From assembly GCF_030867095.1 (NCBI RefSeq), contig NC_081835.1, positions 38,609,892-38,673,891 on the forward strand: a stretch of 64,000 nt of DNA. Direction: 5' to 3'. A program made the translations under genes and the position numbers. Source of the stretch: Alligator mississippiensis. Its lineage: Eukaryota > Chordata > Crocodylia > Alligatoridae. This document shows positions 1 to 64,000 of the stretch, piece by piece (the first letter of the stretch is position 1; each line of letters starts with the position of its first letter). The notes beneath the pieces were generated by a model that worked only from the letters and a program-made list of their open reading frames with translations, ran no database searches and was not told where the DNA came from.

Positions 1-1187
1 GTGCAAGTGTTTACTAGGTAGCATTTGGAAGTTGAGTCAGGATGTGCACATTGCCTTGTTTTGCATCTATGATCAGTTATTGTCAGGGGTGACTAGGTAT
101 GTGTGAGGCCCATACTTTGACTTTCACATTCCATTCATGGATTACAGGAGTCATTTCTGCCAAAATAATAATAAAGAAATAACACACTGGCTTTGGGTTT
201 ACTTTCCTCTTCTCTTAAACTGAAGGCAGTATCTTTTCTGATCTGGACTTTGGGTGTCTCATGTGGTCTGCTGACTGTTACTTTGTGTATAGGTACATTT
301 TGATTGTCTCTTATATTTGCAGACAATGTACTGGACTCACATAAAGCCTCCACAGCCAGTTAAGCATGAAATAGATACAGATACAGATATTTGCCCTGCT
401 GCCTGGATGCTTTCTTGCCCAGATAGTTAAGTAGGTTGGCTCAGCATCAAAAAGAACCCATCACGAGTTTTTGAAAGCCCTTACAGATTGTGTTTGATAG
501 CTTCTGTCTCATCTGTTTCAGTATGGGTAAATTGAGTGAGCCTATATATACAAAGCTAGTTTGATAGCTTTGGTTTCAGCCTGGTTTGTATAGGCTGAAG
601 TAGTTGGGTCTTTTCTGGAAAACTTTTTTTTTTCCCAGTTCACAGCAAAATAGGGATTAACTCTGCCAAACAGTGCCCAGTTCTTCCATCTCCTCCTTCC
701 CAGTAAAGTTGATTCTTATCTTGAAGCATAGTCAAGCTAATGGAACGAGAGACTAAAAGGCCAGGTATAGTTCCAGCCTTCCTGTAGACTAATTTAACTT
801 CATACAATTCATTTTGTTTGTCTACTGCAGTTTCTCTGTCAGTAAAATGTAGATGATAATACTGTCCCACTTAAAGCATACTGAGATTTATGGATGAACA
901 AGTCTTGTGTATGAAGTAACTTACCATTGTTTCCTCCTGCCCCTCTCCCTAAATTCTGCTTCTCTCCCTTTTATTTATAGGAAGCACCCATTAGAAGTTG
1001 AACCCTAACTAGATGCCTACTTGGGTGTAAGATTTGCTGGATCATTAAAATAGGATTCAGAGTTTTTTCTCAAGGAAGGAAAATACTGTAAATATTCTTT
1101 GTGTTCAGTAAAATAATTTTACATTTGTAGGTCTTCTGTATCTATGAGCTGATACCATGATATAACTGATATCTTTTCCCATTATAG
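1..1187. other. Upstream non-coding stretch, probably an intron in the GLT8D1 5' UTR
   Basis: I see no coding exon on either strand. The stretch ends in a branch-point-like and pyrimidine-containing acceptor whose AG is at 1186-1187, directly before the first coding exon. This suggests intron sequence following an untranslated first exon that lies outside the window. No CpG-rich promoter is visible, so transcription probably starts to the left of position 1. This is inference from the acceptor alone. Confidence 0.5.
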
Positions 1188-1231
1188 GCTTTTAACGTGG
1201 TGATACTTAGCCACAAAGATACAAGGGGAAG
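1188..1231 (+). other. GLT8D1: GLT8D1 5' UTR segment of the first coding exon
   Basis: The acceptor AG at 1186-1187 precedes 44 bases of leader and then the ATG at 1232. The context aagATGa is a moderate initiation context. An alternative start is unlikely because the membrane anchor begins only five codons downstream. Confidence 0.6.
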
Positions 1232-4200
1232 ATGACATTCAGAAAAGGTATGGGGGTTTTGTCAAAACCATTCTGTACTTTTTGATTTTCATGAGCTGTT
1301 ATATTCTCCTAACTAACTCTCTCTTTCTCTCTCTTCCAGTGAACATTTTCATCCTTGCATTGGCTGTTGTCATATTTTTATTAGTTCTGCATCACAATTT
1401 TCTAGGTCTCAGTGATTTCTTGAAACGGGAACTGTCAGGTATAGTAGTTTTTAGTCTTACACTGAACACATGAGGTTTTAGCTGGCCTTTTTGTTTTAAT
1501 TCTCTGCTGTATTAGATTTTTCACTTATTTCTCCAGAACCAAGAGGAGCTTGGTTCTCATGACTGAGTGTGTTGCAGATTGAGGATAATGAGGGTCACGA
1601 GTCCAAAAACAGAGTTGGAATCCAGTAACTTTTGCTGTAGCTACATTTAGTGAAGTAATGTAACTTTTTATGATTAAAAAATAATGCAGAGTCTATCAAG
1701 TCAGATATTCATAGATTTTTATGGCTAGAAGGCACTGTTAGGATCATCTGCAGAAGAGAGGTAATAAAATTAAAAGCAATGATTTCTATATTGAAGCTAA
1801 TAGTTTGAAAGAGATTCAGTTGATATGAAGACTCCCAGTGTGGGAGGATTTATGATATCCCTAGGCAGTGTATACAGCATTTTTGTATATGCCCAGTGTA
1901 GGCTACACGCTTATTGATTCAGTTTAGGTCATTTTGAAAGTTTTGGACTCATGAAAGACTTATACTGTAGTACCTGAGTCAAGAATATGGAAGCTGGTGT
2001 ACAGCAGCTTCTCCACAATAGAAGAAATCACACACGGGCATCTTCTGTGGAAACGGCTTTTCCAACACATTCTTCAAGTCCTTTGGTGACCGGCTAATGA
2101 CAATGGGAGTAGGATTGTGATGTCTGGAAGCTCCTAGTCACGAGTTAGCACTTGGATGGGGTAATCAGGAGTGTGATTCAACAACTATAACTGACTGAGC
2201 AGCCCTCTTCAAAATCCACTCTGCTCACTTCACATTGCGGGGGGGTCTAGAAAAGGTGCCCTAAACATAGTGTGACTATTTTTTTTTCCCTGACTGGATA
2301 ACCGTGTCCAGTGGGATCACCTTTACTGCGGTCAAAATCAACAAAGACAATCATTTTCAGGACCCGGAACATCAGGACCCTCATGAACAATCCTAATAGT
2401 GAATGCCCAGAGTGCCACACCACAACCTTGGCTCAAGAACTCAGGGAACACAACGTCAACGTTGCTGCACTGAGCGAAACCCAGCAAGCAGGAGATGGGC
2501 AGGTCAAAGAACAAGGAAGCAGCTATACCTTCCTCTGTAAGGGAGAATGTTGGCTTTCCAGAGTTGATTTTACCATCAAGAATGAACTCCTCAACCAACT
2601 CAACAAATTCCCTATCAGAATTAATGAGTGTCTTGAGACTTTCTGTCTTAAATGGGCAAGGAGCCGATATGCTGCTGTCATCAGCACGTATTCCTCGACT
2701 CTTGACACCACTGATGAAGCCAAGGAAGAATTACATGCAAATCTTGACCAAGTCCTTTCTGGTGTTCTGGAAGCAGAAAGACTCATACTTCTTGTTGATT
2801 TTAGTGCCAGAGTTGGAAGGAACTTGAACCTCTGGAATAGAACCATCAGCAAGGACGGAGCGGGAAAGGTCAACTCCAGCCACATTCTCCTCTTGCCCAA
2901 ATACACAGAACATGGACTCACCATCATCAACATCCTGTTTTGCCAGAAAAACAGGCACAGACAAAATGGCAGCACCCATGATCCAAGCATTGGCACTTGA
3001 TTGACTATGTCATTGTTTGCGTCTGGGATCGCAAAGATTTCCGCATCACCCAACTTATGTTAGGAACTGACAATTGCTGGACTGACTGCTAACTCGTCTG
3101 TTTGATTATGTCATTTAAACAGTCTCCTAAATGATGGCTGCAGCAAAAGCAATGTCAACGGAAGATCAATGTCAAGGGACTCAAGGACCCAAGCAAGTGC
3201 GCCTTCTTTCACCAGTGCCTTGATGGAAAACTGGTGAATTTTAGTCAACAACAATGAAAGAAAGTCAGTAGTGTTTGGGGTACCTTTAAGTCCATTAGCA
3301 TCTGCAAAGAGGCAGTTGGATTCTCTACTAGGAAACATCAAGACTGGCTTGATATGAATGACTGAGAGCCCCAAGAGTTGATCGACTGCATGTGAAAAAC
3401 CTTTTGTACTTGGCAGAACAACAACTCCAAGCAAAAGAAATTGAATTGCCAACAAGGCCAGACAGAGGTCCAAAAGAGGACCTGTGTTATGAAGAACAGA
3501 TGGTGGAAAGATAAGGCAAAGGAGATGCCGCATTTCACTGACATTCGCCATATGCTTGATTTATTCAGTACAACCAAAGCCATCTATGGTCCAAGCACTT
3601 GGGGATGGAGGAGACCTGATCAAAGGAAAGGGGAGCCATTAATGCCTGTTGGAAGGAGCATTTGGAAGACCTGTTCAATCAAGACTCTGTTGTTGACAAG
3701 TGTTCTCAACTCCATCCTGCAACATCCAGTTGGAGACAATTTCTGAATCCCTCCAATCCTTGATGCGGTGAGGAAAGCCATTAAGCAGAGTAACAGGGCA
3801 CCTTGAGCTGATGAATTCCCCTCTGAAATGTTCAAGCAGGAGGTTGAGGAGCTCACATCACAGCCCCATGCCCTCATCGTAAGGATCCGGAATGATGAGG
3901 AAATCCCAGACATCGTGGATCATGACTGTCTTGAAGAAAGGAGACAAGTCCAACTGTGGAAATTACCTTGAAGAGGGACCACTTTGCTGTCTGTCTATCA
4001 CAGGAACGATCACCGTTCTGAACCATCTCCTCCCACTTGCTGAAGAGCTGCTCCTGGAGGCTCAGTGTAGGTTTAGGGTATCAAGAGGCACAACTGATAT
4101 GATCTTCACAGCTTGCCAATTGCAGGAAAAATGTTGGGAACAACATAAACCTCTCTGCATGGCCTTTTTTGACCTCACAAAAGCCTTCAGCTCTGTCCCT

Positions 4201-7200
4201 TGAGAAGCACTGCAGAAGTACAGATGCCCATGGAAATTGGTCACCATTCTTTCCCTGCTCCGTATGCAAGTGGTGGTTCTCAATAACAGATCTATCGCAG
4301 ATCCCTTTGAGGTTAAGACAAGAGTAAGCAAAGCTGCATCATCACTTCAGTACTCTTCTCAGTATTCCTTACCATGATGGTACATCTGACTGCCAGCAAG
4401 CTTCCAGTCAAAATGGCGCTAAACTACTGAATAGAGATGAAAAATCGGTTAAACGATTAATCATTTAACCAGTAGGTGTAGTGATAACTAAAGTTAGTTA
4501 GCAGTGAAACTGGTTAGTTTACTGGTTATCTTTTACCATAGGGTGGGCAGAGTCTGGCAGGGAAGAGGAGAAGGGAAGCCTTGAGGTGCCCCAGTAGGAA
4601 TCAGAAGGCAGCAGGGTAGGCAGGAGAGATGGGAGGGACAAGGGGGACTGTTACCCATAGCCTAAGAGGAAAAGAAGGAGAAGCCTAATGACTTGGCAGT
4701 TAAGCAATTAGCTTCTCTCCCCTGGTGTTCCCTCCTTTCCTCCCTCCCAGTGTAGGGCTTCACATGGGCTGTGTTTTCTGGCTGGGCTTGCCTCCTCCCC
4801 CTCCTCCACCTTCTCCCCTCAGTCAGAGGGTTTCAGGAGCTGGAGCAGCTGTCTAAGCTGCTGTGTTATCAGTTAATTACTTAACTGATATAACTAGAGG
4901 AAGTTAAATTAATATCTTTTAAACGATATTTGCATCCATACTACCAAATGGAAAAGCTGTTTCATCTCAACAACTCTGAGCAAAAACCAAGACAACCCTG
5001 ACTTCAGTCATTGAGCCATTACTTTTACTGTTTACAAGTTTGTATAGAACCTTGCACAGTGAAGCTTTGAGTCCTGCTTGGGGACTGCAAGTACTAAAAT
5101 AACAGAAATAATTGAAATATAAGATTTTCCACATAATCTTCATACATATCATTTTTCTTACATACAAATTGTGCATAATTACTCTGTTTGTAGATTCAAA
5201 TGCATTGGGACTCCAGCCCATTGATTTTATACCTGAGGCTCCCCAAAAGCTGATAGAAAAAAGGAATGAGAAGGAAATTCCTGTGGTCATTACAGCATCA
5301 GAGGACAGGCTTGGAGGCATAATTGCAGCCATAAATAGTATTTATCATAACACAAAATCCAATGTGGTGTTCCACATCATCACTCAAAACGATACTGTGG
5401 ATCACTTGAGGTAAGCTGTACTCTTCCGAGTCATGCCCCTGCAATCTTAACGTTTTGCTTTATTTTATATGCTATCATCAATCATGTTTCCTTCTACCAT
5501 TCCATGCGTAGACTGTGCTTTGCATGAAGTAGCTCTACTTTGCTTGATTTCTGTGTTCTCAGTTTCCTGACTTTTAAAAAGTTATTTTAAAAAGTAGTTG
5601 CTAGAGATATACTCAGGATCGATAAAATTCAGTAAACCCAGAAACCACTGTGATTCTAGTGATTTGGGCTCTCGTTAGGGGATATTTTTTGTTCCCAGTA
5701 ATGACTGGTATTAATTCAGGGTCCAGCTCTGATTTGACAGGATGTGGGGCTGCTAGTCAGGTTAGCTTTCAGGTGAATACAATAATGCTGCTACAAATGG
5801 TGGAATATTGAGTAAGAGGTCACAAAATACTTTTATTTATTTAATTTTTTTTTTAAAAGAGGCTTGGTTCCATAAATGTTGCAGAGAAACAAATGCTTGC
5901 TTACCTGTTGTACATTCTTAAAGTCTATCTTCTTTAAAGTAGTAACACTTTTTAATAGAAGACCAGTTATATGATGAAGGGTACTGGTGAATTTTCCTGA
6001 TTTTTAGATTGGCATTTGACCCTCTTTTCCCCACTCATCATCATCAGTATTGCCTTTGGTAATAAGAGTATGAATTTTTTTATATTAAACCAGAACCATC
6101 TTTGGCACCTTGACTTATCTCTTGCAAGTCTTTAGAGAAAATGTTATCAAAGGGGTTTTTTTGTTTGTTTATTTTTGTTTTGTTTCTTTGGGGGTTTTTA
6201 CTGTATACATTGGATATATTTTCCTTGAAATAAAGCCCAGCACACAATTTGCTGTGACTGTTATAGACAGATAAAGTACTGTATTTTTTTTCTTGCACTG
6301 GCATGTCTGGCACAGTTTTCTTAAGAGTGTACATGCTGTTGTAGCTGTTTAGTTAATACTGACTAGTTGTGTCATTTCTGAGCCAGTTAGGACTCAGGAC
6401 TGTGCTAAATACTATAACAATGTAAGAGGTCGCCTCAGAACATTAGGGTAGCCAACATCTCAGGCCACAATCCTGTAGCAAGCTCTATGTGGCTATGTTC
6501 TTACATCCTACTGATTTCCACCATAGGTGTAACAGGGAGCCAGAGGCTACGGTTATTTTAAGGCAAAAGTACAGCAGGGTAGCTTTGTTCTGTAGGCAGG
6601 CAGCTGAGCAGAAGTTAGCTGAACTATAGTAAATTTGTTGCATGGGGCAGATTTCCAAGCAGCCTGAGAGTAAAGGCTGCATGCAGCTGGATTAAGCTGC
6701 AGCAGGAAAGGGCAGGCTGGCCATTAGGAAAAAGAGGAAACCCGTGTGTTTGTTGAAGGAGTCCCCTGACTGGAAGGGACAGTGCATTAGGGCATGTAAG
6801 CCCAGTGCCTGAAGTAAGGCAGGCAGTCTGGTACTGCATGTTGCAGGGAACATATCTCCTTGGAGAGAGGGGTGCATGAGACAGCCTGTCAGGCACCCAA
6901 GCCACCCATGAGAGCTGGGAGGTGATAGCTTGAAAGGAAGTACAACTTAAAGGGAGGATGCTAACCCAGAGCAAGGGAGACATTTAATTTGGAAGCGGGT
7001 CCCTTGTGTCTGTGTTCCATTTAAGTTTGATACCAGAGGACCAGGTTGTGGCTGTATGGGAGGATTGGTAGCCACATAGTAGGGTGCCTGGGGGCACTCG
7101 GCGTGGCAAGACCTGTGAAGGCCAAGGGAGAGCATGAGTGAGATGGGGCAGGCTGGAGCCGCTGGGGCCAGAGCCTGTGCCCTGAGAGTGAGAGGCAAGG

Positions 7201-10200
7201 TGGGCTGGAGCCAAGGGGGCTAGGGCAAGTGGCTTAGGAATCCACAGCTAGAACAACCACTGGGCCAAAGCCAAGAGGGCTGAAGCCTGTAAAGCCTGGT
7301 ACTTGGATGATGTAGTAACATCTGCAAGGCATGGGCATGGCTATAGGAGAGTGTGGAGGCCACAGTTATTGCTGCTAAGGCGGCTTGTGCTCTAAGGCCT
7401 GGATAGAGCCAATGGGTCACAAGTTAGGGGAATAAAACAGGTGCCAGCTGGCTGTGTGACAATAGATAGCCAAGGGACTAAGGCTCACTTCGGGGCCCTG
7501 GGGCAAACCTCCTTAAGTATTATTAGATACATCAATGTGTGGCAGGAAAGGTAGAAAGGTAGTACACCAAGGAACTAGAGTGGGGCAGGAAGCACTTAGC
7601 TACCAGGGGTGTCACAGGGAGCTTTGGTCCTGCTACAATAGGGCACATAATACATGTACATTCTCTAGACAAGGAAACAGTCACCAAAGAGCTAGTAGTC
7701 CAAGACTCATTTGTGTTAGCATGCCTTGGCTCCTCTCTGTTTTATTCTTGCCTTATTTTTATCTTGTCTAACCTAATCTGTGACTCTTCCTTTTCCCTTC
7801 TGTCCTGTGCAGGTCATGGCTGAGTAACACTGTTCTGAAAAATGTGAAATACCAAATTATAGATTTTGATCCTCATGTTTTGGAAGGAAAGATGCGGGTG
7901 GATTCAGAACAGACAGATTCCATAAAACCAGTGAGTCTGATTGTTGATATTAGTATTTGTTATCACTCATGTGGGTGGATAGACTGGAGATATCTGGCCA
8001 GAACAGTTTTTTTGCAGGAAGTAGATTTAAATATAAATGTAAAGATACAGATGTTTGTTTTATATCTAAAACTAGGTTTATATAACTTCTAAGTTTTATA
8101 ATGATCAAGGCACAGCCAGATTCATAGGATTGAACCTAGACTAGCTAGAAATTGAGGTAGTTAAGTAGGGGGTGCATTTTCTGATTCTATTTTAAACCAG
8201 TATACCAGTAGGAAATACTTTGCAGCTGTAAAGGTTATGTTTCATAAATAATGAAGAAGTCTTCTTAACAACTTACCGTTATTAAATATCACAGAGATTT
8301 CTGAAGAAGAGTTAGAAGTATTAGTTCTGGAGTCCTAGTCCTATAGTTTGGGCAACTACACTTGGTTCTTTAAATTCCACTTGTACTTTCATTTAAATTA
8401 GAAATCATTCACTTCTTTCATCTAATGTAAAATGGGGCCCTGCTCTGGGATTGTGAGTACCAAGACGCCTCTGCATTTCATTGGTTAGGAATATGCAATG
8501 GGATATTTTAGGATAATGTTGATTACATTAGTAATAATGGCTAGATGTGAGTAGTTGATGTAACTGAGACCTTCGGTCATAATCCCAAGAACTGTAATGA
8601 ACCAATATAATATTTCTTAGTGGAAACTAAATTTCAAAATACATAATGATTGGCAGAGGTGCACTGATACATCGATCCAATATTGGATCTAAAGAAAATT
8701 GACTATATCAGAAACAGGCTTTTTTACCTGATGTGGCTGATAAATGCCCCATGTGTGCACAACTGCAGCATGCATGTGGCCAGAAACACAGCCCTGCAGT
8801 TTGGAGAGCTGTGTCCAGCTGTTAAGTTTGTTGTGGGGGTGGAGGGGTGCAGATTAAGGCCTCCATGGTGATGGAGGGAGTGGGGCAGGCACTGCCATGC
8901 CAGCGCAGAGCGGGGCATAGGACAGGGCCCACCCCTTCCACCACAACAGACTTACCAGCCAGACACTGCTATTCAAGTGTTGGACTGCATATTGGAAATT
9001 GGATTGGTATTGGCCAAAAAAGTCTCTATTGGTGCACCCCAGTGATTGGCCTCCAGTCTAAAATGTGGTCCATTGATTCCCCATTTGTATAGAGTTCCAG
9101 TTACTTCTATACAAGTTTTTGCAGGCTGAGTCAACAATATTGTATTGCCTTATATGACCAGGACCACATGAATTAATTCATGGTTTCAAATGGCTGTGCA
9201 AAATTAAGTTGGTATTTTCAAAAGAGCCAAAGCTACTTTCAGTGGGACTTGTACTCCTTAAACACAAGTTGTTTAGGTGTTTTTGAAAATTCAGTTGGTA
9301 AGCCCCTATTTTTATTTCTTATAAACAGAGCATCTTGATGGTTATTTTCATTGCACAAATGATCATTCACCAAAAAATTGGTGCCCAAAATAAGTCTCTG
9401 TTTCCTAGTCTTCTGTTGCTCTCCCGTTTTACTCTCATTTCTCTTTTTTTGCTTTTATTCACAGTTAACCTTTGCAAGATTTTACTTGCCTAATTTGCTT
9501 CCTTATTCAGAGAAGGCCATATATGTGGATGATGATGTAATAGTGCAAGGTACTGGACCTTTTCATTCTTAAGCCTACTTTGTAAATAGTAATTATTCTA
9601 CTAGAATGTGCAGGGTCTCAGACACTAGCCAAATGCTTCTGATTCACATAGAAAAACTTTCTGTAAAAACCCATCAAGTAAAAGTCTGAATACTAGAAAG
9701 AAACCTCTTTTTGTCCCTATATGATGATGAGCTTCTTCTCATTAATGCATTAATGTAATGCATGCTGAAGCATGAACATTAATGACTTGCAATACTTTTT
9801 TCTGTCTAGGTCTGATGAAATTAGAATCATAGAAAGTTAGGGCTGGAAGGGACCTCAGGAGTTCATCTAGTTCAACCCCCTGCTCAAAGCAGGACCAGCC
9901 CCAACTAGATCATCCCAGCCAAAGCTTTGTCTAGCTGGGTTTCGAAAGCCCCCAAGGATGGAGCTTCCACCACCTCTCTGGGTAACCTGTTCCAGTGTTT
10001 TACTACCCTCCTAGTGATTAAAATTCTGCCTAATATCTAACCTAAACTTCCCTTGCTGCAACTTGAGACTGTTGCTCCGTGTTCTGTCATCTGCCACCAC
10101 TAAGAAGAGCCTAGCTCCATCTGCTTCCGAACCCCCGCTTCAGGTAGATGAAGACGGCTATTAAGTCTCCTCTTCTCTAAACTAAATAAGCCCAGTTCCC

Positions 10201-13200
10201 CCGTCTTTCCTCATAAATCATGTCCCCAGCCCCTCACCATTTTGTCACCCTCTGCTTGAGTCTCCAATTTGTCCACATCCTTTTTGTAGTGGGGAGCCCA
10301 AAACTGAACACAGTACTCCAAATGTGGCCTCACCAGTGCTCAATCGAGGGGAATAATCACTTCCCTTGACCTACTGCCAACACACCAACCAATGCAGCCC
10401 AGTATGCCATTAGCCTTCTTGGCAACTAGGGCACACTGCTGACTCATTTTCAGCTTATTGTCCATGTAAACCCCAGGTCCTTTTCTGCAGAGCTGCTGCC
10501 CAGCCAGTCAACCCCCAGCCTGTACTGGTGCATGGGATTGTTCTCTCCTAAGTGCAGGACTTTGCACTTGTACTTGTTGAACCTCAAGAGATTCCTTTTG
10601 GCCCAATCCTCCAATTTGTCTAGGTTGCACTGAATCCTAGCCCTTCCCTCCAGCATATCTGCGACTCCCCCAGCTTGGTGTCATCTGCAAACTTGCTGAG
10701 GGTGCACTCTATGCCATTTTCCAGGTCGTTGATGAAGACATTGAACAAAACCAGACTTAAGACCAACACCTCGGGGACTCCATTTGATTCCAGCTGCCGA
10801 CTAGACATTGAGCCATTGTTTACTAGCTGAGCCCAATGCTCCAGCCAGTTTTCTGTCCACCTTACAGTCCACTCATCCAGCCCATACTTGCTTAGCTTGC
10901 CTGTGAGAATGTTGTGGGAGATCATATCAAAATCCTTGCTAAAATCAAGGTACACCACATCCACCAGTCTCCCGTATCTACAAAGCCTCATCGTAGAAGG
11001 CAATCAGGTTGGTCAGGTATGAATTGTCCTTGGTGAATCCATGCTGAATTTTCCTAAATGCCTTTTTCTACTCCAAGTGCTTACAAATGGATTCCTTGAG
11101 GATCTGCTCCGTGATTTTTCCAGGGACTGAGGTGAGGCTGACTGGTCTGTTGTTCTCTGGATCTTCCTTTTTCCCTTTCTTAAATATGGGCACTATGTTT
11201 GCCCTTTTCCAATCATCTGGGACCTCTCCTGATTCCCAGGAGTTTTCAAAGATGATGGCCAATGGCTCTGCAATTACATCAGCCAACTCCTTCAGCACCT
11301 TTGGGTGCATCCCATCCAGCCCCACGGATTTGTACACATCCAGCTTTTCTTCCCTAACTTGTTCTTTCACCACTGAGGGATGCTTACCTCCTCTCCAACT
11401 GTGCTGCCCAGTGCAATAGTCTGAGAGCTGCCCTTGCCTGTGAAGACGGGGGCAAAAAAGGCATTGAGCACTTCAGCCTTTTCTGCAACCTCTGTCGCAA
11501 GGTAGCTTCCCCCATTCAGTAAGGGACTCGCACTTTCCCTGATCTTCCTCTTGCTGCCGACATACTTGTAGAAACCCTTTTTGTTACCCTTCACATTCCT
11601 TGCTAGCTGCAATTCCAGTTGTCTTGGCCTTCCTGACTTCATCCCTGTATGCCCAAGCAGTGCTTTTATATTCTTCCCTAGTTATTTCTTCTAGTTTCCA
11701 CTTAGTATAAGCTGCTTTTTTGTGATTTAGTTTACTGAAGAGTTCCCTGCTAAGCCAAGCTGGTTTTCTGCTGTACTTGCTAGTTTTCCCGCACGTCGGA
11801 ATGATTTGTTCCTGCACTCCTCAGTAAGGCTTCCTTAAGGTACAGGCAGCTCTCCTGGACTTCTTTCCCCCTCAGTCTGGCTTCCCAGGGGATCCTACCC
11901 ATGAGTCTCAATCATCTCGTGGTCACTGCTGCCTAAGTTGTCACCCACTGCTACATTCCCCACCAATTCTTCCCTGTTTGTGATCAGCAGGTCAATATGT
12001 TGTTCATATAGTGTTGATAATCTTTTAATTTTTGCAGTTAAGCTATATAAAGTACTTGAAAAAATAACTTGTGATCTTACGGGTACCTCGTATTTGATTG
12101 TCATTCTCTTTAAGTTTGTAATGGGGCAGAATTATGTTACTATTGTGCATCTAAATGGCAGCTATCCTGCCACACACATGGTGTTTTACACTTATGCACA
12201 GTTTGCAATTCTATTAACTTTTCATTATGAAAATGTAAGCATACATACAAAGACTACATGCTTGTCACAAAAAAAAAAACAAAAACAGAAAGAGGGCTTG
12301 TCCATGGCTTATACCCAAAAGCAGGGTGGTTAGGGTACTCATCCAGGAAGAAGGACACTAGCTTCTAAGTCTGCCTCACCCACAGACAGGCAGATCCAGA
12401 AGGGGTGCAGTGGTGCAGATGCACCCCTTTTCAGTCAAACCTGCTGCATGAGCAGCAGCCAGGGATTTAAAAATAAATTCCTGAGTCAGGTAAGAATTTT
12501 TCCCCTCCCTTCTCTGTGCTCAGCAGCATGTCCCCTCCCTCTATTCCCTGTCCACTGCTGCTGCTATCCCCAACTGTCCCGGGGGGTGGGGGAAGACTCC
12601 AGAGGAAAGGGCTCTGCTAGGGACAGTGGCAGCGGCAGGCAGATTCCTCCTTCCTGTCTGATCCCCCTGGGTATTCGTTGCCTGCCCGGGAGCAAACATG
12701 ACATAAGGCAACCTACCTGCTGCCACCACCACTATGGCTGCGGTCTCTGACGAAGCCTGGCTCCACATGCAGCTCAGTTGGAGTAGGGCAGGAGTAACTT
12801 CCAAAGGCACCCTGGGTCAAGAGACTAGACCTGCCCTATTTTATGGCGGATGGATGAGTCCCTGCGCAAAGAAGGTAGATCAGGGGTAGGTAAAATATGG
12901 CCCACAGGCTAGATCCGTGCCGCCAAGCACTTTCATCGGGCCCATGGCACCCACCAATGAATTGTACCTTGCCCAGCCCTTCCACCTGCAAGAGTAGAAG
13001 CGAGTTGCTCATACCCCCAATGTACCCTATTGCTCCTCGGTCCCACTTTTGTGGACGTTAGGGCCCTGGCCCAGCCAGCATTCAGCTTCCGAGTGCTGCT
13101 GCAGCCACCCCACAGGGGCCCTGCTGGGCTTCCCCAGCATCCCACTTGCTCCAGGCAGCAGGTAGGGAAGCGATGGGGGTGGGGGCGGAGCTGCAGCTGG

Positions 13201-16200
13201 GCAGGAGCACGGGGTTGGGGCTGGCAGCAGCGCAGAGCCCACATCCAGGGGTATGACAAAAGCATAGAGCTCGAGTGGGCAGCATGTGGGTGTGAGAGGG
13301 TGGGGAGGATGTGGGGACCCCCCTCACTCTTCCCATAGTGCGCAGCCCCGGCAAGCAGTAGCCACAGCAGCAGCAGGTGGGGTCACTCGGGGTGTTCATG
13401 CCTGGCACCTGGCTGGTGCCTGGCAGCAAGTGGCTCTGGCCAGCACTGTACATTATGGTCAGGAGCCCAGTCCCTGCTGGACTGTCCCTATTGCTGGTGC
13501 TCCATGCTGCACATGCACAGTCCCTGCACTTGCGTGGTACAGGAGGGAAGCCTCACACACTGTGCATGCACTGCCCCTTGCCACACAGGTCCTGGGACTC
13601 TGCCAGAAGCGGAGGGGAGACCCGGCCCCTGCTTTCCTGCAGAGTCCCAGGACCTGCGGATGGGGCTTCCCTCCTATGCTGCATAAGTGTGGGGGCTGCA
13701 CATGCATGGTGGGGAGCGCTAGCAATAGGGATGGCCCAGTGGGGGCTGCACTCCTCACTGCAATGTGCAGCACTGGCTGGAACCATGAGCTGCTGGGTAC
13801 AAGTGCCCCAAGCACCCCCACCTGCTGCTGCACCATCAGGGTGTGTCCTCACCCCCCTCGTCCTCCCTCACACCCCAAAAATGCCTCATACCCACACCCT
13901 GCCCCTGCAACCCCCCACATATACACCCCCAACATACCCTAATGCCCCCTACACACACAGCCACACCCCCTCACAAGCCCCCCCCCACAACCCAACACAC
14001 GCACACTATACAAGACTAAGAATTTATTTTTGAGTTATTATGCAGTCATCTCTGTATACAGTATACAAATCATAACAAAAATATTTTTTGTAATAGAATT
14101 AAAATGTGTTATAGTGTTTGACTTTTAGTGTATGATTTAGTTTCTTTCTGGTTCTAAGATGGCAAACCACCCTCTAAAAAGGAGTATTTCTGGGGGGGGC
14201 AAGGGGAAGCACTTCTGGTGATAAGGGTTAGGGGTAGGACTTCCTGTCCCAAGACGGCAACCAGGAGGTACGGCAGCTGTCAAGGGGCGGGGCTACCCAT
14301 GTGGCCCTCACAAGCTTACCAAGCTTCATTAAGCAGCCTTCCACCCTCAGTAATTGCCCACCCCTGAGTTAGATGCAGGTTCAAACCCGCCCCCCCCTTA
14401 AGCAAGGCAGCCTGTGACACAGGTCTCTCACTTCCTGGGTAAGTTTCCTAGACTCTCAGTTATTTGAGTTAAGATATGAGAGGACCCTTCTCCCTCATCT
14501 AACACCTTTTAGTAATGGGTTTTTGCCCAGCTACTTTTTGACATGCATGCCCGCATTAGGCATGTGTATGTGGCCAGTGTGTCATCTACTGAACAGACTC
14601 TGAAAGTACATATGTTTTAAGTGTTCACAGTGCAGGGGCATAGTTACCCAGATTACAGGTGAATTTACAGGCTGCCTTACAATAAAAGAGGCATGAGACT
14701 GGTCTACAGCTTGACCTCTTATTGCTTGCACCCCAAACCACAAAACCAAACTCTTGTCCCAAAGTCTATCTGGCTACCCATGACAGCACAACATAGAAAA
14801 CAGGTACCTATACTGGCTGGAAAGACATGAGAAGGGGGCAGAAGGTGGTGCACAGACTGGTAAGCAGGTCTTCTGGAATTTGTTGAGTTTTCCAAATTGC
14901 CCTCCAGACTATATCGTATATTTATAAATGACTTATTCTAATATTGTACATAAAGTCAATCAAAGAACATCTTTTACATTTCTTTGTTTCCCTGAGACTT
15001 TGGACTGGATTGCACCAGACTTGGAAACAGGGGTGACTGGTGCCTCCTGAGCCTGGGGAGGGGGCACAATTTGTGGGCAGGCCAAAAGCCCCATATCTAC
15101 TTCTATACTTCTGTGCTGTGGCTTAATGCCTCCCCCAACACACCACTGGCCCATGTGGCAAAAAAACCTGCCCCATCCTGAGCGGTGCCAAGTCGGGGGC
15201 CCGTCTCGGGGGGTATGTGCCCCCGCTACCAGTCGTCTGTGCTTGGAAAGTATCAATTAGTTGGGATTTATGTTCCTGTGAAAGTTACATATCCAGAGAG
15301 GAAGGATTCCTTATCTCCTTCTCTTTGCTATTCTGGAATGCTGTTCAACACTGCCCTGTTTCTTTTTCACCTTAGTTTACAGTTTAGGCTGCTTTGTTTT
15401 TATAACTTAAAGAAATCTTAACAAAAATATTTGTTACAGCAAAACAGCATCTAGTACATTTGGTTACACTAATCCATTTCTATAAGATAAAGCTATGATG
15501 TACTTTATTTGAATCATCTAATTTAAAGCCTTGTGCTGTTTAATTTGATTTCATTACCGGTATAGTTGGACATGTTTGCTTCCTTTACTTTGCTGACCAA
15601 GCTGGTTGTCAGGCCTGGAATGATTCAATCTACAATCACTCAGAAACAGGCTTTGGGGCCTTCTGCTTAGCCACACTTCTGCAGCTTGGCCTAGATCCCT
15701 TGAAAATGGCCAAGGTTTGCAACAGCCTAGAATTGCAAAATGTGCATAAATGCCGAAATCCAGAGACTAGAAAGACTGCCATTCAGGCATGCAAATGAAA
15801 ATAGAATCCTGCCCTGGATGTTTAAATACAGTATAACCTGTTGAAGATGGAAATGCATGGGGCTGGAAAGAAGCTTTGGCTGAAAGATGTTTCTATCTTA
15901 TCAGGGGAACTACCTGCTCTGTTTAGTACTGCTCTGCTTAGTGCTCACCCCCTATACACACAGACCGCTGTGCGTGCGTGCATGTACACACATACACTAT
16001 GTAATTACTTTCCATGATATACAGGGTGATTCTACCAATGGGCCCCAAATTTCCTTTCCATTTGCTTGTTAGTTGCTGACTTATACAAACTAAGTATATG
16101 TAATTCCCCGTAAGTCATGCAGGAATCATAAGTATTTTCTGACATGAGTAGGTTTCCAGCTTTTTATAGGTTCTTAAATAGGTTTCACTATATTCTTATC

Positions 16201-19200
16201 TGATTAAATATACATTTTGAAACTTCAGAAGTAAAAAAAAATCATGCAATTGAACTTTTGGGGTTGCATGATTTATATAAAAGGCCCTGAGAAAATCACA
16301 GATTTCTTCTTGAAAATTTGTGGCACATGCGCAGGTAAAGTATCATTTTTCACAGAATATTCACAGAACTACTACTGATCTCGGCAAAGGGGTCCCAATA
16401 GTTCTGTGAATATTCCATGAAAAATGATACTTTACTCACGTGCAGCAGGCAAGCACACACCATAGGTGGCAGAAGGCTGGGGCTAATGGGACTTAACTCT
16501 GCCCAAATGCAGGGCAGAGGTGGCAGTGCAGCAAGCAGGTGGTGGAATAGTCAGACCCCAGGCTACTGCTGTGGTGGGTAGTGCTCCACATGCCATCTGG
16601 CTGCAATCCTGGCTTGCATGCAGGCTGTCTGTGTGCTCCTCCCCACACTAGCTGCAGCTGCCCAGAGGCCATGACCGAGCTGCTCTGCTGCCACTGATGC
16701 CCCATGCATGGGGGGGAAGGGTGGGGCTAAATCCTGTTAGCCCCAGCCTTCCACTGCCTATGCTCACAACGCTTAAAAGTCATGGTATGGGGTGAATTTT
16801 GCAATATCTGTGCAGTCCACAAAATCACGATTTTCTCAGGGCCCTATTTATATACTATGCTACATGATAAAACAGTAGTTTAAAAGCAATCAAGACTCAT
16901 AGAAGAGATGATATCTTTTATTAGACCAAGATTTTTGAAAAAAAAAATTCTTGAATTGCAAGCTTTCAGGCACAAACACCCTTCATCAGGCATTGGAGAA
17001 AAGATTGTAAAAGTTCTCCCGGGTAAAAATGAAAGTTCATATTTCATAGGATTATACAGTAGTTTAGTACTTTCTTGCATACCACACGCCTCCAAATAAG
17101 GCTCACACCTTGTTTTCAGAAGGTGAAATGAAGAACAAAAACCTATTTGCTGTTTGAAACAAATATTATTTTTATTATTTAGCAAGTTGACAAGTGGGGT
17201 TTGTCACAAAGAACTTATTTGTGATTTCCCGTGTTTCCCATTTCTTGATCCAAAAGGTATCTGCAAACAGGTCCTGATCCGGGAGGTTGCTCCATAAGGG
17301 GTGTTGCAAGGAAAGGTGGGGCTTGGTTGCATTAAACAGATCATTATAAAGTGGTAGGTGAGATGCAGCACAAATGGTTTCAACCAGTTTGAAACAACGT
17401 AGTCACTTTATCCTGCTCGTGATCACACCTGCTCAGAGTTAATAGAGCATCTGCCCTGTTGCACACTTCTACGGCAGCCACTACCAAATGTCATTGCCAA
17501 CAGTGGAAAAAAATCAGGGTAATATGTTAAAAATTCAACGTGCACATTTTGTTTTTATAATGGTAAAAAGCACAAATTCACTCTTGTACCCTAACAGCTA
17601 TTCTATTATAAAATGTCTTACTACATCTTAGTCTTACTGTAGATTTCTCAGTTCCTTCAAGAGGCTGTTAGCATTTGAAGATCAGCCCCCTTGTGAAGAG
17701 TAGGGTGCTTCGACTAGGGTAGCATTTGAAATGGAGGAGGTAGTGGAACTTATTTTAGGTATCATAAATTTCTTGTAAACAGTGCATAATATATTTGACG
17801 GGTATATATTTTTAAACATTTTGCTGCCCTGATTTTATTTCTTATTATTGAAAGCTGGTGTCAGCTGTGTAAATGACTACAAAAAATATGTTCAGTTATC
17901 ACTGAAGTGGTATGTGTATGTTTTGTTTTGTTTTTCTCTACTGGATTTTCAGACGATATTTTTGAACTTTACAACACTCCACTGAAGCCTGGACATGCAG
18001 CTGCATTTTCAGATGACTGTGACTCGACCACTAATAAATTTGCAGTCCGTGGAGCAGGAAATCAGGTCTGAATAGTTCTGATTAATCAGTATTATACACT
18101 TCAGTTTTTTAGAAGTTAACTCTAATTTTGTTTCCTACTTTTGTGCAGTTTAATTTTGGAACGCCTGCCAATTGGGTGTCTCATTGGACCTGCCAAAAAG
18201 GGTAGCTTACTGTAACAAAATTGAAAGCCAAGTTTGGAACGTACTGAAAAGTGGAGATATAATGGAAACACTTTGAATTTAAGCTGTGCTCTAAAATTGA
18301 AGCAAGACACTATTCTGAAGAGAATACAATCAAAAACATAACGTTCAGCTGAAAAGTTTTTATTAGAGGTTTACCAATATATCCGTTGCATATTGGATCA
18401 GCACCAATAAAAGGAAAATTAACATTATTGGCTATTGGCTTTTTTTGGCCAGTATAACCAATAACGTTCACTGCTAAGTATAAAATGCCTTCTGGCCAGG
18501 GTCCCCAGATGCTGCGTGCATGTGCACAGCCACCTGCGTGCATGTGGCTAGGAAAACAGGCCGGGCAGCATGGTGAGCAGCTCCCTGCAGGTAAGTTTGT
18601 GGAGGGTAAGGGGCATGGAGGGGCAGCTCAAGGCTGCCACAGTGAGGGAGGGCATGGGGCAGGGGCTGGGGATGAGGGTGCTGCCCAGTCAGGGCAGCAA
18701 ATGAGACCTGGGACCAGGGCAGGGAGCGGGATGGAGCCATGGACAGCTCATCAAGGGGGCGTTGGGGGAATGGGAGGGGCTACTCCCTGCTGCTATGCGC
18801 AACCCCCCCCCAAGGAGGCATGGGAGGGTACGTGCCCCCTCCAGATTTGTGCATGGGGCAGATGTGAGCTGATTACTGTGGGCTTGGGGCTCTCTGCTCT
18901 GCTCTCTTTCCCTCATGAGCCCAGCACCAGCCATATACCCCCTGCCTGCCCAGCAGCAGTGGGGGCAGTGAGTTATACATTCTGCAGGCAGGGGGCACAC
19001 AGCTAGCGCAAGGCCACTGGGGCAAAGGCAGCAGGGCACAGAGCCCTGAGCCTACAGTGAGCAGCCTGCATCCACCCTCAGCCCACTCAGCTTGGCTTCA
19101 GTTATAAGTGTCCCTGCACTTAAAAATGGTGGCGGCAATGCTTGAAATTATGCTCATTTGATAAGCTTTAGTTCAGTCATCCTGCCATCATTTTTAAGTG

Positions 19201-21907
19201 CCGGGACGCTGGTCCCCTGGACAAGCCACCCGTGGCTCTGTCCTGCTCCCTGCCCTGGCTCCCAGTCACCACTCTGGCTAGGCAGCACCCCTAGCCCCTG
19301 CTCCACTCCCTACATCACTGTGGGGGCCTAGATCTGCCCCTCCACAGACTTACCTGCAGGGAGCTGCTCTCCACACTGCCTGGCTACATTCCTGTAAATT
19401 GGTTATCAGATAAGTATTGGCCAAGAAAATCTTTACCGGTGCACCCCTAGTTTTTATTTGTGGATCTATATCATATACTTGCCTTCAGCATTCCTGAAAA
19501 AACTGGAAAATTGTTCTGAAAGCTTGACAAGGTTCTTTGGGTGAATCTGATATCTTTTATTAGACCAACTTAAATAGTTGGAAAACAATTATTAAGCAAG
19601 CTTTTGGGTTCAAAAACCCTTCATCAGGCTGAGGAAGTTTCAGCAGTTGGTGTGTGCTCTTCCTGGATGGAATGAAAAGTAAAGAAGCCAGCGGCTGGGC
19701 TGGTATGCATACAAGACGGGTAGTCGGTGAAAATGTAGATTGAGGAGTCAATGGGTGAGAGAGAGGCTGGGGAGGGGGGGAAGAGAGAGAAGGGGGATGA
19801 ATAGTGGAGAGATACCTGGGGAATCAGATGTCAGGCAGGTTATAGTGTCATAAATCCAATGTCTATATTTAGTCCATGATTTTTAGTATCCAGGAAGTTG
19901 ATGAAGTGGAGTTCATAGGCTCATCTCTGGGAAGTGTTTTGTAAGTTTCCTTTGAGGATCAGGACTGAGAGATTGGAGAGAGAGTGCCCCCACAGGTAAT
20001 TCGGTATTCCTGTCTTTGATAGATTTGTACTGCAGCAGTGTCCTTGTTGGGTGAAGAAGGAAACTTACAAAACACTTCCCAGAGACCAGCCTATGAACTC
20101 CACTTCATCAACCTCCTGGATACTAAAAATCATGGACTAAATATAGACATTGGATTTATGACACATTATAACCTGCCTGACATCTGACTCCTCAGGTATC
20201 TCTCCACTATTCATCCCCCTTCTCTCTCTTCCCCCCCTCAGCCTGTCTCTCACCCATTGACTCCTCAATCTACATTTTCACTGACTACCCATCTTGTATG
20301 CAGCCCAGCCCAGCCCAGCCACTGGCTTCTTTACTTTTCATTCCATCCAGGAAGAGCACACACCAACTGCTGAAACTTCCTCAGCCTGACGAAGGGGTTT
20401 TTGAACCGGAAAGCTTGCTTAATAATTGTTTTCCAACTATTTAAGTTGGTCTAATAAAAGATATCAGATTCACCCAAAGAACCTTGTCTGCCTATGTCCT
20501 TAGACCAACACGACTACAACCTACACCCCTGTAACATGTTCTGAAAGCTTGACACTTCAAGCTCTTGAAGCTCAAGAAAGAGATTTTTGTAAACACACTA
20601 CAATCCTATGCTCTAGCAGAGATGCTGAATTTTTTTTTTAACTGGAGCTAAGGTGGTTTATTTTAAACAAAATCTTGTATTTAGGTGCAGTTAAGACTAA
20701 AAACTAATTTCAGTTTTCTTCCTCTTGTTTTCAGTATAATTATATTGGATTCCTAGACTACAAAAAAGAAACAATCCGGAAGCTTGCCATGAAAGCTAGC
20801 ACCTGCTCTTTCAATCCAGGGGTCTTTGTTGCCAATTTAACAGAATGGAAACTGAAGAACATCACTAACCAGCTGGAGAAATGGATGAAACTTAATGTAG
20901 TGTAAGAATAAACAACAGGAGAGGGAGTGAAAACTATTGGGCTTTGCCTTATCATGATAAAATTTAATTGTGGAAATATAAATTACTAGACATGTAAACC
21001 TCTAGACATAATACAGTGTACACTTGCTTTGAAAATCTACCATTTTAGGTGTATGTTAGCACCTTCAGCTAAAAAAAATTCTTTGTTTATTCTTTCCCTC
21101 TAGAGAAGAATTATACAGTAAGACTCTGGCAGGCAACGTGGCTACACCCCCACTGCTAATTGTATTTTACAAGCAGTACTCCAATATTGACCCTTTGTGG
21201 AATGTCCGACATCTTGGTAAGTATGAAATTACAATGCTCAGGTTTAATTTACTCCCTCATTCATTTCACTAAGTCCGTATCTGACCATTGTTAGGTGATA
21301 ATGCAGCAAACTGTTTTTTTTCATGTGGGTAAAGAGGAATATCTTTTTCCTGCTTTCCACTCTGTTTTTCCCAATTTCAGAACTCCAATTGCAAATGTAT
21401 CCATCCATTTAGCTACTGGTTGAATTTTTTGATGATAGGTAATGCATGGACAGCTCTAACACAGCTTTAACATGAATGTGAAGCCAAAGCAGCCTCAAAA
21501 TATGGGAGCAGTAGAAGTGGTTTAAAACAGTGTTAATCTGCAACTCACAATCTAGCACTAATCTGTGAGGACTGTGCATCACTTTTTACCATCTTCCTCG
21601 CACAGCATTTCCCTTGATATCTAACTCTAAATTAACATTGTGCATGCTAAGATGATGATATTGCTTTTAACTTTCTGCACAAGTATATGGTTTTGACTAA
21701 CTTCTCTTTTGAAAAGGGTCTAGTGCTGGGAAAAGATATTCTCCACAGTTTGTGAAAGCTGCCAAGTTGCTCCATTGGAATGGACATTTCAAACCCTGGG
21801 GAAGAACAGCTTCATATTCTGATGTTTGGGAGAAGTGGTACATTCCTGATCCTACGGGCAAGTTTAACCTGATTCGTAGACACTCAGAAGCTTATAAGGC
21901 AAAGTAA
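1232..21907 (+). CDS. GLT8D1: GLT8D1, glycosyltransferase 8 domain-containing protein 1 (nine coding exons, complete)
   Basis: Coding exons: 1232-1247, 1340-1438, 5194-5410, 7813-7930, 9465-9549, 17953-18065, 20735-20901, 21104-21216, 21717-21907. All introns are GT-AG and phases agree, giving 372 codons plus TAA (human about 371). The product is a type II Golgi/ER membrane protein of glycosyltransferase family 8; its acceptor substrate is poorly defined. Residues 6-27 form a signal anchor ([15 protein letters not shown]). The catalytic domain runs from about residue 60 ([13 protein letters not shown]). The metal- and nucleotide-sugar-binding DxD lies at 172-174 in [24 protein letters not shown] (240-254) carries an N-glycosylation sequon at N250. 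HWNGHFKPW (329-337) fits the HxxGxxKPW motif of GT8 enzymes. The start is chosen because MTFRKVN aligns with the human N-terminus and sits just after the anchor-exon acceptor. Where human has VQGD, this has VQDD across the exon 5/6 junction. Identification is by recalled similarity along the whole length. Confidence 0.97.
1990..4424 (+). mobile_element. Decayed non-LTR retrotransposon (LINE) with endonuclease and reverse transcriptase
   Basis: This copy lies in GLT8D1 intron 2. From about 2350 to 3000 an open frame shows an apurinic-like endonuclease: RTRNIRTLM, then [13 protein letters not shown] (catalytic Glu region), [11 protein letters not shown], and [12 protein letters not shown], where the family norm is LLGDFNARVG. 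A later part, 3440-4205, carries reverse-transcriptase remnants such as [17 protein letters not shown] and AFFDLTKAF (norm FIDLTKAFD). The reading frame shifts several times and in-frame stops occur, for example TGA after GTFPL-like sequence near 3804 and TGA at 4201, so it is dead. The palm YADD block is missing because the copy ends at 4424. This is not CR1; I recall the same protein type in RTE/L2-like LINEs but cannot place the family. The 5' limit is approximate. Confidence 0.8.
4433..4941. mobile_element. Non-autonomous hAT-like element
   Basis: Imperfect terminal inverted repeats of about 35 bases: the left end, from agagatgaaaaatcgg, matches the reverse of the right end, gtatggatgcaaatatcg. 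Candidate 8-bp target duplication TACTGAAT (4425-4432) against TACCAAAT (4942-4949), 6 of 8 equal. The interior is GC-rich and has no transposase frame. It sits directly against the end of the LINE relic, in GLT8D1 intron 2. Confidence 0.75.
5411..7812. other. GLT8D1 intron 3, no gene seen
   Basis: From 5411 to about 6430 it is AT-rich unique-looking sequence. From about 6430 to 7540 it becomes G-rich with repeated ggct/aggc words, which looks like an old unclassified repeat; I found no terminal repeats or coding domain in it. The remainder to 7812 is ordinary intron with a pyrimidine-rich acceptor. Confidence 0.5.
8655..9042. mobile_element. hAT-like MITE, family A (GGTGCACC ends)
   Basis: Ends agaggtgcactgata and, reversed, ctggggtgcaccaata. 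It is flanked by a perfect 8-bp duplication TGATTGGC at 8647-8654 and 9043-9050. The middle is a GC-rich module (aggtaag-like, then gtggaggggtgcag) found again in other elements of this window. In GLT8D1 intron 4. No transposase. Confidence 0.88.
9823..12003 (-). mobile_element. CR1 LINE, 5'-truncated, reverse orientation
   Basis: The CR1 3' end lies at 9826 (gggctggaagggacctcagg). Going up the minus strand are ORF2 C-terminal and reverse transcriptase pieces: [24 protein letters not shown] (the FADD catalytic box, near 10700), [17 protein letters not shown] and [13 protein letters not shown]. Endonuclease-end sequence follows to about 12000 ([13 protein letters not shown]). There are several frame breaks, so it is not active. 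It lies in GLT8D1 intron 5, antisense to the gene. Confidence 0.92.
12004..12880. other. Intronic stretch, no gene seen
   Basis: From 12004 to about 12360 it is AT-rich unique sequence. From 12360 to 12870 it is GC-rich and transposon-like (aggggtgcagtggtgc near 12395), but I could not find a matching pair of ends. Confidence 0.4.
12881..14366. mobile_element. hAT-like element, family B (CAGGGGTGGGCAA ends)
   Basis: Left end caggggtaggtaaaatatgg; right end, reversed, caggggtgggcaatta. Target duplication AGGTAGAT (12873-12880) and AGTTAGAT (14367-14374), 7 of 8 equal. The 1.5-kb interior is GC-rich up to about 13990, then AT-rich. The long open frames on both strands of the GC-rich part are chance frames: they show no domain and overlap in all phases. 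The same family recurs at 53206-53729. Confidence 0.9.
14367..16279. other. GLT8D1 intron 5 sequence with one MITE, no gene seen
   Basis: Mostly mixed AT-rich unique-looking sequence. The only structure I can support is the small element at 15028-15241. Confidence 0.5.
15028..15241. mobile_element. Small hAT-like MITE
   Basis: Ends caggggtgactgg and, reversed, cacagacgactgg. Perfect 8-bp duplication CTTGGAAA at 15020-15027 and 15242-15249. It is 214 bases long and non-coding. Confidence 0.72.
16280..16846. mobile_element. hAT-like MITE with an internal hairpin
   Basis: Ends aaaggccctgagaaaatcac and, reversed, tagggccctgagaaaatcg. Perfect 8-bp duplication TTTATATA at 16272-16279 and 16847-16854. 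Inside, 16338-16379 and 16398-16434 are inverted copies (core agtatcatttttca and its complement) that can form a long hairpin. A second inverted pair, ggtggcagaaggctgggg and its complement, encloses the GC-rich middle and recurs as the ends of the element at 59842-60734. Confidence 0.85.
16905..17105 (-). mobile_element. Fragment of a Penelope-like (or related) element carrying a hammerhead core
   Basis: The line gatatcttttattagacca and the following caagctttcaggcacaaa, cccttcatcagg are shared with the palindromic element at 19530-20536. Reverse orientation. No coding sequence. Family assignment rests on my memory that this hammerhead-bearing end is typical of Penelope-like retroelements. Confidence 0.6.
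16964..16989 (-). ncRNA. Hammerhead ribozyme core motif
   Basis: On the minus strand CTGATGA (16989-16983) is followed by a short stem-loop (AGG...CCT) and then GAAA (16967-16964) and GCTTGC. This is the conserved CUGAUGA-stem II-GAAA core of hammerhead ribozymes. Both conserved boxes are intact in this copy, but stem II is only about three pairs. Confidence 0.55.
17106..17952. other. End of GLT8D1 intron 5, no gene seen
   Basis: AT-rich sequence with no recognised repeat, ending in the pyrimidine-rich acceptor of exon 6 (AG at 17951-17952). Confidence 0.5.
18364..19449. mobile_element. hAT-like element, family A (GGTGCACC ends), 1.1 kb
   Basis: Ends tagaggtttaccaatat and, reversed, taggggtgcaccggta. 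Perfect 8-bp duplication GTTTTTAT at 18356-18363 and 19450-19457. Sub-terminal blocks gctattggcttttttggcc and, at the right end, attggccaagaaaatc are inverted copies. The GC-rich centre contains the shared module (caggtaagtttgtggagg ... gtgcatggggcag). The long frames in it on both strands are chance. Lies in GLT8D1 intron 6. Confidence 0.9.
19612..19627 (-). ncRNA. Hammerhead ribozyme-like core, degenerate
   Basis: On the minus strand CTGATGA (19627-19621) is followed by a GGGTT-TTTG-AACCC hairpin; the GAAA box reads AAAA (19615-19612). Five-pair stem II is intact. The changed G probably abolishes self-cleavage. Confidence 0.5.
20386..20412 (+). ncRNA. Hammerhead ribozyme-like core in the right arm
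   Basis: CTGACGA (20386-20392), a GGTT-TTTG-AACC stem-loop, then GAAA (20409-20412) and GCTTGC. CUGANGA tolerates the C at the variable position. The element sits in the sense direction of GLT8D1, so this core would be present in the pre-mRNA. Confidence 0.5.
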
Positions 21908-22750
21908 AATGGATTTTGTAGACTGTTTAGTTTTTTTTCTCAGGAAACTATTGGAGCCAGATTCTTTCCTGTCAGCAGTTTTGTATTACATTTGCAGTCC
22001 TTGCCACTTTAGAGCACAGAAAAAATACTCATTTAGGTGAAATGTTCAAATGTCCTGAAATGCATGCTTCAAGAGGAGACATTTTCTCTGTGACTGAGGA
22101 ACCTATTTTAACAGCTGTAGGAAAAGCAGAGAAGCACCATTGTGAACTAGCATTTTTGCTTGATAATTTTTTACTTCACTCCACTACTAGTCTTCTGGAA
22201 TTGGCAATTTTGTCTGCACCTGAGTGACTACCATGTACTAAATTGCAGTGCAAGACTTTTATGAGAAAAAAACTGGTACCCTTTTCTTCTGTTACCTATA
22301 AAACATGGACTTGATATCTGGAGCTTTCTGTTGCATGACAACTCATTCATGACGACTGTTTATATTTAACCCTTTCTTTGCACTAACTCTGTATCTGGAT
22401 CACCCTGCAGGCTGTATCCAGACTGCAGCAGTGTGGTCTCCATCTGCTATAGTGACAACGGAGCTTAAGTAGCAGCAGTGTTAGAGGCTCTCTCTCTTCT
22501 TTCATGGCAAAAGCCCCATGGGCTAAACCACCCACCTCCATGGACTGAATCTGGTTGTATGTTTGATTCCCCTGGTCTATATGAACTAACTTTCCAAAAG
22601 TCAATCTTCAGGTATCATTTAATTATGACAAGTATATGTTGTTGGGTTTTTTTAAGTGATTGATGAATTACCACTTGACACTAGACTTTTTTTAACGCTG
22701 TGGAGCAAGCTAAGCTTATTCAAAAATAAAAATAGATTTTAAATTATGTT
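21908..22750 (+). other. GLT8D1: GLT8D1 3' UTR
   Basis: AT-rich non-coding sequence after the TAA. It ends near a single clear AATAAA. No transposon boundary is visible inside it, in contrast to everything downstream, which fits selection to keep the transcript end intact. The exact cleavage point is inferred. Confidence 0.7.
22725..22730 (+). terminator. GLT8D1: Poly(A) signal of GLT8D1
   Basis: AATAAA about 820 bases after the stop codon, followed by an AT-rich and then T-containing stretch. It is the first canonical hexamer that I see downstream of the stop. Confidence 0.7.
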
Positions 22751-23379
22751 GCATTCAACTTCAGATCATTGGAATATAGAAATGATATAAAACTCATTCT
22801 AGTCTTGAGAATAATGCTGGGTCATGAAAAGGAAATTTGTCTGCTCTGTATTTAAAGTAATGAGGTTGTATTTGAAAGAATTTATTTCCTCACTGTTTAA
22901 AGTAACTCAGCTGACCCTTACTTTAAAAGGAAACTAGCTTCTTTAAACATACTTATGTAAGTATTTTAGTTTTCAAATGAGGCCTATATAAATTACCATT
23001 TATATTTATTTATATATTTGTATTTATATTCTTTATTAAACCACTATATATTTATATTATTTAGGTATATTTAAACACTGTTTTCCTTATGGTTTGTGTG
23101 GAGTATCATAAAATCCTATGAGATTTTAGGAAACTGTGACACAACAAATAACTGTGTTGCTGATTTACTGCCATTTTCTCTCAAGGCAATTATTGCATGA
23201 AGAGCACTTTATCTTAGACAGACGTAACACTTAAAGGCACATGGGGCCTTTATTAGCACTCCAAAATGTGAGAGGTCAGATATTGTATGCCAATGAAGCA
23301 CTTCAAGTGTTGCCATTCTACCTCAAAAATGACCCTGACTGAAATAGTTTCAATAGCAAGTGGTGTGGTGTTTGTATGT

Positions 23380-23700
23380 TTCAAATTTAATAAATTACAT
23401 TTTATTTATTCTATTTGTATGCTGCCCCTCCCAATGAAGGCTAAGGGTGGCTTACAATTAAAGAAGCAGAGTAACTTATCAAATGGAATGGAACAAGAGA
23501 ACAAAACAACTTAAAAGGCAACTAGAATATCAGCATGAAACAGAAATCCCCTAAACAATCTCCCAGCCTAGCTTTGTTTGAGAAGACACACATTTAGCAA
23601 TACTTCTGAAAGATGTCCAGGCTTGGGCTCTGGTAAGCTTCAAGAAGGAGGAAGTTCTAGAGTTGAGGAGTGCCTGTTAAGAGTACCTTCCATGCACCAA
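23380..23700. repeat. Possible SINE-like dispersed repeat
   Basis: The segment with tttatttattctatttgtat, gctgcccctcccaatgaagg and gctaagggtggcttacaa resembles a repeat head I remember from other reptile genomes. I cannot name the family and found no clear target duplication. Confidence 0.35.
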
Positions 23701-23814
23701 GTATACTTGACACATTGCTGGTCATTGTTGGAGGCTGTTCTCAGCTGACCTAAGGGATTGTGATTAAATATAAGGGAGCAAGCATCCCCCTAGATATATA
23801 GGCCCAGATTGTTT

Positions 23815-25065
23815 AGCATCATAGAGAAGTAGGCGTGGAACGGACCTCCAGAGGTCATCTAATCCACTGTTTTGCCTGGTGCAGGATCATTCCTATCTAA
23901 ACCATCCTGTACAGATCCGCTGTCTATCCAGTTAGCCAAACCACAGTCAACCCTGACAAAAACCATAAGACATAACAACCTAACCTGGCACAGGTAAAGC
24001 AGGGGGACTATGGCAGCCAATGTCCTGCTTCTGTAAAGGTTGTTAACATACAATCAAGAGATCCCAGGAATAGGGCCACACTCTGCACTACAGAGGAAGG
24101 CAAAAACCTCTGCAGTCTATACCAGTCTCACCATGGAGTAAAATTGCTTCTTGACCTCAAATATGATTGGTCTGACCCTGAGCAGAGGGGCAAGACCCTT
24201 TAGCCAGGACTGTCCATGTTTAAGTCCAGCAGGAGCACTGGCACAACCCAATCAATCCCCAACCTTTGCTGCAGCTAAGACGCAACAATTCTGAGGAAGG
24301 CTTAAAAGAATTAAAAACCCCTGATGCATGTAGCAGCAGAAGGGAGGGAAAAATTCCCTTCCAGTCCCATGTAGGAACCAGCAAAGCCTGGAAAATACCT
24401 ATAGTGGAGAACAGGCATAGCTACACTTAAATCATCCCAAACTAATGCCTGCCCAACCTCTTTTTGAATGCCTCCAATGATGGAAAGTCTACAACTTCCC
24501 TAAGCAGTCTATTCCACTGCCTCACTGTTCAAACAGTGAAGAAGTTCTGTCTGATGTCCAGTCTAAACCTACTTTGCTGCAACTTCAAGCCATTGTTCCA
24601 TGTTCTGCTCTCTGCAGCAAGAGAGAAAAGGTGTTTTTCTTCCTTATGGCAGCATTTCAAGTATTTGAAGACTGCTGTCATGTCCCCTCTTTAAGTATCT
24701 TTTCTGCAAGCTGAATATGGGTAGCTCCTTCAGGCTCTCCTTCTATGACTTGCTTTCCAAGCTATTTACCATCTTTGTTGCCTGTCTCTGGACCCTTTCT
24801 AACTTCTCTACATCTTCTTTAAAATGTGGAGCCCAAAACTGCACATAATAGTCTAGATGAGGCCTAACCAGTGCGAGTGGATGCACTATCACCTCCCAAG
24901 TCTTGCACCTTATGCTTCTGTTGATGCATCCCAAAACTGCATGTAGCCACATTACACTGCAGATTTATATAGAGTCTGTGATCTACCAAGACTCCCAGAT
25001 CCTTCTCCATAGTGCTGTCATCCACTGAAGTGTCACCCATTTGGCATTTGTGATTATGCTTTCCA
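23815..25065 (-). mobile_element. CR1 LINE 3' fragment, reverse orientation (older subfamily)
   Basis: The 3' end at about 23817 (catagagaagtaggcgtgga) differs from the other CR1 copies here. The minus strand then shows ORF2 C-terminal sequence, including RPHLDYYVQFWAPHFKEDVEKLERVQRQATKM at 24790-24880. It ends near 25065, where the next copy has not yet begun. Confidence 0.8.
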
Positions 25066-25204
25066 AGAGGTGCATCTAGACGTGCAACTGCTGCTGAATG
25101 GGTTTACTCCAGAGTAAACCCACCCTGGGCAGGCATTTACACAAACGGGCATTGTGGAGCATTTCCTATAGTTCCTTGTGTCCTCTTTACTGTTTAACCT
25201 CTTC
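25066..25204. other. Short spacer between two CR1 copies
   Basis: Contains gggtttactccagagtaaacc, an imperfect palindrome. No family recognised; it may be a small transposon fragment. Confidence 0.3.
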
Positions 25205-26155
25205 TCTTACCAGTGCTGAAGAGGGAAATAATCACTTTTCTTGCCCTGCTTGCAGCACTCCTACCAATGCAGCCAGTATGCCCATAGCCTTCTTGGCAAC
25301 AAGGGCACATTGTTGGCTCATATTGAGTTTACTGTCCACTGCAACCCCCAGGTCCTTTTCTACAGAACTGCTGCTCAGCCAGTCAGCCCCCAGCCTGTAC
25401 TGATGCATGGGGTTGTTCTGTCCTAAGTGCAGGACATTGCACTTGTCCTTGTTGAACCTCATGAGATTTCTTTTGGTCCAATCCTCCAATCTGACTACAT
25501 CACTCTGAAACCTAGCCGTACCCTCCAGCATATTTACTATTTCCCCCCCCCCCCTCCCCCCTACACCCCAGCCTGGTATCATCTGCAGACTTGCTGAGGG
25601 TGCGCTCTATGCCATCTTCCAGGTCACTGATGAAGGTATTAAACAAAACTGGCCCCAGGACCAACCCCTGGGGCATTCCACTTGATACTGGCTGTCAACT
25701 AGACATTAAGCCATTGATTACTACCCTCTGAGCCCAATGCTCTAGCCAGTTTTTTATCCACCTTACAGTCCATTCATCCAACCCATACTTCTTTAGCTTG
25801 TCTGCGAGAAGGTTGTGGGAGACTGTATCAAAAGCTTTGCTAAAATTAAGGTACAACCCATCCACTGCTCTCCCTGCATCCACAGAGCCAATCATCATAG
25901 AAGGCAATCAGATCGGTCAGGTATGAGTTGCCCCTGGTGAATCCATGCTGACTGTTCCTAATCACCACCTTCTCCAAGTGCTCAGAAATGGATTCCTTAA
26001 GGATCTGCTCCATGATTTTTCCAGGGACTGAGGTGAGGCTGAAGTTCCTTGGATCCTCTTTTTTTCCCCTTTTTAAATACGGGCACTATGTTTGCCCTTT
26101 TCCAATCATCCAAGACTTCTGATCACCGTGAGTTTTCAAAGATAACAACCAGCAG
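25205..26155 (-). mobile_element. CR1 LINE internal fragment, reverse orientation
   Basis: Minus-strand ORF2 sequence: [37 protein letters not shown] and [18 protein letters not shown], with a C-rich run at 25543-25560. Close relative of the copy at 9823-12003. Several breaks. Confidence 0.85.
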
Positions 26156-26159
26156 CTCT

Positions 26160-26567
26160 GAAATCACAGAGAAGGACCAGGCTGGAGCAGATGCATCCTG
26201 CAGACCAATGCATGGCTGCACAGATGGTGTCACTAGCAAGGCTCTGGCTTCTTTGACTACGGGATGTTCCTCCAAGGATTGCTTGCATGACTGGAATACT
26301 GTCATGGATGGGTCCAAACTGTTCAGGAAGGACAGTCAGGGGAAAAAAAGAGTAGGAGTTGCACTTTATATAAAAGACTTGTATGATTGCTCAGAAGTCC
26401 AGTGTGAAACTAGACATAGGCCTGTTGAAAGCCTCTGGGTTGGAGTCAGAGGGGAGAACAACAAAGGTGATGTCATGGCGGGTGTCTAGACCACTAGACA
26501 CTAGACCAGGTCTAGACCACTAGACCAGGAGGATGATGAGGTGGATGAGGTTTTCAAACATCTAGTG
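26160..26567 (+). mobile_element. CR1 LINE, 5' piece (endonuclease region), interrupted
   Basis: Forward-strand ORF2 N-terminal part: MDGSKLFRKDSQGKKR, VGVALYIKDLYDC and VESLWVGVRGENNKGD, then sequence corresponding to the YRPPDQEDEVDEVF region of CR1. It stops exactly at a hAT terminus (26568) and its missing continuation is found at 45992-47602. Confidence 0.88.
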
Positions 26568-26612
26568 CAGTGGTTCCCAAACTGTGGTACATGTACCACT
26601 AATGATACACAG

Positions 26613-27376
26613 TAGGGGTGTGCAAATTGGGCCATATTCGATTCAGATTCAGCCTGAATCGGGGACAGTAATTTGATTTGTTGATTTGGATCACCGTTCT
26701 GATTCAATTGGGCTGAATCCGAATCTGAAGATTCGATGCTGATTTGGAGAATTAGTAATTCAGCCATAGAAACAGCTTTAAATGTTTTTCCTACATACCT
26801 CAAGGTACCAGGCGCGACTTGTGAACTCTAAAATGGTGGGGCGGATGGAGCATCCCACAGAAGCATGCCCCCCCCTCCCCCTGTGTGCTCAACAGTGAAC
26901 CTAGAAGTGGATTAGAAGTACTTCCAGTCCACTTCCGGGTTTGCTGCTGAGCACGCTGGGGGGCTTCCCTGCACCTCCCCCCCAGCTTGGCAATCAGCCA
27001 CGGGGGGACCCTGGGTGCCCCCCCAGACCCAGGCACCAGTCACTGAGCCAGGAGGCCCCCAGTGCACTCCCCAACGTACCCGGAAGTGGACCGGAAGTGC
27101 TTCTGGTCCACTTCTGGGTCTGCTGCTGAGCACAGTGGAGACCCCCGTGCTTTCATGTGGGACACTCCATCCACCCCAGCATCACAGCACTCATAAGTGG
27201 TACCTTGGAGTATGTAGAAAAAACATTTAAAACTGTCTACATCTAAATCATCTAATCTTTCTGAATCAATTCAGAGAAATTAAAGTGTCTCCTGATTTGG
27301 TTGGGAGATTTGGCCACCAAATTGGGCTGAATCTCCATCAAATTGAAATAGCGACTGAAGCTTCGCGCAGCCCTAG
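26613..27376. mobile_element. hAT-like MITE nested inside the larger hAT
   Basis: Ends taggggtgtgcaaat and, reversed, ctagggctgcgcgaag. The flanks TACACAG (26606-26612) and TATGCAG (27377-27383) are 5 of 7 equal. Sub-terminal AT-rich blocks carry repeated gaatcngaatc words. The centre (26820-27180) has two inverted copies of an accggaagtgcttctggtcc-like unit. Confidence 0.75.
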
Positions 27377-28654
27377 TATGCAGACAGCCTGTGAGTGATA
27401 CGCGGAAGGCCAGGAGGAGTGTGCGCACACATAGACGCCCAGCCTGCTGCAGGTGGGCCGGAATGCAGCAGGAATACAGTGCCCAGCAGGTAAGTGTGTT
27501 GAGGGGGAAGGAGCAGTGGGGGTGGGCAGATTGAGGTCCCCATGCTGAGGGGGGGAGTGGGGCAGGGCAGGACTGAATGGGGCCCTAGGCGGAGGGGGAA
27601 GAGGGGATGGTGGTAACCCTGGGTGGTTCATCCACAGGTGCAGGGAAGGGGGTGAGGGGCTCCCAGAACTGTGTTCACCCCAAGCTAGGCACAGGGGGGA
27701 CCTGCCCCCCCCCGGGTTTATGTGTGGGGCAGAGGTGGCTGCTGTTGCCTTATGACCACACGTGATGCCGTGTGCCTTCTGCTGCTGGGCAGCCAGTGCA
27801 TGGAAGGCACATGGCATCACGCGCGGCTCCTGAGGCGCCTCTACCTTTCACATAAATCTGGGGGGGCAGGTGGTCCTTGTGCCTACCCCAGGGTGCACAC
27901 AGTGGAAGGGACCCCTGCACCCTTGGAGAGGCCCAGATCACCCCAAGAAGGCCCGAGACGGGTGGTAGGGCAGGTGTGCCCAGAAGCACCCAAGGTGGGG
28001 CCTGGCTGGGCCTGTGCAGCTCCGTGAGGGGATGCTGCCTGGCCCAGAGAGCACGACAAGCTTTGGTGGGGGGGGGGGGGGTGTTGGCTCCAGACTCAGC
28101 CTCCTTGCACACAGTGCAAGTGGGACAGAGCCAGGCCTGCTGCAACGGCCTGGCCATGGGAGTTCCAAGGAGCAGCTGACACAGCTGCCCTGGCCTGCAT
28201 GAGCCCTGGCCTTGCCCACCTGCAGCTCCCCTCAAGCAGCCAGGGCTGGGCTGCTGCGCTGCACTGCATGGCGGGCTCCTGGCCCACTTGGCTCTGAGTG
28301 ACGCCCGAAGTGGCTGTTACCAGAGACCGTGGAGTCCCTCCTGCAACTGGGTTGCTCTGCCTTGCTTACACTGAGCCTGGCAAGCACAGGCTGAGCCGGG
28401 AAGTCTCCTGAGTCAGCATCCAGCGCCAACCAAGCAGCATTCCCCTGTGGGAAGGGCAGCTGTGCCCCGCCCACACGGAGATGTGCAGCCCGGGCAAGGC
28501 CCCACCTCCGGTATCACTGAGCACCCCTGCTGCAGCCCAAGTCTGCAGAGCCACGGGGCAGCCCCCGCTCCCCACCCAGCCCCTGCTCTCCTCTGGCTGC
28601 TGCCTTCTCAAAGTCCTGGCCAGGCCAGCCTCTGTTTTATCTCCCTCTCAGTCT
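27377..28654. other. GC-rich hAT interior, no gene
   Basis: Starts with the outer hAT (gcctgtgagtgatacgcgg), then the GC-rich module also seen in other elements of this window (caggtaagtgtgttgagggg). Frames on both strands up to 160 codons overlap each other and lack any domain; I read them as chance frames in GC-rich DNA. A run of about 18 G lies near 28064-28081. Confidence 0.5.
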
Positions 28655-29004
28655 TCTGTCCCTCTCTTTGATCTCTCTCTCTCTCTCTCTCTGTCCCACT
28701 TCGCTCTCACCCTCTTTTCTCTTCCTCTTCTTTTTCTCTCCCTTCTCTCTCTCTTCCTTTGGTTTTCCTGTTCTCTCTCCCCACCACCTCTCACCCTCCC
28801 CTCCCTTCCCTGTTCTCTTCCTCCTGCCCTCCTCTCTCTCTCCCTTCTCTCTCTGATTTTCTCTCTTCCCTCTTTCTCTCCCTCTTCTGTTTCTCCCTTC
28901 TCTCTCTCCTTCCCTCTTCTCCCTCCCCCTCTCTCTCTCCCTCTCAATCCCTCTTCCTTCCTTTCTCTCCCTGTCCTCTCTCTCTCTCCCCCTCTCCCTC
29001 TTTC
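28655..29004 (+). repeat. Pyrimidine (CT) tract, first piece
   Basis: Almost pure C/T on the + strand, including (CT)n near 28675-28692. It ends exactly where the left LTR of the Gypsy fossil begins. Frames through it code only for Ser/Leu/Pro or, reversed, Arg/Glu runs. Confidence 0.9.
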
Positions 29005-29967
29005 TGTAACATGCCATGCCCGTCTGGTGCTCGCTGCCTCAGCTTTCCTGGTTTCCCTGGGCCAGCCAGGGGCCTGTGGGCTGACAGTTTGTCCTGGTAC
29101 CAGTTACCTGACCCACTGAAGCTTCTTTCCTGCCACATCTTTGATGGAAACCTTTGTCTCGGGGACTGTTGTTACACCCAGTTCAGTGGGGTCCAGATAC
29201 AGTCTTTTGGTAGCGCAAGGATTCTTAGGGCTCAACCTTCCCTACACCTCAACTAGAGACAACCTGTTGTTACGTTCGATGTTGCTTGGACCCAGCATTG
29301 TTGTTGGCCACCATCCTCATCCCTCCTCCTTGGTCTATCATTGTCCTTTTTGACCCTTTCCCCAGGAGGGTTCCCATATTTTCCCCTCTGGATGTCTCGA
29401 GGAGCTCCTTCAACTCAGTGAGTAGAGGTAGCTCCCCACATGCGGGCCACCACTACCGGTCGTCTTCTGCCTCCTCCACACTTGTCCTGCAGTCTGCCCT
29501 AGGCTGCCAGGCACTTTCTTCTGGTTCCCCTGTTGGACCGCTGCACGGGGCTTTTATGGGTGTCTCGTTGCCCTGGGTAGTGAATCAGCACCAGCATGTG
29601 CTTACAAAGTGTGTCCACACCAGTGCCGGCTTTTTTTCCTCTTCCTGCCCCCAGGCTCCAGCTGGCCACGGTGAAGGATGCCGTTGGGCTGCAGGTGAGT
29701 GTTGCAGCATGGTGAACCCGCCGCTGTCATCCTGTCCCCGGATCCCCAGGGCCTGTGAGGTTGCCAGCATGGCTTTTCAGCCCCCGCTGCCTTTTCCCTG
29801 CGGCTCCGCGTGGTGCAGGGCCACGCATTGCTGGCAGCACGGTGATTCTGCCCCTGCTGCCATGTTCCCACAGCTCAGTTTCTGGTGGGGCCGCCAGTGC
29901 TTTCAGTGGCATGGGGCTTTTGCCATCACTGCAGGATCCCTGCGGCTCAGTGTTTCCCTTGCCCCCA
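29005..29967 (-). repeat. 3' LTR of the Gmr1-like fossil
   Basis: Starts tgtaacatgcc and ends gcccccca-like on the + strand, thus TG...CA in either sense. A purine-rich stretch lies just inside (29968-29985, minus strand), as expected for the polypurine tract. It matches the segment 37223-38177 over its whole length. Confidence 0.88.
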
Positions 29968-30990
29968 CGATATATCTCCCCCTCTAAGTTGCCTTGTGGC
30001 ATCTGGCATGTGTCACCTCCAGTGCTTTCTCTGTCCAGCATCTGCTTCTGCCCTGTTTTCCGCTCCTCAGACCTTACTGTTAGTTCAGTGCATTGAGACA
30101 AAAAGTCAGCCACTTTGTTTGTGGTCCCTGGCTTGTACCCCACCGAGAACTTAAAGGGCTGCAGCATTAGTGCCTAGCTCATTATGCACCTGTTATCACA
30201 CTTAGACTTATGTAACCACTGCAAACGCACATGCTCCATTATGAGCATGAATTCCCTTCCTATCAGATAATAATTCATAGTTTCATAGTTCGTAGGGTGG
30301 GAAGGGACCTGAGCATATCATCAAGTCCAACCACCTGTCATGGAAGGAAAGAGTACTGGGGTCAAATGACCCTGGCAAGGTGTTCATCCAGCCTCCTCTT
30401 AAAGACCCCCAGGGTAGGAGCCAGCACCACTTCTCTTGGAAGTTGGTTTCAGATCCTAGCTGCCCTGACAGTGAAGTAGCACCTCCTGATGTCTAGTCTG
30501 AATCTATCCTCTGCCAGCTTGTGACGGTTATTTCTTGTCACTCCTGGTAGTGTTCAGGGGAACAGGGACTCTCCCAATGCCTGCTGGTCCCCCCTGACTA
30601 GTTTGTAAACGGCCACTAGATCCCCCCTCAGCCTTCTCTTGTGGAGGCTGAACAGGTTCAGGTTCCTTAGCCTTTCTTCGTAGGGCCTGTCCTGCTGACT
30701 CCTGATCATGCGGGTGGCCCTCCTCTGGACCCTCTCAATGTTGTCCACATCCCTCCAGAAGTGCAGCACCCAGAACTGGACACAGTACTCTAACTGTGGC
30801 CTGACCAGTGTCACATAGAAGGGGAGGATCACCTTCTTGGACCTGCTTGAGATGCATCTGTGGATGCATGACAAGGTACGGTTGGCCTTCCTGACTGCGT
30901 CCCCACACTGTCAGCTATGTTCATTTTGGCATCAATAATGACTCCAAGATCCTTTTCTGCCTCTGCACTGAGGAGAAGGGAGTTCCCCAG

Positions 30991-32308
30991 TATCACAGAG
31001 CACTGAGGTGCCCTGTGCCTGAAGAGGGGAAAACTGCTAGGGAAGGAGCCCTAGCAGTGACTAAGGAGCACAGCTGTGGGTTGCCAGGGCAACCAGGGAA
31101 GGTCAGCTGACCAGAAGGGGCAGGGCTTGACCCTTATAAAGCCCAGGAGCAGAGGCCTGAGGCAGTTCCCTGCCAGCAGCCAGAAAGGCAGGAGCTCTCT
31201 AAGCCAGGGTGTAGGAAGAAGCCTGCCCGCAGGTACAGCGTATGGCAGCTCTAAGATGCTTGAGCAATGTTGTTTTAGCCAGGCGGCTTCAATTTATGTT
31301 ACAGCCCAGGGGCTTCTGTTTTGTTGTTGGTTAAACTGGTGGATTGGATGAGGCTATTAGGGGTTGGAGGAGGCCTCATAGGGGACCCACAGTGGAGTGT
31401 GAGGACCCCAGCGCCAGCGGGCGCAGCACACAGGGTGCATAGACCCCAGCCCCAGAGAGGGGCGTTTGAGAAGCCCTAGCGTGGGCGTGGCGAGCCCCAG
31501 AGAGGGGAGCGCTGTTGAGAAGCCCCAGTGCGGGCTTGGCAAGCCCCAGAGAGGGGAGCACTGTTGAGAAGTCCCAAGACCCAGGCAGGGGGCAGCATTT
31601 TTAAGAAGCCCAAGTGTGGGCACGGCGAGCCCCAGGCAGGGGGCAGCGTTGCTAGGAAGCCCAAGTGTGGGCATGGCGAGCCTCAGGCAGGGGGCCACAT
31701 TATTGAGGAGCCCAAGTGTGGGCATGGAGAGCCCCAGAAAGGGGGCAACATTGAGGAGCCCAAGTTGGGCACGACGAGCCCCAGAGAAGGGGGGCAGCAT
31801 TATTAGGAAGCCCAAGTTGGGCACGGCGAGCCCCAGATAGGGGGCCGCACTACTGAGAAGCCCAAGTGTGGTCATGGCGAGCCCCAGGCAGGGGGCAGCA
31901 TTACTAGGAAGCCCAAGTTGGGCACGGCGAGCCCCAGGAGGGGGCAGCATTGTAGATAAGGCCCCAGAGAAGAGGGCACAGAGCGAGAGAGGGCCGGAGG
32001 GAGCCCTAGCACCAGAGGGAGTGTGCATTAAAGGAAGGAAGGCCCAGGGAAAACAGTAAGGGGCCAAATAGCGAGAGAACTGAGACAACAGCGATTTCCA
32101 TTGGCGAGGTGTGGACTGTGGTGTCGGGGAGGAAGCGGAGCTGCAGATACCGCCCCCTAGCAGTGGAGTAGTATAAGGGCAGCCTTCTGCTAATTAATAC
32201 TAATTAATTAATTAAGAACCAGGCATGGCAGGCGAGTAGGCAGGTGGTTGCCCCAGAGACAGGTGTGTGGGCCACATTAAGGGTGGCCCAGAGTGACTAC
32301 CTGTCACA
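30991..32308 (+). mobile_element. Probable solo LTR inside the CR1
   Basis: A 1.3-kb segment splits the CR1 between cccag and cctgtaggtatgctg. The 5-bp repeat CCCAG flanks it (30986-30990, 32309-32313). Ends TATCACAG and CTGTCACA are near the TG...CA rule. A TATA-like cttataaagcc lies near 31134. No coding region. Its family, ERV or Gypsy, is not resolved. It inserted after the CR1, so it is the younger of the two. Confidence 0.7.
31450..31965 (+). repeat. Minisatellite, about ten units of 45-50 bp
   Basis: Units start near 31471, 31521, 31568, 31608, 31658, 31708, 31757, 31808, 31858 and 31909. The consensus is gaagcccaagtgtgggca followed by tggcgagccccaggcagggg and cagcatt. Frames through it on both strands are repeat-derived, not genes. 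Lies within the LTR-like segment. Confidence 0.9.
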
Positions 32309-35300
32309 CCCAGCCTGTAGGTATGCTGCTGGTTCTTCCTCCCCAAGTGCAGTATCTTGCACTTGTCAGTGTTGGCACTTGTCATCCACCCACCCCTGTA
32401 ACCTGTCGTCTGATTATAGACTATTCCTCCCTTCTAGCGTGCCCACTTCTCCCCACATCTTAGTGTCGTCTGCGACTTTGAACAGGGTGCTTTGTACACC
32501 CTCGTCCAAGTCACTGATGAAGATGTTGAACAGTGCAGGCCTGAGGACCGAGCCCTGTGGAACCCCACTGCCCACATCCATCCAGGCCGAATAAGACCCG
32601 TCCACCACCACTCTCTGGGTGCGGCCCTCCAGCCAACTAGTGACCCATTTGACTGTGTAGGTACTGATGCCACAGTCCCCTAGTTTTTTAATGAGAATGG
32701 GGTGAGAGACAGTGTCGAAGGCCTTCCTAAATTCCAGAAAGACTACGTCCACTGCGACACCTGCATCTAAGGATTTCATGACCTGGTCATAGAAGGCCAC
32801 CAGGTTGGTCTGACAGGACCTGCCTCTAATGAACCCGTGTTGGTTGCCCCTAAGCAAAATCTCCCCTGCTGGCCCCTCGTGGACATGCACCAGAATAATT
32901 CTCTCAAAAAGCTTACCCAGGATCAAGGTAAGACTGACTGTCCTGTAGTTTCCTGGGTCCTCCTTCCTCCCCTTTTTGAAAATAGGAGCCACATTGGCCC
33001 TTTTCCAGTCATCTGGCACCATACCAGAGCACCATGAGTGCTCATAAAGCCGTGCCAAAGGTCCCACAATGACCTCTGCTAATTCCCTCAGCACTCTGGG
33101 ATGGAGATTGTCAGGACCTGCTGATTTTAAATACATCCAGTCCCTCCAGAAGTTGCCTGACTAGGTCTTCACTGACCCTAGGCCTGGGTGCGCCTCCCCC
33201 CTACGGGGGTCCCGGTGTGGGGGGTGACCCGGTCCCTGCTGAGAAAAATGGAGGCAAAGAAATTGTTAAATAGGTTAGCTTTGCTGTCTGGTGCAACGAC
33301 CAGATTTGCTAGTGTGTCCTGCAGAGGCCCCACATTATCTTCTTTTTACCCCCTATGTATGTAATAATGGAAGTATGTGATCGTCCATTTAATAGCCAAG
33401 CACTCCCATTCGATTGTAGTGTACCTACGTTCAGCCACACTCAATTTCCTATTTGTAAATGCTACCAGTCTCTCCGTACCTTTTTCTCCCTCCTTGGCAT
33501 AGGACTGCCCCCACCACCATTTCAGATGCATCTGTCTGTAGGATAAAAGGCTTAGAAAAGTCTGGGGTCCTTAGAAACACGTTCCCAAAGACTTCCTTCA
33601 TTAGGGGCATCCATCTTATTGCCCGATGGACTCTCCCCCTTATGAAATCTATTAGGGGCATGACTATCTCCGCAAAGCTCATTATGAACCTTCGATAGTA
33701 ATTGGCCAACCCCAGAAAAGAGTGCATCTGCTTTTTCATCTGGGGCAGTTTATATTTCTCTTATAATCTACACTTTACTGGCTAGTGGGCGTATGAGCCC
33801 CTGTCCCACATGGAACCCCGGGTACTTGGTCTCTCGCATTCCCAATGCGTACTTTTTGGGGTTCGCTGTCATCCCAAACAGACAGTTCTTGTAGTACTGC
33901 TTCCATGTGTTGCCAATGTTCCAGCTACGACTGCAAATAGATTACAATATCGTCAATGTATGCTGCCACCTACCGCATATGTGGTGCTAGTACATCATCT
34001 ATCAGCCTTTGAAAGGAGGCTGTCATGTCGTGAAGGCCGAACAGCATCCGTGTGAATTCAAACAGTCCCTGTGGTGTGCCAAAGGTCGTTTTTGGTTGTT
34101 CTTTGCCATGGGGATCTGCCAGTAGCCTTTGGAAAGGTACAGGGTGGAGATGTACTTTGCCTGGCCTATCTGTTCCAGCAGCTCTTCTACATGGGGCACA
34201 GGGAACACATCGAAATGTGCCACCATGTTAAGCCCTCTGAAATCCATGCAGATCCTTAGTGACCCATGGGATTTTGGTACGACCACCATAGGGCTTCTCC
34301 AGGGGTTCCATGATGATACTATTAGCCCCTGTCTGGGCATTTTCTGAATTTCCTTGTATACCCATGCTTGCAGATAGTGGGAAACTGGCATCCACTTCTC
34401 CTTTGCAACTGCCCCTTTTGGCTTATTTATCTCATGTACCATGCCTCTAGCCTTGCCGGGTACCTCGCTAAACACTTCGCTGAATTTGACGATGATCTGG
34501 CCCATCTCCTTTCAGGGGCAAGACTGTCCCTCATCTCTATTTCACCCCTTTGGGTGCTTTCCCCTGCCTTGGGTCCTAGATCTCCGTTTGTCTCCTCGGA
34601 GCTCAGTAGCCATCTCTCTGGCTTCCTGCAGGCTTTCAATAAGTTCACATGGTAATTCTGGTGTTCCCTCACGTGCCCTGGGCAGTAGACTTCATAAGCT
34701 ATGGGCCTGGCCCTTCTCGTTATCTCAAAAGGCCGTTGCTATTTGGTTAGTAACTTGTTCGCGGAAGAAGAGAGTAGGACCAGCACTTTGTCTCTGGGCT
34801 GAAACTCCCTGTCTCATGCTTTCTGGTCATAACTGGCTTTCTGTCTTTGCTGAGCCCTCTCCAAGTTTGCCTGGGCAAACTGCTGGGCTTGCTTAAGGCA
34901 TCCCACTATGTCCTGCCTATCCTGTTGGGCTCCAACTTGTTTATGCCCTGGCCTTTCCCAGTCTTCCCTGGCTACTTGCAATGGGCTTCGAGGTCTATAG
35001 GCAAATATCAACTCAAAGGGCGTAAATTGGGTCAATGCCTGAGGTGTGTCCCTGAGTGCAAACATCAATGGCACAAGAAGTAGGTCCCATTTCCTGGGCT
35101 CCTTTTGCATGTTTCTCAGCAATCAGCGTTTGATTGTGCCATTTAACTGCTCCACCAGACCGTTTGTCTGGGGGTGGTACACTGACATTTGCAGATGTTT
35201 GATGCCTAGCACATGACATACGGCCTTTGGCGTGCCCAACATAAAATTCATGCCCTGGTCAGTAATAATCTCCTGGGGTACCATGAAGCAGAAAACCCAT

Positions 35301-37222
35301 TTCAACAACTCTTCCACAATCCGAGGCGTGGTGATAGCTCTGAGTGGTATTGCCCCTCGGTCAGTTAGGACCAGGATGTACTGGTGCCCTGTACTACTTT
35401 TGGTGAGGGGACCCACAACATGGAGGGCGACTCGATCAAATGGTGTGTTTAATGATGGGTATTACCTGCAGGGGTGCCCTCTGTGCCCATTTTTCCTCTA
35501 CTAACTGGCATTCTGCACAGGAGCTGCACCTGCGTGCTACTTCCTCTCACATGCCTGGCCAAAAGAACTACCATTCGATGTTGCCTAGTGCTCTCTCCCT
35601 TCCAAAGTGTCCACCTATGGGTGTCGTGTGGGCCATATCCCATACCTTCTCCTGGAATGCTCAGGGTACCAGTAGCTGTCGGATGTGCTCACCCCCTTCC
35701 GATTGCTTTACCCAGTATGATAGCCCATCCCAAATCTCAAAATGCGGGTCACATACTTGTAGCTCTGGTCTCACGACTTGCCCTTCAACACTGGCAACCT
35801 CGTCTTCTCACAGACTCGTGAACTCTTCCTCCTCACCTTGCACAATCTTGAAGTGTGAGCTGGTCGGGCCCACTCTCAAACTAATGAACAGCTCTTCTTC
35901 CGAGGAGCTGGGCTCTTCTTCCTCTGTAATCCAGCCATCCACTTAGGGCCATCCCTTCCATTCCAATTCCACCTCTTTCACTTCATTTAGGACATCATAT
36001 AGTGAAGGCCAATCTCTCCCCATGATCATCTCTGTCAAGTTCTGGGGCAAACCCCACATTCATCCGGCCTGTTCTATTGCCTATCTTAGCCCTCACATAT
36101 CCCTTCTGGTACTTCTTGGCCCTGCCATAGATGCAGCACATCCTAACTGGCTTGCACCATGTTATGGCGCCCTCTGGTATTAGGCCAGACCTTATGAGGG
36201 TTTGCAAGCAGCCTGTATCCAGGGTGGCACGCAAGGCCCATCCCGCTATCCAAGCTGTAACCTCAGGGTGATCCCATATTGTGACCTTGCTCCCCCTGCT
36301 GAAGTTAAAGTCCATCTCTTCCACTGGCTCATTATTGTCACATCTTTCCTGGGGCCCTGTAGCACCCCCCTACTGGCCTCCATCAGTTGGGCAGCCCTTG
36401 GGGACACTCGTGCTATGTGGCCAGTGTGCCCGCATCAGTATCGCAGTACCCCCTTGGCTATCTCTCTTGGAAAGCCTCGATGACGCTCCTTCTCCTTACA
36501 GTACTGGCCCCTCTCACTTCTATAAGTCTTCTCCTTCACTGGCTCTACCTCTGAAGCCGCATAGGCTTCTGCTATTCTCTGGGCCTCTTCGACCGATTCT
36601 GGCAGATGCTGCCTCACCTATGGTTCTGTGCCTTCCTCTAGATCTTAGATGAACTGCTCTAGGAGAATTTGATTTGCAAGCAAGTGCCTCTCAGCCTACC
36701 ATGGCTGGGGGTAACCATCTGTTTAGCACATCCCTTAGCAGCTGCATCAAGACTTGGGGTTTCTTATCTTCCTTCCCTCTCTTGGCCCTGAAGAGCTTCT
36801 GGTAGTGCTTTGGCGTCTGTTCAAGCCTATGTAGGATTGCCCGCTTGACTTTATCGTGATCGTAAGCTTTGTCCCTGGGGAGGGCCCTATATGCTGCTTG
36901 GGCCTTTCCGACCAGTAGGGACTCTAGCTGCCTGGCCCACAGGGACCTGTCTAATCCAGTCTGTATGGCATCCCTGTTGAAGGCCTTTATAAACACTTCT
37001 GCATCATCATCGTTTGTCATTTTATGCATTTTAAAGGCTGACCAATTGTGCCTCAGCCACTCGTTTTGCTGCAGGGCTTGTCGCTGTTGGACCTCAAGCA
37101 CTTTTATCACTGCTTGTAATGTTTGTCCTAGCAGCTCTACCTGAGGTATCATGTTGACTTCCATTTCAGTGTCGGCCTCCAGGGTTCTACTGCCCCTTGG
37201 ATTCCCAGCCAGTGCACCAATT

Positions 37223-38177
37223 TGTAACTTGCTGTGCCTGCCTGGTGCTCCCTGCCTCAGCTTTCCTGGTTGCACCAGGCAAGCCATGGGCCTGTGGGCT
37301 GACAGTTTGTCCCGGCACCAGTTACCTGACCCACTGAAGCTTCTTGCCTGTCATGTCTTTGACGGAAACCTTTTGTTTCAGGGGCTGTTACACCCAGTTC
37401 AGTGGGGTCCAGCTACAGTCTCTTGGTAGCACAAGGATTCTTATGGCTCCACCTCCCCTACAACTTGCTTAGTGCCAACTTGTTGTCACATTTGATGTTG
37501 CTTGGACCCAGCATTGTTGTCAGCAACCATCCTCGTCTCTTCTTCTTGGTCTATTGTCGTCCTTTTTGACCCTCTCCCTAGGAGGGCTCCCATGTTTCCC
37601 CTCTGGATGTCTCGAGGAGCTCCTTCAACTCAGCGGATGGAGGTAGCTCCCTACATTGGGGCCACCACTACCAGTCATCTTCTGCCTCTTCCAGACTTGT
37701 TCCACAGCCTAGGCTGCTGGGGACTTCCTTCCGGTCCCCCTGTTGGACCAGTGCACAGGGCTTTTATGGGCGTCTTGCTGCCCCAGGCAGCAAATCAGCA
37801 CCAGCATGTGCTTACAAAGTGCCTCCACACCAGTGCCAGCTTTTTTTCTTCATCCCACCCCCGGGCTCTGGCTGGCTGCGGCGAGGGATGCCATTGGGCT
37901 GCAGGTGAGTGTTGCAGCGCGGTGAACCCGCCGCCATCATCCTGTCCCTGGATTCCCAGGGGCTGTGGCATTGCCAGTGTGGCTTTTCAGCCCCCGCCGC
38001 CTCTTCCCTGCAGCTCCACACGCTGCAGGGCCACTGGCATTGCCAGTAGAGCAGCAATTCTGCCACCGCCACCATGTTCCTGCGGCTGTCTGGCTGGGTC
38101 GCCCAGGGCTTTCCAGTGTGGGGCTTTTGCCATTGCTGCAGGATCCCTGCAGCTCAACGTTTCCCTTGCCCCTGCCA
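37223..38177 (-). repeat. 5' LTR of the Gmr1-like fossil
   Basis: Matches 29005-29967 along its length, for example cctgtgggctgacagtttgt and acacccagttcagtggggtc in both. Just inside on the minus strand a TTGGTGC stretch begins, a likely tRNA primer site. Outer edge abuts the second piece of the pyrimidine tract. Confidence 0.88.
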
Positions 38178-38661
38178 CACTCTTTTCTCCTCTCTCTGCC
38201 TCCCCCTCTCTCCCTCTTCTGTCTCTCCATTGTCACGCCCTCTTCTCTCTTCCCCCCCTATTCCCTCCCTCTTCTTTCTCTCCCTCTCTTCCACTTCTCT
38301 CCCTTTCCTTCTTTTTTTTCTCTCCCCTTCTCTCCTTTCTCTCTTCTTCCCTCCTTCTTCCTCCTCTCCCTCTTGTCTCTCCTTCTTGTCTCTCCTTCTC
38401 TTCCTCTCTCCTGTTTCTTTCCCTCGTCTCTTTCTCCCCCTCATCTCTCTCCCTCCCTCTTCTGTCTCTCTTCCATCTTTCCCTCTTGCCTCTCTTCCCT
38501 CGCCCCTCTCCTCTCTACCCTGCTCTTCTCTTTCCCTGTGTTCTCTCTCTCTCTCTCTCTCTCTCTCTTCCCTTCCCTTTTCTCTGTCTCCTGCTTCCCT
38601 CTCTCTCGCTCTCCCCTTTTCGCTCTCACTGTCTCTTCCCTCTGCTCTCGCTCTCTCTCTC
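38178..38661 (+). repeat. Pyrimidine (CT) tract, second piece
   Basis: C/T-rich throughout with a pure (CT)n near 38541-38568. It lies between the Gypsy 5' LTR and the 5' end of a CR1. Confidence 0.9.
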
Positions 38662-39386
38662 TTGTGGTGTGTGCTCCCTGGTTCAGTCTCTGGAGGGCTG
38701 GGTGTGGAGCTCGAGAAGGAGATAGGTCAGCTGTGCACCATTAAGGCCCACAAAGACTTCAGTGATGGCTTCTGCCAGACGCTTCTTCAGAAAAAAGGAA
38801 GAAAGAGAGGCGGAGACCGTGGCCAATGTGATAGCTAACCAAGAAGACCCACCCAAAGCAACCTGGAAGACAGTCACCTCATGCTCCAGGAAATGCAGGG
38901 CTAGGGCTGCTCCTCCCCCTGGTCCTGCATGACAGGTACACTCCCCTCCCCACTCATGAGGAGGCTCTGATGGTGACACTGGGACAGGAGGAAGGTAAGG
39001 AGCTTGCTGCCACCCGCAAGACCAGGCGCAAGGTGGTGGTGGTGGGGGACTCCCTCCTGCAGGGCACTGTCCAGCCCATGAGGTCTGCTGCCTCCCAGTA
39101 ATGGAACAGAGAGGATTCCCCAGGCTTATCTGGCCCTTCGAGTACTACCTTATGCTTCTCATCTATGTGGGAACTAATGACACAGCCAGGAGTAATCCAG
39201 ACCAGGCCATAAGCAACTAAAGGGCTCTGGGGACTGGGCTCAAGGGGTTGGGGACCCAGGTAGTCTTTTCTTCTGTGCTTCCTGTTTCAGGCCGTGATCT
39301 CAAAACAGAAAGATGCATCAAGGAAGTGAACTGGCAACTCGGACACTGGTGCCACTGAGAAGGCTTCAGAGTCCTTGACCACAGCA

Positions 39387-40912
39387 TGCACTTCATAGTT
39401 TCTAGGGTCGGAAGGGACCTGAACAGATCATCAAATCCGACCCCCTGTCCTGGGCAGGAATGAGTGCTGGGATCATTATACCCCAATCAGATATCTATCC
39501 AACCTCCTCTTGAAGACTCCCAAGGTAGGGGAGAACACCATCTCCCTTGGGAGCCCATTCCAGAGCCTGGCAGCCCTAACCATAAAGTAATGTGTCCTGA
39601 ACCTGCTCTCAACCAATTTGTGGCCATTATTCCTTGTTATCCCAGGTGGTGCCCAGGGGAACAGAGCCTCACCTATTCTTTTCCGGTCTCCCCTGGTGAG
39701 TTTATAGATGGCCACCAGATCCCCCCTCAGCCTTCTCTTGTGGAGGCTGAATAGATTCAGGCCCTTTAGTCTATCCTCGTAGGGCCTGGCCTGCTACCCC
39801 CTGACCATGCGAGTAGTCCTCCTCTGGACCCTCTCAAAGTTAGCCACATCCCTCTTGAAGTGTGGTGCCTAGAACTGGATGCAGTACTCCAACTGCGGCC
39901 TGACCAGCGCCGCATAGAGGGGAAGGATCACCTCCCCGGACCTACTTGTGATACATCTGTAGATGCACAGCAAGGTGCAGTTAGCCTTACTGACCGCTTC
40001 CTCGCATTGGCGGCTCATGTCCATCCTGGAGTCTACAATGACTCCAAGATCCGTTTCCACCACTGTGTTGTTCAGAAGGGTGTTCCCCAGCCTATAGGTA
40101 TGTTGCAGGTTCCTTTTCCCTAAATGCAGCACCTTGCATTGCATGCATTGAATTCCAGTCTATACTCATCCGCCCATTTCTGTAATCTGTCTAGATCTAG
40201 TTGGATTTTGTCCCTCCCCGCCAGCGTGCTCACTTCTCCCCGCATCTTTGTGTCAGCGAATTTGGACAGCATGCTTTCCATGCCCACCTCCAAGTTGCTG
40301 ATAAAGATGTTGAATAGCACAGGCCTGAGGACTGAGCCCTGGGGAACTCCACTGCCCACATCCGTCCAGGTCAAAAATGACCCATCTACCACCACTCTCT
40401 GGGTGTGACCATCCAGCCAATTTGCCACCCATCTGACCGTGTAGGCATCAACGCTGCAGTTGCCCAGTTTTTTTTATGAGAATGGGGTGAGAAACGGTGT
40501 CAAAGGCCTTCTTGAAGTCCAGGTAAATGACATCCACCTCAACGCCCTCATCCAAGGACTTTGTGATCTGGTCGAAAAAGGAAACAATGTCAGGCAGGAT
40601 CTGCCCGCAATGAACTCGTGTTGGTTGCCCCTGAGCATTACCTCCCATGCTGGGCCCCCGCAGATGTATTCCTTGATAATTTTCTCAAAGGTCTTCCCAA
40701 GGATTGAGGTCAGACTAACTGGCCTATAGTTACCTGGGTCTTCCTTTTTCCCCTTCTTGTAAATGGGAACCATGTTGGCCCTTTTCCAGTCCTCTGGGAC
40801 CTGGTCAGAGCACCATGAGCTCTCATACAGCCATGCCAGGGGCCCTGCTATGACCTCCACCAATTCCCTCAGTACCCTCAGATGAAGAGCATCTGGACCT
40901 GCTGATTTATAC
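39387..40912 (-). mobile_element. CR1 LINE nested in the larger CR1, first insertion
   Basis: CR1 3' end at 39390-39440 (tctagggtcggaagggacct). Minus-strand ORF2: [82 protein letters not shown]. The FADD box reads KFAD-TKM with one codon lost. Truncated at the 5' side. Confidence 0.92.
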
Positions 40913-41795
40913 TTCAGGGAAAGAGGACTCCTGGGAAGGGATGGCATCCACCTCACGAGGAAAGGCAAGTCCCTGTTCATGGCTAGGATGGCTGATCTTC
41001 TGGACAGGGCTTTATAAACTAAGATTGATGGGGGATGGGAATACACAAATTCAAACATGTCTAGGGATCAACATATAAGTAAGCCCTGTAGATAGGGACA
41101 CTGGGAGAGACACTTTTGTGGGTGCTGAGGGAATAGTTCTCCCTCAGCAGGACAGGAAGATGAGGGCCTCAGAAGGAGGACTTAGGTACCTGTACACTAA
41201 TGCCAGGAGCATGGGGAACAAGCAGAAGGAGTTAGCCCTCCTATTCTCCAGTGTGCATGATGATCTAGTAGGGATTATGAAGACCTGGTGGCACTCCTCA
41301 CATAACTGGAGTTTAATAATAGAGGGCTACACCCTGCCTAGAAGGGACTGGGTGGGGAAGAAAAGTGGAGGCATTGCTCTCTATGAAAGAGCAGTACACC
41401 TTCTTGGAGGCTGACATTGGCTCTGAAAATGGACAGCTTGAAACCCTGTGGGTCAAGCTGGGGTGAAGGGGTATGGTGCGGTGAAAGAGACCTAACAGTA
41501 GGTGTACACTACACCAAACTAGGGGGAGGAACTCAATCTGGAGTTCATCCGAGAATTGACTGAGGCCGCACATGCACGTGACATGCTCTTCGTGGGCAAT
41601 TTTAATTATCCAGACATCTCCTGGGAGGAACACGTGGCCAAGTTAGGTTGGTCGGTCACAGGTTACGCCTTCCTAACTTGTGATGAGTTCTTCCTGACTT
41701 AAGAGGTACATGGGCCAACCAGAGGTGATGCTCTACTAGACTTGGTCCTGGCCAAAGGAGACTACTTGGTGATCAATTTAAATACAGAGGGAAGT

Positions 41796-42990
41796 CATAG
41801 ATTCATAGATGCTAGGGTCAGAAGGGACCTCAACAGATCATTGAGCTCAACCCCCTGCCCTGGGCAGGAAAGAGTGCTGGGGTCAGATGACCCCAGCCAG
41901 ATGCCTATCCAGCCTTCTCTTAAAGACCCCCAAGGTAGGGAAGAGCACCATCTCCCTTCGAAGCCCATTCCAAGATTTGGCCACCCTCACTGTGAAGGAG
42001 TTTTTCCTGATGTCTAGCCTAAATCTGGTCTCTGTCAGTTTGTGACCATTACTCTTTGTTACCCCAAGAGGTGCCCTGGTGAACAGAGCATCTCTGGTTT
42101 CTTGCTGAGTCCCCCTAATGAATTTCTGGGAAGCCACAAGATCACCTCTCAGCCTTCTCTTCTGTAGGCTGAAGAGGTCCAGGTCCCTTAAGTCTCTCCT
42201 CATAGGGTTTGGCCTGTAAACCCTTAACCATACGAGTGGCTCTCCTCTGAACCCTCTCGAGGTTATCCACATCCTTCTTAAAGTATGGTGCCCAGAACTG
42301 GACATGGTACTCCAACTGCTGTCTGACTAATGCTGCATAGAGGGGAAGTATCACCTCTTTGGTTCTATTTGTCATGCATCTGCTGATGTATGATAAAGCG
42401 CAGTTAGCTTTGCTGATGATTTCATCACGCTGACAACTCGTGTTCATCTTGGAGTCGACTATGACTCCAAGACCCCTTTCCACTTCTGTGCTGCTGAGAG
42501 GGTCATTCTCCAGCCAGTAGGTATGCTGGATATTTTTACACCTTGGGTGCAGCACTCTACATTTGTCCTGGTTGTACTGCGCCCTATTGTGTTCTGCCCA
42601 CTTATCCAACCTGTCCAATATATATTCAGATCCTCCTTCCTCCCCTTCTTGAAAATTGGGACCACATTGGCCCTTTTCCAGTCCTCCGGGACCAGCCACG
42701 AGCACTCGAACATCTGTGCCAGTAGTTCTGCTATGACACTGGCCAGTTTCTTCAGCACCCTCAGATGAAGCTCACCTGGGCCTGCTGACTTAAACACATC
42801 CAGTCCATCCAAGTGACTGCACCAAGTCAGCATCGACAGTTGGTAAGCTGATGTCCCTCTGATGCCCAACTAAGAACCCCTTAGGAGACTTACCTTGACC
42901 CTTGTTCAAGAACACAGAGGCAAAAAACTCATTGAAGAGCCTTGTCCCCCCTATCTGTCATTAACTGCTCCTGCTCATTTAGTAGAGATC
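41796..42990 (-). mobile_element. CR1 LINE nested in the larger CR1, second insertion
   Basis: CR1 3' end at 41797-41850 (atagattcatagatgctagg). Minus strand: DLDLFSLQKRRLRGDLVA, RQQLEYHVQFWAPYFKKDVD, VERGLGVIVDSKMNTSC, then a jump to [18 protein letters not shown]; the central RT is deleted. Host CR1 ORF2 resumes at about 42990. Confidence 0.9.
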
Positions 42991-45160
42991 CTATGCTGCT
43001 CTGGGTGACAGTGAACAGAATCTGGGCAACATCAACCACGAAACTATCATGTTCACTGTCCGATGTACGGCAGACAAACTGGATAGCAGGATTGAAATCT
43101 TGGGCTTCAAAAATGCAAATTTCAACAAGTAGGGGAAGTGCTGCGGGACCAGGGACTGAAGGTGAAAGGTGTGCATGAAGAGTGGTTGTTCCTTAAGGAC
43201 ATGATCCTTGAGGCACAAAGCAAGTCCATTCCCATACAGAGAAAAGGTAACAGAAGGGCTGGGAAGCACTCTTGGCTAAACAAGGAAATTACAGTCCACT
43301 TAAGAAAGAAGAAAGAGGCTTATAAATAATGAAATAGAGGACTATTCCATGATGACCTGCATTTGCAGGGAACAGATAAAACAGGCTAAAGCAGCAACGG
43401 AACATAAATTAGCAATGGGAATCAAGGACAAGAAGTCCTTCTTTAGGTACATAGGGAACAGGAGGAAAACAAATGGGAGTGTAGGGCCGTTGCTCAACAA
43501 CTCAGGAGAGCTGGTTACGAGCACCCAGGAGAAAGCTGAACTCCTGAATGACTACTTCACCTTTTTCACCAGACCAAGGGGAAAACCATGCCAGGTAGAG
43601 TAGAGGATGAGCGTGGTAGGAATAACTGTCTTCCTACTATTGCCATAGAATTGGTATATGACCAATTAATAATATTAGATGTATACAGGTCAGTGGGACC
43701 AGGTGATCTTCATCCCGGAGTGCCGAGGGAGTTGGCCAAAGCCATTGCAGAAGGCCTGGTGAAACACTTCCACAACTTGTGGCACTCTGGAGAAGTCCCT
43801 GAGGACTAGAAGAGGGCCAATGTTGTGCCCATCCACAAGCAGGGCAGGAGGGAGGACCCGGGTAACTATATGCCAATTAACCTAACTTCCATCCTAGGGA
43901 AAATCCTAGAGAAGTTCATCAAGGAGTCTATCTACGATAAGTTTGTAGAAGGTGGGATTCTGAATGACAGCCAGCATAACTTCATCGCAGGCAGGCCTTG
44001 CCTTACCAACCTCATCTCCTTCTATGACCAGGTAACTTGCCACCTGGACATAAAGTATACAATGTCAACCTACTCTCTTGACTTCCAAAAGGCCTTTGAT
44101 CCCACAATATCCTCATGAGAAAATTGTGAGCTTAACTCTGAGACAGTCAAGTGGGTGAGAAACTGGCTGCAGGATAGAATGGATAGGTGTCATTCTGGTG
44201 AGAAGCGGGCAGTGATGTCACACAGGGGTTGTTGCTCGGTCCAGTACTTTTCAACATCTTTATTAATAATTTGGATGTGGGAATGAAGGGCTCACTGGCC
44301 AAGTTCACAGATGACACAAAGTTATGGGGAAGCATAATCATGCTTGAAGATAGGCTACAGTTACAGGCGGACCTAGACAGGCTGGCAAGTTGGGCAGCTC
44401 AGAATCTGATGAAGTTCAATGTCAAGTACTCCACCTTGGGATGAGCAACCCCCAGCACAATTACAAGCTTGGCAGCACCAAACTGACTAGGACCACAAAT
44501 GAAAGGGACCTGGTGGTAATAACAGACCACAGTATGAATATGAGCCAGCAGTGCAACACTGTAACCAGTTGGACAAATAAAACTAGGGCATGCATCAATC
44601 AATGCATCTCCAGCAAAACCAAGGAGGCGATTCTTCCACTCTACTCAGCATTGGTGAGACCGCCACTGGAGTACTGCATTGTTCTGGGCACCACACTTTA
44701 ACAAGGACAAGCTTGAGAGAGTCCAAAGAAGAGCCACCTGTATGATAAAAGTCTTAAAAGGCAAGCCATGTAAAGAAAGGCTGAGGGATCTGGGACTCTT
44801 TAGCCTGAGGAAAAGAAGGCTGAGAGGGGGGCCTGCTAGCAGCTTACCACTACACTAGGACAGTACATGAAGGGCTCAGTGTCCTGGTGAACGGTTGCTC
44901 ACCCGAAGGAAAAATTAGGAGTAAAAACAAACTCCTGGAAGATCAATTCAGGCTCAACATTAGGAAAAACTTCCTCAGTCAGGATGTCTAGACTGTGGCA
45001 TAAGCTCTCTCCAGAGGTGGTGCAATCGCCTACCCTGGAAATCTTCAAGAGAAGACTAGACAGGCACCTTGCTGGGGTCACCTGATCCCATTATCTTTCC
45101 TGCTTGGTGCAGGAGGCTGGACCCGATGATCTTCCAAGGTCCCTTCCAGTTCTACAATCT

Positions 45161-45560
45161 ATGAATCTCTTCTCTCTTCCCTCTGTTATCTCCTCTCCCT
45201 TCTTTCTCTTCTCTCTTCCCTCTCTTGTTTTCTCTCCTTCTCTCTCCCTCTTGTCTCGCTCTTCTCCCCCTCATCCTCATCTCTCCCTTTTCTCTTCCTT
45301 CTTCCTCTTAGTCTCCCTCACCTGTCCCTGTTCTCTCTTCCTTTTCTGTTCTCTTCATTCCTCTTCTTTTCACTCTCCCTCTTCCTTCTCCTGTTTTCTC
45401 TTCCTTTCCTCTCCTCCCTTCACTTTTTCTCCCTCCCTCTTCTTTTCTCTCTCCCTTCCCAGTTCTCTTCCCTCTCCTGTCCCTTCTCTCCCTCTTTCCT
45501 CTGTTCTCTCTCTTTTCTCTGTCTTTCCCTGTTTCTCTTCCTTCCTTCCCCCTCTCATCA
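45161..45560 (+). repeat. Pyrimidine (CT) tract, third piece
   Basis: C/T-rich sequence directly following the CR1 3' end, then non-repetitive hAT sequence (catcacaacgtgcttaacaag) from 45555 on. Confidence 0.88.
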
Positions 45561-45991
45561 CAACGTGCTTAACAAGAAAAAATACACTAGAACAAAGGTA
45601 GTACATGAAGTTTTATTTATTATCACCAGGTTTAGAATTTTTAGAAAACCTGGTATTTACTGTTTAAAAAAAAAAAGCAACTATTATTACTAACTATATT
45701 AATATGCAGTGTGTTGTCATGTACCCTGCACTCCGGTACCTTACATTGCAGTTTTTTGGGTACTCTGGCCAAAAATGTTGCCTACCCTTGGTTTACACTG
45801 TTGTTTTTCCAGTTTACAATTTGTTTTATATGGCTACCGTAACTGATAAAACAATGTTTTATGATAACTAAATGTTTTGATGTTTTAAAACATAGATAAT
45901 AGACTATGTGCATGAAAAATCTGCTGGTGGTACTTAAGGCTGTATAATTTTAAATTGGTGGTACTCAAGTCTGTCAGTTTGGGAACCGCTA

Positions 45992-47602
45992 ATCTAGCTG
46001 AAGCTTCCAGATCACAGGCCCTGGTTCTCATGTGGAGGACTTCAGTTTACCTGACATCTGCTGAGAGGGCAATACAGCAGTGCACAGGCAACCCAGGAAG
46101 TTTATAGAGGGTGCTGGAAAAAACTTCCTGGTGCAAGCATTGGAGAGGCCAACTACAGAATGTGCTCTTCTTGACTTGAGACCAAACCAGGAAATAACTG
46201 GTGGAAAATGTAAAAGTGGATTGCAACTTGAACACCAGCAACCATGAGTGAATTCAGGATCCTGAGGAAAGCAGTAAAGGACCCTGAACTTTAAAAAAGC
46301 AGCTAGCACAGGACATGAAGGAGAACAAGAAGGGTTTTAAAGGTATGTTACCAGCAAGAGGAAGATGAAATAAAGTGGCTCCCTGACTGAACAGGGGAAG
46401 CAACATAGTAACAGATGATGCAGAAAAGGCTGACAGCCTTTTTTACCTGTCTTCACAGGCAAGGTTAGCTCCCAGACTACTGCACCCAGAAGCAGAGTTT
46501 GAAGAGGGGGTAAGCAGCAAACAGTAGTGAAAAAAACAAGCTGGGGACTATTTAGAAAAGCTGGAATTGTACAACTCCATAGGGCTATACACTATGCACC
46601 CAACAGTGCTGAGGGAATAGGATGAGTGCAGAGCTGCTGGCTCTTATCTTTGAAAACTCATGGTGATAGGGAGACATCCCAGACAATTGGAAAAAGGGCA
46701 AATATAGTGCCCATCTTTAAGAAAGGGAAGGAGGGGGATCTGGGGAACTATAGACTAGTCAGCTTTACCTCAGTCCCTGGATGGGTCATGGAGCAGATCC
46801 TCAAGGAATCCATTTCTAAGCACTTGAAGGTGGTGGTGGTTAGGAACAGTCAGCATAGAGTCACCAAGGGCAAGTCATGCTTGACCAACCTGATTTCTTT
46901 CTATGACAAGATGACTAGCAGGGCCCTGATGTATCAGGGCTGTTCACCACCAAAAAGCAGGTGGGGGAGAAAGCCACAGCTAAACCCACCTCCTGGTGAA
47001 TGAAGAGGGCAGGAAGAACTCTTTTTTTTTTATGATAAAAGAACAAAAAAAATCACACACACACACACAGAGGTATTTAGAATGTTATAGTAATGATTGA
47101 GGCAGTGGTAGGCTTCCAAATTGCTTTAATATTGTAAAACACAGATTTGGGGGTTTCAAATAAGAGACGTTGGGATTTTTAAACAGAGGAAACCAGATGC
47201 CTGAAGAGGCTGAGGGAACTAGGCTTATTTAGTCTGCAGAAGAGAAGACTGAATGGGGATTTAATAATTTAATAACAGCCTTCAACTACCTGAAAAGAGG
47301 ATGGAGCTAGACTGTTCTCCATGGTGGCAGATGACAGAACAAGGAGCAATGGTCTCAAGCTGCAGCAAGGTAAGTTTACATTAGATATTAGGAAAAAACT
47401 TTCCCTCTAGGAGGGTAGTAAAGTACTGGAACAGGTTACCCAGAAAGGCTGTGGAATCTTTATCCTTTGAAGTTTTTAGTCTCATCTAGACGAAGCTTCG
47501 GCTGGGTTGATCTAATTGGGGATTGTTTCTACTTTGAGCAGGAGTTTGGACTAAATGACTTCCTGAGGTCCCTTTTAACCTTAATTTTCTATGATACTAT
47601 GA
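45992..47602 (+). mobile_element. CR1 LINE, 3' piece continuing the copy at 26160
   Basis: It resumes with EASRSQALVLM sequence, the residues that follow DEVF..LE in CR1 ORF2. It proceeds through reverse-transcriptase remnants ([45 protein letters not shown]) and ends at the CR1 3' tail at 47570-47602 (ttctatgatactatgatt). The RT centre is deleted between about 46950 and 47160. The same element as 26160-26567, split by 19.4 kb. Confidence 0.88.
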
Positions 47603-48946
47603 TTTGCAAAGCATTTTGTTCAGTTTAGGTATAAAGAAAAAGTGACTTTGGTTTATTAGTAAGTAGCGGAAGCCAATCAGGGTAAAGGGGCTGCTGTTGT
47701 GTAGTTGCAGCCCCTTCTATTCCTCCTCCCAGTAGTGAAGTAAAATGAGGACAGGATGCTGCTATGGGAAGACAGAGTACCCCAAAGAGCCACGTTAACC
47801 CTTTTCTGGCTTTGTAGTCTCCACCCAAGTAAGGGTTTATGATCTTTGCTTGGCATTTAACATGGCAGCTATAGAGCCAGGGAAGGATTGACCTGGCTCT
47901 TTGACAGTATTACAGGAATACTGTCTTGCTTCACACCCCCTTTATAAAAAATCTCAGTTCTACTGGGCACAGGTACACAAAATTGTCCTATGTGTTGGTT
48001 AGTATTTGAGCAGTGCAGCTTTCTCCAGCCCTGCATTGCTGGAAGTACTGTTTTTGTTTGCACAGCACATGCCCCCAGTAAGATTATTTTTCGAAGGCAG
48101 AATGTAGGGAAAAAAAATATTTGAAGTCATGGCAGACTGTGACAGTCAATGCTCCTAGAAATTGTCCAAGCAGTGCAGCATCCCAGGACACAGTCTGGGT
48201 GAAGCAGCAAGAAGCTTCTGATGTGGTAGGACAGCAACAAAGCTAGGCCTCAGTCCCTTGCAAAGGCAGTATTACTATACAGAAACGTAAACCTCATTAA
48301 GGTACTACAGACTGCATGCAACAGCTTACTTCCCCTAACCTAGCTCAGCTGCTGCTTAAGGCACAAGCTGCAGTGCTCAGCCAATAACTACTGCAAATTC
48401 CTTAGTAGCTCTGAGAGGGTTAATGCTGGATTTTACTACTTTTGCCTGCTGGGCCACAGAGCAGCAGCCATTTTGGAAGCCAACAGAGCACAGCATCTGC
48501 ATTCCTCCATACTTCTATTCCAGTGAAGAATTTGATTTTAATGGTGCAGCAAATCAGCTAGTAGAGCTACTGGAAGAAGACAGAAAGCATAACCGGATAA
48601 GCGAAGACTCTTTACCTTAACCTAGAGAGAAGAGTCAATACCTCACAGCAGGACTCCATGAAAGGCTAGAAGCTGACACTAATGGTAGGTAGGTAGGTAT
48701 CCATTCTTTGCTTTTGCCATGCAGAAACCAAGATATATTGGAGGTTGTGTCAACTATCCATAGAGTTCTGCTATTTCTATTTGGCTTTCCTCAGAAGCCA
48801 CTGGGGAATTGTGGCTGAAGGGTGCTATGATTCCTTCTTACCAGCCTACAAGTGGTAGAATAGCACAGCATCATCTACTCCAGCACATGGAGGCACTTTA
48901 GCTGGGATTGGCCTGTATATCTGTACAATACAGACGTGCTCTAAAG
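47603..48946. other. Intergenic stretch with one unexplained reading frame
   Basis: No transposon ends found. Contains the 65-codon frame at 48423-48620 and a short (ggta)n near 48686-48700. Otherwise unique-looking. Confidence 0.45.
48423..48620 (+). pseudogene. Unrecognised 65-codon reading frame, possible exon or retrocopied fragment
   Basis: The frame contains FWKPTEHSICIPPYFY, SSEEFDFNGAANQLV and ELLEEDRKHNRISEDSLP before TAA. The composition is protein-like, acidic and low in repeats, quite unlike the chance frames in the GC-rich elements nearby. A pyrimidine-rich run followed by ccacag at 48449-48460 could be a splice acceptor, in which case coding would start inside the frame. I do not recognise the protein. 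It is on the opposite strand to GNL3, so it is not a GNL3 exon, even though PPYF recalls human GNL3. Options: terminal exon of an unannotated gene, a retrocopied fragment, or chance. Confidence 0.35.
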
Positions 48947-49273
48947 CACTGTTTCTCAGCCTGTGGGTTACAAGAATATATGAAAGGGTTGCGAAGAAAT
49001 TTAAAAAATGGATTAAACTTTAAAAATGGATTCTGCTTTAAATGAGAAAAATGTGGGAAACTATGGCTTCTCCCTTGCAAGCTGGCAGAGTTCCAGCCTG
49101 CAAAGGACTGCTTGGGGCCCCTGCCCCACAGACCCACCCCCTGGCCCCACACACTGGGGGGCTGGGGCCTTGGTGTGGGGGGCAGCAGGTTGGCAGTGAG
49201 GGGCACTGGGTTGGGACTGGCCGTTGATGTTTATAAATGGATCCTGGTAGAAAAAAAAAGTTGAGAACTACTG
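48947..49273. mobile_element. hAT-like MITE (CACTGTTTCTCAGCC ends)
   Basis: Ends cactgtttctcagcct and, reversed, cagtagttctcaactt. Target duplication CTCTAAAG (48939-48946) and CTGTAAAG (49274-49281), 7 of 8 equal. It lies about 200 bases beyond the presumed GNL3 transcript end. Confidence 0.85.
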
Positions 49274-49448
49274 CTGTAAAGGAGAAACATTTCAAATAAA
49301 AGTGGAATTTGAAGTAATTCATGTCTGTTTATCCACACATTAAGTGAAAACAAACTGCATGCAGTTTCACTTTTATATTGCGTCAATTTAAATATCTACC
49401 ATGGTTAGTTAAAAAATGTAAAAATAGTACTGGGCTTAATTTTTTGAA

Positions 49449-49463
49449 CCCCCCCCCCCCCCC
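49449..49463. repeat. Poly-C tract beyond the GNL3 poly(A) signal
   Basis: About 15 consecutive C on the + strand (G on the transcribed strand), some 25 bases downstream of the GNL3 AATAAA. A G-rich element after a poly(A) signal can promote cleavage; here that is only a suggestion. Confidence 0.6.
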
Positions 49464-49487
49464 GCAAATACAGTTAAGCTCTTAACA

Positions 49488-49493
49488 TTTATT
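49488..49493 (-). terminator. GNL3: Poly(A) signal of GNL3
   Basis: AATAAA on the minus strand, 233 bases after the stop codon. It is followed on that strand by a G-rich run. First canonical hexamer downstream of the stop. Confidence 0.7.
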
Positions 49494-49725
49494 TAATACA
49501 AAATGCTTATACCAAACTATATCACAAGTGAAAACCCACAAGGGCATGCTGCATTATATACAATGTTTTACATGCCTATAGAGATGCTGAATCTCTGCTT
49601 AAGACCTGTGTTCTGTAGGATTTTAGCAGCACTGAAAGGCAGCAGGAAAGTGTTCAAAGTTGCTTACAAAGTTAACAATGCATTTAAAAAAAAAAAATCA
49701 GGCCTCTGAGTGCACATTTCTGCCT

Positions 49726-52700
49726 TTATGCATAATCTATGTTAAAATCATAAGCATCATCTTCATCAGCTGTTTTATCTAGGTTGTATGATAAAATATT
49801 GGGCTCTCCACCTTCGAGGGGAAAGAAAAAAAGCAAGCTGTTAGCTACAAGTTCTTGCTACCATTACTATATAGAATGACTTAAGAAAGCTTGTGGCTTT
49901 CAATACGTACCTGCCAGTTGCCTTTTTAAGGTTGCATCTTTCACTTTTGGTTTTTGATGACTTGTTTTGTTGTCCACCTGAATGTTATTTTCCTAAAACC
50001 AATACCAACAGATATTCTTATTAGTGTCAGTTTACCTGGACAAGTGGGAGGGTGGGGCAAAGCTTTTTCTTCTTCTTTTTGGAAGAGTGGGGAGGAAGGG
50101 CAGGGGGTATGTGTTAAGATTACAATTTATGTTGTCTTGCACTGCTCAATCCCACTCCACTTCCCTGTCTGTACACTGTTTAGAACTACAATTTTCAGGG
50201 CAGAGGTACTATATTTAAATTAATTATCTACAATTTTGATATGCTTATAGCCAGAAGAGATGGATATAGCATAACCTAATATTTCAGAAGTGTGCAGGGA
50301 ACACTGCTGACACATCTTACACTTTTTTTTTTTTGCAAGAGTTAAGTTGATAGTAGGCAGCTTGAAAACTTTGCCAGGGAAACTGGTTAAAAGAAAATGC
50401 TTGGAACTCCCCATTATGAACAGAGAAGCTAGAAATCCGAATGCACTATGAATATAAACCCTATCATATTAATCCGGTAGCTTTGTTTATTCAGTACTTT
50501 AATGATCAATCAGGTTCCAATAAGCTTATGTTACGTTCTGAATATTCAAGCTGGGCTCATTCTGGTTCCTGCATCATTATCAGACAATAAGTATTTAACA
50601 GCTAGAGCTTATAGTTTAACACTTTGATTCATGCATAAGCCAAACTAAAATCCAGCTCACTCTCCCAAAACTGGCAGTTCTATAGACACAAGGGGAAATT
50701 TATAAAAACAAAGAGTTAGTATTATAGGCTTTTTAAGTATAAGAGAAATATTTGAACAGGGCTCAAATGTGAGCAAGAAAGTACCATTTTCAGACGGTTA
50801 CTTTTCTGACCATAAGTTTTTCTCCCCTCTTTCTAGTTAGGCAAGTTGGGTGATCTCCCCTGCTGCTTCTCTACTGTACAACCTCTCTCAGTTTACAAGC
50901 CATGTTACCAATGGGTTTTATTTTTTTCAGGCCTGGGACTTGGAAGCCTTTGTGAAACTATTTAAAGCACCTCCTCAACAGCTGCTTCTTCCTCAGCGCT
51001 TTCCTGATCATTGGCTACATCATTCTCCTTTTCACTAGTTTCCAAGTCATCTTGTTCTGACATTTCCTCTTCCAATGCAGTCTCTTCAGTTGCCCCATTT
51101 GTCATGCCAGAAAACTGGAAAAGAAGACTGCTGGCCAAATTGGGATGTTTTACAGCTGTGAAAGGCATTAGAGAAATCAATTAATTGGCTTAGCAAAAGA
51201 ACTAAGTGATAGGTATTTGCAAGCACTAAGTCACTTTTATTCAACACTTTGCCAAGATAATATCTTTTAGAAAGAAGTCTGAAAATGAAGAATCTAGGTC
51301 TGAACTGACCTTGAAAATTGCCACAGTGACCAATTAGCAGGGATCCAGGTTTTCTGTTTCCCACGGAAAAACAGAAAAAACCATGGATTTCCTTATTTTA
51401 TCAGAGAAAAAAACCCCAGATTTGACCTTTTAGCAGAGAAACCTGTGAACTTTCCACTTCTGCAAAGAGCTCTGCAGGCTGGCGGAGGGGGGGGGGGGGG
51501 CTGGGGCTCTTAGTCACCCAAGGCTGGGCTCAGGCTCACTTCCCTTCCTGGAGCCTGTGAGCTAAGTGGGGCTTGCAGGGGGCTGGGGGGTTGTCAGTCA
51601 AGGCTGGGGGGCACTGGCAGGTGTTAGGGAAAGGCCTGGAGTGCCTGCCCAGCCAGCAGCACATGGACGGTGAGCAGCATGGTATCAGCCTAAGCTGGCT
51701 CCATTCCTCCACGTGCAGCTTCCCTGAAGGGCTGATAGCATGCCTCTCCGGGTCCACGTACCACTGGCCGGCTGGGCACTCCTGCAGGAAGCTGGCTGGG
51801 GGAGCAGGGAAGGTGGTGGGGAGAGCCCCACATAGAGTGCCCGCCCAGCCGGCAGCACATGGATCCAGAGTGGCGTGGTATCAGCCCTTCAGGGAAGCCA
51901 CACATGGAAGCACAGAGCCCACTTGGGTCGATACCATGCCGCTCTAAGTCCATGTGCCGCCAGGCGGGCGGGCACTCCAGGTCCGGCTTTCCCCAACACC
52001 TCCCCACTCCCTCAGCCCCCAGCCAGCTTCCCACAGGAGTGCCTGCCTGGCCGGTGGGGCATGGACCTAGACTGGCACGCTATTGGCCCTTCCGGGAAAC
52101 TGCACAGAAAAGTACGGAGCCCACTCATGCCAATAGTGCACTGCTCTGGGTCCACATGCCAGGCAGGCATTCCTGCGGCAAGCTGGCTGGGGACTGAGGG
52201 AGCAGGGAGGCATTGGGGAAAGCCTCACATGAAGTGCATGCCCAGCCAGCAGCACATGAACCCGGAGCAGTATTGTATCAGCCCTTAAGGGAAGTCACAC
52301 ATGGAAGTGTGGAGTCCGCTCAGGCCAATAGAGTGTCGCTCCAGATCCACATGCTGCCAGCTAGATAGGCACTGCATGTGGGGCTTTCCCCAACACCTCC
52401 CTGCTCCACCAGCCCCGCGGGAAGCTGGCTGGGAAGAACCCGCCTGGCCAGTGGCATGCGGATCCAGAGCAGCACACTATTGGCCCTTCAGGGAAGCCGC
52501 ACAGCACGAACGCAGGTCCCCCCCCTACCACCCAGGAGTGCACACTGCCACCGGGAGCCGGCCCCGCCTGCAGCAGGCAGGCAGCAGTGGGGGAGCTGGC
52601 TCTGTGGTCCTTCGGCTGCAGCAGCCACTGCCTTCTGTTGGGGGCAGGGAGCTGCGGACCAGGGTCCCTGCCCCCACAGCCCTGGCAGCTAGGGGGCAGG

Positions 52701-55700
52701 GACAAGGGGAGGTTGTGGGAGCTTTTTAAATCAAGAATTTGCAAATTTTTTTGTCAGGGGAAACCAGGATCCCTGCCAATCGGTTAGATGCAACAGCCGT
52801 GAGGATCTATCAGGCCTATGCTTATGAACACATACTCAGTACAAATAAATGCATGTTGCGATCTGGGCACCTGAGTACTCTCTGAATAGTTAAGCAACAT
52901 TTCCTACCTTTTGGGGAGGGAGTAACTGGAAACAGGAGGATTCCCTGACTTGTCTAGTGTTACAGTAAATGCATGACACAGCTAGAAAAGAGATTGTAAT
53001 CCATACCTTGTACTTGAGCCAGTAAATCAGATTTAGCCACACTGATTTTTTTTTAAGTTATGACAATAACTGGTACCATTATAGATTTTAGAATTTTACG
53101 ATGTTGGGGTTGCATCCTAATCTCATTCTGAAGACTCTGTTATGCAGAGATTTGGGGAGGAGGTTCAACTCAGAAAACCACTTCAGCCTTAGAGAAGCAT
53201 TAATTCAGGGGCGGGCAAAGTCCAGCCTGAGGGCCAGATGGGGCCCCTGGTAGATTATTGCCCCAGCAGCCCCTGCCCACGTTACTGCAGCTGGTTTCCA
53301 GGGAGACCCCAGCAGCAGCGGCACAGGACCAGGATTTTCATGGAGGCCAGAATGCAGCTGGGCAGGGAACTGCTCTAGGGCTGGGATCTTGTGGCAGTGA
53401 CAGCATAGTCCAGAACCAGGGCAGAGCTGCTACCTGCTGTCCACAAGCCCCAGGCAGGGGCGTACAGGCAGCGGGTCACATCTCTGCCCCGGCTCTGGAC
53501 CATGCCATCACCACTGCAAGATTCCAGCCCCAGCCCCTAAGCAGCTCCGCACCCAGCAGTGCACCCTGCTAGCACTGCTGAAGCCAGTATCCATGGAACC
53601 CTGACCCTGCATTGTCACAGTCCCGGTGCTGCTAGGGTCTTCATGGAAACCAGCCGCAGCAATGTGGGCAGGGGCTGCTGGGCAATGGGGTTTGGCCACT
53701 GGCCAGATCCGCCATTTTGCCCACTCCTGCATTAATTTCTTGAACAGCACTGCAAGCTGCTATAAACAGGACTTCAGATCACCAGAGATATATCCAGAAT
53801 GGAGTTTCTAGGAAAGCAGGAAAGTGAGTGTTAAGACATTTTAGAAGAGGGTCAGGAGAACAGCTTCATTCTCCTCCCAAAAGACAAAGACCAAACCCAT
53901 AGGCCATTAATGTTGCAAGTCAGAACTTTCTAGGAAAACCATTTTTTCCCCACAGCCTAACAAAAGATATCTGAAAGAAAGTGTGCGGCTATTCATGTTA
54001 CCTATAAAAGCTAGGGCGGATAAGTGGAAACACAGAACTAGCCAAATAAATAATGCATGGACACAAACAGCAATCAAATGCCTCATTTATCCCTAAAACA
54101 GGCCTCTCATTTGAGAGTTGCATGTTAAAACCACTACCTACTGTAACCATGATAGCGTGTTACAAAAGAATCTCACCATTAATTGTGCTCATGTTATCCT
54201 TTTCTAGCTCCTCTGAACTAAAACCTTTCTGCATTTCTGCTACCATCTCTTTAGTAAGATGTGACGACAGATTTTGAGACATAGGAGGTCGTGAGTGGTA
54301 ACTTATTTTGGCACTGGGAAAAGAAAATAACTGAATTAAAAACACTCATACACTTTAACCATTTCACGCATTTAAAGATACACATGAAACACTAATTTAT
54401 CTTCTTACACTTCTCAGCATAACCAATTCCTTACATGTAATGCATTTTTACAGAATTAAATTCTAACTGGATTTTGAGATATTTTAAGTGCTTGGATCTC
54501 TGCGAGAATTCCTTGGTTTCCTGGCATGATTTGTCACCATTTACACACACAGCCACTCGCTAATAAATCCTATTCTTTAACTAGGAAGAAAGTCAACACA
54601 TTCTGCTAGTCATTAAGACAGCTGAATTCATCTTAAACTCAAAGAAATATGGTAACCCCTATAAAATGTGAACATGGAGTAATGGGCTGTCTAAGCTACT
54701 TTTCTGTCAACACAAGAGAAATATTTGCTTAGGGGACAGACATTTTCTGGCAGACATCAGCACGTATTTTGGTAGAGGTAAGCACCCCTGCTGTTGTGTG
54801 ACATACAAGAAATCTTCTTAAGTTCCATAGATTAATTATTTGTGTGTAAAATAATTCATATTCCATCCCATTCTTGAAATTTGATGTCAAAAATATATTC
54901 ATCCAACATCCCCTTCCATGATGCAGGAAGAAAAAAAAAAAGGGGGGGGGGGGGGGGGGAAGACTACCTTAACCTTTCATGTAATTCATTAGTACCCAGA
55001 ATGCATTATATACAGAAACAAAATAAAAGTGTATTTACCCTGTCAAATCATAAAGCAGTAATTTGGCTGCACTCTCTGTATCAGGGACACCTCCCTTTTT
55101 CAGCATACCCCTTTTCTGAGCAAGTAAAGTTAAGAACTCCAGTGAATTTCTGAAGTCTGGTATATTGTAGCACAGCATTACCTGAAATAGAAAAAAAACA
55201 AAAAGACTAGTTCACATTTTCAGGAAAATAATAAATCAGTGATCTAAAACCAATACCTAACGCAGACGAAGAGAGAAGAGAGGGAGACGCTTTACATTTA
55301 CTTTTGGAACCAGACATTACAGGGTACTCCATCAGCAAATGCAGCAGCCACAATGTCTTTACCTTAGTTCAGGGGTTGTCAACCAAGGGTATGCATACCC
55401 TGGGGATACTTGGGAAAGTATCCACTCACTTCCCAGCCTGCTGCTCCATGTTCGGCTGACAGGGGGACCTTCCAGTCCACATCTGGAAGGGGGTACCCAC
55501 CAGAAGGGGTACACTCCTCAAAAAAAGTTGAAAACTCCTGCCCTAATTGAATCACACATCCCATTCTACTGTACCTACAAATCAGCACGCCATTTGGGAG
55601 AGACCCAGCTTTAGGTGAAGACATGCATTTGGAGCTGTTTCAAAAGAGAAACTGCATGAAGCAATGTTAAAGTTGGAGTGATTGTGCTACATTTGTATTG

Positions 55701-58700
55701 TCATCTCCTTTACACACAGCCATTAGAAAGTAACAGCTACTTCTCTTTTGAAACACTCCAAGAGTAGGTGTGTACATACCCACTGTTGAAATAAATGGGA
55801 GTCAGTTTGAGTATCAGTCTTAATACTGGGCATCTAGGAATGAGATCAGAGTTGGATCTGATGTCTTCAACATAACAGTAAGACATTGAGCATATCTTCA
55901 TTTCTCACTCCATTAGTAAAATCATCAAATTATAAGAAAAGTTGCGCAGCAAGAAGCTAAAAGGATCTGGTACATTTTATCTGCCAGTCAACCAGATATA
56001 ACAGGCAGAACTGGCTGTCTGTATGAAACACCCCCCCAAAAAAAAAAAAAAACTTCCCCCGAGGGAAGCCTTCATGCTCAGCTTTCAGTAGGTCACATTC
56101 TACCACTGTACAAATACGACCACTGTTTGCCAGAATGAGCCTTTTTATTAGAGCAAGAGCAGTAGACAGAACCTAAATATTATTGACCAACTTACGTGCT
56201 GCTTACTGCAGTGTTTCAGAACAGCATTAACTGCATCTAGTAAGTTTCTGGATTCTTCAACAGCTGTGAGGCTTCTCAAAGCCAGAGCAAGAGTAGAGTT
56301 GGAGGGAGACACAACTATGCTGGGGCTGTCCAATATGATGATCTCTTTGTCAATATGCACTGTTTGCATGCACCTTTGAGAGAGAAAATGCATCACTCAA
56401 GTAGGTAAACATAAATCAATCAGCTAAATGTATTTGGTGAGAAGCAGCAAGACATGAAGCTCAGTGTTGGATTGAATAAAAACTCCTCATACAAAGTCAG
56501 TTCCAATACATCATCATGTGCTTCATGTACATTAAAAGCCTAAAACTAAGTAGTCTTGTAAATGGAGAACTCGTAGGTTCTATTCGTAGCTGTCACCAAC
56601 TCACTAAAAGAGTATGGGAATTCCATAGCTTATTAAAGCCTTCTGACCTTCTCTCTAAAACGTATTATTTGCATCTACATAATTCAGCACAATATACAAG
56701 AGTGACAGCAATAAGACTGAAAATTTTTTACACATGGTAATTCATAAAGGGATCTCTCTTTTTCATTTCTTTAAACTACAGAGTAGATCAGTATAACTAT
56801 CGTACCCCCATTTTAAAGATAGTCAGACTATAACACAGACAGGTACAGTAACTTGTAGGGTTAGATCTTGATTCCTAGTTACAAATTTACTAGGCACATT
56901 CTCCTGATGACCAAAAAGGTGACTAACAGCTGCAGGAAGTTCAAAAGATTAGAGATCACATAAAAAAAAAACCCTATTATGGATACTAGAGGTACACCAA
57001 TACATCGGTCCATATTGTACTGGCACCGAGAAAAGGAAAATTGACATTATCAGCCATCAGCTTTTTTTGGCTGATGTGGACGATAAGGTTACCGTTAAAT
57101 GTTCCGTGCATGCATGCAGTCACACCATACACGCAGTCAGGAATGCAGCCAGGCAGCTTGGAGAACACCACCTGGCCAGTAAGTCTGAAGTGGGGGAGGG
57201 GAGGGCAGATAGAAGCCCGCATGATAAGGGAGGGAGTGGGGCTGGGGCTGAGGCAGGCCCTGCCCAGTTGGGCCAGGGCAGGATGGAGCTGTAGGAGGCT
57301 CATTGGAGGGGGGGGGGGGGGGGTCCTGCCACTGAGCACCTTGGGGGAGGCATAGGCGACATGTGCCCCCTGGATCTGTGCATGGGGTGAGGGCAAGCTG
57401 CCCACTGTGGGCTTGAGACCGGAGCTCTTTCCGACAGGGGGGCTGGGCCAGGTCTGCGTTTGGGGTGGTTAGGGGCAGAGCGGGCAGCGGTGCTGGGGGG
57501 GGGGGCGCTATTGAGGTGCACTACAGCCACCCCAAAATTCGCTGTAGCCCCGCCCCGCTCTCAGCACCGCCGCCTGCTCCACCCCAAACGCAGAGCTGGC
57601 CCAGCCCCCTAGTTAGGAAGAGCCCCAGTCCCAAGCCCAGTGGGCAGCCTGTCCTCGCCCCACACACAGATCCAGGGGGCATGTGCCCCCCATACCTCCC
57701 CTGGGGTGCACGCAGCAGCGGGAGCCCCCCCTGCACTAGCCACCTGTGGCTCTGTCCCATGCCCCACTCTGTCCTGCCCAGGCAATGCCTCTCCTGTTCT
57801 ACTCCCTCCCTCACCATGGGGGCATCAATCTGCCCCCCGCACCTGCCAATGCCCCTTACCCCAGATTTAACAGCTGGATGCTGCTCTCCAATGCATATCA
57901 GCCAATATGGCTGGTCAATAAATCAGCCATTGGTATTGGCCCAAAAAAATCTTTGTAAGTACACCCCAAATAGATACCATATTTAATAGACAATTAGGCT
58001 TAGTTTATTGGATTGCTGCTGCCATAAATTTATCACATGGCCCACCCATGGGTGTCTTCAACTTTAATGAAGCAGGTCCTGAGAAATCAGATCCGTATGT
58101 ATGAACAACCAAATGTGAAACTGATCATACCAGTTCCCGCAGTCCACACCTCTCTATTTAAGATCAGCAGGTTTCAATAAATCCTTCAGAACATCAGTCC
58201 TTGTCTTGGTGCGTGTTAATGAACAGACAATAAGCAAGGTTTGAATATCCCTGCCTTAGGCCAGATTTTAAAAGCAGTGAATAATTTACACAATATGAAA
58301 CATTTACTTCAAAATTAATATACAACAGTGCTTTCATCCTGACAGACCCCACTACACTTTGTAAACGTGCAGAGAAGGTGTTTTGATCTTTCCAGAATAC
58401 AGGAGCTATGCACTGTAACTTTAACTGATTAGAGCAGGCACTGAAGAAAATTGTAGAAATTAAGACTACTAGGGTAAGCAAACAGCAACAAGAAAAGTCA
58501 AAACTAGTGGGCTTTTATCAGATTAAACTTACTTGGTCACACCTCTCAGTGGCCCCACATTACAGACACGCACTTCCTTCAAACTATTGATTATGCTACT
58601 CTTTCCCACATTTGGAAAACCTAAGGACAGACACAGAAATGGTAAAAAAAAAAAAATAATTATTAAACAAGGAACTCTAGTCCAGAGGTTTTCAACCTAT

Positions 58701-59914
58701 TTTCAGGAGTGTACCCCAGCCAGACGGGGGGGGGGGGGGGGGGGAAAGAGGGGAACACGGGACGGGACGGGACGGGACGGGACAGGACAGACAGCCAGAT
58801 GTGGAGCAGGGGGGGGATTGCATGCGGCGGTGGCACAGTGTAGTGGATGGCAGTCATGGCCGCCACATACAAGCCCCACCCCCCGCGTTCAGCTGGCCAA
58901 GCAGCACCTGTGTGGCCCACAGAGAGGAGGTGGTGCCCTTCATCCCCCACAGCCCTACTCCTGGGAGGCAGTGGCGTGGGTAGTAGCACTCCATCCTTGC
59001 CTGCCCACACAAGCCCCCTAGCCCCTTTCACATACCTCCAGTTGACATCCCCTGCTCTAGTCCACATGACTAGAGTTCAGAACTACTGGCTTTAGGGGTG
59101 CCCTTAGGAATTATGTATAGTCAGTGTGATTCACAAGGTAAATCCTGTGTCCTATAATCAAGCTAGACCCATGCTTCAGTTTCAGTTAGTCATGAATATC
59201 AGGACTCATCTACAAAAGATAAATTTTGGGTACAAGTGGAACATTCATCGCTAGCCATGAGGGTGCAGCTATACCAAGTCTCACATCAAAGATAAAAATG
59301 TTCTGTAAGAGACCACACAATACTTCAAAGCCTTGGATGCGAGAAGGAACCCTCCGATTTCATTATGTTGCCCACCTTCATAGTATTCCTGTAAGAGAAA
59401 GGAGGGGAAAAAAGTACCTATCACCCCAACTTTAACGGCCTTCTCTTGAGTCTTGCAGTGCTTTCGAAGAAGCTTCAAAAGGCATTCCTTTCCAAAGCAC
59501 ATATTGCTTACTGACACATCTTTATGTCCCCTTTTCTTTGTGAGCTTCTCCTGATGTAAAATTCAAAACGGGAAAAACAAAGAACATGCATTTTAACTGT
59601 ATGCATGTAAGGAATTAAATCTTAATTCAAAAAGTTAAAAAATATTTATACATGAAAGGATCACTGTATCACTAAGCAAAAAAACATCACCTGCAGTTAT
59701 ATAAATTAGCAAAAAAACCCAAACCCCTTAGACATCTGTAAAAGTTAGCACTGACTGGGAGAAATCAGAGTTGGATCTTGCCATCTTCACTCTTGCGTCA
59801 AGAGTTTTTGCTTTTCATCATGTTTCAACCCAGCCATGAGCAAAGGTGGAGGGAGAAAATATTATTGGGGGGAGGGGGGGGAAGGGAGGGGCTGAGTGCG
59901 TGCTTGTGCATGCG

Positions 59915-59950
<36 letters not shown>

Positions 59951-62900
59951 ACCCTAGCAGGTAAGTCTGTTGTGAGGAAAGGGCGTGGGGGGTGCAGATT
60001 GAGGCCCCCACAGCAAGGGAGGGAGATTGAGGCAGGGGTGAATGGGGCCTTGGGCCCGGCCTGGGTCGTGGGAAGCTTGGAGCCCATGCAGCTCGTATAG
60101 GGGCCTCCTACTGCTGTGTGCACCTCAGCAGAGGCCCAGGGCACATGTGCCCCCCGGATCTGTGCATAGGGCAGAGGTGGGCTGGGGCACTGTGCCCCAT
60201 TGACCTGGGAGTGGTGCAACACTATGTGCCTGCCACCGCGAGGGGGGCATAGGCTGTGGTGCAGTCAGTGCGTGGCAGCACATAGTGTCACGCCACTCCC
60301 AGGGCAGTGGGGTGCAGAGCCCCAGCCCACAACAGCAGCCTGCCTCCACCTCGCGCATGGATCCAGGGGGTACATGCCCCCAGGCCTCCACTGGGGTGCA
60401 TGCAGCCGCAGGAGGCTTCTCCACACCCAGGGATGAGCCACTTGGGCTCTGAACATCCCATGACCCACTCCAGCACTAATGCCCTATTCACCCCAACCCC
60501 TACCCCACTCCATCCCTCACTGTGGGGGCCTCAATGTGTGCTCCCCCCCCCAACAGACTTACCTGCTGTGTGGTGGGCAGTGCTCTACACACCACTGGGC
60601 AGCTGTGACTGCTTGTCTGTATCTGTGCATGCCCCTCCCCCACTGCAGCCACACAGGCTGCCCTTTGGCCCTCTACACTGCCATGCATTTGGGAGGGCTA
60701 AGCCCCATTAGCCCCGGCCTTCTGCCACCAATGGCCACAAGCAAGAGGATTCAGTCTCACATAAGACAAGACTGAAATGCTCTTACCGTACTCCGGTCTT
60801 TCAGTTGCATTGAGGATTTAAAAGCAACTGCTGGCAACTCATTCTTCAAATAACATAACCATTGCTCCAAGTTCTCCCTTGGCACCAGATCTGGAATAAA
60901 ACAGGTTTTTCACTGTACAAGCTTCAAATATCACTCTTGTAACATTCATATAGCCTAGAATCAGATGAGTCACTAGCTTATTTTCCCATTGTATAACAGG
61001 TGCCTACACAACTAAACACATACAGTAAAATCTCTGTTATCTGGCATCCCTGGTAAGGGGATTGCTGGTTATGTAAAAATTTGTTATCTGAAATAATCTG
61101 GCAGGGGGAGAGAAAGGTGGCAATAGCTGTATGCCAAGCAGCAGCAGTGCATGACAGTGGGTGGTGGGGGAGTGGTGGTGGCCGCACCTGGAGCAGGGGT
61201 GGGGCTCTAAAAAGTGTAATTATATCACATCAGTTGGTAGGAAGTTGGGTCAGAAAGCTGCACCTTTATAGACTAAGAGGCTAAACAAGCAAATGAGCTC
61301 AGAATTGGATCTTACAGTATTCAGCGGTATTTCAGATTTGTTTATTTTCCTCACAGCTCATATATTAATGCAGAATCATATGATCAACTAAATATCTGTA
61401 CAGACAGAAATGTTTCACTTACCAATTTTGTTTAAAACCAGCACTAGTTTTTTTTTTTCTCCAGACTTGGTAATAATCTGTTCTATCTGGGGACACCGAC
61501 AGCCCAGGGGATCTCTGGCATCTAAGACCTCTAGTACTATATCTGAAGCCTCAATCACCTATAGTGGAATGAAGAACATAGACTGTCATTCACTGGATTA
61601 AAAACAGCTTCACAGAGTCTGTCTAAAAGCAAAAATATTGTTCCCTCATTATAACGAGGTTTTCATTTTAAAGGACAATTAATAAAATCAAGTTTTATAA
61701 GTGGGAATAATAAAGAAAAAGGGCTCAGGAAAAAAAAATGCATTCATTTTTGAACCACACAAGTCAAACAAGGTACACATATGAGAATCAAGATTCAGGT
61801 AACTGTCATCTTTGAACAAGGGCTGTCAATTTATCGCTGTTAATATGCACGATTAACATGTTAATTGATTCTTGTGTTAATTTTTTTAATGCATTAATCG
61901 CACACATGGTTTTGGAGCCCACTGGGCTCCACCTGGGCTCAGCTTCACCGCTGTCACTGCTGCCTTGTGGCCATCGGAGCAGCAGTGACAAGGTGCCAGC
62001 TCTGGGCTGCTGCAACAGGAAGTGGGGCGTGGGGGCACAGACACATGAGCTGCTGCAGCATTGGTCAGGAATGCAAGCAGCCCTGTGGCATGTAAAGCAG
62101 CACCCAGCAGACAAGTCTGTGGAGGAGGAGTGGGAATGGGGGCAGGGGGGCAGACTGAGGCCAGTGAGAGAGGGAGTGGGGCAGGGGATGGCTGGGGCGA
62201 GTTGTGGAATGGAGCCGCGGGAGGCTTGTCCAGGGACATGGGCGGGCTCCCTGCCACTGTGCACATCCCCAGAGATGGCACGGGGAGCATGCGCCCAGCC
62301 TGCAGCAGGTAGCCTGCCTCCACCCCACGCACAAATCCAGGGGGCATATGCCTCCTATGCCTCCCCCGGGGGTGCATGCAGCAACCAGGAGCTGTGCCCC
62401 ACTTCCTCATGCCCCTGGACGAGCCTCCTGCGGCTCGTGATTAATTGTGACTAATTTTTTAAATCATGCAACTAATTATAATCAACATTTTAATCATTTG
62501 ACAGTCCTACTTTGATTCTGAATTCTCTAGAACTCAAAGGTCAATATAGACTCCTTTTTCTGACAATAGCTTAATAATCAAAAGGGGCAGCAACTTGAAA
62601 ATTAAGTTAATTAGAAAAAGACTTAAGAAAAGTTATGTAGCATGCTTTTCCCAGAATCCTCTGCCAATTTTATGGTTTTGCAGTCATTTTCCTTTCTCTT
62701 AAAAGCAAATAAACAAATGTTTCCCTCCTGTGTCAATGTGCAACACAAGAAAAAACCTTGTTTATTAAGATAAAACAGTGAAACCAGTTATATACAAAGT
62801 GTTACAGAACACAGAAAGAAGTCCCCAAGCGCCCAGCTCCTCTCCAGTTGCTGGAGGATGGGAAATATCACAGTTACCTGTAAGAATTGTAAACAGGATG

Positions 62901-63474
62901 TTTTTAAAAAGAGTGCTTTTTAAGTTGTTCTCTCACTCTGGTAACTAAGACAGCACCAACAGATCAAGAACGGGTCAATTTTTCTGGACAGATGCACTTA
63001 TTATATTTAATTTTATGAGGCACCATATTTTTTTACCAAGCAATTCTAGTGCGTGTGTATACACATGTGCACACACGTATGTTGGGGAGGTAGGGGGGAC
63101 AACTTTGTTGCTGTTTTCTTGTAATTTCAAGTAATAAGAGATTTACAGCAAACCCAAATAATTTAATCGTTTTCATCATTTTGCTGACAAGTCATTGCAT
63201 TTCTAAGCCAATTCTCACAAGCAACTGAGCCTATATCAACCTGTTATTGCTAGATCAATAATTATAAATGTATAAAAAACACTTAATTTCAAGTCAGAAC
63301 ACTGAAACCACTTTCATCTTTTTACCTTTAATTGGGAAGTAGGGTTTAATATTAAATATCTCCAACCAAAAAGATAATTCGAATACCTACCTTTTTAAGT
63401 TCCCTGCAAAATGATTTTGCTGAATTTTTATCTAGCTGTTTGTTAGATTTTGTTTTCAGTTTCACAGTGGATTC
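49726..63474 (-). CDS. GNL3: GNL3, nucleostemin (guanine nucleotide-binding protein-like 3), last eleven exons
   Basis: Exons in transcript order: 63474-63391, 61558-61423, 60890-60787, 59550-59418, 58620-58533, 56373-56196, 55181-55039, 54313-54177, 51155-50971, 49977-49911, 49811-49726. All GT-AG with matching phases; 446 codons plus TAA, corresponding to human residues from about 115 to 549. Nucleostemin is a nucleolar GTPase needed for pre-rRNA processing and stem-cell proliferation. The GTPase is circularly permuted: [24 protein letters not shown], then G4 (LNKID, split over two exons), then G1 (GFPNVGKSS), then G3 (ILDSPS, with S for the usual G as in human). [15 protein letters not shown] and KKGGVP follow. 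The acidic tail ends [13 protein letters not shown]. The basic N-terminal nucleolar-targeting exons lie beyond position 64000. The donor of exon 50971 (GAG/GTGCTT) is weak but phase-consistent. Three SNORD19-like genes and SNORD69 sit in its introns. Confidence 0.97.
51338..52775. mobile_element. hAT-like element (CAGGGATCC ends) with repeated interior
   Basis: Ends cagggatccaggttttctg and, reversed, cagggatcctggtttcccc. Target duplication CCAATTAG (51330-51337) and CCAATCGG (52776-52783), 6 of 8 equal. Between 51560 and 52500 four to five units of about 150-200 bases recur in alternating orientation, each with gcccagccagcagcacatgg and atcagcccttnagggaagc or their complements. In a GNL3 intron. 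Frames of up to 142 codons in it lack any domain. Confidence 0.85.
53206..53729. mobile_element. hAT-like MITE, family B (CAGGGGYGGGCAAA ends)
   Basis: Ends caggggcgggcaaagt and, reversed, caggagtgggcaaaatgg. Perfect 8-bp duplication CATTAATT at 53198-53205 and 53730-53737. Internal halves are largely inverted copies of each other (tttccagggagacccc against its complement). In a GNL3 intron; same family as 12881-14366. Confidence 0.93.
54941..54959. repeat. Poly-G run after an A-rich run
   Basis: About 11 A then about 18 G in a GNL3 intron. Simple sequence; likely to vary in length and to trouble sequencing. Confidence 0.8.
55370..55540. mobile_element. Short hAT-like MITE, family C (CAGGGGTTGTCAACC ends)
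   Basis: Ends caggggttgtcaacc and, reversed, caggagttttcaactt. Target duplication CCTTAGTT (55362-55369) and CCCTAATT (55541-55548), 6 of 8 equal. 171 bases, in a GNL3 intron, about 300 bases from a SNORD19 copy. Confidence 0.85.
55837..55911 (-). ncRNA. SNORD19: Box C/D snoRNA, SNORD19 family (copy nearest the gene's 3' end)
   Basis: Minus strand, in a GNL3 intron. C box ATGAAGA (55901-55895; consensus RUGAUGA, one change) and D box CTGA (55849-55846). A nine-pair terminal stem, GGAGTGAGA with TCTCATTCC, closes the boxes and has a single G-U pair. The guide before the D box is CAGATCCAACT; ten bases pair with the 18S rRNA stretch AGUUGGAUCU, and the fifth base upstream of D pairs with the G known as Gm683. 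Processed from the spliced intron and used for 2'-O-methylation in the nucleolus. Which mammalian paralogue it matches is not resolved. Confidence 0.9.
56452..56528 (-). ncRNA. SNORD69: Box C/D snoRNA SNORD69
   Basis: Minus strand. Perfect C box ATGATGA (56517-56511) and D box CTGA (56464-56461), closed by a perfect nine-pair stem ACATGAAGC / GCTTCATGT. Internal CTGA and ATGAGGA near the middle fit D' and C'. The guide before D, CAATCCAAC (then A), pairs nine bases with 28S rRNA GUUGGAUUG; the fifth base from D addresses the G known as Gm4464, next to the A-loop. It lies 78 bases upstream of the 3' splice site, the classical spacing for intronic C/D snoRNAs. Confidence 0.93.
56987..57969. mobile_element. 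hAT-like element, family A (GGTGCACC ends), 1 kb
   Basis: Ends tagaggtacaccaatac and, reversed, ttggggtgtacttac. Target duplication ATGGATAC (56979-56986) and ATAGATAC (57970-57977), 7 of 8 equal. Sub-terminal inverted blocks (cagccatcagctttttttgg against ttggcccaaaaaaatc) match those of 18364-19449. The GC-rich core is itself an imperfect inverted repeat with runs of G near 57307 and 57494. In a GNL3 intron. Confidence 0.9.
58683..59054. mobile_element. hAT-like MITE, family C
   Basis: Ends cagaggttttcaaccta and, reversed, caggggatgtcaactgg. Perfect 8-bp duplication CTCTAGTC at 58675-58682 and 59055-59062. Inside are a run of about 19 G (58726-58744) and a pentamer repeat (GGGAC)n at 58759-58790. 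In a GNL3 intron, 62 bases from an exon. Confidence 0.92.
59755..59833 (-). ncRNA. SNORD19: Box C/D snoRNA, SNORD19 family (middle copy)
   Basis: Minus strand. Perfect C box ATGATGA (59821-59815) and D box CTGA (59768-59765). Terminal stem CTGGG..GAAA with TTTC.CCCAG, nine pairs with a small asymmetric bulge. The guide CAAGATCCAACT before D pairs twelve bases with 18S rRNA AGUUGGAUCUUG, targeting Gm683; the best match of the three copies. In the GNL3 intron 59551-60786. A transposon target duplication begins at the next base (59834). Confidence 0.93.
59842..60734. mobile_element. hAT-like element, 0.9 kb, abutting a snoRNA
   Basis: The left end aaaggtggagggagaaaat is weakly similar to the reverse of the right end (ccattggtggcagaaggc). 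Target duplication CCATGAGC (59834-59841) and CCACAAGC (60735-60742), 6 of 8 equal. The GC-rich middle is the shared module (caggtaagtctgttgtgagg; tgcatggatccagggggtac). A (CA)n repeat lies at 59919-59948. In a GNL3 intron. Confidence 0.72.
59919..59948. repeat. (CA)n microsatellite
   Basis: About 15 CA units inside the transposon at 59842-60734. Confidence 0.9.
61293..61361 (-). ncRNA. SNORD19: Box C/D snoRNA, SNORD19 family (copy nearest the gene's 5' end)
   Basis: Minus strand. C box GTGAGGA (61354-61348, one change from consensus) and D box CTGA (61302-61299), closed by ATGAGC / GCTCAT. The guide AAGATCCAATT pairs eleven bases with the same 18S segment, one as G-U. It begins 61 bases from the intron's 5' splice site, a tight spacing. 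The weaker C box and guide suggest the least active copy. Confidence 0.85.
61818..62509. mobile_element. hAT-like element, family D (GGGCTGTCAA ends)
   Basis: Ends aagggctgtcaatttatc and, reversed, taggactgtcaaatgatt. Sub-terminal blocks attaacatgttaattg and attaattgtgactaattt are AT-rich and inverted. Target duplication CTTTGAAC (61810-61817) and CTTTGATT (62510-62517), 6 of 8 equal. The centre is the GC-rich module shared with families that have other ends. In a GNL3 intron. Confidence 0.85.
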
Positions 63475-64000
63475 CTGAATGCAAAAGCAGATAGAAGGAA
63501 GGGTGAAGGACATTTGAAACCAACAATTAGAACATTGCCTTTACATATATAATGGGAAATAACAGCAAACAAGAGCTCCAGTATTTATAATAGCATGAAA
63601 AAGCAAAACTTATGTTATTTAGAAAAGACTATACATTTGAGAATCACATTTATCATTCGTATAAATTTGAATGGAATCTCAGGTGACATTTCTAATACCC
63701 ATGATGCATCTATCCAAGTACTACATGAAAAACTGTAAAATTTTTAGATAGTGTTAGATAGTTAGATAGTGAACATAAAACCTTCTCACCCCTTAAAACT
63801 GTAGGGGCCAACTTCTGGCAGGCAGGTACCCTACCCTGCCCCAGTGCCAATCCCCTACCCCTACCCAATCTGCTGCTCTGCTTTCTGCCCTATGCTCCCT
63901 GCTTGATCCGCTGCTCTGATTTCTGCCCTATCTGCTGTTGTGCTTCCTGATCTGCCAGCATGCCACACACAAAGGCTGCCCATGGCACTTGTGTCTGACA
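62510..64000. other. GNL3 intron sequence and upstream, no further exon seen
   Basis: Apart from the exon at 63391-63474 this is AT-rich intron. I searched the right 525 bases for the lysine- and glutamate-rich exon expected next (human residues about 57-115) and did not find it, so it must lie outside. From 63800 a GC-rich stretch (ccctaccctgccccagtgcc) looks like the start of another transposon cut by the window edge. Confidence 0.55.

Follow-up and report, generated by a model that had tools for sequence, protein, structure and literature searches.

Three introns of one Alligator mississippiensis gene each hold a short minus-strand segment resembling a SNORD19-type small nucleolar RNA (snoRNA), which raises the question of whether these are genuine guides, whether they address one target, and how old their triplication is. 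Within the window (the whole 64-kb stretch analyzed), the host was modeled as a partial minus-strand gene, 55039..63474, of seven exons (63474-63391, 61558-61423, 60890-60787, 59550-59418, 58620-58533, 56373-56196 and 55181-55039) with AG/GT borders throughout. These exons give an open product of 288 aa, which, by sequence, matches in PDB most closely the chain 8fkp of Guanine nucleotide-binding protein-like 3 (GNL3; E 9.5e-96, residues 7-285). The intron spans originally proposed for the three segments (61422-60891, 60786-59551 and 56195-55182) agreed to the base with the splice sites found. Intron numbers were set by anchoring on chicken numbering, the model being without the gene's 5’ end; on this scale the SNORD19-type copies occupy GNL3 introns 5, 6 and 9, respectively.

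A search of the 64-kb window with 4227 Rfam families placed all three copies above the gathering cutoffs, on the minus strand. The 61.3-kb copy in intron 5 (61284..61364; Rfam match 61286-61359) reached 50.9 bits to the SNORD19 model (RF00569, cutoff 35, E 1e-6). The intron 6 copy at 59.8 kb (59750..59838; Rfam match 59753-59834) scored 58.3 bits to the SNORD19B model (RF01183, cutoff 50, E 3.6e-7), an agreement that extends to its stem, and the 55.9-kb copy in intron 9 (55835..55912; Rfam match 55833-55906) scored 39.1 bits to RF00569, about 4 above the cutoff of 35 (E 9.2e-4). The Rfam matches, the splice-site model and the GNL3 match together uphold the original prediction that each of three GNL3 introns holds a SNORD19-type snoRNA, and the Rfam check that it proposed returned SNORD19, SNORD19B and SNORD19. 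We put at about 95% the probability that all three are box C/D snoRNAs encoded in GNL3 introns, as SNORD19, SNORD19B and one more SNORD19-type copy, with SNORD69 in another intron of the gene. Other weak Rfam matches, to miRNA and other families, lay under their cutoffs, mostly in G+C-rich repeats; a 25.4-bit match of the 61.3-kb copy to the U2-19 model (cutoff 39) was taken as chance.

The family assignment is reflected in the sequence elements of each copy. All three have a CTGA D box, an intact guide core (ATCCAA) and, by sequence, a terminal stem, and the stems differ as had been described: ATGAGC/GCTCAT in the 61.3-kb copy, CTGGG..GAAA/TTTC.CCCAG in the 59.8-kb copy and GGAGTGAGA/TCTCATTCC in the 55.9-kb copy. 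The C box is canonical (RUGAUGA) only in the 59.8-kb copy (ATGATGA) and has one or two departures in the other two, ATGAAGA at 55.9 kb and GTGAGGA at 61.3 kb; the SNORD19 Rfam consensus is itself AUGAGGA. A common type of guide before CTGA had been proposed, and the box and core are indeed present in every copy, but the exact guide AAGATCCAACT is carried by the 59.8-kb copy alone, the guides at 61.3 and 55.9 kb being AAGATCCAATT and CAGATCCAACT. Chance matches in an A+T-rich intron might be suspected with so short a guide and with the 55.9-kb copy so close to its cutoff. However, the guide plus D box motif AGATCCAAYTCTGA occurs exactly three times in the 64-kb window, each time in one of these introns, against 0.0011 expected from base composition, and the three Rfam matches all lie in a single gene, with relatives already documented as hosts; we regard chance as extremely improbable.

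Box C/D snoRNAs are stable RNAs bound by fibrillarin, NOP56, NOP58 and SNU13, with the C and D boxes close to their ends and a guide of some 10 nt or more beside box D or D’ that sets the modified base at D+5. The family match, host, stems, boxes and in-register pairing of the SNORD19 array are observed here; its processing, protein binding and methylation are predicted from established C/D biology. After splicing, exonucleases would trim each intron to a C/D core guarded by the core proteins and the terminal stem. The segment upstream of box D would then pair with 18S rRNA, and fibrillarin would methylate the 2’-O of the 18S G facing D+5, which corresponds to human 18S G683. Pairing was assessed against 18S and a eukaryotic 28S fragment taken from outside this species' own rRNA. 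As originally proposed, all three guides address one nucleotide: D+5 lies opposite the same 18S G in each copy, within 10-12 contiguous pairs. The duplex is strongest for the 59.8-kb copy (-18.6 kcal/mol, 12 pairs), followed by the 55.9-kb copy (-14.3 kcal/mol, just 10 pairs) and the 61.3-kb copy (-14.1 kcal/mol, 12 pairs including two G.U, one of them at D+2). The three copies are predicted to be ordinary redundant guides.

Perhaps only some of the copies are active, with decay under way in the 55.9-kb or the 61.3-kb duplicate. SnoRNAs favor a distance of about 70-80 nt to the 3’ splice site; SNORD69 lies 77 nt away, and the 59.8-, 61.3- and 55.9-kb copies 202, 403 and 655 nt. Distance, a score of 39.1 bits against a cutoff of 35 and the shortest pairing all make the 55.9-kb copy the suspect, as do the G.U pair at D+2 and a weak fold for the 61.3-kb copy, which shows no gain over shuffled sequences (z 0.24; 114/200 equally stable). 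Yet D boxes, guide cores and terminal stems are intact throughout, and the 55.9-kb copy has the best fold of the three (z -2.70; 4/200 shuffles as stable), ahead of the 59.8-kb copy (z -1.55; 13/200). We consider decay fairly unlikely. An internal 7-bp hairpin in the 59.8-kb copy (ACTCTTG/CAAGAGT) beats 200/200 shuffles. The Rfam entries RF00569 and RF01183 (clan CL00048) have in common with all three copies the C/D core, terminal stem and guide, whereas their structure line lacks the internal hairpin seen in the 59.8- and 55.9-kb copies.

Likeness among the three SNORD19-type cores exceeded 300/300 shuffles in every pair. With guide and D box masked, the pairs were reached by 53, 22 and 8 of 500 shuffles. 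Flanks outside the snoRNAs showed no clear similarity between the introns, and no sequence was common to the D’ guides of the three copies. The selection on function and the intron-to-intron duplication first proposed are putative, a single species being compared. A C/D scan free of family models recovered SNORD69 and the 61.3- and 55.9-kb copies on the minus strand, missed the 59.8-kb copy and recovered nothing on the plus strand.

The SNORD69 locus, absent from the original prediction, lies in GNL3 intron 58532-56374 (56448..56532, minus strand; Rfam match 56451-56529) and scored 72.9 bits to RF00574 (cutoff 37) in the window. It has the guide CAATCCAACA and a CTGA D box, and makes 10 contiguous pairs with the eukaryotic 28S fragment. 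ATCCAAC is common to the SNORD69 and SNORD19 guides in equal register from box D, and thus GUUGGAU is common to their 28S and 18S targets. SNORD69 might on these grounds be a retargeted SNORD19, its changed guide reading a 28S site with the same core. The equal register and single host gene favor this, as does the rank of the SNORD69 model on the 55.9-kb copy, second of 4227 families with 24.2 bits (next, 19.7). However, those 24.2 bits fall below the cutoff of 37, the model is eighth among the 24 matches listed on the 61.3-kb copy and missing among the 7 on the 59.8-kb copy, and SNORD19 models are missing among the 22 matches on the SNORD69 locus. Once guide and D box were masked, moreover, 117, 30 and 55 of 500 shuffles scored at least as high as SNORD69 did against the three copies. 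A common origin was tested and not established; it is unproven, and we judge retargeting doubtful. Equally doubtful is the wider proposal that all four GNL3 snoRNAs form one family, in which a few guide changes made SNORD69 from SNORD19 (18S GUUGGAU to 28S GUUGGAU) and SNORD19 copies moved between GNL3 introns among amniotes with the guide fixed. A shared origin, if true, would offer a modest example of how a guide switches targets. The array adds one more, apparently unannotated, case of redundant C/D guides spread across several introns in a gene for ribosome biogenesis, and is of some interest for turnover, in that the copies' intron positions may differ between lineages.

We compared the array with those of chicken and mammals; three papers (PMC2832892, PMC8522698 and PMC10234308) mention neither these snoRNAs nor their host. 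PMC2653536 lists in its Table 1 three variants of HBII-108 (SNORD19; chicken name GGgCD19) in chicken GNL3 introns 5, 7 and 9 and HBII-210 (SNORD69; GGgCD66) in intron 8, and gives HBII-108 an 18S target over 11 nt adjoining box D. Chicken and alligator thus agree in having three SNORD19 variants and one SNORD69, a SNORD19 guide adjoining box D with an 18S target, and SNORD69 one intron ahead of the last SNORD19 copy. They differ in the middle copy, which the table entry places in intron 7 in chicken and which, once the remaining snoRNAs are aligned, falls in intron 6 in alligator.

Relics were sought in 49000-64000, filters off, with a model that combined the three copies with two Rfam consensus strings. 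Among 33 matches, the three copies, which had gone into the model, scored 61.6-66.7 bits, and the runner-up reached 4.9. Intron 7 (59417-58621), the place of chicken's middle copy, held no significant SNORD19 relic by model search or shuffled alignments. A frame resembling a C/D snoRNA in this intron, with its C box at 59251 and its D box at 59202, was rejected: its score of 26 in the family-free scan was reached by 3/20 randomized sequences, and its likeness scores to SNORD19 by 234-482 of 500 shuffles. A candidate in intron 8 near 56775 scored 32 against the SNORD19B consensus, the strongest of 35 intron-by-query tests, with 0/100 whole-intron shuffles reaching it; it too was rejected, as 47/1000 local shuffles of this A-rich sequence reach 32 and scores of 33-37 occur at unrelated positions of the window.

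Several SNORD19 copies had been claimed for human GNL3, and more than one is on record for mammals: a human table gives SNORD19 and SNORD19B as box D snoRNAs of host GNL3 with site 18S G683, and a sheep gene list runs GNL3, SNORD69, SNORD19C, SNORD19B, SNORD19, PBRM1. Family and host of mammalian SNORD19, SNORD19B and SNORD69 are those found here, and the G683 target of the first two is the one predicted here. The 61.3-kb copy fits the SNORD19 model and the 59.8-kb copy the SNORD19B model, so the SNORD19/SNORD19B split is likely old, and to that extent a triplication older than the mammal-reptile split, as first suggested, is partly supported. Two positions fit it less well: the third copy follows SNORD69 in transcript order, whereas SNORD19C stands between SNORD19B and SNORD69 in the sheep list, and the middle copy differs in intron from chicken if the other three snoRNAs are aligned. 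The 55.9-kb copy may, judging from such positions, be distinct from mammalian SNORD19C.

The three-copy state could then have arisen separately in each lineage, by copies moving between introns or being gained and lost, with the 55.9-kb copy no orthologue of SNORD19C. With SNORD19 (5), SNORD69 (8) and the final SNORD19-type copy (9) as anchors, the middle copy falls in intron 6 against chicken's 7, and the sheep list, if in map order, would put SNORD19C between SNORD19B and SNORD69. Against this, the single chicken entry and the single sheep list behind it may be misnumbered or out of map order, exon numbering here depends on anchoring in a model without the 5’ end, and neither intron 7 nor intron 8 holds a significant relic; we hold separate origin to be plausible at somewhat less than even odds. 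In its overall form, the GNL3 SNORD19 array with SNORD69 is an ordinary arrangement, already known from chicken and mammals.

Seven joined exons, with AG/GT borders throughout, gave an open product of 288 residues carrying the Pfam domain MMR_HSR1, and its top PDB sequence match was Guanine nucleotide-binding protein-like 3 (8fkp, E 9.5e-96). An Rfam scan of the entire window returned four matches at gathering level, all on the minus strand: SNORD19 at 61286-61359 (the 61.3-kb copy, 50.9 bits), SNORD19B at 59753-59834 (the 59.8-kb copy, 58.3 bits), SNORD69 at 56451-56529 (72.9 bits, in GNL3 intron 58532-56374) and a third SNORD19 copy at 55833-55906 (the 55.9-kb copy, 39.1 bits against a cutoff of 35). 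The original prediction had placed SNORD19-type snoRNAs in introns 61422-60891, 60786-59551 and 56195-55182; these coordinates equal the modelled exon borders base for base, and each intron holds a SNORD19-family match at gathering level. The guide with box D, AGATCCAAYTCTGA, occurs exactly three times, once in each of these introns, versus 0.0011 occurrences expected from base composition. The three copies are real, were named correctly and are ordinary.

In transcript order, the GNL3 introns in the window carry SNORD19, SNORD19B, none, SNORD69 and the third copy; the Rfam scan found no match in the remaining intron, 59417-58621. C/D processing prefers a distance of ~70-80 nt between snoRNA and 3’ splice site. 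SNORD69 lies 77 nt ahead of its 3’ splice site, and the SNORD19 copies lie 202, 403 and 655 nt ahead of theirs.

Over 49700-63480, a family-free scan for terminal stems combined with C and D boxes yielded six candidate frames, all of them on the minus strand and none on the plus strand; SNORD69, the 61.3-kb copy and the 55.9-kb copy were among them. The 59.8-kb copy, with its interrupted stem, was not recovered. At least one frame appeared in 10/20 randomised sequences, three of which reached a score of at least 26; the scan alone is therefore weak proof below a score of ~31. The terminal stems predicted for the SNORD19 copies were present in all three. Fold z-scores were 0.24 (61.3 kb), -1.55 (59.8 kb), -2.70 (55.9 kb) and -2.27 (SNORD69). 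Internal stems are already known in C/D snoRNAs. Between the D’ and C’ places, we found a 7-bp hairpin in the 59.8-kb copy (ACUCUUG/CAAGAGU, equalled in stability by 0/200 shuffles), another in the 55.9-kb copy (AUGUCUU/AAGACAU, 12/200) and a 6-bp hairpin in the SNORD19 consensus (CAGUCU/AGACUG, 40/200); inspection by eye revealed none there in the 61.3-kb copy.

Pairing with the 18S stretch AGUUGGAUCUUGGG was counted outward from box D. The 59.8-kb copy forms 12 pairs (-18.6 kcal/mol), the 61.3-kb copy 12 including two G.U (-14.1 kcal/mol) and the 55.9-kb copy 10 (-14.3 kcal/mol). The predicted pairing bears out a common 18S target, with D+5 opposite the first G of UUGG in every copy. GTTGGAT lies in two contigs of eukaryotic SSU rRNA (L003 and L004, Rfam RF01960), and the longer vertebrate-like 18S stretch in a third, L002, for which the Rfam scan gave no match. 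These three, with L005 and L006, are bacterial metagenome-assembled contigs that contain eukaryotic 18S rRNA fragments. Rfam identifies four group I introns in L003, and only the first ~80 bases of L002 are vertebrate-like 18S, followed by other DNA.

One published table assigns SNORD19 and SNORD19B (box D, host GNL3) to human 18S G683 (PMC8210301), as expected if human GNL3 hosts more than one SNORD19; a second pairs SNORD19 (HBII-108) with 18S-G683 and GNL3 (PMC6466398). By the table and legend of the former, the site is methylated in mouse, not in zebrafish or yeast (PMC8210301).

Local alignment of the snoRNA cores scored above 300/300 shuffles in each of the three SNORD19 pairs. Once the guide and box D were masked, the pair scores were reached by 53/500, 22/500 and 8/500 shuffles, so the likeness of the copies is mostly guide and boxes. 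Among six comparisons of 120-nt flanks, up- or downstream, five gave scores that between 105 and 300 of the 300 shuffles also attained; for the sixth, the upstream flanks of the 61.3-kb and 55.9-kb copies, the figure was 13/300. Core and flank alignments thus show kinship inside the snoRNA, not the route of duplication. Duplication inside the host gene is described as the usual route for C/D families (PMC8178906), likewise for chicken snoRNAs (PMC2653536). A search for relic SNORD19 copies in GNL3 introns 4 to 10 left nothing that stands. A C/D-like frame at 59251-59199 (minus strand, 9-position stem, intron 59417-58621) was rejected as within the randomised-sequence range and unlike SNORD19.

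Elsewhere in the window, LINE-type reverse transcriptase pieces lie on the minus strand at 32414-33157 (RVT_1, E 6e-20) and 40474-41064 (RVT_1, E 4.5e-4, under Pfam’s cutoff); similar ORFs at 42142-42768, 30554-30907, 2302-2997 and 11068-11469 had no Pfam match. A G+C-rich minisatellite (periods 49-51 and 150) occupies 31448-31951, and long CT-rich tracts at 28672-29005, 38364-38662 and 45166-45456 produce long spurious ORFs rich in Ser/Leu/Pro.

ATCCAAC occupies D+2 to D+8 in the SNORD69 and SNORD19 guides alike, implying GUUGGAU at both rRNA sites. The 28S target was taken from L001, a eukaryotic LSU rRNA contig (Rfam) that starts one base before GTTGGAT. Each guide makes 7-8 contiguous pairs with the other’s target versus 10-12 with its own. 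The SNORD69 model was second among ten matches listed for the third copy (24.2 bits, under its cutoff of 37), eighth among 24 for the 61.3-kb copy and absent among the 7 for the 59.8-kb copy; SNORD19 models were absent among 22 listed at the SNORD69 locus. With this mixed outcome, we consider a common origin of SNORD69 and SNORD19 unlikely.

For chicken, a published table lists three GGgCD19 (HBII-108) isoforms in GNL3 introns 5, 7 and 9 (18S-G-644, 11 nt at box D) and GGgCD66 (HBII-210) in intron 8 (28S-G-3949, 10 nt at box D) (PMC2653536, Table 1). We infer that 18S-G-644 and human 18S G683 are the same nucleotide. With the SNORD69 intron set to 8, SNORD19 falls in intron 5 and the third copy in intron 9, as in chicken, whereas SNORD19B falls in 6 and the chicken middle copy, by that table, in 7. 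The sheep interval is listed as GNL3, SNORD69, SNORD19C, SNORD19B, SNORD19, PBRM1 (PMC8327097); if the listing follows the map, 19C is flanked by 19B and 69, whereas our third copy follows 69. Such differences suggest copies gained, lost or moved, or else numbering errors. Since chicken and sheep GNL3 arrays are on record in these sources, the alligator array is orthologous, not new.
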